Of a stretch of 64,000 bases of DNA, positions 1 to 64,000 are shown in pieces. Origin of the DNA: Chalara sp. BL73 (lineage: Eukaryota; Ascomycota; Leotiomycetes; Helotiales); NCBI GenBank assembly GCA_918026815.1, contig CAKJVC010000139.1, positions 124,001-188,000 of the forward strand. Reading direction: 5' to 3'. Positions within the stretch are counted from its first letter, which is position 1; each line of letters starts with the position of its first letter. A program made the translations under genes and the position numbers. A model generated the notes under the pieces. The model saw nothing but the letters and a program-made list of their open reading frames with translations. It searched no databases and was not told where the DNA came from.

Positions 1-400
1 TTAACGTTACACAAGCACAAAAGCACAAGCACAAAATGCGACTGGGGTGGCCCGATAAACACGCTTAGCCCCGCCTTTGGTGAACCAATCGCAGACTTGG
101 ATACCACCTTTAGGCTTTCACCCAGCAAAGAAACCTTCTGATCTCTCTAGTCTTCTCCCCTCCCATCCTTCCAAACAAGAATCCCGTATGTATCGCCTTG
201 CCCTCTCTCTGCCTTGCGAACCAGATTAGCATTCTAACGGGCGACCCTGAACCTGACCTTGTTTATCTGATATTCCCTCGAGCCTCGTCATGTGAGCCGT
301 CATTGCTTCCTTCCACCCACGAAATTGCTGACCACGACTAGTAGCTCCCTGCATAGCACTTCACTCATACCATAGGCGCGCCCTTACCTCCCCCCCGCCT
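1..400. other. Upstream region, no gene seen
   Basis: No supported coding region. The last 40 bases before the ATG at 401 are C-rich, as in many fungal leaders, so this may be the promoter and leader of the small ORF that follows. Confidence 0.4.
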
Positions 401-634
401 ATGACGATGCCTACTCAAAGCGAGAAACGCCAGCCTTGGGCTGCAATCTGGCCTAATGCGACGGAGGAAAAGCCGCAGAATGTGGAGCCACAAGGAGTCA
501 ACTACAATTTCGCGAAGGGCGAGAGAATGATAATTGATGGTAGTGCTCAGAGAGGCAGTGGCTTAACGGAAGGTCGATGGACCGTGGAAGCAGAGAGTAA
601 CAACCCTTCAGATAAAGGCAGGGCTGTTGAATAA
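401..634 (+). CDS. Small hypothetical protein, 77 aa
   Basis: An ATG-initiated ORF of 77 codons behind a C-rich leader. The product is hydrophilic, has no signal peptide or membrane segment, and carries a central aromatic stretch (WAAIWPN near residue 13). I do not recognise a family. It could be a true small protein or a chance ORF; its codon use looks coding-like and the leader supports expression, but nothing decisive is visible. Confidence 0.4.
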   Translation: MTMPTQSEKRQPWAAIWPNATEEKPQNVEPQGVNYNFAKGERMIIDGSAQRGSGLTEGRWTVEAESNNPSDKGRAVE

Positions 635-841
635 GGCGGGAGAAGGATTTAGAGCCGGACACAGCTTAGCTATCCGATGTTGGTTGTATATTTGGCCCTC
701 ATAGTTAATTGATGAGCTCATCAGCATCAGAAATAACGGAGTTTACGGTGATGAACCCAGGTAAAACATGGTAACGCGAAGTCTATTATGAGGTTAGGCT
801 TTTGGCATCGTCGCGACGGCAAGAGCGGCTCCTATCCCAAC

Positions 842-1874
842 TCAATCGTGTTTATCCCCAAGTGCTTCATAGTATACCAGCGCTCTCAACTCAATGCTCT
901 CACGAGATGGAAAAGCTCCAGGACTGGCCTCGGGCAGCGGAATAGCAACATGCGGTACTTCCTCTATTAGTGATGTGGCGCCACCAATAGTTTCTAACCT
1001 AAGGAACTCACCAGGCACGGCTCCAGGATTTGAGTCCGCTTGCAAGAATACCCAAGCCTCGTTTGGGAGTTGATCGCTCATGAAGAACCATTTCTGCTGG
1101 TCGGTATGATAAGTTTGCATGTTTTCGACCACGTAGTCAGAGTAGACGAGATCGCAAGGCTCTAGGTCTTTGGCAGGATCTATGGTGGCTGCGGAGCATA
1201 GTGCCAACGGCCAGTCTTTCACTGGTCCACTTATCGGCTTCCAGACGCTACAATCATTCAGCAGAGTCTAGCAGGATGGCTCTCTTAAAACTACTTCACA
1301 CACTGTACTCGAGACTTGAGCATGTCTTCCGCGCTGTCCGGATTGAGTCGGCGGACCATTGACAATACCCAGTCGAGTGTCGTATCTGGAGAGGGTTAGC
1401 CAGGATAACATGTGTGAATCTCTATTACCATTGGATTAAGTAAATAGCACACATACCTACGTGAACAACCGATGTAGGCTGGTCATATTGATACGAATTC
1501 CCCGTAGAAATTGGGAAATTTATATGCCGTCTTCTAATCCTATGCTCGAATATCTGCACCTTGCTGGCACCGAAATATTCCCTTAACTGGATGGAAACCT
1601 CTCTCAAATAAATACCCTTGACCTTCTCTTCGTCGTCGTAGTCCTTATACTCCATCGACGACTGGAGGTTAAGCACAGTGCATCCTTCCACGTCAAATGA
1701 CAGCGGCTCCAATTCCCGCACATCCTGAACGTTGATCTCGTACTCTTCGAGCCTAGTATTTTGGCGCGGGAACCCGTCTGGTGGAGGAAAGCGAAGGGAG
1801 TAGGGTTTCTCTGTCTCGTACAGCTGGTTTTTCTCGAGGAAATGGGCTGTTGTGCAGATAGTGTCTCTGCCCAT
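842..1874 (-). CDS. GA4-desaturase / CmcJ-AsaB-like oxygenase, four exons
   Basis: Exons on the minus strand are 1874-1457, 1385-1304, 1247-1012 and 963-842. The introns are 71, 56 and 48 nt, all GT-AG, and the joined frame is 285 aa. The product resembles the fungal family that includes gibberellin GA4 desaturase, AsaB and CmcJ-like enzymes, which hydroxylate or desaturate secondary metabolites. Visible family marks are an EYEINVQDVRE segment near residue 44, IRRRHINFP near 113, the HVD motif split by intron 1 (H138 and D140, plausible iron ligands), VWKPISGPVKDWPLAL, VPHVA restored by intron 3, and the C-terminal RESIELRALVYY. The ATG at 1874 was preferred to an upstream alternative because family members begin shortly before the FPPPDG segment. 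Length is at the short end for the family. Substrate unknown. Confidence 0.8.
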
Positions 1875-2216
1875 GACGACTAAGCTTAAGCTTCCGCAAT
1901 ACGTCTTGTGTGAATTTCGATACTTTAAATACACCCCTTGAGGATTACGGCAGAAATATGCGCTTCGCAATCCCTGAGCAGTTTCAGATAGATCATATGC
2001 TTCAAGATTCCAATTCGGAGGATAAGTATATTTGTTCCCGCAGAGTGGAATGCGGGGTTAAACTACGGCACATGTGATTAACTAGAAAATGCAACGCCAG
2101 CTATGCTTCAGAATAATTGTAGTAATTCCTCAGGAGGCCTAGCGATTGGCGCGAGCTCGGCTTTTTATTTACAATCTTGGTTACATAAGTAGTTATGTGT
2201 TTTCCAAATTGACTTA
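1875..2216. other. Upstream region of the oxygenase gene
   Basis: Non-coding as far as can be seen. It lies between the oxygenase start and the left end of the MITE, so the MITE now sits about 340 bp upstream of the start codon and may alter the promoter. Confidence 0.4.
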
Positions 2217-2649
2217 ACGTAGTTCACAAGCGAGTGGGCAAAACAAGCTCATGCACACTTTTTTTTGCATACAAAAAACGTCTGTGCATAACCGTGCACC
2301 TTTTTTAATTGTTTATATAAAATTTTATAATTTAAAATACAGTTTATCTATGCTATAAAGAAACACTATTTACAGTTTAATAGCTTTTTAATTTATATTT
2401 ATTAAGATATAAAATTTGGGGGCCAAATAATCCTTGTATTTTTACATTTTACTTCATATTTTAATAACTATAAATCCTACAGCTTTAAGATTTAAAATAA
2501 TACTTATATTTAAAGTAGAAAATCTCTATTATAAATTATAAACTTTTTTATAAACAATTAAAGAAAGTGTACGGTTACGCACAGACGTTTTTTGTATGTA
2601 AAAAAAAGTGTGCATGAGCTTGTTTTGCCCACTCGCTTGTGAACTACGT
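2217..2649. mobile_element. 433-bp MITE with long inverted repeats, copy 1
   Basis: The two ends are inverted repeats of roughly 120 bp with only scattered mismatches; they start ACGTAGTTCACAAGCGAGTG. The interior is very AT-rich and has no ORF. The element is flanked by TA on both sides (2215-2216 and 2650-2651), as expected for a Tc1/mariner-type target duplication. It encodes no transposase and so is non-autonomous. A copy of the same length, and by eye the same sequence, lies at 52312-52744 in the same orientation. Confidence 0.9.
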
Positions 2650-5120
2650 TATGTCTTGCATACCTACATGATACGAAATTTTGGGTTCAGAATATACATT
2701 AGCACTCAATATTATAAGATAGGATGGAGTAAATATATGTGCCTTAAGTAAGGTTTTATCTTGCGATAGGAATAATATAGTTCACATCATTTTCAAAGAG
2801 CAATCGTGATATAACCGTATTACTAGACTACCTAATTCTTCACAACAAGTTACTCCATAACATTATCAGCATAAAACCATCCACCTACGCTTATCTGACT
2901 AAATTGTAACGATTTTCGCCAACTGAATGCAAGACACAAAGAACTCGTGATTCTACAATTGTCTAGACCTCATCCCAACTACGACAGATTTGAGAGCGAG
3001 CAGTCGTTTTCCAGAGTTCAAGGCGGCTAGCCCCTTATTCGTCTGCCACAGCTTGTTCCTGATACATGTATTCTTCATCACTGCCGTTGCCTGCGACGCG
3101 GTCGCCTTCCATTTCAAGCCACTGCCTAGTTACGCTACCACCAAAATTGGCCAACTCGATTGTTGTTACAACGGAACTTGGGATAGCTTCTCCTATTCGG
3201 TCTACCTTAAAGCGGAATTTTAGTTCCATCGTGTTCGTTGACGACGTTCAAAATTATGGAATCTTGCATTTCCAGTGACTTGAGCTCGCCAGGAGCAGTA
3301 TGTTGCTAAGAGTCGTATACGCACACAGGAACTCCTCAACCAACTGATCGTAGCCAGATTCTACCTCAGCATACAGGTGCTCGGAAATCGAACTGATAGA
3401 AGTCGCTAATTAAGCAGGCGCGGGACACCAATCCAGCCAATCAATGACCAGTGTTCTACGGACAACCATCGCCTCTGTACAGCATACCTGGTAAGGCAAT
3501 CATATGGCGGTCTAGGCTGGCATCTCACGGCTTTCCACAAGCATGACTCTAGGGAAGGGTGAAAGAAACTCGGCTATAGCCATTATGTCCTCATCGACAA
3601 AATTGTGCAGCCATGGGTACAGAAGATTCGCTGTTCGGCCTGTATCCAAGCACCTCTAGGACTTCTGGTTTAGGCAGCAGCATAGATACCGCACAATCCA
3701 CGACAAGCAACGAAGGGTAATTCATTTGGTACACGTTAGGCGCCAGAATGATATCCTACGTTAAAATCGGGGATCCATGGTGGTGGTCTTTCATTTGTCA
3801 TAGGGACGCGTCCTCTATAACGGAAGAAGATAGCCATAACATATCTCAAATTCATAATTCGCTCAGATCATGAGTTCGGTAATTCGAAGCTACACCTAAC
3901 AAGCAGACAGATGATATGAAGGCACTAATAGGAGTGGGTCTGTTCGTAAATGAATATTTGAGATCCTAAGGAAGGCGTAAGTCTACCTCTGTGGAATGAA
4001 GCATTTTAATGTACGGTGTGAAGGGAAATGGCTTCTCAATAGCCACTCAATTCAGGGTTTTTTTTTTCGGCATATTCGCTGAGCGTCTTGTTCACAACTT
4101 GCTTACCATATATGTATTACTTTCTCACCTGTTTCTTCTTGGCTCAGAAACAAGTACTATGTTGACGAAACAAGCCAGGAGCTACCCCACCGCAGTTCTC
4201 GACTTCGTGAGCTGGTTTCTAGCTACCATCGGCAGCTCGAGCGGCTCAACTTTGGCAGGCATTTTTAAAGTTCTACCAGCAATGAAATTACTGACACATT
4301 ACTCCGTCATCGAAGCAATATAGGCCGCAAGAGAAAGTGGGAAGGTGCTCACGGAAATCCTTGGCGCTGAGGTTCGCTGATGGAATCCCTCAGTGACTTT
4401 TCGTGCCGGCGAATTTAAAAGTTCGCTAGCGCAAAAAGTATATCAAATAATAGCAGCCCATAAAGTATCTACCGATAACGTTAATGCTATTGTTCCAAAG
4501 GAGAAAGTACATGGACATTAAAGTCCCTTTAGCGGATTTTCTGGTGGCTATTCCAATCGCAGGATCTACTTCATATTTAAGAGGAAGCTTACTTTGAGGA
4601 GGATAGACTTAAATCCGACACCCATAAGTTCCACACAGGATACTTACTTCCAATCGATATCCTCCTTGAACTTGCATACGAATATTCAAGCCATGTTGAC
4701 GTAGGCATAATTCATTTGCTCCTTTCATCTGCATGAGCACGCCGACATCACAGGAGTTCTCAACCGCTATTTCAATTATTACTCTTTGTGAGAAGACTAT
4801 TGACGAGGCAGCAGGATATTATATTCTCAGCCCTACAGAAACATGCTCAAAAGCGTCGTGGTCCTTTTTGAACTGAGCCCTGTGATCACTAGTCTTGATT
4901 GGCTAAACCCTTGTTGGATAATTATTATGGATCTTATGCTTGGCACTCGGATATACGTAGCCACTCATAGGGGAGAATTACGTACATATGGTCCGGTTTG
5001 CCCGAAAGTCAAGGCCAGCCGGATATATATCTATATCCAGGCCCATCAGTCAGACCATTCTTAACATGATCCAATTCTTTCTTTCGAAAATCCGACCGAT
5101 ATCCGTATATCGTGGGAAAG
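2650..5120. other. Degenerate region between MITE and regulator gene
   Basis: No intact gene. On the minus strand between about 3030 and 3900, long protein-like stretches are broken by stops and frame changes (for example YPWLHNFVDEDI near 3620). On the plus strand between about 4009 and 5000, similar broken stretches occur. These look like remains of one or more decayed genes, but I cannot assign a family. Confidence 0.4.
3030..3900 (-). pseudogene. Broken coding-like remnant, family not recognised
   Basis: Minus-strand translation gives consecutive hydrophobic-patterned segments: one around 3700, one around 3540-3640 containing LHNFVDEDIMAIAEFLSPF, one around 3300-3400 containing HLYAEVESGYDQLVEEFL, and one at 3035-3229. 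They are interrupted by in-frame stops and shifts that do not look like introns. The pattern fits a decayed protein-coding gene. No domain could be named. Confidence 0.3.
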
Positions 5121-7489
5121 ATGAGTGAGGTATCTGGGGATATTCCGACAACCCCACTAAAAACACTGATTCGAAATGCACGTGCCTGTGAAGCATGCCG
5201 AGCAAGCAAGAGCCGCTGTTTCTTCCGGGAGAACCAGAGCCTCTGCCAAAGGTGTGAGCAGGGTGGGCATCCTTGTGTTGTAAGAACAAAAGCGAGGCCC
5301 ATGCGCGCACGCGCAGCGTATGTAATCGCTTGCACTGGCAAGGACTTCTTCTAATGACTGGCTTAGACGACCTACACAGATTATCACAAAGAATATATCT
5401 CCTCGCCCTGATGGTTCAGAGTTCTCTCTAGAGCTACCATCTTGTTCGGCCCCAGACGGGATTAAGGATGTGCGAGACCTGCAGTAAGTTGACGCTAGAC
5501 TTTTATTTTCTGTCCCGGAGGAAGACACAAGTGATTGATTTTCTACTCTTGCAGTTTTCAAAATACAAGATATAACTAACTGGAGATATTGACTTTCTGC
5601 GATTTTCAGTTTATTGTTGGTCCCTAAGGAACTAGTGACTAATCTTTCTGAAGTGACCACCATAAGCACGTATTTGGCGACGACGAATCAGAGATTAGAG
5701 ATGCTACCTCAGAAGAAGGGCCAAGAATCATTGAGCATCGAAAGTTGGGTCTCAGAGATGCGGAAAATCTTCTGTCGAGGTACCGGCGCATGCAATCGTT
5801 CTTCCCTTTTGTCGTCGTTTCCAGCGAGACGACTATACCATATCTGTCTCGGACGTCCCCATTCTTACTTCTGGCAATCCTCACGGTAGCGTCATCTATG
5901 GATCCTCAACTTCGTTATCAGATAGATCAAGAGTTCAGAAGGATCCTAAGTGCTAAAGTTATCGTGGACGGTCAAAAGAGCCTTGATTATCTACAGGGCC
6001 TATTACTTTACATTGCCTGGTAAGTTGGATATCGAGGCAATGCGGGATGTGGTTACTCATTGCCATGTGTCAGGTATCCTCTGCATTCGAGGCCCAAAAA
6101 TAATCAGGCATTCATGTATATCAACGTGGCTATCAGCTTGGCAGTAGATCTTGGACTTCACAATGAAAATCCAAGCACCGACGGTTTTACAGCCACCAGG
6201 CAAGAAGGTTTGGTGGCTAATGGATGTTTTACACAAGAAGCGAGGCGGGCATACCTTGGTGCCTATTACGTCTCTTCTGCGTACGCCAAATTTCAGACCC
6301 ATACAATGCAATAACGAAACTAATGTTTATATCAAGTCTATCAATGGGATTCCAAAAGCCAAATCATCTTCAATATCGCAATCTCATGGACGTTCAAGGA
6401 GAATTCCTTTTGCAGAATGAGCATCAAACAGACGTAATAGCACTTATCACCATTCAGCGACTTATTGAGAAGATTTCAATCTACCACCGGGATAAGGAGA
6501 TTGATCCTAACGATGTCAATCGGCTTGTCAATGCTGAGATTAGCGTGCAAATCTTCCACAACGAGCTTGAGCAGTGGCGACTAAGCACTCCAGATGAAAC
6601 AAAGAACATACGTATATCTTTTCTTCATTACTCCTGGGGTTATTTCTAATAGCATATAGCTATGGTCGGTCTCGCAGAACGATTCGCAGGCATCACCATT
6701 TATAGCCACCAAATTGGCTTCCTAAAGCAACCTTATCGTGATCATATCGACAACATCTCCAAGGCTGCGTTGCAATCACCATCACATCTAACAGCCTGCC
6801 TTGATGCGTGCAAGCGCTTCTTCGAGTACCTCCTCGCCCTCCCCGAATCACTCTACCCCAGTTTCGGCACCACCCAATGGGCCATGGTGGTGCAATCCAC
6901 GCTTGTCCTCTCCCGTCTTGCCTTCCTCCTTGCCTCAACAATGGGCTGGGATGCGGACACCACCCGCGCGAACGTGCCCATGGTTATGTATCTCGATGCG
7001 CTCTGCTACCGCTTCCAAGCCCTTTCAGGGACGTCCCCGCGCGACGGGACACCACGCAATCCAGACCCGCTATATGTTTTCAAAATGGTGCTCGGAAGCG
7101 TAAAACGCAGTTACGAGAAGCGCGTCGCAAATATCATCCCAAAAGCCATCTCAGTGGAGAAGGGAAACGTCAGGGAGATGGCGAGAGGTCATTGCCCGGT
7201 GTTGGACCCGACGCTGAAGCCGTATTTCACGGACTTTCAGGTGGAGAGTGAAAACGGCGGCTGGGGCGGCGATATGACTGCGATGGGGAGTATGCCGCTG
7301 AATGGCGCAGACTGGAGTGGGACCGTTGGCACGCCTGAGTCTCTAGGCTCATACGAATCTATGGGATCGTATGGCTCTTTAGGATCCATTCCAACGGTTG
7401 GCGGGACGCCATTGTTATATCATGATCTTTGGGCGACAATGACTTGTAGCTGGGCAGCGGAAGAGCCAAGCTTCAGTGGAACTTTATGA
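5121..7489 (+). CDS. Zn(II)2Cys6 fungal transcription factor, six exons
   Basis: Exons 5121-5317, 5367-5483, 5654-6019, 6074-6280, 6337-6611 and 6660-7489 join into 663 aa. The N-terminal binuclear zinc cluster has its six cysteines at residues 23, 26, 33, 42, 45 and 52 in the spacing CX2CX6CX8CX2CX6C, followed by a basic stretch. The middle part (LLSRYRRMQSFFPFV, then LGAYYVSSA and LSMGFQKP) matches the fungal-specific regulatory region of this class. The C-terminus is rich in Gly/Ser/Met repeats (GSYESMGSYGSLGS). Such proteins bind CGG-type DNA elements and often regulate secondary metabolism or transport. The ATG at 5121 is used; the GTG upstream is not a likely start. Intron 2 (5484-5653, 170 nt) is the least certain: it has a strong GTAAGT donor and a TGACTAAT branch site, but it hides an open segment. 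Confidence 0.8.
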
Positions 7490-8622
7490 GGACCACCATT
7501 GCAAATAATCATTGTAAACAGCTCAAGAGCGGACCTTTCAGATTCCAAGGGAAAAGAAGTATGGGTTGAGCCAAGAACTTCAAGTCCGAGCATGGCCCCG
7601 ATATGTACAGTACGAATATGGGAGATGGAAGATTAAAAGAATATATACCCTTCTCAATCTTTAATGAAAACAGACTTCCGCAATGCCTTGCGATGTTTTA
7701 CTTTCCCAACGACATCTATATAAAATTTAGAATGTGGTTGAACCTGCAACCCCTACGATGTGAGCCGTCTCCATTCTTATCTAGAAGCTTTAAAAAAAAG
7801 GTCAAAGAAATCACACCATTTCAAGAACGACACACGTAGCGGTCCGCATCTTGCAAATAGTCCTGACATGCAAATACGCGCCATAAAATTGGAAGCAGGA
7901 TGGCAGAACCAAAGCGGCAAAGCAGATCTTCTCCACCGCGCCGAAACTGAACAAAAACCCCAACACATTAAAAAACCCCCCATCTCAGCATAATCCAAAC
8001 CCAACATCTTGCACCGCACCGCGCATCTGATCCTACACCCCAGCGATATCCAGCCAAGCTGCCCGCGGCGCCGTACATCGCTCACCAACTGAGGCTCAAG
8101 ACCGCATATGCAGCCGCAGTCACGCCCCCGCCCCCCCTGGCCAGCGGCTGCACTTGACTGTGTTTTCTTGTCTTCTCCACGTTTTACGCGTAAAGAAGGG
8201 TAAAAATAGACAAAGGGTCCCAACGGTCACCCTTGGTTCCTCAAATGAGAATGAATTGGGGCCTGTAGATCGCTGTTTCGGATTGCACGTAAGGGGAGGC
8301 ACAGATCCTTGGGGCGATACAGTAAGGCTGAGTATAGGGGGACCCGCTTCGCTTGAAGGGGTTTAAGCGAGAGCGAGGAAATGCTGCGCATCTGACTGAC
8401 CTTGGTAGAGGTACCTATTTTGAGGACGTGATGAAGAGGTTTATATAGTTTGTGCTTTCCGAGGGATTTTTTCTGAGGTATTCCTACATTCAATCCAATC
8501 CGATCCAATCCTCTTTTACCTAAAGTTACATCCTTTCAAGTCACGAACTGAGGGTCATTTCATATCACGTGCATTATCAGACCATACACACGTGACATAC
8601 ATCGGGATCACAAAAAGCAATA
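7490..8622. other. Intergenic region with twin E-boxes at its right end
   Basis: No supported gene. The stretch holds the 3' region of the transcription factor gene and a leader-like region for the ORF at 8623. The only notable sites are the two CACGTG palindromes described separately. Confidence 0.4.
8566..8594. promoter_or_regulatory. Two CACGTG E-boxes
   Basis: Perfect CACGTG palindromes lie at 8566-8571 and 8589-8594, 23 bp apart and 29-57 bp upstream of the ATG at 8623. In fungi such boxes bind bHLH factors of the Cbf1, Pho4 or SREBP type. The spacing is close to two helical turns, which would suit paired binding on one face. Function is inferred. Confidence 0.4.
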
Positions 8623-8895
8623 ATGTATGAAGCCATCATGGGACGTCTGGACGCGGTAGCTGCATCGCTGCTCGCTTTCCCCGCACGTCAGCGCTCGAGA
8701 AGAGATAGCGGACCCTGGGGCCACAACATTAGCTCTGGATCTCCCAGGGAAGAGGTCAAGGAATTTGAGATGCAGGAGAACTTCAGTTCGCGGTCGTCCA
8801 GCCCCCAGACGCCTGAGTTCAGGAGGGGTAACTCAATGGATAGCTTCGAAAGCGATATCACGTACATGACCAAGGATCGGGAAGGGGCCTTCTAA
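8623..8895 (+). CDS. Small hypothetical protein, 90 aa
   Basis: An ATG-initiated ORF encoding a polar, Ser/Arg/Glu-rich protein with an N-terminal amphipathic stretch (MGRLDAVAASLLAFPARQ) and a serine/proline segment (SSRSSSPQTPEFRRGNSMDS) that looks like a phosphorylation region. No domain is recognised. Twin E-boxes directly upstream and a 9-bp triplicated repeat at the stop codon mark the unit. It may be a real small gene or the last exon of a longer one. Confidence 0.45.
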   Translation: MYEAIMGRLDAVAASLLAFPARQRSRRDSGPWGHNISSGSPREEVKEFEMQENFSSRSSSPQTPEFRRGNSMDSFESDITYMTKDREGAF

Positions 8896-8920
8896 GTTTT
8901 GGAAGTTTTGGAAGTTTTGG
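8894..8920. repeat. Three perfect copies of a 9-bp repeat
   Basis: The unit AAGTTTTGG occurs three times in a row, starting inside the TAA stop codon of the small ORF. Simple slippage is the likely origin. Confidence 0.8.
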
Positions 8921-11899
8921 CTTGGCCTGGGAAAAGGGAGTTTTTGGTCTGGGGAATACCCTGAAAATGATAATAGGCATTCTGGAGTCTGGCGAACAAA
9001 ATATATTGGACGGGATCGTCTGGAGAATTATTGGAGGATCCGTTTTTCCGGGTGCGGATGGCGTACGCATTTTTGAGAAAAAGAAAAGAAAGAGGAACCA
9101 GTAGCAGGCAGGAGGAGGGAAGTTCGCAGCTATGTTTGCATCATCACACGCCTTAACTCTCTCGACGCCACTGTCCGATCTCTTGCATCCGATCATGAAG
9201 CAAACATTCCCCATCCGAAGATTCATCTCTTGATATGAATTGTTGAAAGGATTTGGTCTGTATGTACGGTGTGGCGTTGAGAGTTCGAAGATGAGGCCTT
9301 TTGTCTAAACAGCGGTGAAGGCGGCTGAGGGTGTGGTGGGGTTGATGGTCATTCATCGATTGCGTCTTCACATAAGAAAGCTATCTTCAATAGTCAGCTA
9401 GTCGCAATATATGATGCAGACTTATCAAGAGTGTTATGATTATCAGGAAACTCAGTGAAGCTTTCCGGGCGCATTCGGCTTGTTCAGCTTGCCAGAAATA
9501 TCTGGACTCGTATCCCCTGCCTGCGTGATCTAACCGATGTACAAAAAAAGGGTAACAATGGAGGGGTCATAATGAATTAGCTCAGCCTTGTGAAATAGGA
9601 AGTGGGGAGGATGATAGCAATGGGAGAGTCATCGATAAGAGGCGGCGATATTGGTTATTTTTTGAGGAAAACACAAACAAACAGGATGCTCATCGCTTGT
9701 GAATCTCGTCTTTTCCCCGGCCCAGCTCTATGATGTACCGTAGTTACGTACATCTGCAGTGATACAGCAGCAGGATAAATAGATTGAAAGATCTTACCGA
9801 TGTGACAGGAAACTAATTTGGACATAGACAGAAGGTTGTGCGGATGTCGTTGATTAGCAATTCGCTTGAAATGAGGGCAACGAGGAGAAAGCGACCAGGG
9901 GAGTCCTGCATCGGAATGCACAAAAGTTTATTCCTTGCATATAATGCATAAAAACACGGGAACTACTCGCGCATGATTGGCTAAGGGCAAAATGCATTGA
10001 ATCCTTCGAAAACTGGGTGCTCGGGAGATCTGGGGGAGGTGGTCGGCAAACATGGGTGAGCAAAGGGTTTCTGGCCACGAGAGTTCGTAGGCAGAAAACA
10101 ACGGGAGCTGACACTTGACATGTGCTGTGAGAAAGTCACGGGCGTTGGGCTCATACAACTCAAAATGCGCCAGCAGAGAGATCTACTGTATCTGCTGGCG
10201 GGGGAACGCTTGCTTGTTGAGCGTTGAGAGGTTGATGACTTGCAGCGCTTCATGCCTCGGTCGTGGATCGATGGTCACCAACCGTGACCATGGAAACACC
10301 GTACTCTGAAGTATCAATGAAGTTTCTGGGGCGACGCTTACGTTGCTGAAACCGACGGGAAGATCAATACACCATTGTCAAATGGAAGTGTGGTTGCTGT
10401 GCTATATCTGATCAGAAGGAGGGTATAATGACGCTTGTGTTTGGAGCAGCCGAGCGCGCCAGCAGCCAGGCATAGCGAATAGCATCACCAAGCTGCCCTT
10501 TCGGTAACCATCCAGTAGATGGCTGATTGGCAAAGGGCTTTCTTGATTTGCAATGCATGATACTGGGCGTTCCCTAACTTTACTTATGATGGGCGCTGTC
10601 TATGAATCAACACCGTGTAGCGATGGGGCCATTCTGGGACTTCATCCAGCCTATCAAATGACCGCGCATACGCTCCGTTGATGGAGAAACACTTGGGTTG
10701 ATGAACGGGGAGTCATACTTGGTACCACTACGATTATTCCTGACCGAAAAAACAAAACAAGAACCTACGTATACGGGCGTATGAACAGTGCTGGCTCCGG
10801 CTGCCTGTGAGGAAGACAGGGTGCTGGCGATGCAGACATGCAGAGGCCAAAAAAGAAAGCCCAATCACCCTGTTCATTATTGATGCCAGTTGATACCAGA
10901 CTTGTCAAAAGATGCATTTTCCGTGGGTAGGTTAGTTGATCAATGGCCATTGCACTTGTAATGTGACTGAAAAACTGCATCCATCTTCTCCCCTATGTGG
11001 CGGCGCAGCCATTTCCCCCCCATCCATCCAGCCATCCATCCATCCCCATCCCATCACCATCGTGCATTCTACCTGCAATGCGCTTTCTGTCATACCCTAT
11101 TACCCTACTACCCTCCCCCTTCCCACCCCCCCCTCCCTTTCCCCTCTACCCTAAATTCATAATTGTGACTGTTTATTTCCCCTTCCCCGAAAAAAACATA
11201 TTTTACTCATCCATCTCTGACCTGGATATCAACATCAACGTCGACATCTCATCGTTGTCCACGAGATTCCACCCGACTCATGTTGTCGCTATGAGACGAC
11301 TCTATACACAGAACATATCCCCACTATCATAAAGGGCATTGCTACCCAACCCGACAATTAGGCTCCCGACCACCCACCAGCACCCCAAATAGCCATATTG
11401 AACCGTAGCACTTTTTTGCTTTTCGGCCCTTGAAGCGAAAAAAAAAAAAGTCTTTTTATCATCCTGAATCACCAAGAAAGGAAGAATTATCTTCCATATT
11501 CGGACCTCCTAAAGGAACCTTCCGCGGACACAGGACGAGGGCACACCCATCTCGTCGCTAAGAAAACGACCAAACCTGATCACCTCACCATCACCTACAG
11601 AACAGATTTAGACTCTCATTTCCCCCTTGGGGCCCGATATTCTGTTTCCAATGTAAAGAAAACCTAGTTCCGTCCATGCCATTCATGTCATTGATCCTAG
11701 CAAGAACTACCTATCCGTCTATCGATATCGCCTAAGCAACCAAAAAAAAAAGTCCCGAGGGATCACCCTCCCCAAATTAATCCATTTTGGCCCAACTCGC
11801 CCCTCCTACAAAGCCCAAGAGCACCCCTCATCGCGATCTGGCATCGCGCGACCTCACTGTCGTGTACCAGTTTGCTTTCATTGCCCGCAAGACGCAATT
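8921..11899. other. Long intergenic region and pyrimidine-rich leader
   Basis: No convincing gene in about 3 kb. The right-hand 900 bases (about 11000-11899) are C/T-rich with poly-A/T tracts and CATC repeats, as is typical of a long fungal promoter and 5' leader for the gene starting at 11900. Short ORFs on both strands here have biased composition and no family resemblance. Confidence 0.5.
11021..11050. repeat. CATC microsatellite
   Basis: A short imperfect run of CATC units interrupted by one AG insertion, inside the pyrimidine-rich leader region. Confidence 0.6.
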
Positions 11900-13591
11900 A
11901 TGGGATCGTCCGACACCAGAGCCAGGCCGGCATATATGCACGATGCGGATGAGAACGAAGAGCCCATCTCGGGCACTCGCCGGACGGCCAGACAGAAGCC
12001 TTCGGTGTCGCAACGGCGATCGAAAGAGGATAAGAAGCCAAGAGCTGATACAGGATCGGAGTCATACAAACACGTATCGTCGAATTCAAAGCATGCGCAT
12101 ATCACAGAAAAGGAGGTCAAGTTGGAGCGTCGGAAGAGTTCTGCCAGCACCAAGTCACCCTCCAAGTCACAGACCCGTCCCCCTTCAGCACATGCGAATA
12201 AATCATTCCCCAAAATTGCCATACCAACCGATCACCCTTCACATTATGGTATTGCGACACCTATAAGCAAAGGACCACCAGTCATCTCACAACAGTATCC
12301 TGTAATGGCACAACCAATTCCTATGCGACCTCGAGCTGTTACGGCGCAAACATATTCTTCCCGACCTACAAGTTATCATGCAGCGTATTCAAATGCATCT
12401 GTCTATCATGTTACCCCTCCCATCGCCGGTTCTGCCTTCTTTCAACCTCAGTTGGCGGCGCCGTCTTATCCTCCTCCTTCATCCTCATCATACATGCGTT
12501 ATGCGGCCACGCCTCAGCCAGAATACTTTCCATCGCAGCCTATGCCTGGCGGACGTCCTCTCTCCTCCAGGTTCGACACCATACCACGAACTACATCAGC
12601 ATTTGGCATGCGAGACGCTCCGCACCAGCTTCCCTTTCACCAACAACTTCAACTCGAAGATGCGTATGACGCCGGGTATGCGTCCGCTTCAGAAGCAAAA
12701 TCTACGAGACGTAGAACGAGCATACGTGGACCCTCTGATCGAGCTTTACGAACCAAAGCAGAGAGAGACCTCGATGCAATGCCGCCGCCGCCACTGCCTA
12801 AAGCACAACCATTGGTGAGGCCTGGAATTCTACGAAACAGGACTACTGATTACTACCAAGATGAGCCAGAGCCAGCTCTTGAAAGAAGGAATAGCAGAAC
12901 TATGTATCGAGACACACTATCATCACGCCGCCCAAGCACACAAAGGAACTCCGTGTCCTACGATCTGCCTGATGAGGTAGCAGTTCGAGTCGAGACCGCC
13001 AACACTAGTCATCGAAGACGAAGCACTGGTCCGCTTTACTACGGACAGGCTGCGTCCAGCCACTCTACCTCGGGGACAGGCAGTAGTTCTGCATGGGAAG
13101 AGCAGGTCAAAGCAGCAGCGTCCTATCAAGCAGATGTTGGTGCCACTGCTCCGTTGACTACTGAGATGCTCAAGAGGGCAGAGCGGCGCCAGGCAGGATC
13201 ATCCCGCTCATCTGGGTCTCGTGATGAGTCTGATTACAAGAAGTCAGCCACAACACGCACAACCCGCTCAGGAAGTGGCCAGGAGCAAGGCGCTGATGAT
13301 GGCTTTACTATCAAAGTCAAGGGCGGGCAGGCCAGAATCATGGTCGATGGTGCACAAATAGAGTGTACTGATGGTGGAGAGATCCAGGTTCAGAGACAAA
13401 AGAGCATCCGGAATGGTAGCGAGTGGTCGAGCTCGATCTATGGATCATCCCAGATTGATGACCGAGAACGTAGGTCAAGGCATGATCGACAATCAACACG
13501 CTCGAGAAAGAGCTCGGTCGGTGGTCACTCGCACTACAGAGATGTTCCGGAGCGCCATCCTGGACGCGACTTCACAACGAATTGGATATAA
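11900..13591 (+). CDS. Large disordered protein, 563 aa, unknown function
   Basis: A single-exon gene with ATG at 11900 and an open frame of 563 codons. The product is strongly polar and rich in Ser, Arg, Pro and Tyr, with many SRR/RRxS motifs that look like kinase sites. The central part (about residues 100-230) is Pro/Tyr/Ser-rich. The C-terminal third holds the only ordered-looking segment, about residues 465-495 (DGFTIKVKGGQARIMVDGAQ). The family is probably conserved in ascomycetes, but I cannot name it. The long pyrimidine-rich region upstream suggests a long leader. No membrane segment or signal peptide. Confidence 0.75.
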   Translation: MGSSDTRARPAYMHDADENEEPISGTRRTARQKPSVSQRRSKEDKKPRADTGSESYKHVSSNSKHAHITEKEVKLERRKSSASTKSPSKSQTRPPSAHANKSFPKIAIPTDHPSHYGIATPISKGPPVISQQYPVMAQPIPMRPRAVTAQTYSSRPTSYHAAYSNASVYHVTPPIAGSAFFQPQLAAPSYPPPSSSSYMRYAATPQPEYFPSQPMPGGRPLSSRFDTIPRTTSAFGMRDAPHQLPFHQQLQLEDAYDAGYASASEAKSTRRRTSIRGPSDRALRTKAERDLDAMPPPPLPKAQPLVRPGILRNRTTDYYQDEPEPALERRNSRTMYRDTLSSRRPSTQRNSVSYDLPDEVAVRVETANTSHRRRSTGPLYYGQAASSHSTSGTGSSSAWEEQVKAAASYQADVGATAPLTTEMLKRAERRQAGSSRSSGSRDESDYKKSATTRTTRSGSGQEQGADDGFTIKVKGGQARIMVDGAQIECTDGGEIQVQRQKSIRNGSEWSSSIYGSSQIDDRERRSRHDRQSTRSRKSSVGGHSHYRDVPERHPGRDFTTNWI

Positions 13592-14621
13592 GGAAGCGTC
13601 TATGGGTCATATTTACTTGACTTCTAGACTGTTTCAAACAAGCGGAGAATTTTTTATAACGCCTATTACTACTTCGATTCTTCTGTGCTGCATAAAATGT
13701 TGGGCGGGTTTGCTTTTTTCTTTGCCTTTGGATATGTCTGGAAGACAAAAGTCGAAAGAAAAAGGATGATACCCCTACGTTCGAAAAGCACTGTTTACAC
13801 ACTGGGAAGAGGGAATCTTCTCCTTTTGGATCTTCGTTTCTTTTATCGTCATGGTGGATTCTGGAAAGTTCGTTTTAAGACGATAATGTATGACTGTATG
13901 ATTTACGATTTGGGACATATTGGATCTACTTCTTCTTTTCTTGGCCGGCTTTTTGGAGGTCAGATTGCACGCAAACTTTTGGATATGGAAGCATAAGATA
14001 CATGCGCACTGCTAGCAATGGCATGTATTTTTATGATTATTGACCGAGAAAGCTAGACTGTGCTGGTATGACATGGGATGGCGCTGGGCTGACATCTTTG
14101 CATGAAGCACGATGAGCTCTGGATGGTTAAATCTACCATCAGGAAAACAAGGTAGATAGTATAGGATAGGATCTAATACAATCATTAATGATAACAGCCA
14201 ACTATCTTGCAATGGTGATTTAAGTGACTCACAGCTTGGGGGCTTTTGCATGTCGAGGGAACCAATGCCAAGCATCTACCCCAGACGCTGCTCGCCAAAA
14301 CGTCAGGTGGGGCATGACCCCTGAATAAGCTTCAAGCTTGGTTGCTATGGAGTTGCCGTGTAAACACCAGCCGCCCTCGATTTTCGTCATCCCCAACCAC
14401 ACGATTTCTTTTCAAGGAATACAGCAGTTTGGGACGACAAAACCAGTCCTTTCCTTTCATCCACATTCTGATTATTAAATACTTCGTCCAAAGCACGCAA
14501 ACATCAAATTTGCGACTGCTCCACGATCTCTCAAATTGATCGTGTCATCATTGAAGGATAATTGCACCAAAGTGCTGGACGGTGCTCTTTTGAGCAGTCC
14601 GCATTCTTCACAATCGTCACC
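13592..14621. other. Intergenic region
   Basis: Contains the 3' region of the preceding gene and the promoter of the next. ORFs seen here are short and of non-coding composition. Nothing else is supported. Confidence 0.5.
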
Positions 14622-15947
14622 ATGGCACCCGTGCCAGAGTCCTCAATAATCAACACCCTCACAAGCATCCTCCGTCGCACACCATTACCATCACCATCTC
14701 CCCTAAATAACCTCTCCCCGAAAGCTGTCGCCCTCGCTGCCCGAGCCCAACATCTCATCCGCCGCACGCTCGATGATCCTAGTGCTGGTGTCATCCCCCC
14801 TGAAGATGTGCCCAATAAAGCCGTCTTTGCAATCTTCGGTCTCATCGGCGTTGGCTTCATCGTCACCGGTATCTGGTTCTTCTTCTGGGCCAAGAATGGC
14901 GGGTTCTACTTTCACGAGAATGACTGGGAAGAGTATAAATCTACTGTCTTGAGACGCAAGGGACCAAATGGTACAACATTGAGCGGTGCGACTGTGAGCA
15001 CGGATCTCGGGGGTGGAAGCGTGGTGCATGGGCAGGGCAAGAGCCGATGGGGACGTAAAGGCAAGAAGGGACGGAAGGCAGATAGTCGATACAAGGATTT
15101 TGAGGATGAAGGAAGCACGCTGAATGGTAGTACCGAGACTGGAACGGTTGTCAGCAGCGAGATGAGCGAAGTCAAGTGGAAGAAGCAAGATAAGGCTAAG
15201 AAGGAAAAGAAGAAGAAGTCGCGTTGGGGACGTGGGGAGGACCACATTGAAGAGCCTAATCTTGGCGAGGAAGAGATGGACATCGGCGCCGCTGACACGA
15301 TACGTGCTTACCGTCATGAGAAACCTGCTCGTGTAGGAGGACTCAACAAACAAGCGGAAGGTTCAGCATTTGATGGCTCTACTGCTGATGGCTCATCTGC
15401 TGCTTCGGATCTGCTCTCACATCGTGAGAAGACACCTACCAATACCCCAACCAAAATCCGTAAGGAACGCAACGATAATTATACTGGTGGCACTGTCGGG
15501 ATCCGCAAAGTTGTCAGCACATCTCAACCCAGCACCTCATCGTCTTTCTGGACCCGCTCTTCTACCTCCAAGAAAGATGCTGAGGATGAACGCATCAAAG
15601 CTGAGGCCAAGAAACTCCAGGAGAAAGGTCGTGCAGCCCAACGCCGTGACTTCTCATTCCAGGCTGGGGATGATGCCAGCTCATCAGCTCCAACTAGTGT
15701 TAGTCGGAATGATGAGGAGCGCAGAGCGAGACGCGAGGAGCGACGGCGTAGGAGAGAAGAGCGCGAAAGGGAACAAGTTCCAGGGAATTTCTATGAGCAA
15801 AGCGAGTTGGGCAGTGATTTGAGCAGCGATATTGGCACGAAGAGCTATCATCATCCTATCCCAGGTTTGAGTTCCGGTACTGGTGGAGGACTGAGTGACT
15901 ATGCGGAAGAGAGACGGAAGAAGAGAGGTTATCGTCGGGGGGAATAA
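14622..15947 (+). CDS. Single-pass membrane protein with charged tail, 441 aa
   Basis: The ATG at 14622 lies in a strong context (CACCATGGC). A TTG 60 bases upstream is open but not a normal start. There is one clear membrane segment at about residues 67-90 (IFGLIGVGFIVTGIWFFFWA), preceded by a short N-terminal part and followed by a tail of about 350 residues that is very rich in Lys, Arg, Glu and Ser. The tail has repeated K-rich WGRKGKK/SRWGRG motifs (about 145-210) and a Glu/Arg coiled segment (about 375-400, RRARREERRRRREERERE). The layout suggests a membrane-anchored protein with a disordered, probably cytosolic tail. No family recognised. Confidence 0.75.
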   Translation: MAPVPESSIINTLTSILRRTPLPSPSPLNNLSPKAVALAARAQHLIRRTLDDPSAGVIPPEDVPNKAVFAIFGLIGVGFIVTGIWFFFWAKNGGFYFHENDWEEYKSTVLRRKGPNGTTLSGATVSTDLGGGSVVHGQGKSRWGRKGKKGRKADSRYKDFEDEGSTLNGSTETGTVVSSEMSEVKWKKQDKAKKEKKKKSRWGRGEDHIEEPNLGEEEMDIGAADTIRAYRHEKPARVGGLNKQAEGSAFDGSTADGSSAASDLLSHREKTPTNTPTKIRKERNDNYTGGTVGIRKVVSTSQPSTSSSFWTRSSTSKKDAEDERIKAEAKKLQEKGRAAQRRDFSFQAGDDASSSAPTSVSRNDEERRARREERRRRREEREREQVPGNFYEQSELGSDLSSDIGTKSYHHPIPGLSSGTGGGLSDYAEERRKKRGYRRGE

Positions 15948-17506
15948 AGCACTTAAGAGCACATCAAGGGAAAGGGTGTTTGTATAGATCTGTGATTGAT
16001 GGTGTGTTGCTCGGAATTTCGCACAAAGGTGTGGCATGGATACGGCAATAATGAGACGAAGAAACGCTCTTGAGAATGCATGGCTTGCGACGGATACTTT
16101 ACGATATCGTTCTGGAGTTGGGATTTGTCGTTAGTCTTTGTATAGATAGTATAAATGCATATGTGTCACGACAACTTTTGTCTTTTGTCTGCTCTCTCTT
16201 GACTAGCTTTCTCCGTGCTGCTTCCCCTTCCTCCAGCTTCTGCTTCAGCCCAGCTTCTTTCCCCTTCCAGATGTCTGTGATTTAACAATGCTGCTACCGT
16301 ATGCAAGGCAGCTGCTCATCTTCTGCAGCGAGTGTGAGCAGCACTCAGCGTTTAGGGCGGCCAAGCAAGACACAATAGTAGCCAGGTTCTCTTAACATAA
16401 AGGCGTTTACATGCTCGCAAGTCGGTTCTTCCCATTGAATAACACGCCAAAGCTTTTGCATTTGCAGCGCCAAGCAGGTGCCTCCTGGAAGCCATTTGAC
16501 CTTCGGAAGACGGCTGGGTCACCGCTTGGCGCTTCCGCTCCCACGCAGCAATCAATGGGATCAATGGCCGACGGTAGAAGCTTGCTGCGTTTTAGAGATA
16601 TCAGCATATCGAAAACCCCCGATGCCCAGCCCCTTCTATCGTAACGCGATATGCGGGCACATGCCATTCTATTCCACGACATAGGGGACGAACGTGCCCC
16701 GTCCTAGTGCTTTAGCCGGGTTGAGATGAGAGCAGGACAGAAATATGCTGAGGAGCGCGCACCGAGCAGATCTGATTATTCCTCTCGTACAGCACGCTCT
16801 CTCTTCCTTTACTTCCCTCAGGACCCCGACATCATGGCCGAAGACCAGCTTCGCTTGGCTGGTTTTTGTGGATCTCAGGGGGCTCGCTTGTCATGCCCGA
16901 TTGGGAGCGGTCAACGACAGCGAGAAACCTCTCTCATAATCGTAGCACAGCTGTACCGTTCCCCGGCCGCGAAATGTGAATAAATATGCTTGCCACTCGT
17001 CGTCCGAGTTACGGCAGAAGTATCCGTCGTGCTGAGCATGGTGACGTCTTGGAAGGGATATACCTGTGGTTCTCTATACGATGTAGGTTATCGCGTTGAC
17101 ATCGGCTTATCGGAAAATGAAAAATCAGGGGAGGGGGCGTCTCCGCTCGAGATGCTATATCACACTGTTAATTGGCTGAGATAAGAGTTGGAAAAATCAA
17201 ACGAGCTGCGAAATGGCCACAAGTAATGTGATTATATTTATTTAGTACAGCACGATATCAAAATCAAGCCCTGGGTACAACGCCACTAATGCCCTACCAA
17301 ACGCTGAACACCTTGAGCAATATTGTACAATCTCGCGCCCCCGCCGGCTATGCTACAAAGTTTTATGGTTATGTAATACAAGAAGTAAAGTTGATGACCT
17401 CCCTGGTCAAAGCAGGCCGAGCCCTAAAGAGGTCAACCATTCGCTGCCTAAGGATTGAACCCTATCAGCAATAAATGTCGAGGATAGCTTCCTACAGCTA
17501 GAGGTT
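15948..17506. other. Intergenic region between convergent genes
   Basis: About 1.5 kb with no supported gene. Short ORFs on both strands lack family resemblance. A GTTC-type motif near 17450 on the minus strand resembles a tRNA B-box, but no cloverleaf could be built around it. Confidence 0.5.
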
Positions 17507-19237
17507 TTAAGCAAATGGAGCTGTGTAGAGGCCAGTCTTTTCCTTTTGCTCATCGCCTCCCAGCTGTGACTTCGCTAATTTAGAACGCTCTCTCAGCAAA
17601 TGGCCGTATTTGAACATGACGAATGGAATAGCCGTGAGGATCGTTGCAGCAAGTGCGAGAATCAGCCCCGCATACTGACTTCCGATGCTGTGGAAGAATT
17701 GGCTGGCAAACAGGGGAGCAACTGCACCCAAGGTATTTCTCATCAACCCCTGCCCAGCAATTGCCGATGAGGAGTTTTCGCCATAACAATCAGATGTGAC
17801 ACTGTATGTCGATTCGAAGATGAAGAAGATGCCAATAGAGATAGGTACAAGCGCAATAGTTGGGGCAATCCATGGGAGATATCCATATTGCGTGAAGCTG
17901 TAGATGAAAAGACCGATGGGGAGAAATCCAGCACCATACATAGCACCGTAGAGCCGGGACTCGGGGAGAATCTTGTTCCCGCGAGCTTTGAGAATGCCTT
18001 TGTATTTGCGAATTTGCAGGAAGTTGGATGCGAATCCAATGGTGACGCCAATGCAAAGAGATATGTATGGTAGGCCGGCGACTCCTTCGTTCCAGCCCCG
18101 CTTTTCTTGGAAGGTGATGGGGATGACAGAGAGGAACAAGAAGGTAACGAACCAGGCGAAGGCGATCCATAAACCAAAGGCGAAGACGACAGGCTCGGTG
18201 ACGAGCATGTTTACCGCTTTAACAGAAGAGTTGTGCAACATTTCCTTAATGTTCTTGGCCTCGAGGTCCATGGCAGCACAATATCTCTCATCTCGTGTAG
18301 CTGCTCGAAGTGCCTTGGCTCTCTTGTGAAGCGTTACCCCTCCACGAGTCTCCTTGAGAGAGAAGAATATGATGGCCAGCAAAGGAAGATTTGCCAATCC
18401 TTGAATACCTCCAATCCATCTCCAACCGATTGCCTGGTTAATGAATCCAGCATATATCGGGGCACCAACGGTTCCTAAAATTGCAACGTATGAGAAGCAT
18501 GCCATTGGGATAGCTCTCTTATCCGGTCGATAAATATCACTGAATGTCCCTCCGACCAAAATAGTTCCAACACATCCAAAGAGCCCAGAGAGCGTCCGCA
18601 TGACAAGTATAGTTGCGATATTCTTTCCAAGCGCCAAGCCGATGAAAATAATAACGAAGCCTGCATATGCTCCAACATAAACAATCCGACGACCAACGAG
18701 CTCGCAAAATGGTGCCAAGAACAGAGGTGCAAGTGCGCAGGCGAAGTTAAAGCAAAAAAGGCCCATCTCCCCTAATGTCGTTGACACCCCAAAGTCGTCG
18801 CACATCGAGTTGATCCCACTGCTGTATGATGTTGTCGCAAGGCCGATGAACAAAGTCATAAGACAAAGCAGGAGAGTGATCCATGCCTTTCTACCTGCAG
18901 ACCAGTTGAATGGATCTTGCTTGTCATCGTCCATAAACTTCAGCAGAATATACTCTTCGCCATTCTTGGTTGTGATTTCGGTAAGTGTTGGCGGCATGTC
19001 GATGTCAACCTTTGCCAGCCGTCCGTATCTTGATCCATCCAAATCGTTATCATTCAAACTGCTCAAGAAGCTTCCACCAGCAACCCACCCCTTCTTGCTA
19101 TCCATTTTCGAGTTTTCTTCTTGCTTCGCGCCTGGTAGGTCGCTGAATGACGAGTTTTTGGTAGATGCTGGATTAGACCCTTCTTCAGGCGTCAATACAG
19201 AAGATGACAAAGTGTTGTGGTGCTCAAACGTCGACAT
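17507..19237 (-). CDS. MFS transporter, DHA1 multidrug/polyamine type, 576 aa
   Basis: One exon of 576 codons. The first 115 residues are hydrophilic and end in the DPFNWS motif (108-113) seen just before the first membrane segment in fungal DHA1 transporters such as Tpo1 and Flu1. About twelve hydrophobic segments follow, with the loop motif GRRIVYVGAY between segments 2 and 3 and LKETRGG after segment 6. A central cytosolic loop (RAKALRAATRDERYCAAMDLEAK) divides the two halves. The expected role is proton-coupled export of drugs, polyamines or toxic metabolites at the plasma membrane. Substrate cannot be told from sequence. It stands alone, convergent with the upstream gene. Confidence 0.9.
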   Translation of the reverse strand: MSTFEHHNTLSSSVLTPEEGSNPASTKNSSFSDLPGAKQEENSKMDSKKGWVAGGSFLSSLNDNDLDGSRYGRLAKVDIDMPPTLTEITTKNGEEYILLKFMDDDKQDPFNWSAGRKAWITLLLCLMTLFIGLATTSYSSGINSMCDDFGVSTTLGEMGLFCFNFACALAPLFLAPFCELVGRRIVYVGAYAGFVIIFIGLALGKNIATILVMRTLSGLFGCVGTILVGGTFSDIYRPDKRAIPMACFSYVAILGTVGAPIYAGFINQAIGWRWIGGIQGLANLPLLAIIFFSLKETRGGVTLHKRAKALRAATRDERYCAAMDLEAKNIKEMLHNSSVKAVNMLVTEPVVFAFGLWIAFAWFVTFLFLSVIPITFQEKRGWNEGVAGLPYISLCIGVTIGFASNFLQIRKYKGILKARGNKILPESRLYGAMYGAGFLPIGLFIYSFTQYGYLPWIAPTIALVPISIGIFFIFESTYSVTSDCYGENSSSAIAGQGLMRNTLGAVAPLFASQFFHSIGSQYAGLILALAATILTAIPFVMFKYGHLLRERSKLAKSQLGGDEQKEKTGLYTAPFA

Positions 19238-20634
19238 ATTGTGGTTTGTTTATCACAAAGTAATCAGCCACCATGGAATCAACGATTATATTGTTGTATG
19301 TTAGATATTGGAAAGAATATGGCATTCAATGCCAATACATGTTTTTTCTATAGTAGACCCATTTTATTTCTAAATTAGGCTAGCCAAATGACTTCTGACC
19401 AATCAGGAGCTTCCATTCCAGTAGGCTAATGTAGGAACTCCATGATATTGACGTAGAAGGGTGAGAAACCGGAGTGACATGTGGAGTTTCCAGTATCACT
19501 CCTCGCCTCCGGTGTTTCCATCTCTATCTTTCCGACTCCGTCCATGATTATTGCATAGCTGAGTCCTCATGCTCATTACTCGTGCAACAACAAGTGGTGA
19601 CAATTGCTGTGCTGCCATATGGAAATGACGGAGTCACCGAAGTATGACCGTTCGACGATGAAGAAATTTAATTCTCGGTGAAATTCTGTTGTGGTAGACT
19701 GGGAATTACCCATATTTCCCTGCTGGCGTCACTGCTAACAGGCGGCTTTAGCGTCAACGGTGCACGATGCTAGTCAGGCAAGCCGGATGATCATCCGATA
19801 TGGTGGAGCTCTAGTTTTGGAGCCGCAATATGGCCCACGTGATATTTGTTCATAGATCCTCTTTGAAAAGCGCTGGTGTAAGAAGAAGTGGATATAACCC
19901 ATTTTTGAAAATTTTGGTTGACCTTGTGACATGAGCAATGAGTTATTTGTAAAGAGGCCACCATGCGCGAAAAGGGATGTTCCCGGATGCTACGTCTACA
20001 CTAGGCATTGAGTCGGCTGTCATGGTTGAGTACAGGCCCAACCACTCTTCCCAAATAATCCAAGCAGATATTTAAAATATCCATCGTCTTTCTTCCCGAT
20101 GAATTGTTCCACAAGAGTCAAACTCTCTTATTGACTCCCAGTTCTGGTATATGGAAAGCTATAAGATAATGGCACTATGCTGGCTATATGTTCTTGCTTA
20201 AAGTAGTGTCAATCAAATCTGGAAGGCATTCTAAGAGTATTTATGAGACATCAAAATGACAGCGTGGCAAACCCATAGAGTACTTATACGAACAAGATTG
20301 TTCACAAAAGGCCGTTCTGTTAACTCTGCATAACAATTAGGATTGAGCTATGAATCCTGCAAGTTCGCGTTGAAATGGATTGCACTTGTTTCCAAATGGA
20401 CTGTGTTGCCGAGAGACGAAGGTGCTGTGCTCGCACTTTCCTAAATGCTTACTACAAAAAGAAAAGCAGTTTGGGTTCAGAATCGGAACGAAGTCTAACC
20501 GTATGATTGATGATAATGCCTTACAACAGTTGAACTGACGCCGCATCAACGCTACCCTAGCTTCACGCCACATAGAATCTGGACAATAGATACACGAGAG
20601 ACATAGGCTACATTTGAGATAAACAAACCGTACA
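19238..20634. other. Divergent intergenic region
   Basis: Shared upstream region of the MFS transporter (-) and the 2EXR gene (+). No ORF of coding quality and no recognised site. Confidence 0.5.
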
Positions 20635-21531
20635 ATGGCTTCTCGGGAACACAATTCTCATGCATCGTCGTCCCTACCTGCGGAATTTCCCTCAGAGGGC
20701 CATCTACTAGAACTTGACGTGCGTCGGACTGGCATTTCTCAAGCCACCTGCCAATTGAACGACGCAACGAACTTCATTGACCTAGATATGTCTTTCCTAT
20801 CACCAAAATATTTGAGCTCTACACCACCAGCACCTGTGGACTCCTTAAGTCAGCAAACTTTTACCTTGTTCTCACAACTACCAGCAGAAATTCGATGCCA
20901 GATTTGGAGGGAAGTATCCATGGTATCACGACACGTCGACATATACTATTCGTACGGTCGCATTAAAGTTTTTATCCCGCAGGAGAGACCACACGCACCC
21001 CGCATGTTCGACACGAAGACTTCAAATCCAGCCATCCTATCCACCTCCAGGGAGGCTAGAATGGAGGGTTTGAAGTTCTATAAGGCTGGGTTTGAAAATA
21101 AGATCCTGCTTGGAACAGTCACAGAAGGAGGCAAAAAAAGGCCAATCTGGGCCAAGGCGAGCAAGAAGCTAATATACCTTAATGTGGATGTTGATGTTGT
21201 GGATCTGAAGTTCATGAATTCGTCAGAAATGCGACCTGATCGATGGGATGCAATTTTGGCAGAGCTCTATCTGCTTGAAGTTCAGCAAGTCCGGTCCTGG
21301 AGCTTTGAAAAGGATATTTGGAGTCTCCTATATGTGAATTTAATGGAAGTACAGCTCTGCGGTGCCTCGGATATCTGGACTAAAATGAGAGTTGGTGCAA
21401 TGGTGTCTCTGGCAAGTGAACCCACGGACGAAGATCTTGCAGTGATTGGTTATCATCTAGGTGGAAATGATGACTACCAAAAGGACACTCAATATCATGA
21501 GGGAGGTTGGGTGCTTCTGAAAAAGAAGTGA
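20635..21531 (+). CDS. 2EXR-domain protein, 298 aa
   Basis: Single exon, ATG at 20635. Residues about 75-150 carry the 2EXR signature: a start of the type FxLFxxLPxEIRxxIWRE (here FTLFSQLPAEIRCQIWRE), a beta-rich middle, and the closing PAILSTSREARMEGLKFY. Large 2EXR families are common in Leotiomycetes and other ascomycetes. The fold is F-box-like at its start, but no molecular role is established. The C-terminal half is not recognised. No close neighbour suggests a pathway. Confidence 0.85.
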   Translation: MASREHNSHASSSLPAEFPSEGHLLELDVRRTGISQATCQLNDATNFIDLDMSFLSPKYLSSTPPAPVDSLSQQTFTLFSQLPAEIRCQIWREVSMVSRHVDIYYSYGRIKVFIPQERPHAPRMFDTKTSNPAILSTSREARMEGLKFYKAGFENKILLGTVTEGGKKRPIWAKASKKLIYLNVDVDVVDLKFMNSSEMRPDRWDAILAELYLLEVQQVRSWSFEKDIWSLLYVNLMEVQLCGASDIWTKMRVGAMVSLASEPTDEDLAVIGYHLGGNDDYQKDTQYHEGGWVLLKKK

Positions 21532-22061
21532 GACCTCAAATCTCATAGTCCCTGTGGAAATAGATTGAGGATACTCAGATTCACTATATAAGTCTTCTGA
21601 AATTCTCGGAGCTTGTGAATCCAACTTGAGAAGCCAGGAATCTTTGTCCCCATCAATCATCAGCCATAGGCTGAGAATAATATCCATCCTGTGTCAATGC
21701 CTTCAATTTGTCATCATACAATCTGCGCTCTGGAAGGCTAAGGCGCTTTTACAGTGCTGGGAAGATTCAAGTCAGTGCGTTACCTTAACGCCATAGTCCT
21801 ACACAGCAGCATAAAGATAAATCAGCCGTCAGAGCTCTCTTTTATCAGCATTCGGGATAGATGTTTCTCGGTCGTCAAGGCAACTTGAAACTCTCTCATC
21901 CAGTCTTGCTTTTAAGATATTTGTTTCGTCATTCGGGATTTGCGCTTCTTCATCACTAAAGTCTGACAAGTAAAACATGAAAAAAGGGAATTCTATGTAG
22001 CCCACCTCGCAGGGATAACGATAGGAAAGGCGGACTTGACTACTCTTTAATTGGTAGTGTT
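21532..22061. other. Intergenic region between convergent genes
   Basis: Joint 3' region of the 2EXR gene and RIO1. Nothing else supported. Confidence 0.5.
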
Positions 22062-23785
22062 TCAGTGCTTATGCTTAGCAGAGGCACTAATCAGCTTCTT
22101 CTTGACATGTTTGGGAATCTTCTCTTTCCGCTTTTCTCGCTTCTCTTCCTTAACAGCCTTCTTGTGTTCCTGTTCCCATTAGTGTTACTCCCGTAAGATG
22201 GCTCCTTGAATGAACAAACCCTTTTTGCCTCCTTGTCCTCAAAACGTTTGCCACGAGGTGTGCCTTTTTCAAAACGACTCTCATCACCACTCTCTTCTCC
22301 ACTCTGCTCTTCACTCTCACTTCCTAGACTCGCACCACCAGTGTCTTCATCCGCTTCATTTCCTGAGCTCATTGGAATCTTATCAGCAAGCAGATTTCTA
22401 TATACTAAATCGTGCTTCCGACCCTTGCCGATCTTCTCGGCATCTCGCTCAATGTCGTAGACTTGATCAAGTGTTTGGGGAATATACTGCTGACGGAATA
22501 CTTCATTATCAACTTGTCGCTCAGCGACTGCCGCATCTCCTGCCGGCTCTGCTGGACGAGATGAAAATAATTTCTCGAGTGACTCAGATAAAGCGGGCTC
22601 CTGAATGTCGGAATGTGAAGTGATGAACGTGAATATTGATTGTTCAGATAAAACGTCAACATTCTTGCGGCGGAAAAAGTCAGAAACATTTTTGATATCC
22701 ATTCGAAGGAATTCGAGCGACCGTGGATGATCATGCTCTACACTCTGTGAAACATCGATGATAAAGAGCTTGTTTTGGTGGTATAACACGTTGTACTCGC
22801 TTAGATCTGCATGGACGAGTTTGCAGGCCTGATACATACGTTTCATGAGACCAAGAAGCTGGAGATAAAGAAGACGGTATTGTTCATCGACATCGTCGCC
22901 TTGGAGCTCGGCGTCCCGAAGTCGAGGAGCTGCCCAACCTTTCTTGTCACCCAGGAAACCCATTACCAAGACGTGTAACCGTAGATATACGGGTTCGGGA
23001 CATGGGATACCAGCCAGGTAAAGACGCTTGAGATTGCGGTATTCCTTCTCCGCCCAAACCTTCACCATTGCCCGATTGTTCCCCTTATTATAGCCTCCAC
23101 GGAAACGATGCTCTCCCGTAACATAACGATCGCGGTCCTTGAACACCAATATACTAGTTTTGTAGACTTTGATCGCGCGATGTATTGGGACAGAATCTAA
23201 GTTCACCTCGTCTGCCGGTATGGAGATGGCACCGTAAACATTTGCTTCCTTTCCAGTGCTAAGACAACCGTTGACTTCGGAGACCACGCCTCTATTGATC
23301 ATCTGCAGTAAGATCATTCGTGTACGCGGATCCAAAACCTGCTCGCTTGTTGCACGGTCTGACTTGTCTTTTCCGTGAGACTTATGGCCCACATCTACTC
23401 CTCCCACTCCCTCTAGTCTTATCTTCCCAGCATGTTTTGCAAGACTTGTAATTTGGTCATCGACGCTGGTTCGTGTGTTTGCTGCTGGCTTTTGAGGATT
23501 GATTCGTGGGGCAGTGGCATTCTGATCGTTCAGCTTCCGTTGACGATTATACGATTTTGTCAGATCACCTGAAGTAGGGTCGTACTCTATGTCGTCGAAG
23601 TACTCCTCATCCTCTTCCTCGAACAAATCATCTATTGAGTCTTCATTGTCGGCCGCATATTCTGTGTTTTCACCTGACGTAGGAGTTTGAGGCGGGGCAT
23701 CTTGAGATGAGGGGGCAAGGTTTTCATACCCGCGATTTGGAGTGTATGTATGTGTGGGCGCTTGGCCATCTGCTGGACCAGACAT
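22062..23785 (-). CDS. RIO1: RIO1 atypical serine/threonine kinase
   Basis: Exons 23785-22220 and 22169-22062 with a 50-nt intron give 557 aa. Without the intron the frame ends in an unrelated tail; with it the protein ends in a Lys-rich segment (EKIPKHVKKKLISASAKHKH), as RIO1 proteins do. The N-terminus is acidic. The RIO kinase domain shows STGKEANVYGA (176-186), the ATP-binding Lys206, catalytic HADLSEYN (325-332, Asp327) and metal-binding Asp344 in FIIDVSQ. In yeast and other eukaryotes RIO1 is needed for late 40S ribosome maturation and for cell-cycle progression. It is divergent from SMC3 with 367 bp between start codons. Confidence 0.95.
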
Positions 23786-24152
23786 ATCTGAGAGCTATAC
23801 GTAAGGAGGCGCGAAGGCAACTAGAAGCGCGAAGAGATGTTTTACTATTCCAAGTCGATGGCAAACATGCCTGTGGATGTGTGTAATAAATTATTTTGGT
23901 GGAGACACTGATTGCCAGATTCTGCCACGAAAGCGGTGAAACCTATCACCACTTCATCGCGACTTTATATCGCGTCCCTCTTTACCCGTTTGCGACAACG
24001 CAACTCCTTCGAACCTATGCGCGGGTCATATCTACGAATACTTAGATCAAGCATATGCAAGTACTGATTCATCGTGCTGTCGAAATAGTGTTGTCGAACT
24101 TCGGGGCTTAGTACCACTGCGTCTGCGCCTTTGGCGGCAAACCATCGCAAAG
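23786..24152. promoter_or_regulatory. Bidirectional promoter region RIO1-SMC3
   Basis: The 367 bp between the two divergent start codons must hold both promoters and leaders. No canonical TATA box or named site is clear. The short antisense ORF at 23965-24150 is most likely chance. Confidence 0.55.
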
Positions 24153-27100
24153 ATGTATATCAAGCAGATCATTATTCAGGGATTCAAGAGGTACGCAGAC
24201 TCATGTTTGTGTAATCGCATAGTGCTGATGTAGTTGCAGCTATAAGGAGCAGACTGTTATTGAACCATTCTCCCCTAAAACCAACGTAATTGTTGGCCGC
24301 AATGGCTCTGGAAAGAGTAACTTCTTCGCGGCAATTCGATTTGTACTCAGCGATGCTTACAGCCAAATGGGTCGCGAAGAGCGACAGGCACTTCTTCACG
24401 AAGGCTCAGGATCAGCAGTCACGTCTGCTTACGTCGAGATTATCTTCGACAACTCGGACGATCGATTCCCGACAGGGAAAGAGGAGCTCATTCTGCGAAG
24501 AACAATTGGACTGAAAAAAGATGAATACTCACTGGATCGCAAGAACGCTACTAAAACCGACGTTATGAATCTGTTGGAGTCTGCGGGTTTCTCGAGATCT
24601 AATCCATATTACATTGTGCCACAAGGACGCGTTACAGCATTGACAAATATGAAAGATTCAGAAAGACTCACTCTTCTGAAAGAAGTCGCAGGAACCCAAG
24701 TTTACGAAGCGCGACGGACAGAATCATTGAAAATCATGACCGAAACTAATAACAAGCGAGCTAAAATTGACGAACTACTTGATTATATCAAAGAGCGTCT
24801 TAGTGAGTTGGAGGAAGAAAAAGAGGAGCTGCGTGGCTATCAGGAAAAGGACAAAGAGCGTAGGTCTCTCGAATATGCCTTTTATCAACGTGAACAGACT
24901 GCATTGGCAAATGCCATTGATGAAATTGATGAATTTCGACAACAGGGTGGGGAGAGCACAGAAGAAAACTCAGAGGCTTTTATTGAGGGTGAACGCGCAA
25001 TTGCCGAGATGGAATCTGAAATTAAACAACTACAGCGAGACATGGAGCTCCTCAAGTTAGAAAGACGTCAAATGGAGGACGAGCGACGTGATAATGCTAA
25101 GAAGCGTGCCAAGATTGAGTTAGAAGTCAAGAATCTTACAGATGGTGCATCCGCTGCTGAGCAGGCACAAGCTCGGCATCAGCAAGAACTGAAATCTGTC
25201 CAGCAACAGATTGCCAGCAAAGAGTCCGAGTTAGCGAAGATCCTACCAGATTACACCAAGCGCAAGGCAAAGGAGGCTGAAGTCAAGCAGAGTCTAGACA
25301 CGGCCGATGCTACTAGAAGACGACTCTACGAAAAGCAAGGCCGAAGCGCCCAATTCAAGAGCAAGTCTGAGCGTGATAAGTGGTTAAGAAATGAGATTGA
25401 AGAACTGAACACCACTTTGGGCGAGCAAAAGGCTAACAGAATCAATGCTGACGAGGAGGTGAAAGCTACACAGTCCGAGATCAAGAATCTAGAAAATGAG
25501 ATTTCGAATCTTCAACAACGCTTGCAAGGTTGGGGTGGGTCTCGACAAGCACTATCAGAACAGGTCTCAACAGCCAAAGATGCCCTGGAGAAACTTCAAG
25601 ATGAGCGAAAGATTCTGCGTAGAGAAGATGACAAGTTAGAGTCCGTCATTCATCATGCTCGCCAAGAGAGAGAACGTGCCGAGAAGGAACTCTCATATAC
25701 AATGGATGGTGCCACTTCACGAGGTCTTGCCACTGTAAGGCGTCTCAAACGGGAACACAATATTACTGGCGCTTTTGGAACCCTCGCAGAGCTTCTTGAC
25801 GTCCACGAAAATTATCGCATGGCTGTCGAGCAAACTGCTGGTAATAGCCTCTTTCATTATGTGGTAGATAATGCAGAAACTGCAACTCAATTGGCAGATG
25901 CGCTTTACAAGCAGAAGGGCGGAAGAGTAACCTTCATGCCATTAAGTCAGCTACGACCAAAACCAGCCAAACTACCTAGAGCGTCAGATGCAGTCCCGAT
26001 GATCAGCAAGCTTCAGTTCAATGAAGCATATTCTAGAGCTTTTGAGCAAGTGTTTGGTAAGACAATCATCTGCCCTACTCTGACAATTGCTGGACAATAC
26101 GCACGAAGTCATGGCTGCAATGCAATTACTCCAGATGGTGACACAACTAACAAAAAGGGTGCTATGACTGGTGGTTATATTGACCCTCGTAGGTCTCGTC
26201 TCGAGGCCGTTCGAGCAGTTAATAAATGGCGTGACGAATATGAATCACTCAGGGCACGAGCACTTGAGATACGCGGAGAAATTGAACGCAAGGATCAAGA
26301 GATTACTGGAGCAAGGAGTGAAATTCAAAAGCTGGACCTGAAAATCCGGCAATGGGATGATGGATTGGACCCACTCAGAAGTGAGTTGAAAGTAAGGAGC
26401 TCGCACCTGGAGCAAGCAAAGAGTCACCTTGAGTCAAACATAAAACGCCGGGAGGTGGTTGAGAAATTACTGAAGGACTATGGTGACAACATTACTGGCT
26501 TTGAGAAAGAGTTGTCGACGGAGTTCAAAAAGGCCTTGACAGCACAGGAGGAAACCCAATTGGAACAACTCAACAGCACCATTCCAGAACTTCAAAAACA
26601 ATGGAATGAAGTTAGCAAAAGTCGCCGAGAACTGGAAAGCCGCAAGCAGCTGCTCGAGGTGGATTTACGTACAAATCTTCGACTAAGGCTTGAGGATCTG
26701 AACAATCAAGAAATCGATACCACAGCCAACAGTGGATCTGGTGATCTTAGGGAAGCACAACGGAACCTGAAGCGGATCTCGAAACAAGTGTCGAACCTGG
26801 AATTGAAACTTCAAGAGAGCGAGAATCAGATTGAGCAAGTGGATGAGAAGATTTCCAAACTTGAAAAGGAAAAGGCTCAGCGATTGGAGCAAAATCAAGA
26901 GATTGCGCGGGCTATTGAGAAGCACCAGAAGAAAATGGAGAAGAGCATTCAAAAGAAGGCATTACTCACTCAGTCTGCTGCCGAATGTGCAAAGAATATC
27001 CGCGATCTTGGTGTCCTACCAGAAGAGGCATTTGAAAGGTTTACAAACACCTCTTCCGAAAAGGTAAGCTATGCTGAGTATTGTATTTGCCAACTTCTAA

Positions 27101-27873
27101 CTTTTTAGATTCAATCCCGACTTCGAAAGGTGACCGAGGCTCTTAAGAAATACAAGCATGTGAACAAGAAGGCTTTTGAGCAATATAATAACTTTACGAC
27201 GCAGCGGGACTCGCTTACCAAGCGTAGAAAAGAACTCGATGATTCGCAAGCATCAATTCAAGAACTTGTTGAAGTTCTAGATCAGAGAAAGGATGAAGCC
27301 ATCGAGCGTACTTTCAAACAAGTATCAAAAGAGTTTGCTTCCATATTTGAACGCCTGGTGCCCGCCGGGCGTGGACGCCTGGTCATCCAAAGAAAGACTG
27401 ATCAGCGTGCTCGGGAAGATGAGGATTCGGATGACGAACCAAAGGAGAACGTAGAGAACTATACAGGCGTTGGCATCAGTGTGAGCTTCAATAGCAAGCA
27501 TGACGAGCAACAACGAATCCAGCAGCTCTCGGGTGGTCAAAAGAGTCTTTGCGCCCTTGCGCTCGTCTTCGCAATCCAGCAGTGTGATCCAGCGCCATTT
27601 TATCTTTTCGACGAAATCGATGCAAACCTGGATGCACAATACCGTACTGCCGTGGCACAAATGTTGCAAGAAATTTCGGCGCAACAGAATGATGGCGAGG
27701 ATGGCGAAGGAAGTGGTATGAGTGGCCAGTTCATTTGCACCACGTTCAGACCAGAGATGTTGCTGGTTGCAGACAAATGTTATGGTGTCACATTCCGCAA
27801 CAAGACAAGTAAAATTGATACAGTCTCTCGTGAGGATGCGTTAGAGTTTGTTGATGGCGAAGCACCTAAATAA
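24153..27873 (+). CDS. SMC3: Cohesin subunit SMC3, 1,208 aa
   Basis: Exons 24153-24190, 24240-27063 and 27109-27873. The tiny first exon encodes the start [13 protein letters not shown], and introns are 49 and 45 nt. The protein shows the full SMC layout: Walker A GRNGSGKS (32-39), a coiled coil, the hinge (about 510-660), a second coiled coil, the ABC signature LSGGQ (1094-1098) and Walker B FYLFDE (1118-1123). Lys105 and Lys106 in GLKKDEY match the residues acetylated by Eco1 in other eukaryotes. SMC3 forms the cohesin ring with SMC1 and the kleisin and holds sister chromatids together. Length is typical. Confidence 0.97.
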
Positions 27874-28439
27874 CGACCGGGAATGGTAGGATCTGGCGAT
27901 AATGATAGGGGATGTTTATGGCACGGAGTTCAGGAGTTCTTCGATGGACGGGCCAAATGATAGCTGGGATTGGCATGTATGTTTGAGGAGTTGCACATAT
28001 AACGCAGAGAATAATGATGACCTTTGCATGCATAGCACATTGTGTGGATTGTTTGATCAAATAATGAGACAAAGATTTTTTGTTGGGGGGGAGGGTTCCT
28101 CAGCTGGTAAGCAAGCGTAGCGGAGGACGATGCTCAAACTCTTAACGTATTGGGTTGTATGCTGGAATCGGATCGACGCATCCTAGCCTGACCACACATT
28201 TGACAGGCTGTCCCGACATTCCAAGCTGCTATAATTGCTACCCAGAGCGCCGAATTAACACTAAAAGCCTTGTATCATCGCAATTGATTCATAGAGATTA
28301 CTTTACGGTCGTCACGCTATCCCCGAGATAGGCAACGCCCACCACTCGAAAGCTGTTCAAAATATGGGTATCATAAGTCATATTCTTGTCCGCAGCAGTT
28401 ATCATAAAATTTATGCATATATATCATCATATAGAGCCC
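27874..28439. other. Intergenic region between convergent genes
   Basis: 3' regions of SMC3 and the small MCFG gene. No other feature supported. Confidence 0.5.
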
Positions 28440-28736
28440 TCAACACCCACCTCCCCCTCCTCCGTCGCCTCCTCCCTCGCCTCCTCCACAATCACCGAAG
28501 CAGCCCCAGTCTGACCCTCTGTCTCTCTGTGACTTTCCCTTGGGCGTCTTCCAATAAGTTGACCTTCTCAGATCAGCATTTTTTTCAAACACCAAAGAAG
28601 AGAGATGAAGAAATTACCGAGAAGCTGCATGGCCCCGATATGGGTTTTGGGCCGTCCATCTGTTCAAACCTGCTCGAGCAGCAGGTCTAGGAGCTGAAGC
28701 GCTCTGTTGGTATTTCTTTTTGGAGCCGAAACACAT
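28440..28736 (-). CDS. Small MCFG-start, glycine/cysteine-end protein, 80 aa, two exons
   Basis: Exon 1 is 28736-28618 and exon 2 is 28563-28440, joined by a 54-nt GT-AG intron with a CTGAT branch-like site. The product starts MCFGSKKK, has a basic middle (KTPKGKSQRDRGSDWG) and ends in a Cys/Gly-rich tail (CFGDCGGGEGGGD... GGC). The start with Cys at position 2 followed by a basic patch resembles small fungal proteins that begin MCFG and suggests lipid modification (palmitoylation), which is inferred. No catalytic domain. Exon 2 is also open in another frame giving a Glu-rich peptide; the phase of the splice favours the glycine-rich one. Confidence 0.6.
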
Positions 28737-29743
28737 TTTAATGTATTCGTGGCTTTTTGGAATGTGGAGTGGAGAGGAGAGGCATGTGGGAGGGAATCTA
28801 TATAGGAAGTATTGAGGTGAGGGAAGGAGCATTGCTGCAATGTGTTGCCGTGGATAGCCAGTCCATGGTTGCAGGTGATGCTGCTCAGCCCAGAGAGTGG
28901 CGCTACGATGGGAGCCAAAACGTTTAAGCGAGCAGGAACTTGTCGGAGATCTAACGTCTTGGTGTGCTTGGCAGGCAAATCAAAGAATGACGATAACGCC
29001 TACTTCGTATGATGTACTAAGGATACCAGGTATATAAGTGAGATAGGCGTAAATTTTGGAGTATAAGCCACCGCCGCAATGCACGAACTTGTTGCTAAAA
29101 TATGTAATGCACGAATTTATCTTTTACAATAAAGCTTATTGTAAATGAGCACCTTTGTGCAAAAGATTAAGCTTTCATACGCTTCATTCATCTATCTTAC
29201 TAATGTAATTACATTTAACGTAGATAGTGAGCTGAAGAAATCAATCTTTCCATTATGCTGTGCTTCAATATGCATGCTATAATTTGAACCAATTGTCTGC
29301 ACCGACTGAGTACCATATTAAAGACATGCTGGAGCGGATGCTATTTGACCTGCAAATAAGCAAGTACTAGAGTGCAAAAAATGATAACGAGACTCATTAC
29401 ATAAACTGCTCGTGACAGAATAAACGTGCATTATTGTTGAGAAGCCCGCTAGAGATGTCTTTTAGGGAAGAAGACACGATAGCCCGAGGGGGAAAGACCT
29501 CCTAGGAACATATACAAGCACTTGAATCTCCCAACACATAACCAGGTGTCATGGTACAATACGCAGGAGGAAAATACATGTCATAAAAGTGGAGTCAACA
29601 CTCCAACTAACTACTGTATCTAAGTGGCACCTCTCGTATGGCTAAGAGTTCCTGCCTAAGCAGGGTTTGACAACAGGGCAGGAAAATTATTGGCTTGAAG
29701 AAAGAGATTGATTGGTAGCTTCTTGAACATCTAGAAGAAATTT
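28737..29743. other. Intergenic region
   Basis: No supported gene. AT-rich in its second half. It marks the boundary between the conserved block on the left and the DUF6590 region on the right. Confidence 0.5.
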
Positions 29744-32700
29744 TTAACTTCTGCTTCTAGCTCTTCTCCTGACTTTCAGGTGGTCTGGACTACTGCAATC
29801 GTGCTTTGCGTCTACCCTTCTTCCATGTCTTAAACCCATTAAATATAAATCATTCACTTTCTGCTGTTTCCTGATTGATCTTTGAGTATTCAAGTATTTA
29901 TCTTTCGAGCAATTCCTAGAATATGGTAAGATATTATCAATCTTATGTGCGTTTACTGACCTGCTGAAGTCACTATCCATCTTAGCCCTATAGGGTACTT
30001 GGGATGATATCTTAATCGAGAGACGATCTTCAGCGTCCTCAATTAAGAATGCCTTCCGATTATGCTCAAACTCGGGGGGTGGAAAATTGAAACTGCAATG
30101 CGATGATTTCGTGCTGGAAACGGAATCAATGATCGATAAAGTTGTGGCAATGGGGATACCATCATCGATGGATGTATCGCTGGAGTGCTCTGGCAGATCA
30201 GGGAGAGGCTTGTCCATGATAATGTGAGTTGTAAGCTGAGTACCTTCCCACAAGGATCGATCAAGCTGATGGTTGCAATTGCGTCTGATCTTGGTATCCG
30301 TGAATACAAGACAGCCTGTGGAGAAACGTCGAATTTGGGAGACAGCCCTAGACAGCCGGTTTGTGTCCGTTTTGGAATCAATCGATCGTAATTTTTGTAC
30401 ATGCTGGACTACCAGGTCTTTTCCATAGAGGTGAGATTGGATTATCACATTCTCTACTATCCACTCCACCTTTTCGTCTAGCAAGGTCCCTTCTTCGTTC
30501 GTATTATTGCGTTCAAGGAGTTGTTGTATATATGAGACCATAGCAACAAAGTAATTCTTCCCAGCGGGTACTGATTTCCAAAGTTTACAAAGCTTTTGCG
30601 ACAAGACAGGCACAATTGGTTGTAGGAATTCTCTACAAAAAAGAACTGTAGGTTGGTAATTCGTCAAGTGGACCCATGGCTGCTCAATATTTTCCCTATG
30701 TATTTTAGCATGGGATTTTCTCTTCATTACGTCCAGTAATTCAATGCCATAGAGATACCTAGGAGCACCTTCTGGAATCGCCAGGTACTCTTCCATTGCT
30801 TTCTCTAGTGTGGTCCCAACTTTGTCCAAATAGCGCCAGGTCTTTTCTATTATTTTCAAGAGCTTTTCCTCCTTCCATGACTTCCCTAGAGGCGGCTTGT
30901 ATCCCTTCAAAACCAGAAAATTAAGACTATCTTTGAGTATTTGAGCACTCTCACTATTCCCATGATAGCTGATAGGAGCATGTGGCATATATATAGGCTT
31001 ATCGCCGTCATGCAATTGGAATTGGCAACGGGTAATAAATGCGCTAACGAGATAGAGAACCACGCTCGCTTGTGGCAGGTTCCATCCTATCATGGCAGAA
31101 GAGTCATATATAATGATATGCTCATCATTTTCCACCAACAATTCGTGCATATCCTTGTTATCCTCGAGCAAAGCTGAAGCCGGTACTGTCGTAGGGATCC
31201 ACATACGAGAACCTGTAGCTGTTACAAAACCAAGTCCACCCGTTCCAATAGTGATATTATGTGACTTGATTTGTCCTAGTGGAGAAACAATAGGCGTCCC
31301 TGACCATTTAGGCATGACATTTGAGAATGGTTCAGTTCCAATCATAATGTGAGCTTCCTCAACCCAGCCAAGGAAAGCCCGTCGCCGGAATAGTAGTTCT
31401 GGGTTAGGCTGTTTGTGCCGGTCGATGAACTTGTCCGCACTCAATATGTTTAATATTCGTGCGGTCCTCTTTCCGTTCGATAGAAACTTATCTTCGAGAT
31501 GCCACTGAATAGCGTCGTCCTCAGAGAGTTCAGACACAGGGACTAAAAGAGTCCTTAGACCCTCAACGATGATTCCGCCATCATACTCAGTATAATCGGT
31601 ACTCTTACTCATGAGGGCCATGTCTGCAAAGGAAATCTCAAGCCCTTTGCCACGTTCTCTTCGAGGCACTGCGAATCCATTTGCTATCACACCATGTGGG
31701 AATAATTGATGCCAACAAACATTTTCTTCGCTCGATGGTCTAACCTTCTGGAGAGGTCCGAGCCTAAAATCGATCTGTGGCTCTGTATTGGAAGAAGGCT
31801 GACATTTAACTGAGGTGGACGAGAGAGAAACACGCCGGTGACGAGAAGTGCGTAAGCATGCAGATAGCCAGCAAATTGCAGATATAATTTCACGCTGAAA
31901 CTCATGATTGGCTACCACTACGATTCTAAAAATCGATGAAGAAGATTCCCTTTCATCGGTATTAAGTTCGATAGCAGCATTTTCATCTCTCGTGACCATT
32001 TGGAAGTCAGTAACAAAGTTGGCTAAGTATATGGACAAAGACACGTACCTGCATGCCCATTAGATAACGCTCTTTCAATCCCTTCAAGAAGGAGAACTCC
32101 GGTCCTCGGCCAAGTTGTGGCCAGGTAATTATGACAGCTGGTAGCTTGCGCGTTGATTGATCCGCCTGTCAGAGTCATAACATCTCCAAGCTTCTGATTA
32201 GGACCAAAGCCGTTGGCCAAAAAAAGGGAAATTTCCGACTCGACATCATAAATGATTCTTAATGGGTGGTCTCTGGAGCAAGTGATCGGCCAAGCCCTAA
32301 ATAATGCCTTCAACACCGGGTCTGGATAGAGGAATAGTCTCAGATTCTCTTGAAGCATTTGAAAGGCCTTCGACGTTATTATAATACTTTCCAAACCAGA
32401 GATATCTGTTGTGTGATCCTCATCTGCCGCATCTTCCTCACTGTCACTGGATTCTGACTCGGATATGATTTCGAGATCCTGATTTAATCGTGCCGAAACT
32501 ACCTCTCTCATCCGCGGCTGCAATTCCACCATTTTGCCCCTCATGTCTTGCACGACCAATTGAGTGATACTAGTGGATAACCTCACCACGCTTCTTGCTA
32601 TTGATTTAGCTTCTGGGGCAGGGGCTTCCCTCTTTAAATGGACGGCGAATTGTGTTAGACATTTTGGAAAGTCCTTTTCGAATCTTTCTATCGTAACCCG

Positions 32701-34768
32701 AGCAGAAGCCACTCTAAAAAGTGCCTGCAACTCCCTATTAGATAGAAGTACTTGTGCATACCGCTCATCGCTCTTAATTCCATTGTCAGATGCTGTCATT
32801 GAAGATAGTGACGTCTTACTAGACCACAGAGTCTCCGTATAATCGATTGACGATTTTGATTCATTGAGGTTTGCCAAGTTGTAGAGGTTCTCTTCAATAT
32901 TTGATTTGCTGTAATTTATTTCGTCTTCTTGGCCAGTATTTGATGTCGCTGGGTCTATATCTGACGTTTGTTGCTGGCACTTGCTGTCCATGTTCTCTGC
33001 CCATGGTCCGGTCGATGAGCCACGCAACCAATCCTCAACACCAAATTTTTGGGGCCTGATACTAGAATCAGTCCCTACTTGTGGGTACTTCGTAGTTGAA
33101 TAATGCTCTGCTTTACTGTATTTATGATGGCCATACTCTTTATCTGCGTTCCTTGTCGTAGGTATGTCTGCAGTCGAGAGCCGCCTGGCGGAGTGCTGGT
33201 TATAAAAATCGGTATGGGTAGGCACTACGCTAGATGACGGCCCCCCTGTGATACCACGAAGTTCATCATGCTTATCATTTAGCTGTTCGTTTGTCTCCGG
33301 TGGATATGCGTAATCTGCGTCCCCATCGATAACAACTTCTCTGAAATATCTCTTAAGCAATTTTTTAGAATCGCGGTCTAATTTTCCAACCTCCTTTACT
33401 TTGACATTTGAATCGATACAATACGTCACCCCATAGTTGATGAGATAGTTATTGAGCCCTGTGGCCCCATGTGCAAGAATGACTTTGAGAGGTTCTTTTT
33501 TGATCCCAGTGGGTTTTTTTGGCCTGTCATGACTATATATTTGCCCATGTTGCTCTAGCTCAATACCTCGCTTTTTGTGTCCCTTTCCATCATACGAAGT
33601 CACAGGGAGACAGATACAGCTTAAATCCTCTTGTCTCACCACCACAAATCGGCGTACTATTGAGTATACCTTTTCGTCATGAATGACACAAGAAACTTTA
33701 CTTAAGAAAGTTTCATCATTTGTGGTTAAGATGTCGAATGTCTCCGTCCACAGGGTAATAAATACCCTTCCAACTCTGAAAAATCTCTTGTAATCTGTAT
33801 TTCGTTGTCGATAACTCTTATCTAGCGGTTCATGTTCTCCATCAGTTCCAAATATGTGACGCCGGTCAGTAGAATTTGATGGACTGTAAACGGATACGTT
33901 TTGTTTGAAATTATAGGAGCTTCCAGACAAATTGGTAGTTCGCACCTGAGAAGAGCCTGGCATTGGCTGCCATTGTTGTCGTTGCGTGATATCAGAAAGT
34001 TGTGTTTGTGAAGAATTGGTATAGTATTCGTAGGGGATGGGACGATTAGGGTGTTGAGAGCCCCATTGCAAGTTTGCGTCAGTTCTAGCAGATCTCAAAG
34101 GGGCGACAGCATATTGCGGGTTTCCATCAATATCTTGAATGTTCAATTTATCTATTGCTGTAGCCAGACCACTTTCGACACCTAAATCTTGAATCAATGA
34201 CTTGGGGACTGTGTCGTTATCCTGGGGTTGCGCATTGTAATCCACATTTTGTGGAGTTTCTAGGTCGTTCTCAGTAGAACTAGTCGTTTGTTGCTGATGC
34301 CGGCCATAGCCTCCGCCGTTGTGATACCAGCTTTGCGACTCATTACGTGCAATCTCGACAAGCCCAGAATGCTGGTCAGGTTCATTTTCGGCTATTATTT
34401 CTGGCCGCACATATGTCGTTTCGTTTTTCTGACGATTTCTATTTTGACCCTGAGATTGTTTGCTACTCCCATGGAATTGCCTACTGGAACCGGATTGAAA
34501 TTGAGACTGGGGCAATTCGTAAACCCTTCGAGATTTAGCATGTGTTCTGAGGCAGGATATGGCTTAAGGAATGCACACGGAATATCTTGGTCAGAGGCAA
34601 ATTCTCCCCGGCCTGCTCTATAGTCTTCCTGATATAATTTTTCTGTCCTGCCCTCTATAGAGAAATGAATGAGTGCAGTCTGCAGACATGTATATTTTGA
34701 CGCATACCTCGATTTGTCCACAGATAGTAGTAACGCCCGCCGGGCTCCTTCATCCACACAGAAGCCAT
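29744..34768 (-). CDS. Giant DUF6590 fusion protein, 1,618 aa, four exons
   Basis: Exons 34768-34708, 34654-34579, 34525-32049 and 31986-29744 (introns 53, 53 and 62 nt) keep one frame. The start (MASVWMKEPGGRYYYLWTNR) parallels the short W/Y-rich N-terminus of the other DUF6590 genes here. A Gln/Ser/Asn-rich stretch follows, then DUF6590 at about residues 284-442 (FFRVGRVFITLWTE; VRRFVVVR; CLPVTSYDGKG; VKVKEVG). Beyond it come a helical region (ELQALFRVASARVTIERF, about 640-700), an acidic Ser/Glu stretch, and from about residue 872 a second large region known from many fungal hypothetical proteins (EIISAICWLSACLR; FLGWVEEAHIMIGTE; IIIYDSSAMIGWNLP). No catalytic motif recognised. It has no intact divergent partner. 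Confidence 0.75.
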
Positions 34769-37105
34769 GTGTGTAGGAAGAGAGTATTATTGATAGGAAG
34801 TGTGCCAAACGGGACTCGTTTTATAGGGACCTCAACCTTATCTATAATGGCTGCCTATGGCCGTGCACCTCTTGCATATTTGGATATATTTATATTGGCC
34901 AATACGGAGCTCACTTATCTATGCGTGAGTGTCAATATCAACTACTGTAGGGACGGGGGGCTTGTATGGAAGCACGTCTTAGGGCTGTGGCACTTTTCGA
35001 CTCAGAAGGCCCACAGCTCAAGAATGCCTAGCGGCGAGGAGGAAAAAACTTATCTGATACTCTTATTTCCAAAGTGTTGGGGTCCACTGGTGTGCTACAT
35101 ACATATGGAGTTTTAGTTGACAAAGGAAGCCGCCATTACCCCTGCACACCGGATGCAGGATACGAAGATAACTGAACACGGACAATACTCCATCGTGAGA
35201 TAAAAGAATTGTAGTTGAAATTCTGTTAAGATCGAGAACCTGGGACTAGCCTTGGAGCTTTTGCTGGTTGTATTGGGGACAAGCTTCCATTTGCCTAGTG
35301 ATCTAGAGATGCCATATTGTTATCTCTGGACAGTCTTTCACGATACTGCATACCGATAACAAGGAGATTTCAAGACACATTGTGAATAGTCATACCTTTT
35401 AGATAACCTCTCTACCCAAGTTTATTATATTTATTCTGAACTTGTGTGTTGTCCGGGGAGTGTATCTAGCAATACTAGGGGTGGCTATTCATGGATCAAA
35501 TTATTCTGTGGCACCACCTCGTTCCGCACGGATGCCATGATTTTGCTTTAAAATAGGCATATGAGGCTCTATCATAATTGAGTGACCTATGCCGAATTCA
35601 TCAATGTTGTGACCCTCCTGCCCCATGATATGAAGAAGCAAGAGATCAAGACAAAGCTTTGTACAAAGCTTCTGCGTTCTAACGTACATGATTCTGTACT
35701 TGATAATCCCATCGATCTCGTTGTGAAATGTCTAGTCATGGTCAAAATTGGATCGTTGCCATACGGCAAGACATCCTTTTTTCGTTTTCAGCCCTTGGCT
35801 GTGGGATGGCCAAATTATGCCTCCGCAAAAGTCTTTGCGCTAAAATGTGTTTGACAATGAATACTTAAAGCTCGATCATATTCGCCACCAGAGGTTTCAG
35901 CCGAGTTTATGGATGGAGATGGTCTGGGCAGATAACTTCGCCGAAGGATCAGGTATCTCAGTACAAGGCACAACAGTTGCGGCGTTTATTATGCTTCACC
36001 TTTGTATTCATTATTATGTAGTAACATGCTCAAGCTACAAAGCTTGAGAACTCCAAAGCACAGCTTATCAAACGCAGCAAGATACATACCATAAAACGGA
36101 TTAACTAGATATAAATCATATTAATGTTTCTATTGCCTTCTATAGATGGTGATTTGTCGAGAATAATACAAGCAGTTAGCGGTCAACCAAAAACTAGGCC
36201 CAATGGCTGGAGAGTGGGTTTCTGAGGGCAGAAGAGCATCTTCAAATTCTGCCGTGATTACCTTATAATACTCAGGCAGACCTTCGTTCAGAAGGAACCT
36301 AGTACCTGAGTTCATTGGTATGACAAGCGCAGGAGCTTGCAATGATATCCATTCTTTCTGGCTGCACGGGCTTTAGTGTTGACTTTGATTCTCGGCAGCG
36401 TACAGTGCATCGAGGGAGCACTCTAGGTCTATAAAATCTTCCATCCGTAACCCGGTGGTCTGTCAAATTTCAAGGTTGAATCGTGGGACTATAAGAGGTT
36501 TTATAGCTCACGTACAGCAAAGCTTGGAATTCGGACACACTTCGCCGAAACTGACAGCGGGATAATATGTACAAATAGCTGAACACGGGTAATGGCTCGG
36601 AATTTGAAGGTATTTAACGGTTAATCATAAAGATGGGATGAAGGTAGGGAGATATGGGGCAAGCAAGACGCGTTTCATTGCGGTTCAGATACCAAATAGC
36701 TAAACCCTTGACAGTTCGTGGCAATTTAAATAACCTAATTCACAATGTTCCGTAAAAACAGAGGTGCAATAAGTAGTTCCCATATCTGAAATCAAAACTT
36801 GAAATGTACACCGATAGCTGGTACATTGCTAGTATTATGACAAGCGTACTGAAGAGAATGTGTGGAATCACTATGCTAGAAATCGCGACTGACAACTGCG
36901 GACAGTAATTGTGGGAGCAAACTCTGATTTTTGAGATGTGAATTCTCGATCGTGTGCGACATGATGCTTAATGATCAGTCAACGTCAATCCTTGGATCTG
37001 GCAATCCTGAGATAGTGCTGAACATTGTCCAGTCTTGAATGCAAAACGTATGGTTTGTGAATAAAATACAACGATTAAAGCGACCTCCACCGAAATGTGC
37101 CAAAT
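34769..37105. other. Gene-poor region upstream of the giant gene
   Basis: No intact gene. It holds a plus-strand remnant at 35582-36047, described separately, and short unassigned ORFs. The remainder up to the 3' end of the next DUF6590 gene shows nothing supported. Confidence 0.45.
35582..36047 (+). pseudogene. Probable remnant of a large fungal hypothetical protein
   Basis: The plus-strand frame at 35582-35854 has no ATG start but reads as protein-like sequence (NPIDLVVKCLVMVKIGSLPYG), followed after stops by a further piece (SLWMEMVWADNFAEGSGI). The pattern NPxDxxVxxxxMxxIG followed by a W-D-N-hydrophobic motif resembles the C-terminal part of a common uncharacterised ascomycete family. 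The breaks and missing start point to a relic. Assignment is from memory of the family and is weak. Confidence 0.3.
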
Positions 37106-39041
37106 TCAGCGTTTATGTTGACTATCTCGACGAAATCTCGGCCTATTTATCGCTGGTTCACTTGAGGGAGATTCGAGATCAATATCATTTTCTGTTGTAT
37201 CAGTATGGCTAGATGCATAGTCGAAGCTCGTTTGTGGGTATTGCGTGTTGCCATAGTAATCACTCTGATTTGGATTTTGTGCCGCTGGGTACAAGTTGTT
37301 GGACGATAAAGAAGTCTGATACCCATAGCCCCCACTCGGAGTAGGACCAGTTTGGCCGTAAGACGTGTTGCTTGGCTGTTGCCAGGTTGACATCTGTACG
37401 TTAAAATTTTGATTCATGTTGCTGAGAGATGCAGGGCTTTGTGGATAGCTTGTGGAACTGGTAGAATATGTATTGGTCTGTATACGTGCATGCATTGAGT
37501 TATCCCTTGATGTGTGGCTAGGGTTCTGATAACCAGTGGCAGCTGGAAAGTAGCTAGAATAACCGGTATTACCAGTCTGATAGCTGGGGCTGGCATTCTG
37601 CCCGTAAGTACTTCCCGTAGGATAGTGTCCAGTTCCTTCAGTATAGCTCGATGTGGCACCAAAACCAATGCCACTGAGTTCAACATTCCTGGTCTGTAAA
37701 TCGTTTGGAGGAAGCTGTCCCAACTCGCCACCTCCACCTATAAAAGTATCTCTGAAATAGGCCAAGAGAGTTGCTCTAGAGCTAGAGTCTAGGTCGCCAA
37801 CTTCTTTAACTTTAACATTTGTCTCTACAGTATAAACTCGACCATAATTGACCAAAGATGGATCGCGCAGCGGTGCAGAAGACTTGACCAGTTTGACTTT
37901 TAGAGGACGCTTGGTGATACCATCAACCGGTTTAGGCTCTTGGTGACTATAGATATAGCTGTGTTCGCTAATATTTATCTGCTCCTTGAACGGCCCCTTG
38001 CCTTTATAGGACGTCACTGGAAGGCAAGTACAGCATTGATTGTCGTTGACCCCTTTGACCACAACAAAGCGTCTTATCTTCGAAAAAACTTTTGCACCGT
38101 ATGCAACTACACTCACAAATGTCGGCGTTTGATCGTTGAGCGGACCATCATATGGCTCTGTCCAGAGTGTGCTGAATACTTTGCCGACTCTGAAAAATGT
38201 TTTGAAATCCTTGTTGCGCTTTTTGTAAGAAGGATCGAGCTTTTCGGAATCTCCTTTAGTTCCACTAATATGGCGGATATTTGTAGGCGAATGAGCCGTT
38301 TTAGCGCTGTCTACTTCCGGACCATGTATACCACCATCACTTGTATGATTCGCTGGGACTGTAGTGAAAGGGTTGCTCGAAAATGGTATCGTAAACTCTT
38401 CTGCTGGAGAAAAGCCATGGGTATTCTCCTGCACTGTATTTGGAGCGTCATAATTTCCTCCTGAGCTTGTATATGTAGTGACGTATGTCTGATTTCTAAC
38501 CACTTCAGGACTTGCGCCAAAGCTTCCATATTCTTGATCATGGGTGGTGCCCGAAACTCTTGACTGACTCTGAGGGGAAATTGTATATTCGGATAGATGC
38601 TCAGTAGGGTCATCGACAGTCAAATCTCCAAATTGGTTGCTGAGATCCTGTGAAGGTAGATCAACATCAGCATCCGCTTCAGCTTCAGCCTCGGCATTGT
38701 CATCGTTTTGGGAGGATTGGTTGTAGCCACTGTGAGTATGGTATTGTGTCCCCCGTCGAGATCTGCCATGCGTTTGTGTTGTTTCGTATTGGTCATTTGG
38801 GTCATGTTCCCGATATGTCGTGCGGGGAGTTTCTCTAGTTCTTCGATTGTTAACAGAAGCTATTGACTAGCGAAGGTCGGTGGATAGATGGACTCACTCT
38901 TCATAAACCCTATTTCCATCTAAATACTTAATATTAGGAGGGCGTGACTAAGAGCAAGAGATTGTACTCACGCCTATCATGATAGAAGTATCGCCCTTGA
39001 CTGTCCTTCTTCTTCTTCTTCTTATGAGCTGAGAAAGCCAT
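37106..39041 (-). CDS. DUF6590 protein of module 1, 608 aa, three exons
   Basis: Exons 39041-38972, 38919-38898 and 38840-37106, with introns of 52 and 57 nt; the middle exon is only 22 nt. It starts MAFSAHKKKKKKDSQGRYFY, a basic head plus a W/Y-type segment. Residues about 104-235 are Ser/Thr/Gly-rich. DUF6590 spans about 236-395 (FFRVGKVFSTLWTEPYD; IRRFVVVKG; CTCLPVTSYKGKG; YTVETNVKVKEVGDLD). The last 200 residues are low-complexity and rich in Tyr, Gly, Ser, Gln and Asn (YSSYFPAATGYQNPS; GGYGYQTSL), like prion-like regions. Closest in the window to the giant gene: both share KVKEVG and lack the intron found in modules 2 and 3. Head to head with 40107. Confidence 0.8.
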
Positions 39042-40106
39042 CAGTAAGGCAAGCTGGGCTGTAGGATGTCGACTCACCATACAGAACCCGCTCTTTTATC
39101 CACCCATTTAGGGCGAACAGAATGGACGCGGCTCTGCAGATTTACCCATCGTACTCGACTGGATAACGGAGTTACCACGTCGATTGCGAAGTGGTGCCGC
39201 GAATTGGAAATGGCGGGGTATGCAATTTCGATGTCATGTGGTCTTAAGTGATATGCTGGACGCATTTCATGCTTGCATGTACACATCCATATTACTGGCT
39301 GGTGTTGTCACCTGCCCATCCTCGGTGTTGCCAGCAATATTTTGTGGCGTGGGAGACTGCTGCAGCCTGTGTGGGAAAAAAGCAGTATTCAATGCTGCGC
39401 AAGCCATCGCGCAGAAAGAGCGGCCGTTTTCGTTATGCATTGATAGATAATAATACCCATTCTTCGACAGGGAATGAAAGCTTCAGGGTTCCATTCCCCA
39501 TTCGACCCCTGAAACACCAAGATAAGTTGTGATACAGCCACAAGCTATTGGCACCAACCATTTTATAGGCGTGCTGACGCCTATCGTTCCAGACACACCA
39601 AGCAGAGCCGCAACTCCTGTCATTTTCCTTTTGAGTTCCGCTTTACCGACATCTTGGATCGACCCGGACAGAAAAGCTCTTTCCACTAAGGATGATATTC
39701 GCAATACAACGGTCGTTCGGTCGATATTGACTAATTGATTCCCTTCAGTGTCCGCGAGAATATATGCACCAAGGCTGGCGCGGCTCGTGATGTAGGTGGC
39801 CGTTGTCTACCGCTCAAGAGTCAATTTGGCTGACATCACAGCCTGCTGGACTTCGGAAGCCGTTCTCAGTCAACACACTTTCGCGAGTCAAGAAAGATAT
39901 GGCTTTGTGGGGCTTCTAATCAATACTTGCAGAAACAAATAAAGTGGTGCGAAGAATAATTTTCTTAAATAACTGATCGGACAATTTGGCACAATTGCGA
40001 GTTTGCAGATGTAAAATCTGAAACCGCAGACAAGGAGATATCTCCAAGCAGCAACTCGTGCTGCAATGGCTATGAATACTTCCAACTCAAAGATGGTCAC
40101 AGCACG
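39042..40106. promoter_or_regulatory. Divergent promoter region, module 1
   Basis: 1,065 bp between the start codons of the DUF6590 gene (-) and the coiled-coil gene (+). No coding region supported. No motif could be seen by eye that is clearly shared with the intergenic regions of modules 2 and 3. Confidence 0.5.
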
Positions 40107-41651
40107 ATGCCGAAGATCCGAGACGAGATTCTAGAGAAAGCATCAGATTCCAGTTCGGACCACAAACGCAAGCATGATCATTTCAAGTATCTGTCAGCCG
40201 GTCTTCTCAGAACACGCAGTTATCCTATACAAGCAAATCCAACCGCATCGCCATCTATTTCTTCCGATGGTGGGCGAAGCTGTGACGCTCAAGCTGATAT
40301 TCGAGCAAGAAACATCCGTGCTCGTGACCAAGTCCAAACATTACGTGCTAGAGTTGCGCGAATCCGAGCCCTTGCCATCAGAGCAAAGGATGAAGTGCAA
40401 GAATGCCGCGGTAGATATCAAAGCGCTAGCGCGCACTTCATGGGAACTGTTGACCAGTTGATGGTCCTGAACGAGGTCCAAGACTTGAAAGCGCTTCGAC
40501 CACATTACATAGAACTCCGATCTTTGCAAGATGAATTGGGTCCCCTGGAGGATAATTATGACTCCTTGCAACTTCAACTTCAGAATGAAGAGCAGAGTCT
40601 TGAGCTCGAAGAGGAAATTTTCTATCAACATATTAACCTGCCAATTAGCCAAACTCCAAACTCAGAACAGTCAACTCCAGCGTCGCCGCTGAACACCACC
40701 ATAATATTACGTCAAACAGAACCTGCAACGCCCGCAATCCAGCTTGAGCTAGATTTAGAGTACTTTCGCAAGATATCTGAAGCGGAAGTTATCAAGGAGG
40801 AACTTCAAGATCTTGAAGGTAGCAGATACAGCCTTCTAGAAGAATCCACATTTCGTCAACGTCATGGCCTAAGTCTCTCCGCTGAAAAATTAAAATTTCT
40901 TGCCGAGTTCCCAGAACAGTATCGAGCTACCTTCGAGTTACTCCAAGAACTTGAAAAGGAGATATTGGAACTCCGACAAAGGTGTTTAGTCGCCAAATTA
41001 TTTGATGAAACTGAGTATAAATATGAGGTTCGCAATACACTTGTGAACGATATATGGGACACCATACTCGACGTCACTTTTCGTTCCCCATTTAATGCAG
41101 CCGCACAACATGTTAAATACGATGCACATCCAACCAACTACCAAGATAAACACGACTATGTGAACAACTGGATACTGGATTGGGTGAAAGATTCGCCTCT
41201 TGAAGCATTGAGACTCCGAGCTTGGATATACTCCGCATGTCCTGAGATGGAGAATGAGCCGCTTGATAGTGATAGATGGTCAGAACTCGCTCTTTTGTGG
41301 TGGCATATCGATGCACTTGGGCCGCCAGTGAATACGGACGAAACACAAAAGTCAAATAATAAAACACCTGGAGATTCTAGTATTCGTCTTATTGATGGGA
41401 GCTATTTTTCGGCCGAAACTCATGACTTCTTTGATGAAACTATCATATTTGGCGGCTCACCTTCTACTCGAAAACCAAAGCTGGGAAGCGCACGAGATAC
41501 AGTCGAATCACAACCAGTTGCTGACCCTCAAGCGATTCATGAGCCACCCGCCACTAGCCTCTCTAAGAAAACATCACAATCCATAGTGGAAAAATCAGAA
41601 TCGCCAATGGAGTCTATTCAAGATGATCTTACAGCGTTGACATTGCTGTAA
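40107..41651 (+). CDS. Coiled-coil protein of module 1, 514 aa
   Basis: Single exon, ATG at 40107. After a basic, Ser-rich head (1-60) the protein is largely helical. Coiled coil 1 (about 63-175) ends in LRSLQDELGPLEDNYDSLQ (GPLED at 145-149), followed by a linker. Coiled coil 2 (about 215-310) contains EELQDLEGSRYSLLEES and ELEKEILELRQRCLVAKLFDE. A C-terminal part begins VNNWILDWVKDSPLEALRL and has a Trp-rich ELALLWWHIDALGPP. The same order (GPLED coil, second coil ending REECL/RQRCL, NxWLLD segment) occurs at 48628. No enzyme motif, membrane segment or DNA-binding domain seen. Divergent from a DUF6590 gene. Confidence 0.8.
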   Translation: MPKIRDEILEKASDSSSDHKRKHDHFKYLSAGLLRTRSYPIQANPTASPSISSDGGRSCDAQADIRARNIRARDQVQTLRARVARIRALAIRAKDEVQECRGRYQSASAHFMGTVDQLMVLNEVQDLKALRPHYIELRSLQDELGPLEDNYDSLQLQLQNEEQSLELEEEIFYQHINLPISQTPNSEQSTPASPLNTTIILRQTEPATPAIQLELDLEYFRKISEAEVIKEELQDLEGSRYSLLEESTFRQRHGLSLSAEKLKFLAEFPEQYRATFELLQELEKEILELRQRCLVAKLFDETEYKYEVRNTLVNDIWDTILDVTFRSPFNAAAQHVKYDAHPTNYQDKHDYVNNWILDWVKDSPLEALRLRAWIYSACPEMENEPLDSDRWSELALLWWHIDALGPPVNTDETQKSNNKTPGDSSIRLIDGSYFSAETHDFFDETIIFGGSPSTRKPKLGSARDTVESQPVADPQAIHEPPATSLSKKTSQSIVEKSESPMESIQDDLTALTLL

Positions 41652-43169
41652 TGACATCAACGCATCAATTCTCTTCGACACTTAACATCTAGCAGTCCGT
41701 CCCACTCTGGCACAAATCTTAATAATAGAGCCAAGTATAAATTGGCTAAGATCGTAAAACATCCAAAGACACTAGTCTCAAGGACTGCTTTTCGACTATT
41801 TGGAAGACCCATCTCCTTTTTTAGTCTCTGTATATGCCTATCTTCATTTCTGCTGTCCGCAAATTATATGAGCAGTTTCTAGTCCAGGGCACGAATGAAA
41901 TGATGGAATGCTGGTTTCAAGCTTTGCATTTGTATCTCTAGGACTCAGCTATATCTTCATGTCAGGCGTCTTAATTATGCTCTAGGCATGAATGAACTTC
42001 TGGACTTTCTTAAGGTTTATATTCTACCTGACTGTTCCTTTAACTTTAGTCATGTCTCTAGACTTCGGGTTGGTCCTTTTTTAACATCTTGACGTTCCGC
42101 GTCGTGAGATTCAGTAATTAGATTTTAAGTCTACCAGGAAAAGTTTCAATACGGGTATATAAATAACAAGATAATACATCACTGCGATCACTGTCATTGA
42201 GCCTCGTCCATCTTTAGAATACAACTATGAGTTGCCATGACCTTCGGCAAAACTGAAAATCAGATAAATTGTCTAGTTGAAATACAAGGCTGCCAAGCTC
42301 GAAGGTATGCGTCGAACGCGGCCAGAGATTCATGTGCGAGAGATCCCAATGCGCTTGCTTTTTCCTGGCCACCCACCGGCCGATGGGATGTGGGAGAGTG
42401 GGGTATGTGGCGCCAACAGATATTGGATAATGATGCTCGAGTAGTTAGGAAGCGGGTTTGTGGGGTATTATCATACAAGCTACTTGCTTTTTTGACTATG
42501 CATGTATTTGGCGCAGATACGTGTACAAGTTAGTCTTGTTGCAGAGGCGATTAGATCAATGTGGAGTAATATAAGCAGCGATTGACCCTTTTCGCGATGA
42601 CCTGCAGCAGGTGTGGTGTGTAAAGACGTGCAGATAGCGCTATTATTGTAGAACCAAGTAGCGGTCAGTCAGTGATACACTTATCAGTTCGGAATATGAT
42701 CTTATAATTGATACTCTAGAATACGGTAGGAGACACACCCATTGTGTTTGGTCCCCGCTACCTGTGACTGAAAAGAAGCAAGGTTGCGTTGCAGCAAATC
42801 CCTTTATCAGGCTACCTGTATGTGAGAGAAGAATAATGAGACCAAAAGTTTGTTCTGCTGCTTAAATATTGCTAGGATATGCGCTTTCAAGTCCCAGGAG
42901 TTTGGCGAAATAGCAATCGACAATAGTAACAAAACACTAGCTAAGCTTGATTATCTGACATTATCATAATCAATCTTAGCAGCCTTAGAAGTATTCCCGA
43001 CGGAAATGATAGCTCTACCAAAAAAAAGGTGAAAGAGACAGGAAGGAAACAGAGAGGGAGAGTCGTAAGTGGCCAGCAGGGCGTAGTGGCCGTTTGAAAT
43101 GGCGCAGACACTATAATTCATTTTGGAAGTAGGCATTCGAAAATCGCAGGCCGACGCATTCACATTCGT
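41652..43169. other. Intergenic region, no supported gene
   Basis: An ATG-initiated ORF of 98 codons at 42237-42533 (+) has no recognisable features beyond a Trp-rich stretch (WPPTGRWDVGEWGMW) and is not claimed. Nothing else seen. Confidence 0.4.
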
Positions 43170-43550
43170 CACGAAGCCTCGTATGAATTGTCCTGACGAT
43201 CATAATCATTATTCTTGTAGATTATATTTCCTAATTCTGTAGAATTGATTATTGGGTTTTGGATCCATTCAGATAACTGTCTTGAAGGGAGTGCGTAGAA
43301 AATTAGGTCAGCTCCTCGATTTTGTCCGTCACCTTCCAACTTAGACTCAATAGGGGATTTCTGTCGGTCAGGAGTTTGCCTTTGAGTAAGATTGCAGTCC
43401 ATATAAAATTGTTGCTTGTGAGCTTGTGCGATCCCCCTATAGATAACACTCACGTCATGGCATGTTTAACTGTATAGAGCTTGGCGTAATTGATGCAAGC
43501 CGCATAGTCAAGTCTATCTTGAGGAAGCTGGGAACCAATCAAAACTCTTT
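43170..43550 (-). pseudogene. Decayed DUF6590 gene fragment
   Basis: On the minus strand, about 43545-43455 reads as a chain containing LIGSQLPQDRLDY and INYAKLYTVKH. This matches the last core strands of DUF6590 in the intact copies (LNYAKIYTVEHNVKV at 46178-47045 and LNYSKLYTVEH at 53723-54116). The frame then meets a stop, and the expected continuation resumes in another frame (VIYRGIAQAHKQQF) down to 43169. No convincing upstream part of the domain was found. This looks like a fifth, broken member of the array in the same orientation as the intact ones. Confidence 0.55.
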
Positions 43551-46177
43551 TTGATTATTCTATTCTGAAGGCATTATACTTCAGCGTATCCTTCAGCATG
43601 CACCCATCTTAGTGTTGCTCGCCATTATGTGTCAGCATATGTGATGCATATTAGGCAATCAACATCATACTTTCGACGAAGTTATGTCCTTCCGTGCTTA
43701 AACTCTTCGCTCGAACGTGTGTTGAGATCTAAAGCTTCCTTAAAGGGAGTAATCATCCTAAAACGGGAAATATATGAATTCAGATCAAATGCCTTATTTG
43801 CAACAAAATTTTGTAAGATTACGTTTTTCTTCGGCTGATTAGTAGCCTATGTAGACCCATTGGATTAAATGACCTTGATTATTTATATATTACACGTCTT
43901 CAGCTAATATAGTACCATATGAAACGCGTAATTATGTACAGATGAGGCAGACATGCAATTATCCCCATTGTCCCGTCGCCCAAATCTCCCAGAACAGGGG
44001 TTCAAAAAGTTTTAATCGCGCAGCGGGTTAGTCCAGCTGTACATGGCGACAGTTACAAAACAGAGCTTTGGAGGAGGGAATTAGCCTAGCTCGAAGATGA
44101 TTTCCTCTTATATTCCAAAGAACTCGCGTGTCGCAAGATATATAACGTTGTCATCTCAACCTGTAAATTAATGCCTTGCTGATTTGCTGATTTGCTGATT
44201 TTTACACCCTTGGAGGTCCCTTACAACCTTGAAATAATCTCTTTATTCGCTTTGAGCTATCTGATTAGAGGCTCCAAAAGAAGCTATTTACCTAACTTCA
44301 ACACAATAGGAGTGCTGAGGCGCTTCAGTTGATGGCCTAATGGACATTTTGTGTGATTCGCAGTCTGATATGTCGCGCTCAGAGACATTGATATCTTCGA
44401 CCTTGAGGTAGAATATGGGGACAAACAAAATTATGCCAATAAATGGATACCACGCCTCGCTCGTGGATCTATCTGTATATCAAATAGCTAAGTCACCAGT
44501 CCGCGTAAACTATGTGTTTCTAGAACTTTTGAATCTGACTGAAAAGCTGCAGTCAAGCTCCCTGCAATTAGGACATAAATAAAGCTGGAAAATTGACAAG
44601 GTACAACTCTAGTAGGCGTACATCGCATCAACACACCATCACAACCATGAGAAAAGATGGGACTGTGTCTTTCCAATTTACACTGCCAAGCGGCATATAG
44701 ATACAGTTGGGTGTTTTGGTCTCTATTAACCGATAATAGTGCTATTACAATACACTTACAGGCCACTTCCAATATAGGTGGTACAGGGTATTTAGTAGTA
44801 TTCTCTTTAGGTTTGGGGTTCTTTCACGACACCTGTAATCCTTCTCGGCTATGTACTCCAAAGAGATTTCTTGACAACTTCACGCATGAGGGGGGCTTGA
44901 ATATCATAATTAAACGAAACAAACATCGCTGTCGCAGTATTAGTTCCTGATGTGCATGTATTACCATTATTGCCGGTTTGGAATTTCAAGAGATTGCGAG
45001 CAATAAAACTCAGACGCAGCGCGAAACCAATATAATAATTAGAGTGAGCATAGGTCATTAAGCTCTAAAGTAAGGCAAATATAAGCAAGCAGACACGCCC
45101 AGTGATTTTGGACCCCAACAGTTGCTGCCTGGTCCGCCCATTGCTAGGCAGGCTTACAACAGCAAGACCCTGTGACTCAATGATAGACATTCTTCTATCC
45201 AACTTAGTTTACATCTTAGATTCGGGACTAGTTGTCGGTGTCAGAATATCGAGTTTGCGCTACCCATCAGTGACGGATCGGATCAAAGTGCATGCTGGCA
45301 CTAGATGCCCTTCCGCTCCTTAGTTCCCGTCCTCGCTTAATAAATGGCTTCTCCGTCGGGGATCTATCATTTTGCAAGGGGCCAGGTGCAGCGGACGGAT
45401 GCGGGGAGTGCATTGCACATGCATGTTTATATGCAAGGCTGCATGGCTTTCAAGTCTTGATGCATGTGGCTGAAAACAGTATTGGATCAATGTTTGTGGG
45501 CGGTGAACAGCCTCGAGTATGCATGATCCCGAATAAGGCTTTTCCATAGTTGTTTGATGTCATGCTCATTGTGTAACAGACACAACATGAAAGAGGATGG
45601 ATGCATGAAGTCTGCATTCTTGATGGTGGGTGGCTATCTCAATTTCGTGGAGTGCCTAAGTGAGTTCTCATCCACCACATTCTTTGAAAAATGATGCCTT
45701 CATAAAGAAATTGCTTCTTTGGTGTCTTTAATATGGGGGCTATTATTCCATAAGATAGGGTTGGCATGACCAATATGAATCATTTCAATGAAGTCCGGTG
45801 TTTAGCCATCGCAATACATGATATGGATGATAACATTAAGCTTGAGGGAGAAAATCAGCGCAATCGTATATAGTAGCCAACCCATTGTTTCTTATGGCAA
45901 GGCGTTCAAATCATTGCCAAATAGCACAGCTGCTGCATGTGCCCAACCAACTTAGACTCAGAAGGCAGAACTTAAATCAGTATGAGAGCATAAAACAAAA
46001 CTGTTTTGAAAAAAAAAACCTTCGCTCGCCAGCGGACCAAAATTGCGACCAGTATCATTCACCTTTTAATGTGGTGAGAACGGCCTGCATCAAAGCAGGC
46101 CAACGTATTTGAAGACCAAACAAGACATCCCGTGACAGTGTTCCATGTTCATCGCCGATTAGGGTGCCATACTGATA
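43551..46177. other. Gene-poor region between modules 1 and 2
   Basis: No intact gene in about 2.6 kb. If the fragment at 43170-43550 was once part of a module, its coiled-coil partner should have stood here on the plus strand; no clear trace of the GPLED or NxWLLD segments was found. A short tandem repeat lies at 44176-44199. Confidence 0.45.
44176..44199. repeat. Three perfect copies of TTGCTGAT
   Basis: An 8-bp unit repeated three times in tandem in non-coding sequence. Confidence 0.8.
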
Positions 46178-47938
46178 TCAGTGTCTTCGATGATCTTTCT
46201 TCTTGCCCGACCTTCTGTCTTGGTGTTGTGCTGTCTGATTGACGTATTGCTCTTGCTCTTGCTCTTCCATCCCTGGTTCTTGTTCCTCAGTAATCTGTCC
46301 TTGATTCATGCTATCTGAATGCTGAATCTGATTTTGGCTGCTGGCGGGGAAATAGCTATTATGATACGTAGAAGCACCCCCAGCAGAGTAGTAGCCACTC
46401 CCAGATGTAGCAACATGGGGTACGTATGGATATTGGCCTGTTGGCGGTGTGAATTGAGTTGCCCCAAAGTCTGACGCCTGTATAGACGAACCAGCAGCTC
46501 CGTATTGAGACGAAGCTGGAAAGTACTGGTTATTTGTAGGCTGAGATCCATACATAGAGGATCCAGAATAATTTGATACATATGAGACCTGGTTACCTCC
46601 AAGAGATTGCGAAGCTGGAAAGTAGCTCGTAGCAGGAAATTGCTGGTATGATTGAGGCGGATACACAGCACCGCCTGCAAATGAGGAAACTGCGTTGGAG
46701 TCTGATGCTGGTCTAGGATTTCTGGACCTTGGAACTTGCATTGGTGGATGCACGTCGTTATAATCAGCGGCAAGCTGATTTACTGAGCTTTCGTGGACTT
46801 CGCCAATAAACCAGACCTTGACATTGTGCTCCACAGTGTAAATTTTGGCATAGTTCAAACGTGAATATTTATCCAGTTTATGACGTTGGCTAATAGGAGT
46901 GACTTGGATGGGCTGCCTTGTTAAGCCTTTCTCTTTTTCTCCAGCCACGTATACCGGTTTCGTGGTCGTATATATGACGGTATGGTCGTTCACGTGAACC
47001 CCTTTCTTTAGACCTCCTTGGGCGGAATATGTGTTGATTGGCCTACTGAAGGTATTAGAATTCAACAAGTATCTTTAGTTCTATAAATTGAAACTCACAA
47101 ACATAAAGAATGGCCCTGCCTTTCTCTAACTATCACAAATCTCCGCACCTTTGCAAATATTTTCTCACCATATTTATCCTGCCGCACGGAGACATCCTCT
47201 TCAGCACCCTGACTATGGTTATTATTTCCATTAGGCTCAGCCCAGAGGATTTTGAAGATCTAATGATACTGAGTTAGTATACCTATGTACTATGGCCACT
47301 TATCTAGCAGTCTTAGAACAATAAATACGATTTAGGACAACTTACCCTTCCCCAACGAAATTCATGGCTTTGATGCTTCTTATAGTCTATGGCTATAAGC
47401 AGGATATTCACTTAAGAGGATAATATATACTTACTCCGATCGAACTGTTCGTGCGTAGTTTCAGGATCTTTAGTCCGTATCAGAGTTCCAACTGGTGGCT
47501 CTGGGACAGTCTCTTCGAATGAGCTCATTCCCAGCTGGCTGAGATTTTCAGTGATGGCGTCAACAGGTGTTGTGGTATAATTTTCAGGGATGGTATATTC
47601 TGCGGTGCTTCGTGGAACGTCCACTGTGTTGACCTGTGTACGTGGAACATTTGGTTCGCTCTCAGCTGCAATATCAACATTTGTTTCAGCATCCTGATCC
47701 GTGACATTCTGAGAATAATTATATTCTACTATATTTGCAAAACCTAGTTAATATAATTTTCATGTTTAGAGTGTTTGATTGACCTACCTGCACCAGATTC
47801 GGTGTGGCGGAATTGGTAATGAAACTGTTTCTCATCGTCCCAGATCCATTCACTCCATGAATTCTCTGCCTTGCCAGTATGCTTCGCGGAGCCCTTATGA
47901 GTCGACCCTCTAGAGTGTTTTTTCCTACCTGGAAACAT
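46178..47938 (-). CDS. DUF6590 protein of module 2, 511 aa, five exons
   Basis: Exons 47938-47788, 47743-47435, 47392-47346, 47259-47099 and 47045-46178 join in frame (introns 44, 42, 86 and 53 nt). The N-terminus has a basic head and the WSEWIWDDEKQFHYQFRH segment typical of this family. DUF6590 lies at about 156-325 (EFRWGRIFKILWAEP; VRRFVIVRE; FRPINTYSAQGG; HTVIYTTTKP; LNYAKIYTVEHNVKVWFIGE). The remaining 190 residues are Tyr/Ser/Gln/Gly-rich with repeated YFPAS motifs (TSYFPASQS, NQYFPASSQ, NSYFPASSQ) and end in an acidic/Gln stretch and a basic KKKDHRRH tail. Head to head with 48628. Confidence 0.8.
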
Positions 47939-48627
47939 ATCGGTCGAAGTAGGTATTAGCTAGTTTCATTTTTCAACTATAACTTCACGGGTTGCCCCCG
48001 TGCCTTTATGGTGCTGATTGCGCATTTGAGGCTCAACTACCTCCACTCTAGTCCCGTCCTCCCCCTCCCCAACATCATATTCGCAGATGAAAGAAGCAGT
48101 CTCCTGCAGAAGAAATAAGGATGGTAAGTGGTTCGCATTCAGCCGATCCGACGCTTGTTCTGTAAAGTGGTATTCTGCAAGGCTAGGGTTGTCTCATCCT
48201 TGTTATGCTACCCAAGCAAGGGCGTGCCGCCTTATCAGGAGATTCTAAAGCCACCTTTAAATAGTTCTCTTACGCACAAGTTATGGGCGCCCTATCTGTG
48301 ATTTCGGTACCACGATCCCGCCTTTTCTTCTGCTATATATACCATGTCCTCCTATGTTGTAGTTTAGCGATCCGATGTCCATTCTTCATACTCAGCCTCA
48401 TCCACCTTCATGAGCTCCATATAGTCATCGGCAGATTTGGCGCATTTATTTTTTTTGAATTAATGATCACATTTCGTACACAAACGTTCACAACGCTTAC
48501 AAATGGGCTTTTTTTTTTTAACGCGATAGAAGCCCCTGCTAGGTCCCAAAGCCGTCTTGGCCGATGATAACTACATATTTTAATGCATCATTGGTATGCA
48601 AACTAGCAAACAGATACACGAGTAAAA
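47939..48627. promoter_or_regulatory. Divergent promoter region, module 2
   Basis: 689 bp between the two start codons. It contains a C/T-rich stretch near 48040-48075 and a TATATATA-like run near 48335-48342. No shared operator with the other modules could be identified by eye. Confidence 0.5.
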
Positions 48628-50208
48628 ATGCGCTCATCCTACTCTGCTCCAGACTTGAGATATTCTGTCGACTGGGCTAATGAACCACCATTTAATCCAT
48701 CCGTACCAATGAAACCGCATCAAGGGAAATTTGATTCGTGTGGAACTGAGAAGAGTAGGGAGGGGAATCAGAAACGTAAATCCTTTACCAACCATACCCA
48801 CGATGTAGGAACTCTGCCACGTGTAATTTCGGAAGGCCAGTCACATCGTCCATGCTCAAATGTGCCAGCTATGCTTCAGAATTCAGGGACATACTATTCC
48901 ACTCAACACACTCATTCCACCACATCTGATACTCTCGATGGCAAAGCTGCTCTATTTGATTCAGAGAATTCAATAAAACTAGATTTGCCAGCTGTTACTA
49001 TGGATTTCGGCAAAACATCCGATGCTATTCCAGTCACATTCGCCATTGAATGGGAAAACTTAAAGCAACTGCGAACAAGTATCCTTAGTCTACGATCTGA
49101 GATTCTTCAAATGCGTGCTACTTTAAGGGACAAGCAACTTGCCAAATCAAATGCAGAGGATATTCTCTTTCAATGTATATCAAAGTATGAGTTGGAGCCA
49201 AGACTGCATTCAGACAGAATGCATGAGTTACCAAAAATCATATCAGAGTTGATACAAAATTGTCAGAAAGCCAGGGATGAGTATGGTCCTCTTGAAGATG
49301 ATTGCAATATGCTTGAGAATCAGCTTAGCCAACGGGAGTTCGATCTTACAAGATTGGAAGATTCCTTCTACCACCGGTGGAGTGACCACCCAGTCAATGA
49401 TGGCCAGCGGCATACCTTTCACGATGGAAAGGAAAATTTTCCCTCAATCAGCATGGCTATAAGGCCCATTGAAAGCACTGAGGATCATCCGATGGTTACA
49501 AGGTTCTTGTCAAGATGGGGTGATCTTGAGCTACTTGAGGAAAGGCTTGTCGATGCTGAGGGAAGAATCAATGCTTTAACTACACAAAAGACAACTCGAG
49601 AAGAATATGGTTTACAATTAGATGTAGAAGATCAAGTTTGGTTAGATGACTCTCAAGGACTACTCGGTGACCTCAAGAAAGAGATTATTGAAACGGAAAC
49701 GGAGGTAGAATGGCTGAGAGAGGAATGTCTTAAAAGCGGGCTTATTGACGAGAATGGTGATCCCGTCAAAGATATTCTGAGTCAGGAGCAAAGAATATTT
49801 GCCGATGAACGAGGGATTAGCGCCGACGGAGAAGTATCAGAGTACGTAAAGTATCCTTCACTTCTACCTCGTCCGGCTACGAGAGAATACAAAACCCGCC
49901 ATCATGACCTGGACTCTGATGAGAAGGCAGGTAGAAATCCTCAGCAGATTAATGCTTGGCTTTTGGATATTCTGCAAGGCTCTGCGCTGTATGTTCTAAT
50001 ACTTGCAAGCACATTTGAGCAAGTGAGTGGCACATTCAATGATCGGAGAGCAAAGGAAGTTCTTGAAATGTGGTATAGAGATGGTACGGGTAAAGCGGGC
50101 AGAGTTTGCGGTCATGACGCCAACAGCAATGGGGTTGTGGCGAGTGTATACTCGGAGGGCTCGGAATCGCCACCCCTTCAAGAGACTATTTACTCTATCC
50201 AGCATTGA
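48628..50208 (+). CDS. Coiled-coil protein of module 2, 526 aa
   Basis: Single exon, ATG at 48628. The N-terminal 135 residues are polar and probably disordered. Coiled coil 1 (about 140-250) holds RDEYGPLEDDCNMLENQL (GPLED at 220-224) and LTRLEDSFYHRW. Coiled coil 2 (about 285-370) holds LELLEERLVDAEGRIN and TEVEWLREECLKSGLIDENG. The C-terminal part starts INAWLLDILQGSALYVL and is shorter in its aromatic motif than in the other copies. It is homologous by order and motifs to the protein at 40107. The role is unknown; a structural or scaffolding partner of the adjacent DUF6590 protein is an inference from the conserved pairing. Confidence 0.8.
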   Translation: MRSSYSAPDLRYSVDWANEPPFNPSVPMKPHQGKFDSCGTEKSREGNQKRKSFTNHTHDVGTLPRVISEGQSHRPCSNVPAMLQNSGTYYSTQHTHSTTSDTLDGKAALFDSENSIKLDLPAVTMDFGKTSDAIPVTFAIEWENLKQLRTSILSLRSEILQMRATLRDKQLAKSNAEDILFQCISKYELEPRLHSDRMHELPKIISELIQNCQKARDEYGPLEDDCNMLENQLSQREFDLTRLEDSFYHRWSDHPVNDGQRHTFHDGKENFPSISMAIRPIESTEDHPMVTRFLSRWGDLELLEERLVDAEGRINALTTQKTTREEYGLQLDVEDQVWLDDSQGLLGDLKKEIIETETEVEWLREECLKSGLIDENGDPVKDILSQEQRIFADERGISADGEVSEYVKYPSLLPRPATREYKTRHHDLDSDEKAGRNPQQINAWLLDILQGSALYVLILASTFEQVSGTFNDRRAKEVLEMWYRDGTGKAGRVCGHDANSNGVVASVYSEGSESPPLQETIYSIQH

Positions 50209-52311
50209 CTAGCCTAAGTCGTCAAACAGCAGACATAAAACATGCTCTGTGAGCATGTTCATTCTTCTTATGTAGTATAAACAAATGCAAAGAACTCAGT
50301 CTTATGTATCAAATTTCAACAACTTTGAAAGGCTGCAGGGAAGGCTCTCATATGCGATAGACCAAAAAACGTTTCTCTTCTCGGGATTATGCAGGTTGAG
50401 AAGACTTGGCTAAGATCTAAGGCTTGCCAGAACCTTTTCAGGCTCAGATCATTGCATGTGGTGTAACGAGAATTGAGCATGGGAATATACCTCGAGGAGC
50501 TTTGGTATAACACGCCTCTTATGGATGGTCCGACTGTTTGTTCTTGGATTTTCGGAATGTAGGCGTGTCTTACATCACCCTACAACTCACACTTACGAAC
50601 AGTTGAGCCTCGTCAGACGTAATATTCAACAGTCTAATTGGACAATTTCCGCATCAGTGTGGGGGTTATAAAGAGCACAACCAACCATGGCTGGCTGCTG
50701 GCAACCTCATGTATGCACTTTATCGGGCCAATGAGCAGAACAGGCTTCGTCAGTAGATGGACTGCAGATGAATTTGTGGTAATTTAGTGGCAGAAGTCGG
50801 AGCTTGTGTAACTAGAAAAAGCCTTGGCATCGGCTATATTTTAAATATAAAGTCCCAGCTTCCACGCTGTACGATTCGGGACTGTGTCGCATGTCTGTCG
50901 CGTCCAAAGCAAATCTACTCGCTGCAAGGAATCCTTCGCATTGTATTCGCCGCTTTAACATGAGGCTGCAGGCAATAACGCCCTATCAACTGAATCTTGA
51001 TTTTTTACGGCTCATGAAATTCCAACGCAATATAACATTTCCCTTCAGCCGGCTTACGATAGTACGCGGTGCTGGGCAATAGGACCTGATTCATGTTTCT
51101 CAGAACTACTGTAACAATTTTAGTTGAGATCCAATATATAATAAAACTTGAGCAAGAGGCAGAAGGGTATCCTCTAAATAAGAGGTGTATCGAGGCTGTC
51201 CAGTTCACCGCCCCACAAGCCAAGCTAGAGCTTGATATGGCCCATGCAGCCCAGTAAAATATTAAAATCCAGCGGTAAGGCAAGGCGGGCGGACCTAGGA
51301 AATACCCGAGACTAAGACAGGCCCACCTAGTTGGAGTATGCAGTAGCTCTTATTGCATTATGTTTGCTGTTCACATTCCAAAGCTCGAATACATTATCTG
51401 GTTTAATGAGAAAAGTTGCTTCATGACTTTGAGTTTCACGTTGATTGTTTGCTTGTGAGAAACTATGTGAGTCCGAGCATATGCTACAGTTTGTTGCTCT
51501 CAATGGGGAGCCATTGTTCCAGACATCCTTCTTTCAAGATGACTTGCTGCTGCTAGTCTTGGAGTTTCTGGAACTATCCTAGCAATACCCATATTGTATT
51601 CTGCTCCGAATTTTATGAATTGTATTTGGCAAGACAGGCATTATGGCACCCTTTTATTGTATCGCCCGAAGCAATAAACCCATAGAAATGGATTCGCACT
51701 TCGAGGTAGTAGTAGTTGCGTGTGATACATCCGTCAATAGTGATTATACGCTTTGAACCAGCCTTGTTTTCACTGTCCCCTGCACACTGCCAAGTTTTGA
51801 CTCAACAAATAGACTTTTTGATGCTCTCACTATCAAATGCAAAGCCATAGATGGGATTTGAGTTCCGCTGAGCGAAGTAAAGCCGAAAGTCAATAATAGT
51901 TGGGGAAATGGGAATACCAACATGCCGAGTTATAAGAAGGTTAGGTCGTACCTGCAGGTTCTGGGCGCTATCAGCAGGTGCTGAAATACGCGCCCGTTCT
52001 GTGTGATAGGGCTCTCTAATTTTCGATCACAAGCGCCAATTATGATCGTGCCAATGAGAGAGGCTGGCTTTTCTCATGCAGGGACCAAACTGTCTGAGAT
52101 GGCCTTGAAAATTCTAGATTCAGAGAAACGGGAGGCCGGGCTTTCGATACATGTTTTCCGTTGATCACACTTTCTTCTGGCTTGGCGAGGTGCGCAAGAT
52201 ATGCCATTCGACGCACACTCCATCAGAGTCCCACGTAAGGCTACTGCACATCTGCAGGGATCAAATCACCGGCAGCTGACATTCGCAAAGAAAAACAAAT
52301 CCGTAGCAATA
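50209..52311. other. Gene-poor region between modules 2 and 3
   Basis: No supported gene over about 2.1 kb. Short ORFs lack any family resemblance. It ends at the second MITE copy. Confidence 0.45.
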
Positions 52312-52744
52312 ACGTAGTTCACAAGCGAGTGGGCAAAACAAGCTCATGCACACTTTTTTTTGCATACAAAAAACGTCTGTGCATAACCGTGCACCTTTTT
52401 TAATTGTTTATATAAAATTTTATAATTTAAAATACAGTTTATCTATGCTATAAAGAAACACTATTTACAGTTTAATAGCTTTTTAATTTATATTTATTAA
52501 GATATAAAATTTGGGGGCCAAATAATCCTTGTATTTTTACATTTTACTTCATATTTTAATAACTATAAATCCTACAGCTTTAAGATTTAAAATAATACTT
52601 ATATTTAAAGTAGAAAATCTCTATTATAAATTATAAACTTTTTTATAAACAATTAAAGAAAGTGTACGGTTACGCACAGACGTTTTTTGTATGTAAAAAA
52701 AAGTGTGCATGAGCTTGTTTTGCCCACTCGCTTGTGAACTACGT
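52312..52744. mobile_element. 433-bp MITE, copy 2
   Basis: Same length, orientation and, as far as can be compared by eye, same sequence as the element at 2217-2649, including the AT-rich interior. TA flanks are present on both sides (52310-52311 and 52745-52746) while the outer flanks differ from copy 1. This proves independent insertion rather than duplication of a larger segment. Near-identity suggests recent transposition. Confidence 0.9.
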
Positions 52745-53722
52745 TACATGAATATGACTGTGATCTTTCCACATTCTCAAGACATGACCCCGCTGTCCAG
52801 CAAAGGCCGACTTACACATATTGAGGTTTGTTTTTCCCCCACGAATAGACTAGGGTGGTCTTCCGAAGGCTGATCTTACTGTTGCAAAGATCTCAAAAAG
52901 CAACGGTAGAGTAAGATTCTGACTGGCATGGCAAGTTGCGGTGTGAACCTTAGCTCAAAACACAGCCGAGCGGTCTCAGAAGATGATTGTTGCCCCCGAA
53001 GAAGCAAAGTTGACTTGAACTCTTTGAACTAGTGGTCAACAATGACCCTCACGAAAATGCCATTTCCTCACAGCAGAGGCCCAACCCAAGGTAACCATTC
53101 ATGTGTATTGTGGTATATGAAGCTGAAGATGAGTGGATGCCGTTCGTTGGGTTATGATGACTGGAGCCCGATTGACAGAAACCGATACACTTTACGTGGA
53201 ACTTCCTCATGGTCAAGCAATTGGACAGCGTTTCTTACTGTAGTTTCAATCACAGGAGTCCCAAGCGTAACTTTTGATGAGCTATTTTAGGCAACAGATC
53301 ATTACTAAAGCAGCCAGATTTGTCCTTACGTCTGCCCCAAGCACTCTCCATGTTGCTTACCTACTGTACTTCTCCATCAAGGAGTGTTCTGATATGATGC
53401 AATGCAAAGTTATTCTCCCAAAGCTTCTTATTCACCTTAAAACCAGTACTATATTGCGCTATGATATTCATACTTAATGTTTCTCTCATTTAGTCCCCTT
53501 TCCATTAAGCGAGGATCATCTCAAACTGGATCCATACCGATAATAAGTAAACGCATACACGGCTGATAGGCAATTTCGAAAGTGGCATAACTAAATAGCG
53601 GAAGATGCTGCAGACAATTAAAACCCATGGTACAATCCCCACCAACACTTTGCAGTGTAACGTATATAAATGCCGATGGCTTTGAAGTTGTGGAATTAGC
53701 TCTTTACCTGAAGGTTGCAAGG
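52745..53722. other. Intergenic region
   Basis: No supported gene. Short ORFs at 53042-53290 and 53505-53720 look like chance. Confidence 0.45.
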
Positions 53723-55146
53723 CTATCCTCGACGATGCCCTTTGCGACTACTCTGCCCATGCCTCTGTCTTGGCTTCTCAATTGGCTCGTCGCGGCGTAC
53801 GAATGAGCTTTTGTTCAGTGCAGCCATGGAACGATCCTCGACCATGCCTATATTGAGCACCCTGGAATAGTGTTCAACAGTATATAGCTTGCTATAATTA
53901 AGCCGAGAAGATGTACCCAAGTCTCCCTCTTTATATGTCGTCTCACGCTTAACTTTTATTGGCTCCTTTGAGAGGTTTTCGTAAACTTTGCTCCCATCGT
54001 CGTCCTTATACCAATACTCGTCTGGGGATTTGGAGCTAGTATATATAATAGCATGTTGCTGAACGTCTGGAAGATTACCCTTCAGGGTTGCTCGATTATT
54101 GTATGTATGAATAGGACTTAACATGTTAATGGATCACTTCAAAGAGTGCTGCCTTCTGCACAATAAGTGGTAATGTATAGACTTACCAGCAAATTGAGTT
54201 TCCATGACCATTTTGAAGTACAACATACCGTCTGATTTCGCTGAATGCTTTGCCTCCTAGCCATACTGTTTGAATCTGTTCTGAGGACACGCTTTGATCT
54301 CGTGCTGGTTCGGTCCATAGTGTAGCAAACACTCTTCCAACCTTCCAGAAGCTTCTCTGACTTTTGCCTTCGAAGACCTCATAACCTACTAAGATTAGAC
54401 TTATGTATATGTTGAGCTTGATACAACCTCACGAGCATAGAGCCCACTGGTATCTGTACTACTACCGTCATTATAAGAGCCTGTGTTTCCGCCGTAGGTA
54501 GCATCGCTTGAATTGGATGCATCATCTTGTAAAAGTTAGAATAATTTAAGTCAAGCCTGGCATATGCTAACGTACGAGTTTTGGGAGGGTATTGAGTCGT
54601 AATGCTCAAATCTGAAAAGCTCTGAATGGGAGGCGGAGGTATGACGGGTGTTGTATAGACGTCAGGTCTTACAGTGGATGCTGGAGAAATGGATCCGGAT
54701 GCTTGAGAATGAGTATTGGCATAGAGATAACCAGAACCCTCCTCGTTAGCGGGCTGTCCTGTGTTATTATATGAAGGGAAGTAAGCATTATATGGTATAG
54801 GTCTATTCGAACTGTAACCCAATGCTCCGCTGTTACTTGGTCCAGAAGTAGGCGTAGCTGTGGTATAGGTTCCAGAAGGCGGTGGAAACCCAGGAGAGAC
54901 AGAACCGAAATCTTCTGTAATTACATTAGGGCCAGGGGAGCGTGGTACATTCTGCGTGCTTTGAGGTGATTCACCAGACTGTGTGGTGTCGGGATACCGG
55001 TAATCATATTCCAGCACTCCCTGGGCGTTATACCGACTCGCATACCAAAAACCAGAAGGAGAATCAGCATCGCCATTTGTCCATATCCATTCTGACCAAG
55101 GGCTTGATAAGTCAGTAGACTTTCCTTTACTATCTTTTGGTGCCAT
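53723..55146 (-). CDS. DUF6590 protein of module 3, 419 aa, four exons
   Basis: Exons 55146-54576, 54525-54433, 54388-54187 and 54116-53723 (introns 50, 44 and 70 nt). The ATG at 55146 was chosen because the frame upstream only offers a GTG. The N-terminus MAPKDSKGK leads into SPWSEWIWTNG and YNAQGVLEYDY, the usual family opening. A Pro/Ser/Thr/Tyr-rich linker (about 70-190) contains PYNAYFPSYNN. DUF6590 fills the end of the protein, about 222-400 (FWKVGRVFATLWTEPARD; IRRYVVLQNG; CPIHTYNN; HAIIYTSSKSP; LNYSKLYTVEHYSRV). There is no Tyr-rich tail after the domain, unlike modules 1 and 2; it ends in a short basic tail. Shares the intron inside C|PIxTY with module 2. Confidence 0.8.
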
Positions 55147-56017
55147 ATTCGGCGTCCAGTCTGGATCTGGCAACCATACCACGGCGGAGTTGCGGATGCT
55201 TACACATTTCTAAACCTGGGTTTCTTGGGTTTTAAATCTCATTACTCGTTGCATCAATTGAGTATCCACCGCAGAGCCTCCTTAGAGGATCCCATTAGCC
55301 AGAATTAACAAAATTTTGTGACCATTATTCCATCTCCCGAAGCGTGAAATTCGGCAGCAGAATGGTGTACTACCTACTCAAGGAGACAGTGGCGATCGCC
55401 AATAGGATGGCTAATAATTCCGTATGGGTGGTGATGGGTGCATCGCTGCCACACAAGTAAGTAATCGTGGTCTCATCCGTTTTTCTACATCAGCCATCAG
55501 GCCTGATTGCATGGAAGCAGGATTTTGAGTAGCGCCGCTTTAAAAAGAGGCGAACGGCCCAAGGGTGAATTACTGACAGATATTATTATACCTAACCACC
55601 ACCCTCAAATTTAATTCAGACACAACATGACACAGCCTGCACAATCAGCTTCCTCTTTTGCGTCAGCGAGATTACGGTGTTACCCCTTTCGTAGTCCTCA
55701 CGCCCCTGTTGTTCCGTACACAAGTATTTAGGTACTGTCGCAGAATTGTAAGCCTATTCATACAAACCATTCATTTTTTTCAAGTATGGTAGCTAACCAT
55801 TACTTTTGTCGAGTCTGGCATGCATATCATGCCAAGGCCTCCTTGAGACAAGAGAATGCTCCCTGATAGGGTAAGTTGAGCAACATATTCGAGGCAAGGC
55901 TGAAAATAGTAACCATCATGCTAACGTAAGAAGGGTTGTTCCAATTTCTCGCCAATCGATTCCAAGTATGATGCTTCGATCAACATCCAATCTGAAGAAG
56001 ACCACCAACGGATCTCA
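55147..56017. promoter_or_regulatory. Divergent promoter region, module 3
   Basis: 871 bp between the start codons. AT-rich and C-rich patches alternate; no ORF or named site is supported. Confidence 0.5.
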
Positions 56018-57175
56018 ATGGCATCAAGAAAATCCTCAGTACCCGACCCTCCACGGTCGGAGAACAGCAAAAACAGTCATGAACCTTCAGGTGAGACTCT
56101 TTTGGAGAAGATAACTCAAGACAATGCGGACCTTTCCCATATGAAAGGCATTCTTCGAGCTTTGAAAAAACTGGGTCGAATACAGAAACGGGTGGTGGAT
56201 GCCCAAATCGATGCGCGAGAAAAGCGCCGACGAGCGGGCTACAAACGACGAGATGTCTGGAATTGTGACGCGAGCTTCATGAAAGAGCTCCAGAATTTGA
56301 TAGAGCAAGAGAAATTGAAGGGCTTCGAAAATTTGTTGAAAATGGCTGGAGATTGTCAAACTACTAGGGATGGATTGCGCCTGCTGGAAGAAGAAGGTAC
56401 GGAAGCAGAACAGCATCTCGAGGGAGAGGTTTGGAAGCTCCAGGAAGCAGAAAATTATGTTAATGATGTGTTTGAGAGAGAATTCTCATCCATGGGAGAT
56501 ATGGACTCGGTATCCTCGTCAAGCTCAGCTTCCGAGCAATTTCAATCGGAATCTGACCCCGAGGGATACATTTCAAGTGCTGTCTATCCCGACTATGCAA
56601 TAGAACATCCGATCTCTCAGCAGCAGTCAACAGCATCTTCGACGGTTACTTTTGAAACCCCTGGCCCTCGGCTCTCCACTGAAGACACTCCCATAGAACC
56701 TCAGCATCTGATGCTCTCTGGAATTCAACATACAGCTCCGTCGGCACAATACGATTCTAATTGGGAGAATGATTCAGGCATAGAAGATCTAGATCAGCTT
56801 CTTGAGCCACCAACACACAGCCTCAATCATAATCAACCTTCAAGTACAGAACGATACCCATCTCTGAGCACCGATTTTGAGACGAGAAGGGAGAGAGTGA
56901 ACAGGTGGTTACTCAACACAATACTTTTATCCCATCATGAGGCCGATCTTCTCAAAAATATACTAGCAACAGAGAATGAGGCGATGCCATCAAATTGGTC
57001 TCAACTGGTGATCGCATATTGGGAACTGGACGCAGCTGCACAGGCTGAACGGAAAACCAATCGAGCAATTCCAGTGAAGAGAACTACAATGGGTGATTTA
57101 ATGCCTTTACGAAAAGCACCGCCCCCACCACCACCAAAGTGGACAATAATGAATGGCAAAGACCATAAAAGCTGA
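56018..57175 (+). CDS. Coiled-coil protein of module 3, 385 aa
   Basis: Single exon, ATG at 56018. It is the shortest and most divergent of the three. A basic/Ser head is followed by one coiled coil (about 40-155: HMKGILRALKKLGRIQKRVV, LLEEEGTEAEQHLEGEVWKL). An acidic Ser/Pro-rich linker (160-280) replaces the second coil. The C-terminal segment VNRWLLNTILLSHHEADLL and SQLVIAYWELDAAAQAE matches the NxWLLD region of the other two. It ends in a proline run (KAPPPPPPKW). Homology rests on order, position, orientation and the C-terminal segment. Divergent from the DUF6590 gene at 53723-55146. Confidence 0.75.
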   Translation: MASRKSSVPDPPRSENSKNSHEPSGETLLEKITQDNADLSHMKGILRALKKLGRIQKRVVDAQIDAREKRRRAGYKRRDVWNCDASFMKELQNLIEQEKLKGFENLLKMAGDCQTTRDGLRLLEEEGTEAEQHLEGEVWKLQEAENYVNDVFEREFSSMGDMDSVSSSSSASEQFQSESDPEGYISSAVYPDYAIEHPISQQQSTASSTVTFETPGPRLSTEDTPIEPQHLMLSGIQHTAPSAQYDSNWENDSGIEDLDQLLEPPTHSLNHNQPSSTERYPSLSTDFETRRERVNRWLLNTILLSHHEADLLKNILATENEAMPSNWSQLVIAYWELDAAAQAERKTNRAIPVKRTTMGDLMPLRKAPPPPPPKWTIMNGKDHKS

Positions 57176-59109
57176 ACCTGAAATGGCCATGCCAGACGAT
57201 GCTACATTTCACTCTGGATTTACAACAAATGGACATGGAAATATTTACAGCATCACACAATCTCAATGAAACATATTACTAGAGAGAGGCTAAACCCTCA
57301 GCAATTATCTGCCAATATTTACGAAATGTTTGCCCAAAGCCTGGGAAAGTACGTAAGTAAGTACCAAGATGTGATCCTAATCAAAGACCAAAATGCATTC
57401 ATAGGAAAAGACAAAGAACGGTTTCGCGTGGAATAATCGCTATTCCTTAATTGGGCACTTCTCGGGGCTGGGAAATTCCGGAAAGTCTGTTAGTGCGAGA
57501 AACATATACATATCAAGCCGATGGAAGTATCAAGTGCATTTTTCGCGCATCCTTATTTTCTGTACTACCTGAATCTGAAGTGTGACTCTATGTTTAGGGT
57601 TTACCATACGTATGTGAATAAATCATAAAAGCAGCGTCATTGTGTGACAGGGAATCGTAAACTCTACTTCGATGCATGCAAAAACCCCTCCCCCAACCAA
57701 ACATATTCATGCAGCTTGATCAGCTGGCTTATTCTGTTATCGGGAACCACAGTAGGAGGGGTCGCTTGCAACATCGGTATTCAAATCAGATTTCACATGG
57801 CCACTAGCCGACTGAAAATGCTGTATACGGCTCTGTTTCTGAATCACTTTAGCAGCGGTAGCTTTCCGCACTTTCACCAGCTTCATATGAAGAGTGGTCC
57901 CAAAGCATATCTTTACTTCGTTTTGCTGTTTGAGATAGAAAGCTACGGACCGAACCGTTGGCTGGTGTATGTGACAACGCGTAACATGGCTATGTCGTAA
58001 GCTGACCACCTGGTGCTACCACACTTCCATTCGAAAGCGCCACTGTCCCCACGCTCGAGCGAAAGGGCTGTCAGAATGAGCCTCAAGTCGATATTCTTTT
58101 GACTGCTTGCTGCTGTAGATCTGCATTTGACTATCACTTCAAACGGACCGTTCTCCCGATTAATGGACGTTGCTGCCACGTATGGAGGGGGGAGGGGCCG
58201 TACCATCACATTTGGGCAGCAACAAGCAATGTCACACAAAGTGTGATAGATCTCGCCGTATGCTGGTTGCCTATACGCGAAACCTGGCGCAATTTCAGAT
58301 GCCAAAGAGAAGTCAACACGTGCTCCTCTCCTTCGTGACAGCGTATCAACATTGACGATGTAACAAATGAGAGCGCTTATGCAGCATGCAAGGTTCCCGA
58401 CGCCTGAGCCCGATCGTATTTAGCCGAGAGGATTCCGATCCATGCAACCGGGACCCATCATCTACTATCGAGAAACCGATTTGCCATCATCAATCGTCCG
58501 TCGGATTCTCCCAGCTAACGCTCTTTGTGCTCCCAAGAGTCGAGATATGACAGCCTTGCATCTCATCTCAGCCCTATCGGGCGTACCACCCACTTCAACC
58601 AAACTGCTGGAATAGATATGTATATCCTCAAATATCATGCCGCTGCTCTTTGGAAGAGGTGATCAATTCCAATTCTCTCTTTTGCCGGCATTTTGACTAT
58701 ACGAAGTGGTCTTGAAGCCGATTGGTGTGATCTCACGAAACTCGCCTAATAAAGTAATTTATGGGTCGCGGCACAGGCACAGCCTCGTTGATTGCCTTGT
58801 CCAGCTTTCACGTAATCAGGCATCATAGAACTCACAACAACGCGCTTTTTATCAATCTTTACAACATGAGTCTCAGCTTGTCTCCCTTCGTTGTGAGCAC
58901 GAGCTGTCGCTGTCCTTATATGAGTTATTCTAGTGAGCGAATTCGTTAGGGATTAGATTGCTCAATCGTTTGCAATTGTCTCATATTTGTTCTTTGAGCT
59001 GTATTTGTAGTCCTAAGCTGTACTTTGATACCTACGCGCTTGATCAGATGTATGGCCGAAGAAAAATGATCTGACACAGCCTGACCGTGCTGCGGAAAGA
59101 TTATTCACG
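57176..59109. other. Intergenic region
   Basis: No supported gene in 1.9 kb. Overlapping ORFs around 57640-58340 on both strands are of chance quality. Confidence 0.5.
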
Positions 59110-61832
59110 ATGGAACGGTCAAATTTTCTGGACGTTCTTGGGCATAATGCAACGCCAACCTCTTCTTATCCACCATCATATCACTCTACATGGCAATCAG
59201 AAACAGACCCAGAATGGAGTACAAATGATTTACAGAAGGAGGCGAGAGATCTGGAAAAAGGCACCAAAGAGCCAGATGTGGATGTTCGGTTTGTGAAACC
59301 TCCTATTTGGGCAATTGTACACATATCTGACCTCGCAAAACTAGCCCAATTGAGTTCTTACGTACGCGGGCCACCACCTTTGGAACGCTTGCTGGTAAAG
59401 GGGTCAGTGAGAAGTTCGGGCAAGCGCAAAGATGGATCACTCGTTCGGGGACGATGCGTCCTGAGAATCCCAACGAGGATACATTGCTGCAACGCTCACG
59501 TGTAGGTCGGAAGTTTAGTGGATGGAGAGGCGGAGTATTAATGGCAGTGGTGTCTGCTGGCACTGTCCTTTGCGTCAACTTGTGCTTCACGATCTGGGCG
59601 GCCATCAAATCGAAGAGTGGCATGAGCATTGGAACGATCTACGAGGATGACTGTGGCAAGATCAAGACAGCGAGTCAGTGGATTCACATTGCCATCAATA
59701 TCATGGGTACGCTATTGCTTGGCTCAAGTAATTACACCATGCAATGTTTAAGCTCGCCAACGAGAAAAGAGGCAGACGCTGCTCACGCGATTGGGAGATA
59801 TGTCGACATCGGCATACCCAGCCTACGGAATCTGAGGAGTTGGAGAAAGAAGATGCTTTTTGCGGTTTTGGTTATTTCCACCATTCCACTACATTTTCTG
59901 TGGAACTCAGCAGTCTTCATTACCAAGCAACAGCTTGACTATCAGGTCTATATCGTCACGCCAGAATTTTTCAAACCCTCAACTGTCGACTGTTCTCAGA
60001 ATGTCAGCATTTCATATGGTGGCCGTGACTCTAGTTTTTCTGGTGCAATCCGTACGAGCCCCGGCACCTCCTTGGAGGATGGAACATTCTACTATACTCC
60101 GTATCCGTTGAAATACGAATATACAACTGTATTCTCCAGCGATGGCGATTCCAACGCTAGCCTTCCTAGCAATGGTACATTGTATACCAATGGAACTACA
60201 TATACCAACAGCACCACTACTAGCAGTCCCACTGCTACCAAAACGACCAGTAGTGCTACCTACACTTCTACTACGAATAGCGACACATTCTGGTGGCAAA
60301 AAGATACTTGCAGCATAGCTAATGGCCTTCTCCTCGAAGGGAACTCAGGGAAGCTTCAACGCCTTACCAATCAGGAATGTATCAATGCATATGGACCAGG
60401 CAACGAGTTCATGAAGGGTCGCAGTGATCTCCTCGTAGTCACCAAAGGCCCCGCCACTAATAGTAGTAACACCATTCTTATGAATTTCAGATATGAATCA
60501 TTCATCACAGAATACAACGACAACAATTGGGTATGTGACCCGGCCTACCTCAATGCTCATAAATCAAAATGCGACTATCGAAAGCTAGCAAAAACCGCAA
60601 ACGAGGAGTGGAATCTTGGCTGGGTATCTGGCCGATTGGCAGACCCTACGCATTTTGTCGATGGCGAGCAGTGGCCCATCGACTACTGTCTCAGCCGGCC
60701 AACAGACATTGGAAGTATGTGCCAGTTGCAATACAGCCTCATAATCATGATCACAGTTCTCATCGCCAATATGGCCAAATTTGGCGTAATCTTCTACTTC
60801 CTCTGGTCATCGCACGAACCAGTCCTTGCCACCATCGGCGACGGCATCGCCTCCTATCTCGAAAGACCCGACCCCATTACAACGGGTTATCCTCTCATGG
60901 ATAGGCGCCAGGCGCGCAGGTTCCGCCGCGAAAAACGTCGGTCGGTCCGCTGCCCCAAATCCAAAACCATGCGTTGGTGGTCGGCGCCGTCTCTCCTGCG
61001 CTGGATCATCACGCTGTTCTTCTGTGCCGTTGCCTTAGTCAGTACTGCGTTCCTCCTGAGGCTAGGGGTCATCGATATGTATAACAAAAGTTCTAATACC
61101 CCGCCATTCAAAATCGGGTTTGGGAACTACAATGAAGCGGCAACCCTCAGTGTCGGCCCATCAGTAGGAGACCTGACAAACGCGGATTTCGCAAGCAACC
61201 AGATTTTGCTGCTGATGGTCACCGTAGCCAACATCCCGCAGGTCATTGTGTCTTGCCTTTATTTCGCGTATAACACGATATACACGTCGATGGTGTCGGC
61301 GGATGAGTTTTCGAGGTTTACGGTCAACAGGAAGAGCTTGAGGACCACGGATCCGAGGGGGCAGCAGAGAAGCACGTATTGGCTGAGTTTACCGTGGACA
61401 TATGGCCTCCCTCTCGCGGCCGCCTCTTCGGTCCTGCACTGGCTGATCTCGCAATCGCTCTTCGTAGCGCGAACAGCCGTCCTTACCACATCGGGCGAGG
61501 TAGAACCCCTGTCCTACATGTCGATCGGCTACTCGCCGCTCCCCATCCTCATCTCCCTTCTTTTCGGCTTGATGATGGTCATCACCATGGTCGTGAACGG
61601 AAGTCGGAAACTCAAAGGCGGGATCTTGGTAGCCAATAACAGTCTGGCTATCGCGGCGGCGTGCCAGCGGCCAAAAGGCGATGAGGACGCGCACTTGAGG
61701 GAGGTGATGTGGGGAGATGTTGCTGCCGGAGGCGGTAAAGGAGATATGATGGGAGAGTGGAAAGGAAAGGGACATTGTGCATTCACGAGTAAAGAAGTAG
61801 AGGCACCCCGGGTCGGGGAGCTGTATATATGA
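59110..61832 (+). CDS. DUF6536 multi-pass membrane protein
   Basis: The main exon runs from about 59415 to 61832. A first exon 59110-59361 and a 53-nt intron (59362-59414) give 889 aa; this junction is uncertain, and the ATG at 59454 is a fallback giving 792 aa. The N-terminal DUF6536 region is clear: a GWRGG motif, a membrane segment, then INIMGTLLLGSSNYTMQCLS and RYVDIGIPSLRNL. About six or seven membrane segments follow. A large outer loop is rich in Asn/Ser/Thr (TNGTTYTNSTTTSS) with many N-glycosylation sites, and several Cys are spread over it. Function unknown; plasma-membrane location is inferred. Confidence 0.8.
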
Positions 61833-61873
61833 TGTTTACGACATATAGATACGAATTATGGTATATAGCGAAA

Positions 61874-61908
61874 TAAGTATAAAGTATAAAGCATAAAGTA
61901 TAAAGCAT
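61874..61908. repeat. ATAAAG-type tandem repeat
   Basis: Four tandem units of the type GTATAAA/GCATAAA just after the DUF6536 stop codon. Confidence 0.7.
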
Positions 61909-62082
61909 GTTAACGTGCCCGAAACTTGTGCGATAGTTTGACAAGAACTGACCTGTAAATGGCAAAAACAAGTTTACGGGATGGTACATATCATGCGCGT
62001 ACGGATGATATTGCGATGTTCTCACAGGCCAATATCTCGAAGAAAAAGAAAAGGCCCATCTTTCATTTTGGCGGGGCAAAGA

Positions 62083-62301
62083 TCAAGGCACAAACAGCCC
62101 TTCTTCGGCCTTGAGATTTCGAAATACAACACGACGTAGAAACAGATCGATCGATCCCGGCACGAGCCAGCGTTCATGCCCGGGCCGACGGATGACGCCA
62201 TCTAACACGGCCTGCCTTTCCCATCCCAGGTATCCAGCGGCACACACGCCTCGGCAGCTAAGCTTCCCGGCCTTCCAACGTTCACCAGAAATCAAATGCA
62301 T
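62083..62301 (-). CDS. Short coding-like ORF, perhaps part of a gene or relic
   Basis: ATG-initiated, 72 codons, GC-rich, with a plausible protein pattern (CAAGYLGWERQAVLDGVI, then ERWLVPGSIDLFLRRVVF). The frame stays open upstream to about 62358, so the true start may be elsewhere or the unit may be a truncated gene. Two Cys (CRGVC) and the Trp/Gly pattern suggest a folded domain, but I cannot name it. Confidence 0.3.
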   Translation of the reverse strand: MHLISGERWKAGKLSCRGVCAAGYLGWERQAVLDGVIRRPGHERWLVPGSIDLFLRRVVFRNLKAEEGLFVP

Positions 62302-63002
62302 ATCGGCATTCGAGACGTAGAACGTCTTGGTTAGGACGGCGTCACTTGCTCTCGAGAAATTTACCTCGGCGTCGGTTACTCATTCGCAAAGAGGGCCGTT
62401 CGCTGTGACATTACTGTGCGGCCTCGTTCGAAAAGGTTCTCAGGCATAGCACGAAGTTTGAGAGTTTGGGATATAGAGACAAGAATGGCAATTGGACTTT
62501 TTGCGCGTCACTGTTCTTCATTTGGCACGCTCTGTTCATCACCTTAGCTTTTGTGCACGACCCGTGCTTGGTGATTGTTTGGTATTCTTCTGTCTACGGC
62601 TTCTCTTGTACAATATGGTACACGGCTCCACTCTCTTAACACGCCTTCAATTCAAGCTCTCTTAACCGAAATTCTCGAGTATTTCCTCCTCATGTGCCAA
62701 CAAAGGAAATTCGTCTCAATGAGACGAGTACGCGTCAGTCTCTCTGTATGATGTATATCACGTATGCATCCATTGTCCCCGGCTTTTATACAGTTCCCAT
62801 CCTCCCTTCCATTACCGACGAAAGAACCTAGCCCAGACCCGACCCTCCTAGCCGGCTAGAGACAGGCCTAAGAAAATATTACACGCTAAATTGCATCCCA
62901 AAATCAAATGTAATGTTAGTAACAAGAGAGGAGTCTTGAGTCCCATGCCGCCCCCATATGCCTTGCAATGAACAAAGGAAAGGTCTTTTGGTTGTTGGCC
63001 GT

Positions 63003-64000
63003 TTAAGCCTGTGATTGATATGCAGGTGGAGGGCTATCCTCTCTCTCACTGTTGGTCCAGAATCCTTCTCTGGCAGCTTTGTTGTCGTGTGCGCGGCGTG
63101 CAATCTCGCCGGCCATTTTGAGAACCCAGGCTTGTTCTATAATACTCGGTGTCCCGCTAAGAACAGGTGCTGGCTCAAGGACAGGTGCGCGAGACGACTG
63201 TTGCGGCTTCTCAACCGGATAAGAGGCAGCAAACGATGGGCGGTGGGTTCGAGAATAAATGGGCTGTGTCGGCTCGTCTTTCTCGATGGATGGAGATGGT
63301 TCGATTATTACCTGTTCAGGAATATTGATCGATGAGATTGGCTGCCCGCTTGTAAATGTACGAAGTTTTCTCGGAGTGTCTCCAAGATCGATACTTGATG
63401 TCCTAAATCTAACTCTACCAGATGGCGATCGTGGCGGGGTAATGATATTATCTTCTGGTTCTTCGGGTATCCGCGATGAAATTATAGGCTCGGACTCAGG
63501 CGCTGCGGAAGATGTTTCGCTCTCACCTGATTCTGACATAATATCATCTGTTGTTTTCGTTCTTCGGAGGTTGACAACGCGGTGTTTCTTTTTACGGTTG
63601 GCATACGAGCGGGACCGCCCGGCTCCTAGTGATAGACCAGTGGTGGTTGTTAGGCTCACGAGCGAAGGTCTAGATGGTAGATTACCATCATCAGAGCTCT
63701 TATTACTGAACGTATAGGTAGTACTACCTAGATTTGAATGAGATCTTATCAAACTAGGTGTCGCTGGTGTGGTAGCACCAGTGGCTGCATCACCCTTCTC
63801 TGATGGTCCGGCCCAAGCTCTGAAAACCGCATCACGTATCGAAGGTGTGAATAACGATAATGTGCGATGCGAATTCGTAAGAGCAGCAAGCCGAAGAAGA
63901 TTCTTTTGCGAGAACAAAGAATGAATCTCAGATGATCCGTCTAAAGATAACGATGAGATTTCATTAGCATCTAAGACATTTCCCCGTGCATCTACAGCAT
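63003..64000 (-). CDS. Disordered protein, 5' end beyond the window
   Basis: The frame is open from the window edge to the TAA at 63003-63005, so 332 codons are visible and the start lies outside. The N-terminal visible part has a short ordered-looking helix (LLRLAALTNSHRTLSLFTPSIRDAVFRAW). The rest is Ser/Pro/Thr/Arg-rich with phosphorylation-like motifs and a basic KKKHRVVNLRR patch. The C-terminus has a conserved-looking segment (IIEQAWVLKMAGEIARRAHD) and ends PPPAYQSQA, with a PPxY-type WW/Nedd4 ligand motif (PPAY). Family not recognised. Confidence 0.7.
   Translation of the reverse strand, partial: AVDARGNVLDANEISSLSLDGSSEIHSLFSQKNLLRLAALTNSHRTLSLFTPSIRDAVFRAWAGPSEKGDAATGATTPATPSLIRSHSNLGSTTYTFSNKSSDDGNLPSRPSLVSLTTTTGLSLGAGRSRSYANRKKKHRVVNLRRTKTTDDIMSESGESETSSAAPESEPIISSRIPEEPEDNIITPPRSPSGRVRFRTSSIDLGDTPRKLRTFTSGQPISSINIPEQVIIEPSPSIEKDEPTQPIYSRTHRPSFAASYPVEKPQQSSRAPVLEPAPVLSGTPSIIEQAWVLKMAGEIARRAHDNKAAREGFWTNSEREDSPPPAYQSQA

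Follow-up and report, generated by a model that had tools for sequence, protein, structure and literature searches.

The closest described counterparts of the locus presented here are the MazF/PemK-type toxins and the NLR gene pairs of plants and fungi. In MazF-sth, changing the residues equivalent to R29 and T52 of E. coli MazF removes most activity, according to the part of PMC10893535 that concerns these substitutions. The partners in NLR gene pairs lie side by side and, in plants, are often head-to-head and highly diverged, as described in the sections of PMC12258605 and PMC9815663 that treat such pairs; the partners at the present locus, DUF6590 genes and genes for coiled-coil proteins, are likewise adjacent. 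For DUF6590, the Pfam text of PF20233 reads only 'Family of unknown function', and our literature search found no mention of DUF6590 or PF20233.

Organization of the locus

In the window, a stretch of 64,000 nucleotides from Chalara sp. BL73, three minus-strand DUF6590 genes (D1 to D3) each stand opposite a plus-strand coiled-coil gene (CC1 to CC3) across a gap of 0.7 to 1.1 kb. The original prediction had proposed three such divergent pairs, and the open reading frames, strands and start codons all agree with it. D1 (37106..39041, minus strand) consists of a main open frame at 37106-38866 and a short first exon from the ATG at 39041, a start that was placed by comparison with P0004, its nearest homologue (76% across the domain region); the DUF6590 domain is at 37667-38254. 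It faces CC1 (40107..41651, plus strand), which encodes a protein of 514 aa with the C-terminal WLL module common to the family. The start codons at 39041 and 40107 are 1066 bases apart, and the intergenic region (39042..40106) is presumed, from its geometry only, to be a bidirectional promoter. D2 (46178..47938, minus strand), a gene with introns, one of them within the domain, faces the second family member CC2 (48628..50208, plus strand), with 690 bases between the start codons at 47938 and 48628 and an intergenic region, defined by geometry, at 47939..48627. The third pair is made up of D3 (53723..55146, minus strand), a divergent DUF6590 gene whose domain is interrupted by an intron, and CC3 (56018..57175, plus strand), the shorter and most divergent member of the coiled-coil family; here 872 bases lie between the start codons at 55146 and 56018, and the intergenic region, again given by geometry, is 55147..56017.

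A fourth DUF6590 gene, D0 (32026..34563, minus strand), was absent from the earlier count. It is an open frame of 846 aa, carries a long C-terminal extension of its own and is unpaired: a search of 34564-37108 for a partner gave no coiled-coil-like match better than E 0.8. PF20233 matched D0, D1, D2 and D3 above the curated cut-off of 27 bits, with Pfam scan scores of 119.9, 143.3 and 96.6 bits for D0, D1 and D2. In the genome profile search D2 and D3 were each recovered in two pieces, at 98.3 and 53.1 bits and at 79.2 and 53.2 bits, respectively.

Kinship and history of the two families

The homology of the three coiled-coil proteins was borne out by profile search. In a leave-one-out test, in which each protein was sought by a profile built without that protein and its close homologues, CC1, CC2 and CC3 were recovered among 6146 ORF pieces at E values of 3.9e-26, 4.2e-16 and 1.7e-10, and the C-terminal stretch of CC3 alone gave a profile E value of 1.3e-6. 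CC1 and CC2 also found each other in reciprocal genome-wide searches (25% identity, E 2.7e-7 and 5.7e-7). Among homologues from other fungi, P0001 is 56% identical to CC1, while CC2 was the best-scoring query for 30 of the 33 homologues found. A distant relative, the C129 gene, combines finger-like motifs with a WLL module and has the same C-terminal module as CC1 to CC3; among its 13 matches at E <=1, only those to CC1, CC3 and CC2 extend beyond query residue 198. The C2H2-like motifs in this gene are our own reading, and a Pfam scan of the frame gave nothing. Unlike CC1 to CC3, it has no DUF6590 match on its own contig. The shared C-terminal module was detected in four genes, three of which are head-to-head with a DUF6590 gene. 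Sequence searches of the PDB with the coiled-coil family returned three helical proteins and nothing else (best E 0.0068); two of the three are designed.

Homologues of the two families share contigs in other fungi well above chance. Nine of the 33 coiled-coil homologues lie on a contig exactly equal in size to the contig of one among 91 DUF6590 homologues, compared with a mean of 0.07 and a maximum of 2 in 20,000 random draws. Equality of contig size is an indirect measure of linkage that carries no information on distance or orientation. Both proteins are named in four of the nine matches and the organism agrees in all four; locus tags are consecutive in Bisporella (690361/690362) and are 3785/3780 in Oculimacula. 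The original prediction would have failed if coiled-coil homologues were usually found away from DUF6590 genes, and on contigs long enough to be informative (at least 20 kb) 8 of 12 match a DUF6590 contig; the 24 homologues that have no match are mostly on short contigs and count neither way. The species in which linkage was found carry strongly differing proteins, and CC2-type homologues are linked there to DUF6590 genes of the D0/D1 type, the type for which linkage was examined. Since the two genes seem to have relatives on common stretches of DNA in other fungi, they may work together, and the coiled-coil family becomes a first candidate interactor of DUF6590.

The proposal that the pair was duplicated and kept as a unit stood only in part. 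Recurring linkage and pairing speak for it, but not for a strict unit. In a tree of 47 of the 106 domain instances, a subset that we picked so that the tree stayed small, D1 and the unpaired D0 fall in a clade of 27 rows (support 100/99), and a clade of D1, D2 and D3 is rejected (p 3e-6). A copy of D3, made without its partner, lies on C59 at 512.5-513.9k (90.7% identity), C7 carries fragments of D1 and D3, and a coiled-coil match was found in none of the fetched flanks of eight DUF6590 places outside the window (one below the cut-off, two fragments). No direct repeats of at least 40 bases (seed 14) were found in 30000-60000, so the modules are no recent DNA copies of each other. Together with the tree, the absence of such repeats led us to reject a recent origin of the pairs by plain tandem duplication.

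Between the first and second pairs, a stretch at 43411..43524 (minus strand) with an in-frame stop was matched in tblastn by the C185 protein (E 0.001), D2 (E 0.004) and D3 (E 0.010), and is likely, on these similarities, to be a decayed DUF6590 remnant, which would be one half of a possible decayed fourth module at 43.4-44.5 kb. A possible remnant of the C-terminal module of a coiled-coil gene follows at 44369..44488 (plus strand), with order and strand right relative to the first; its matches (profile E 0.25 and 0.35, tblastn E 0.62) are too weak to claim a coiled-coil part of the module.

These results bear on whether there is any functional partnership at all. Two families may simply have expanded at one locus, with promoters shared by history only; this would account for the solitary movement of DUF6590 seen in the C59 copy and the C7 fragments, for the partnerless D0 and for the rejected clade. 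It would also fit the three intergenic regions, in which no common promoter motif was found (no shared 8-mer or longer, and 7-mers at or below expectation). Against it stand the linkage of the families across species whose proteins differ strongly, and the head-to-head arrangement of three of the four genes with the coiled-coil C-terminal module; on balance we consider a purely historical association unlikely. The pairing at this locus, the homology of both partners and the linkage of the families in other fungi are established. We tentatively favour, with somewhat less than even confidence, the view that an RNA-acting DUF6590 barrel and a coiled-coil partner form an old pair whose members were loosely retained together, its mechanism being inferred. 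The locus would be an old gene cluster, probably helotialean, in which DUF6590 genes and genes of a single coiled-coil family were kept head-to-head.

The DUF6590 domain and the MazF/PemK fold

PF02452 (MazF/PemK) was the commonest foreign Pfam match of the family, found in 8 of 93 DUF6590 members at E <=1, while the runner-up, DUF7130, was found in two. E values were 0.0037 for the D1 domain and 0.0016 for P0005, with scores below the Pfam curated cut-off throughout (best 19.0 versus 23.1 bits; D1 domain 17.9). The cut-out D1 domain matches, but the full-length D0, D1 and D2 frames and the C185 frame gave no match at E <=1, and a whole-genome PF02452 search produced no candidate. In PHROGs, phrog_1936 ('MazF-like growth inhibitor') likewise matched 8 of 93 members and every other PHROG one. 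NCBIfam searches with 54 members gave no MazF family, only scattered matches that included two unrelated families with two members each, and with three proteins gave nothing at E <=10. By sequence, no relative of DUF6590 was found in the PDB (one chance match, E 2.3).

Alignment of DUF6590 with MazF/PemK by hhalign scored 24.5 to 26.9, with probabilities of only 11-21%, compared with a maximum of 18.3 in 150 column shuffles (30-sequence subset) and 12.9-14.9 for reversed alignments; larger alignments at default settings aligned only 21 C-terminal columns. The MazF HMM scored above 3 bits in 14 of 106 DUF6590 domains, as against 2 reversed and 1 shuffled. In the weak alignment, R29 of E. coli MazF lies opposite R62 of the D1 domain, conserved in 52 of 54 rows, and T52 opposite T81, conserved in 42 of 54. 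Judged by these sequence comparisons, DUF6590 may be distantly related to the MazF/PemK fold. For a fungal family without a stated function, this link would, if structure confirms it, supply a first activity that can be tested and identify residues on which to test it.

In the mechanism that we propose, the DUF6590 domain is a likely, though unproven, eukaryotic derivative of the small beta-barrel of MazF/PemK type, with the catalytic arginine and threonine positions kept. DUF6590 proteins would be barrels with disordered tails rich in Tyr, Gly, Ser, Gln and Asn and with basic C-termini, as suggested by D1 and D2, whose tails consist of these residues to about half and end in basic stretches. 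RNA would therefore be their probable target, either bound or cleaved by them. The coiled-coil protein, encoded on the opposite side of the common intergenic region, would be produced together with the DUF6590 protein and serve as its scaffold or restraint. If this RNA-acting reading is true, a nuclear gene family of fungi would go back to a bacterial conflict fold and be accompanied by a regulator of its own. A repeat motif, Y[FY]PA, is enriched in the tails (13 occurrences versus approximately 1.5 in shuffles), but was rejected as a family feature since only 11 of 96 sequences carry it.

The same tails also suit a non-catalytic role outside defence, in which DUF6590 serves as an adaptor, a small beta-barrel carried on prion-like tails, the coiled-coil protein is a structural partner in nuclear or RNP assembly, and clustering reflects shared regulation. 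Two-domain homologues, 13 of 15 of which join a C185-type to a D0/D1-type domain (both orders occurring), resemble a built-in heterodimer and agree with this role. The conservation of the residues opposite the catalytic arginine and threonine speaks against an adaptor, and the strong divergence is less typical of housekeeping adaptors. The same applies to a fusion elsewhere in the genome, where part of a dynamin-type GTPase (Dynamin_N) and DUF6590 occur in one frame. An adaptor of this kind is possible, but we regard it as doubtful. The GTPase fusion and a mosaic frame of 1681 aa, with AAA and DUF6590, hint that DUF6590 is one of a set of mobile domains on which fungal conflict genes draw. A HeLo-like context was discarded: the C59 and C129 frames gave weak PF17111 matches, but these are not among the 41 genome-wide PF17111 matches, none of which is in the window.

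Comparison with known systems

The most literal parallel would be a eukaryotic toxin-antitoxin or killer-type locus, in which DUF6590 is a MazF-like RNase toxin, the coiled-coil protein neutralises it and the pair favours its own retention. The recurrent weak MazF/PemK matches, the aligned catalytic positions and the tight pairing combined with strong divergence are in keeping with it. Nevertheless, we hold it to be the least probable of the readings considered: an unrestrained toxin should not allow unpaired DUF6590 genes such as D0, the C59 copy and those at other places, MazF membership is below the Pfam cut-off, and CC1 to CC3 gave no Pfam match to a MazE/AbrB or other antitoxin domain at E <=1. 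A further reading, in which the MazF/PemK RNase fold was domesticated in a fungal lineage as the large nuclear family DUF6590 and is controlled by a dedicated head-to-head coiled-coil partner, making a eukaryotic toxin-restraint module of which several diversified pairs stand at this locus, also seems very improbable to us.

Pfam found no NACHT, NB-ARC or other nucleotide-binding domain in the seven D and CC open frames, so that in contrast to NLR pairs the scanned frames have no nucleotide-binding domain, and no known effector domain either. Unlike in a type II toxin-antitoxin operon, the neighbour of DUF6590 is a divergent coiled-coil gene and not a MazE/AbrB-type antitoxin. The DUF6590 domain itself differs from MazF/PemK toxins in being larger, with an insert, and in its disordered tails, eukaryotic host and lack of a MazE-type neighbour; it resembles them in the collinear blocks RRFVVV/RPAVVL and CLPVTSY/CVPCTTQ, in its weak but recurrent profile matches and, as far as the weak alignment shows, in the conserved arginine and threonine positions.

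The divergent pairs and their two protein families

Three head-to-head pairs are present in the window, C118:124001-188000, as the original prediction had described: each is a minus-strand DUF6590 (Pfam PF20233) gene, D1, D2 or D3, facing a plus-strand coiled-coil gene, CC1, CC2 or CC3, and the two start codons are separated by 1066, 690 and 872 bases, respectively. This arrangement is solid. Each coiled-coil gene is a single open frame, and an intron lies within the DUF6590 domain of D2 and D3 and is absent from that of D0 and D1. D0 (32026-34563, minus strand) is a fourth DUF6590 gene without a coiled-coil partner; a search of the stretch from D0 to D1 for coiled-coil-like sequence gave no E value better than 0.8. 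From their open frames, we take the neighbours to be ordinary fungal genes (MFS-transporter-like at 17.5-19.2 kb, RIO-kinase-like at 22.1-23.8 kb and SMC3-like at 24.2-27.9 kb). Homologue searches placed the nearest relatives of both D1 and CC1 in Bisporella sp. PMI_857, and the genera of the named homologues are mostly Leotiomycetes, with some Dothideomycetes for DUF6590, which points to a probably helotialean source.

A 437-base fold-back element lies between modules 2 and 3 (52310-52746; 199-base arms, 83% complementary). It has 13 other full-length copies in the genome, 99-100% identical, one of them at 2215-2651, and is a MITE-like repeat that was recently active. Separately, 36155-36446, beside D1, is 75% identical to C59:509431-509738, about 3 kb from a second copy of D3, and the sequence was found in these two places only.

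The coiled-coil proteins were compared across the genome (58.7 Mb, 199 contigs). CC1 and CC2 matched at 25% identity (E 2.7e-7 and 5.7e-7), and the weaker matches of CC1 (E 0.052), CC2 (0.828) and CC3 (0.202) had one place in common, C129:1030.0-1030.5k. Searching back with the protein encoded there gave 13 matches at or below E 1, of which only CC1 (0.048), CC3 (0.149) and CC2 (0.671) lay past query residue 198. Profiles built with one type left out at a time, searched against 6146 ORF pieces from the window and 13 loci, recovered CC1 at 3.9e-26, CC2 at 4.2e-16, CC3 at 1.7e-10 and the C129 protein at 4.1e-8, so that the three coiled-coil proteins are detectably homologous. All four types have a C-terminal stretch in common, in which W, L, W and D are invariant across seven sequences. 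Homology within each partner family, DUF6590 and coiled-coil, is solid.

Association of the two families in other fungi

Linkage was assessed indirectly, by asking whether the longest contigs of coiled-coil and DUF6590 homologues were identical in size to the base, a fingerprint that carries neither distance nor orientation. The coiled-coil set held at least 33 homologues (3 from a first search and 30 new from a second, with 8000 and 7761 candidates scored), and the DUF6590 set held 91, found with the D1 domain as query and limited by length. Among the matches listed, 9 of the 33 coiled-coil homologues lay on a contig equal in size to that of a DUF6590 homologue, against 0.07 on average and never more than 2 over 20,000 draws with sizes jittered by 10%; at the level of linkage, this supports an association of the families elsewhere. 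By contig class, the listed matches numbered 0/10 below 5 kb, 1/11 at 5-20 kb, 5/8 at 20-100 kb and 3/4 above that; the two matching contigs longer than 1 Mb count for little, as contigs of that size could carry a DUF6590 gene by chance. In the four of nine matches where both proteins were named, the organism agreed (Bisporella, Cadophora sp. M221, Halenospora varia and Oculimacula yallundae). Locus tags were 690361 and 690362 in Bisporella, 009379 and 009367 in Cadophora and 3785 and 3780 in Oculimacula. Two of the nine matches were CC1-type (P0001 and P0002), linked to the near D1 relatives P0004 and P0007; seven were CC2-type, linked to DUF6590 genes of D0/D1 type. No CC3-type homologue was found among the at least 33 listed. 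Linkage of the two families in other fungi is therefore well supported; direct head-to-head adjacency was seen only in the window, and the consecutive tags suggest it in Bisporella. For two DUF6590 homologues, P0021 and P0072, the longest contig measures 18,687 bases in both cases, which suggests that DUF6590 genes are clustered in a further fungus.

The pair as a unit

The proposal that the pair was duplicated and kept as a unit proved too simple. A tree built from 47 selected DUF6590 domains placed D1 and D0 inside one 27-row clade (support 100/99) and D2 and D3 outside it; forcing D1, D2 and D3 together was rejected (p 3e-6), while forcing D2 and D3 together was not (p 0.28). The best-scoring match of D2 among five domains of the same genome was that of the unpaired gene on contig C185 (36%). 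D3 has a copy at C59:512.5-513.9k (90.7% identity across 1425 bases) without CC3. The start of this copy is continuous in frame with an open frame upstream (C59:510.9-513.9k), which had no Pfam match and whose TAAHV and GDCG motifs resemble, we presume, a trypsin-type protease. Differences between D3 and the copy were 71 G-to-A and C-to-T against 30 in the opposite direction, as repeat-induced mutation (RIP) would give. Broken pieces of D1 (81% over 325 bases, C7:1729k) and D3 (76% over 335 bases, C7:1189k) had no coiled-coil match in the fetched flanks, and within flanks of about 5 kb none of the eight DUF6590 places outside the window had one (one of the eight being below cut-off and two being fragments). 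The pair is thus a unit only loosely: either pairing arose early and was often lost, or DUF6590 genes have repeatedly been paired and unpaired. As to function, we infer that the paired products may interact and be co-expressed.

Domain context of DUF6590 and its resemblance to MazF/PemK

No mention of DUF6590 or PF20233 was found in the literature searched, nor, judged on titles and abstract openings, anything relevant on MazF or PemK together with fungi; the main texts of PMC12258605 and PMC9815663 contain neither '6590' nor 'MazF'. The tails of D1 and D2 consist to about half of Y, G, S, Q and N, with basic stretches at the end. Elsewhere, DUF6590 shares one open frame with a partial Dynamin_N (C130:322-324k; locus L023, 4169-5861), and a 1681-aa mosaic frame (C59:56-61k; locus L020, 4195-9237) combines AAA, a piece of a pyruvate kinase barrel, DUF7896 and a DUF6590 domain present to roughly two thirds of its length. 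PF17111, HeLo-like according to PMC9815663, scored 17.8 bits in this frame, below cut-off, and a genome-wide PF17111 search did not return the place. These fusions hint that DUF6590 may belong to the fungal conflict-gene domain pool.

For the database scans, the C185 frame and the D1 domain cut out of its gene were added to the 91 homologues, and the 93 sequences were divided into two alignments (54 and 39 members). With Pfam at E up to 1, PemK_toxin appeared in 4/54 and 4/39 members; other foreign families reached one member each per set, and DUF7130 two over both. The cut-out D1 domain matched positions 20-102 of 109 (E 0.0037), and P0005 had an E value of 0.0016; the full-length D0, D1 and D2 frames and the C185 frame had no PemK match. 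PHROGs independently agreed (MazF-like growth inhibitor in 6/54 and 2/39, any other family in one member only). NCBIfam did not agree: it returned no MazF family, and two unrelated families matched two members each. No score attains a curated cut-off, and we therefore do not assign DUF6590 to the MazF family.

Profile-profile comparison with nine MazF proteins, made with three alignments, scored 26.5 for all 106 domains and 26.9 for 30 sequences hand-picked as C185-like, each over only 21 aligned columns, and 24.5 at a relaxed alignment setting; probabilities were only 11-21%. Controls for the 30-sequence set reached at most 18.3 over 150 column shuffles and 14.9 when reversed, and the reversed control for the 24.5 alignment gave 12.9. 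A MazF HMM scored above 3 bits in 14/106 domains, against 2 reversed and 1 shuffled. The relaxed alignment, itself weak, places E. coli MazF R29 on R62 and T52 on T81 of the D1 domain, kept in 52/54 and 42/54 rows. In MazF-sth, PMC10893535 reports, replacing the equivalent residues abolished most activity.

Two DUF6590 domains, some partial, occur in 15 of the 91 homologues; in 13 of the 15 one domain is nearest C185 and the other nearest D0 or D1, in either order. Some of these may be fused gene models. MazF proteins are active as dimers, so two-domain homologues could, by analogy, be built-in heterodimers. On sequence comparison, DUF6590 and MazF/PemK are somewhat more likely than not to share a fold; this resemblance, though unproven, is the most interesting new lead, and it lends itself to a rapid structural test.
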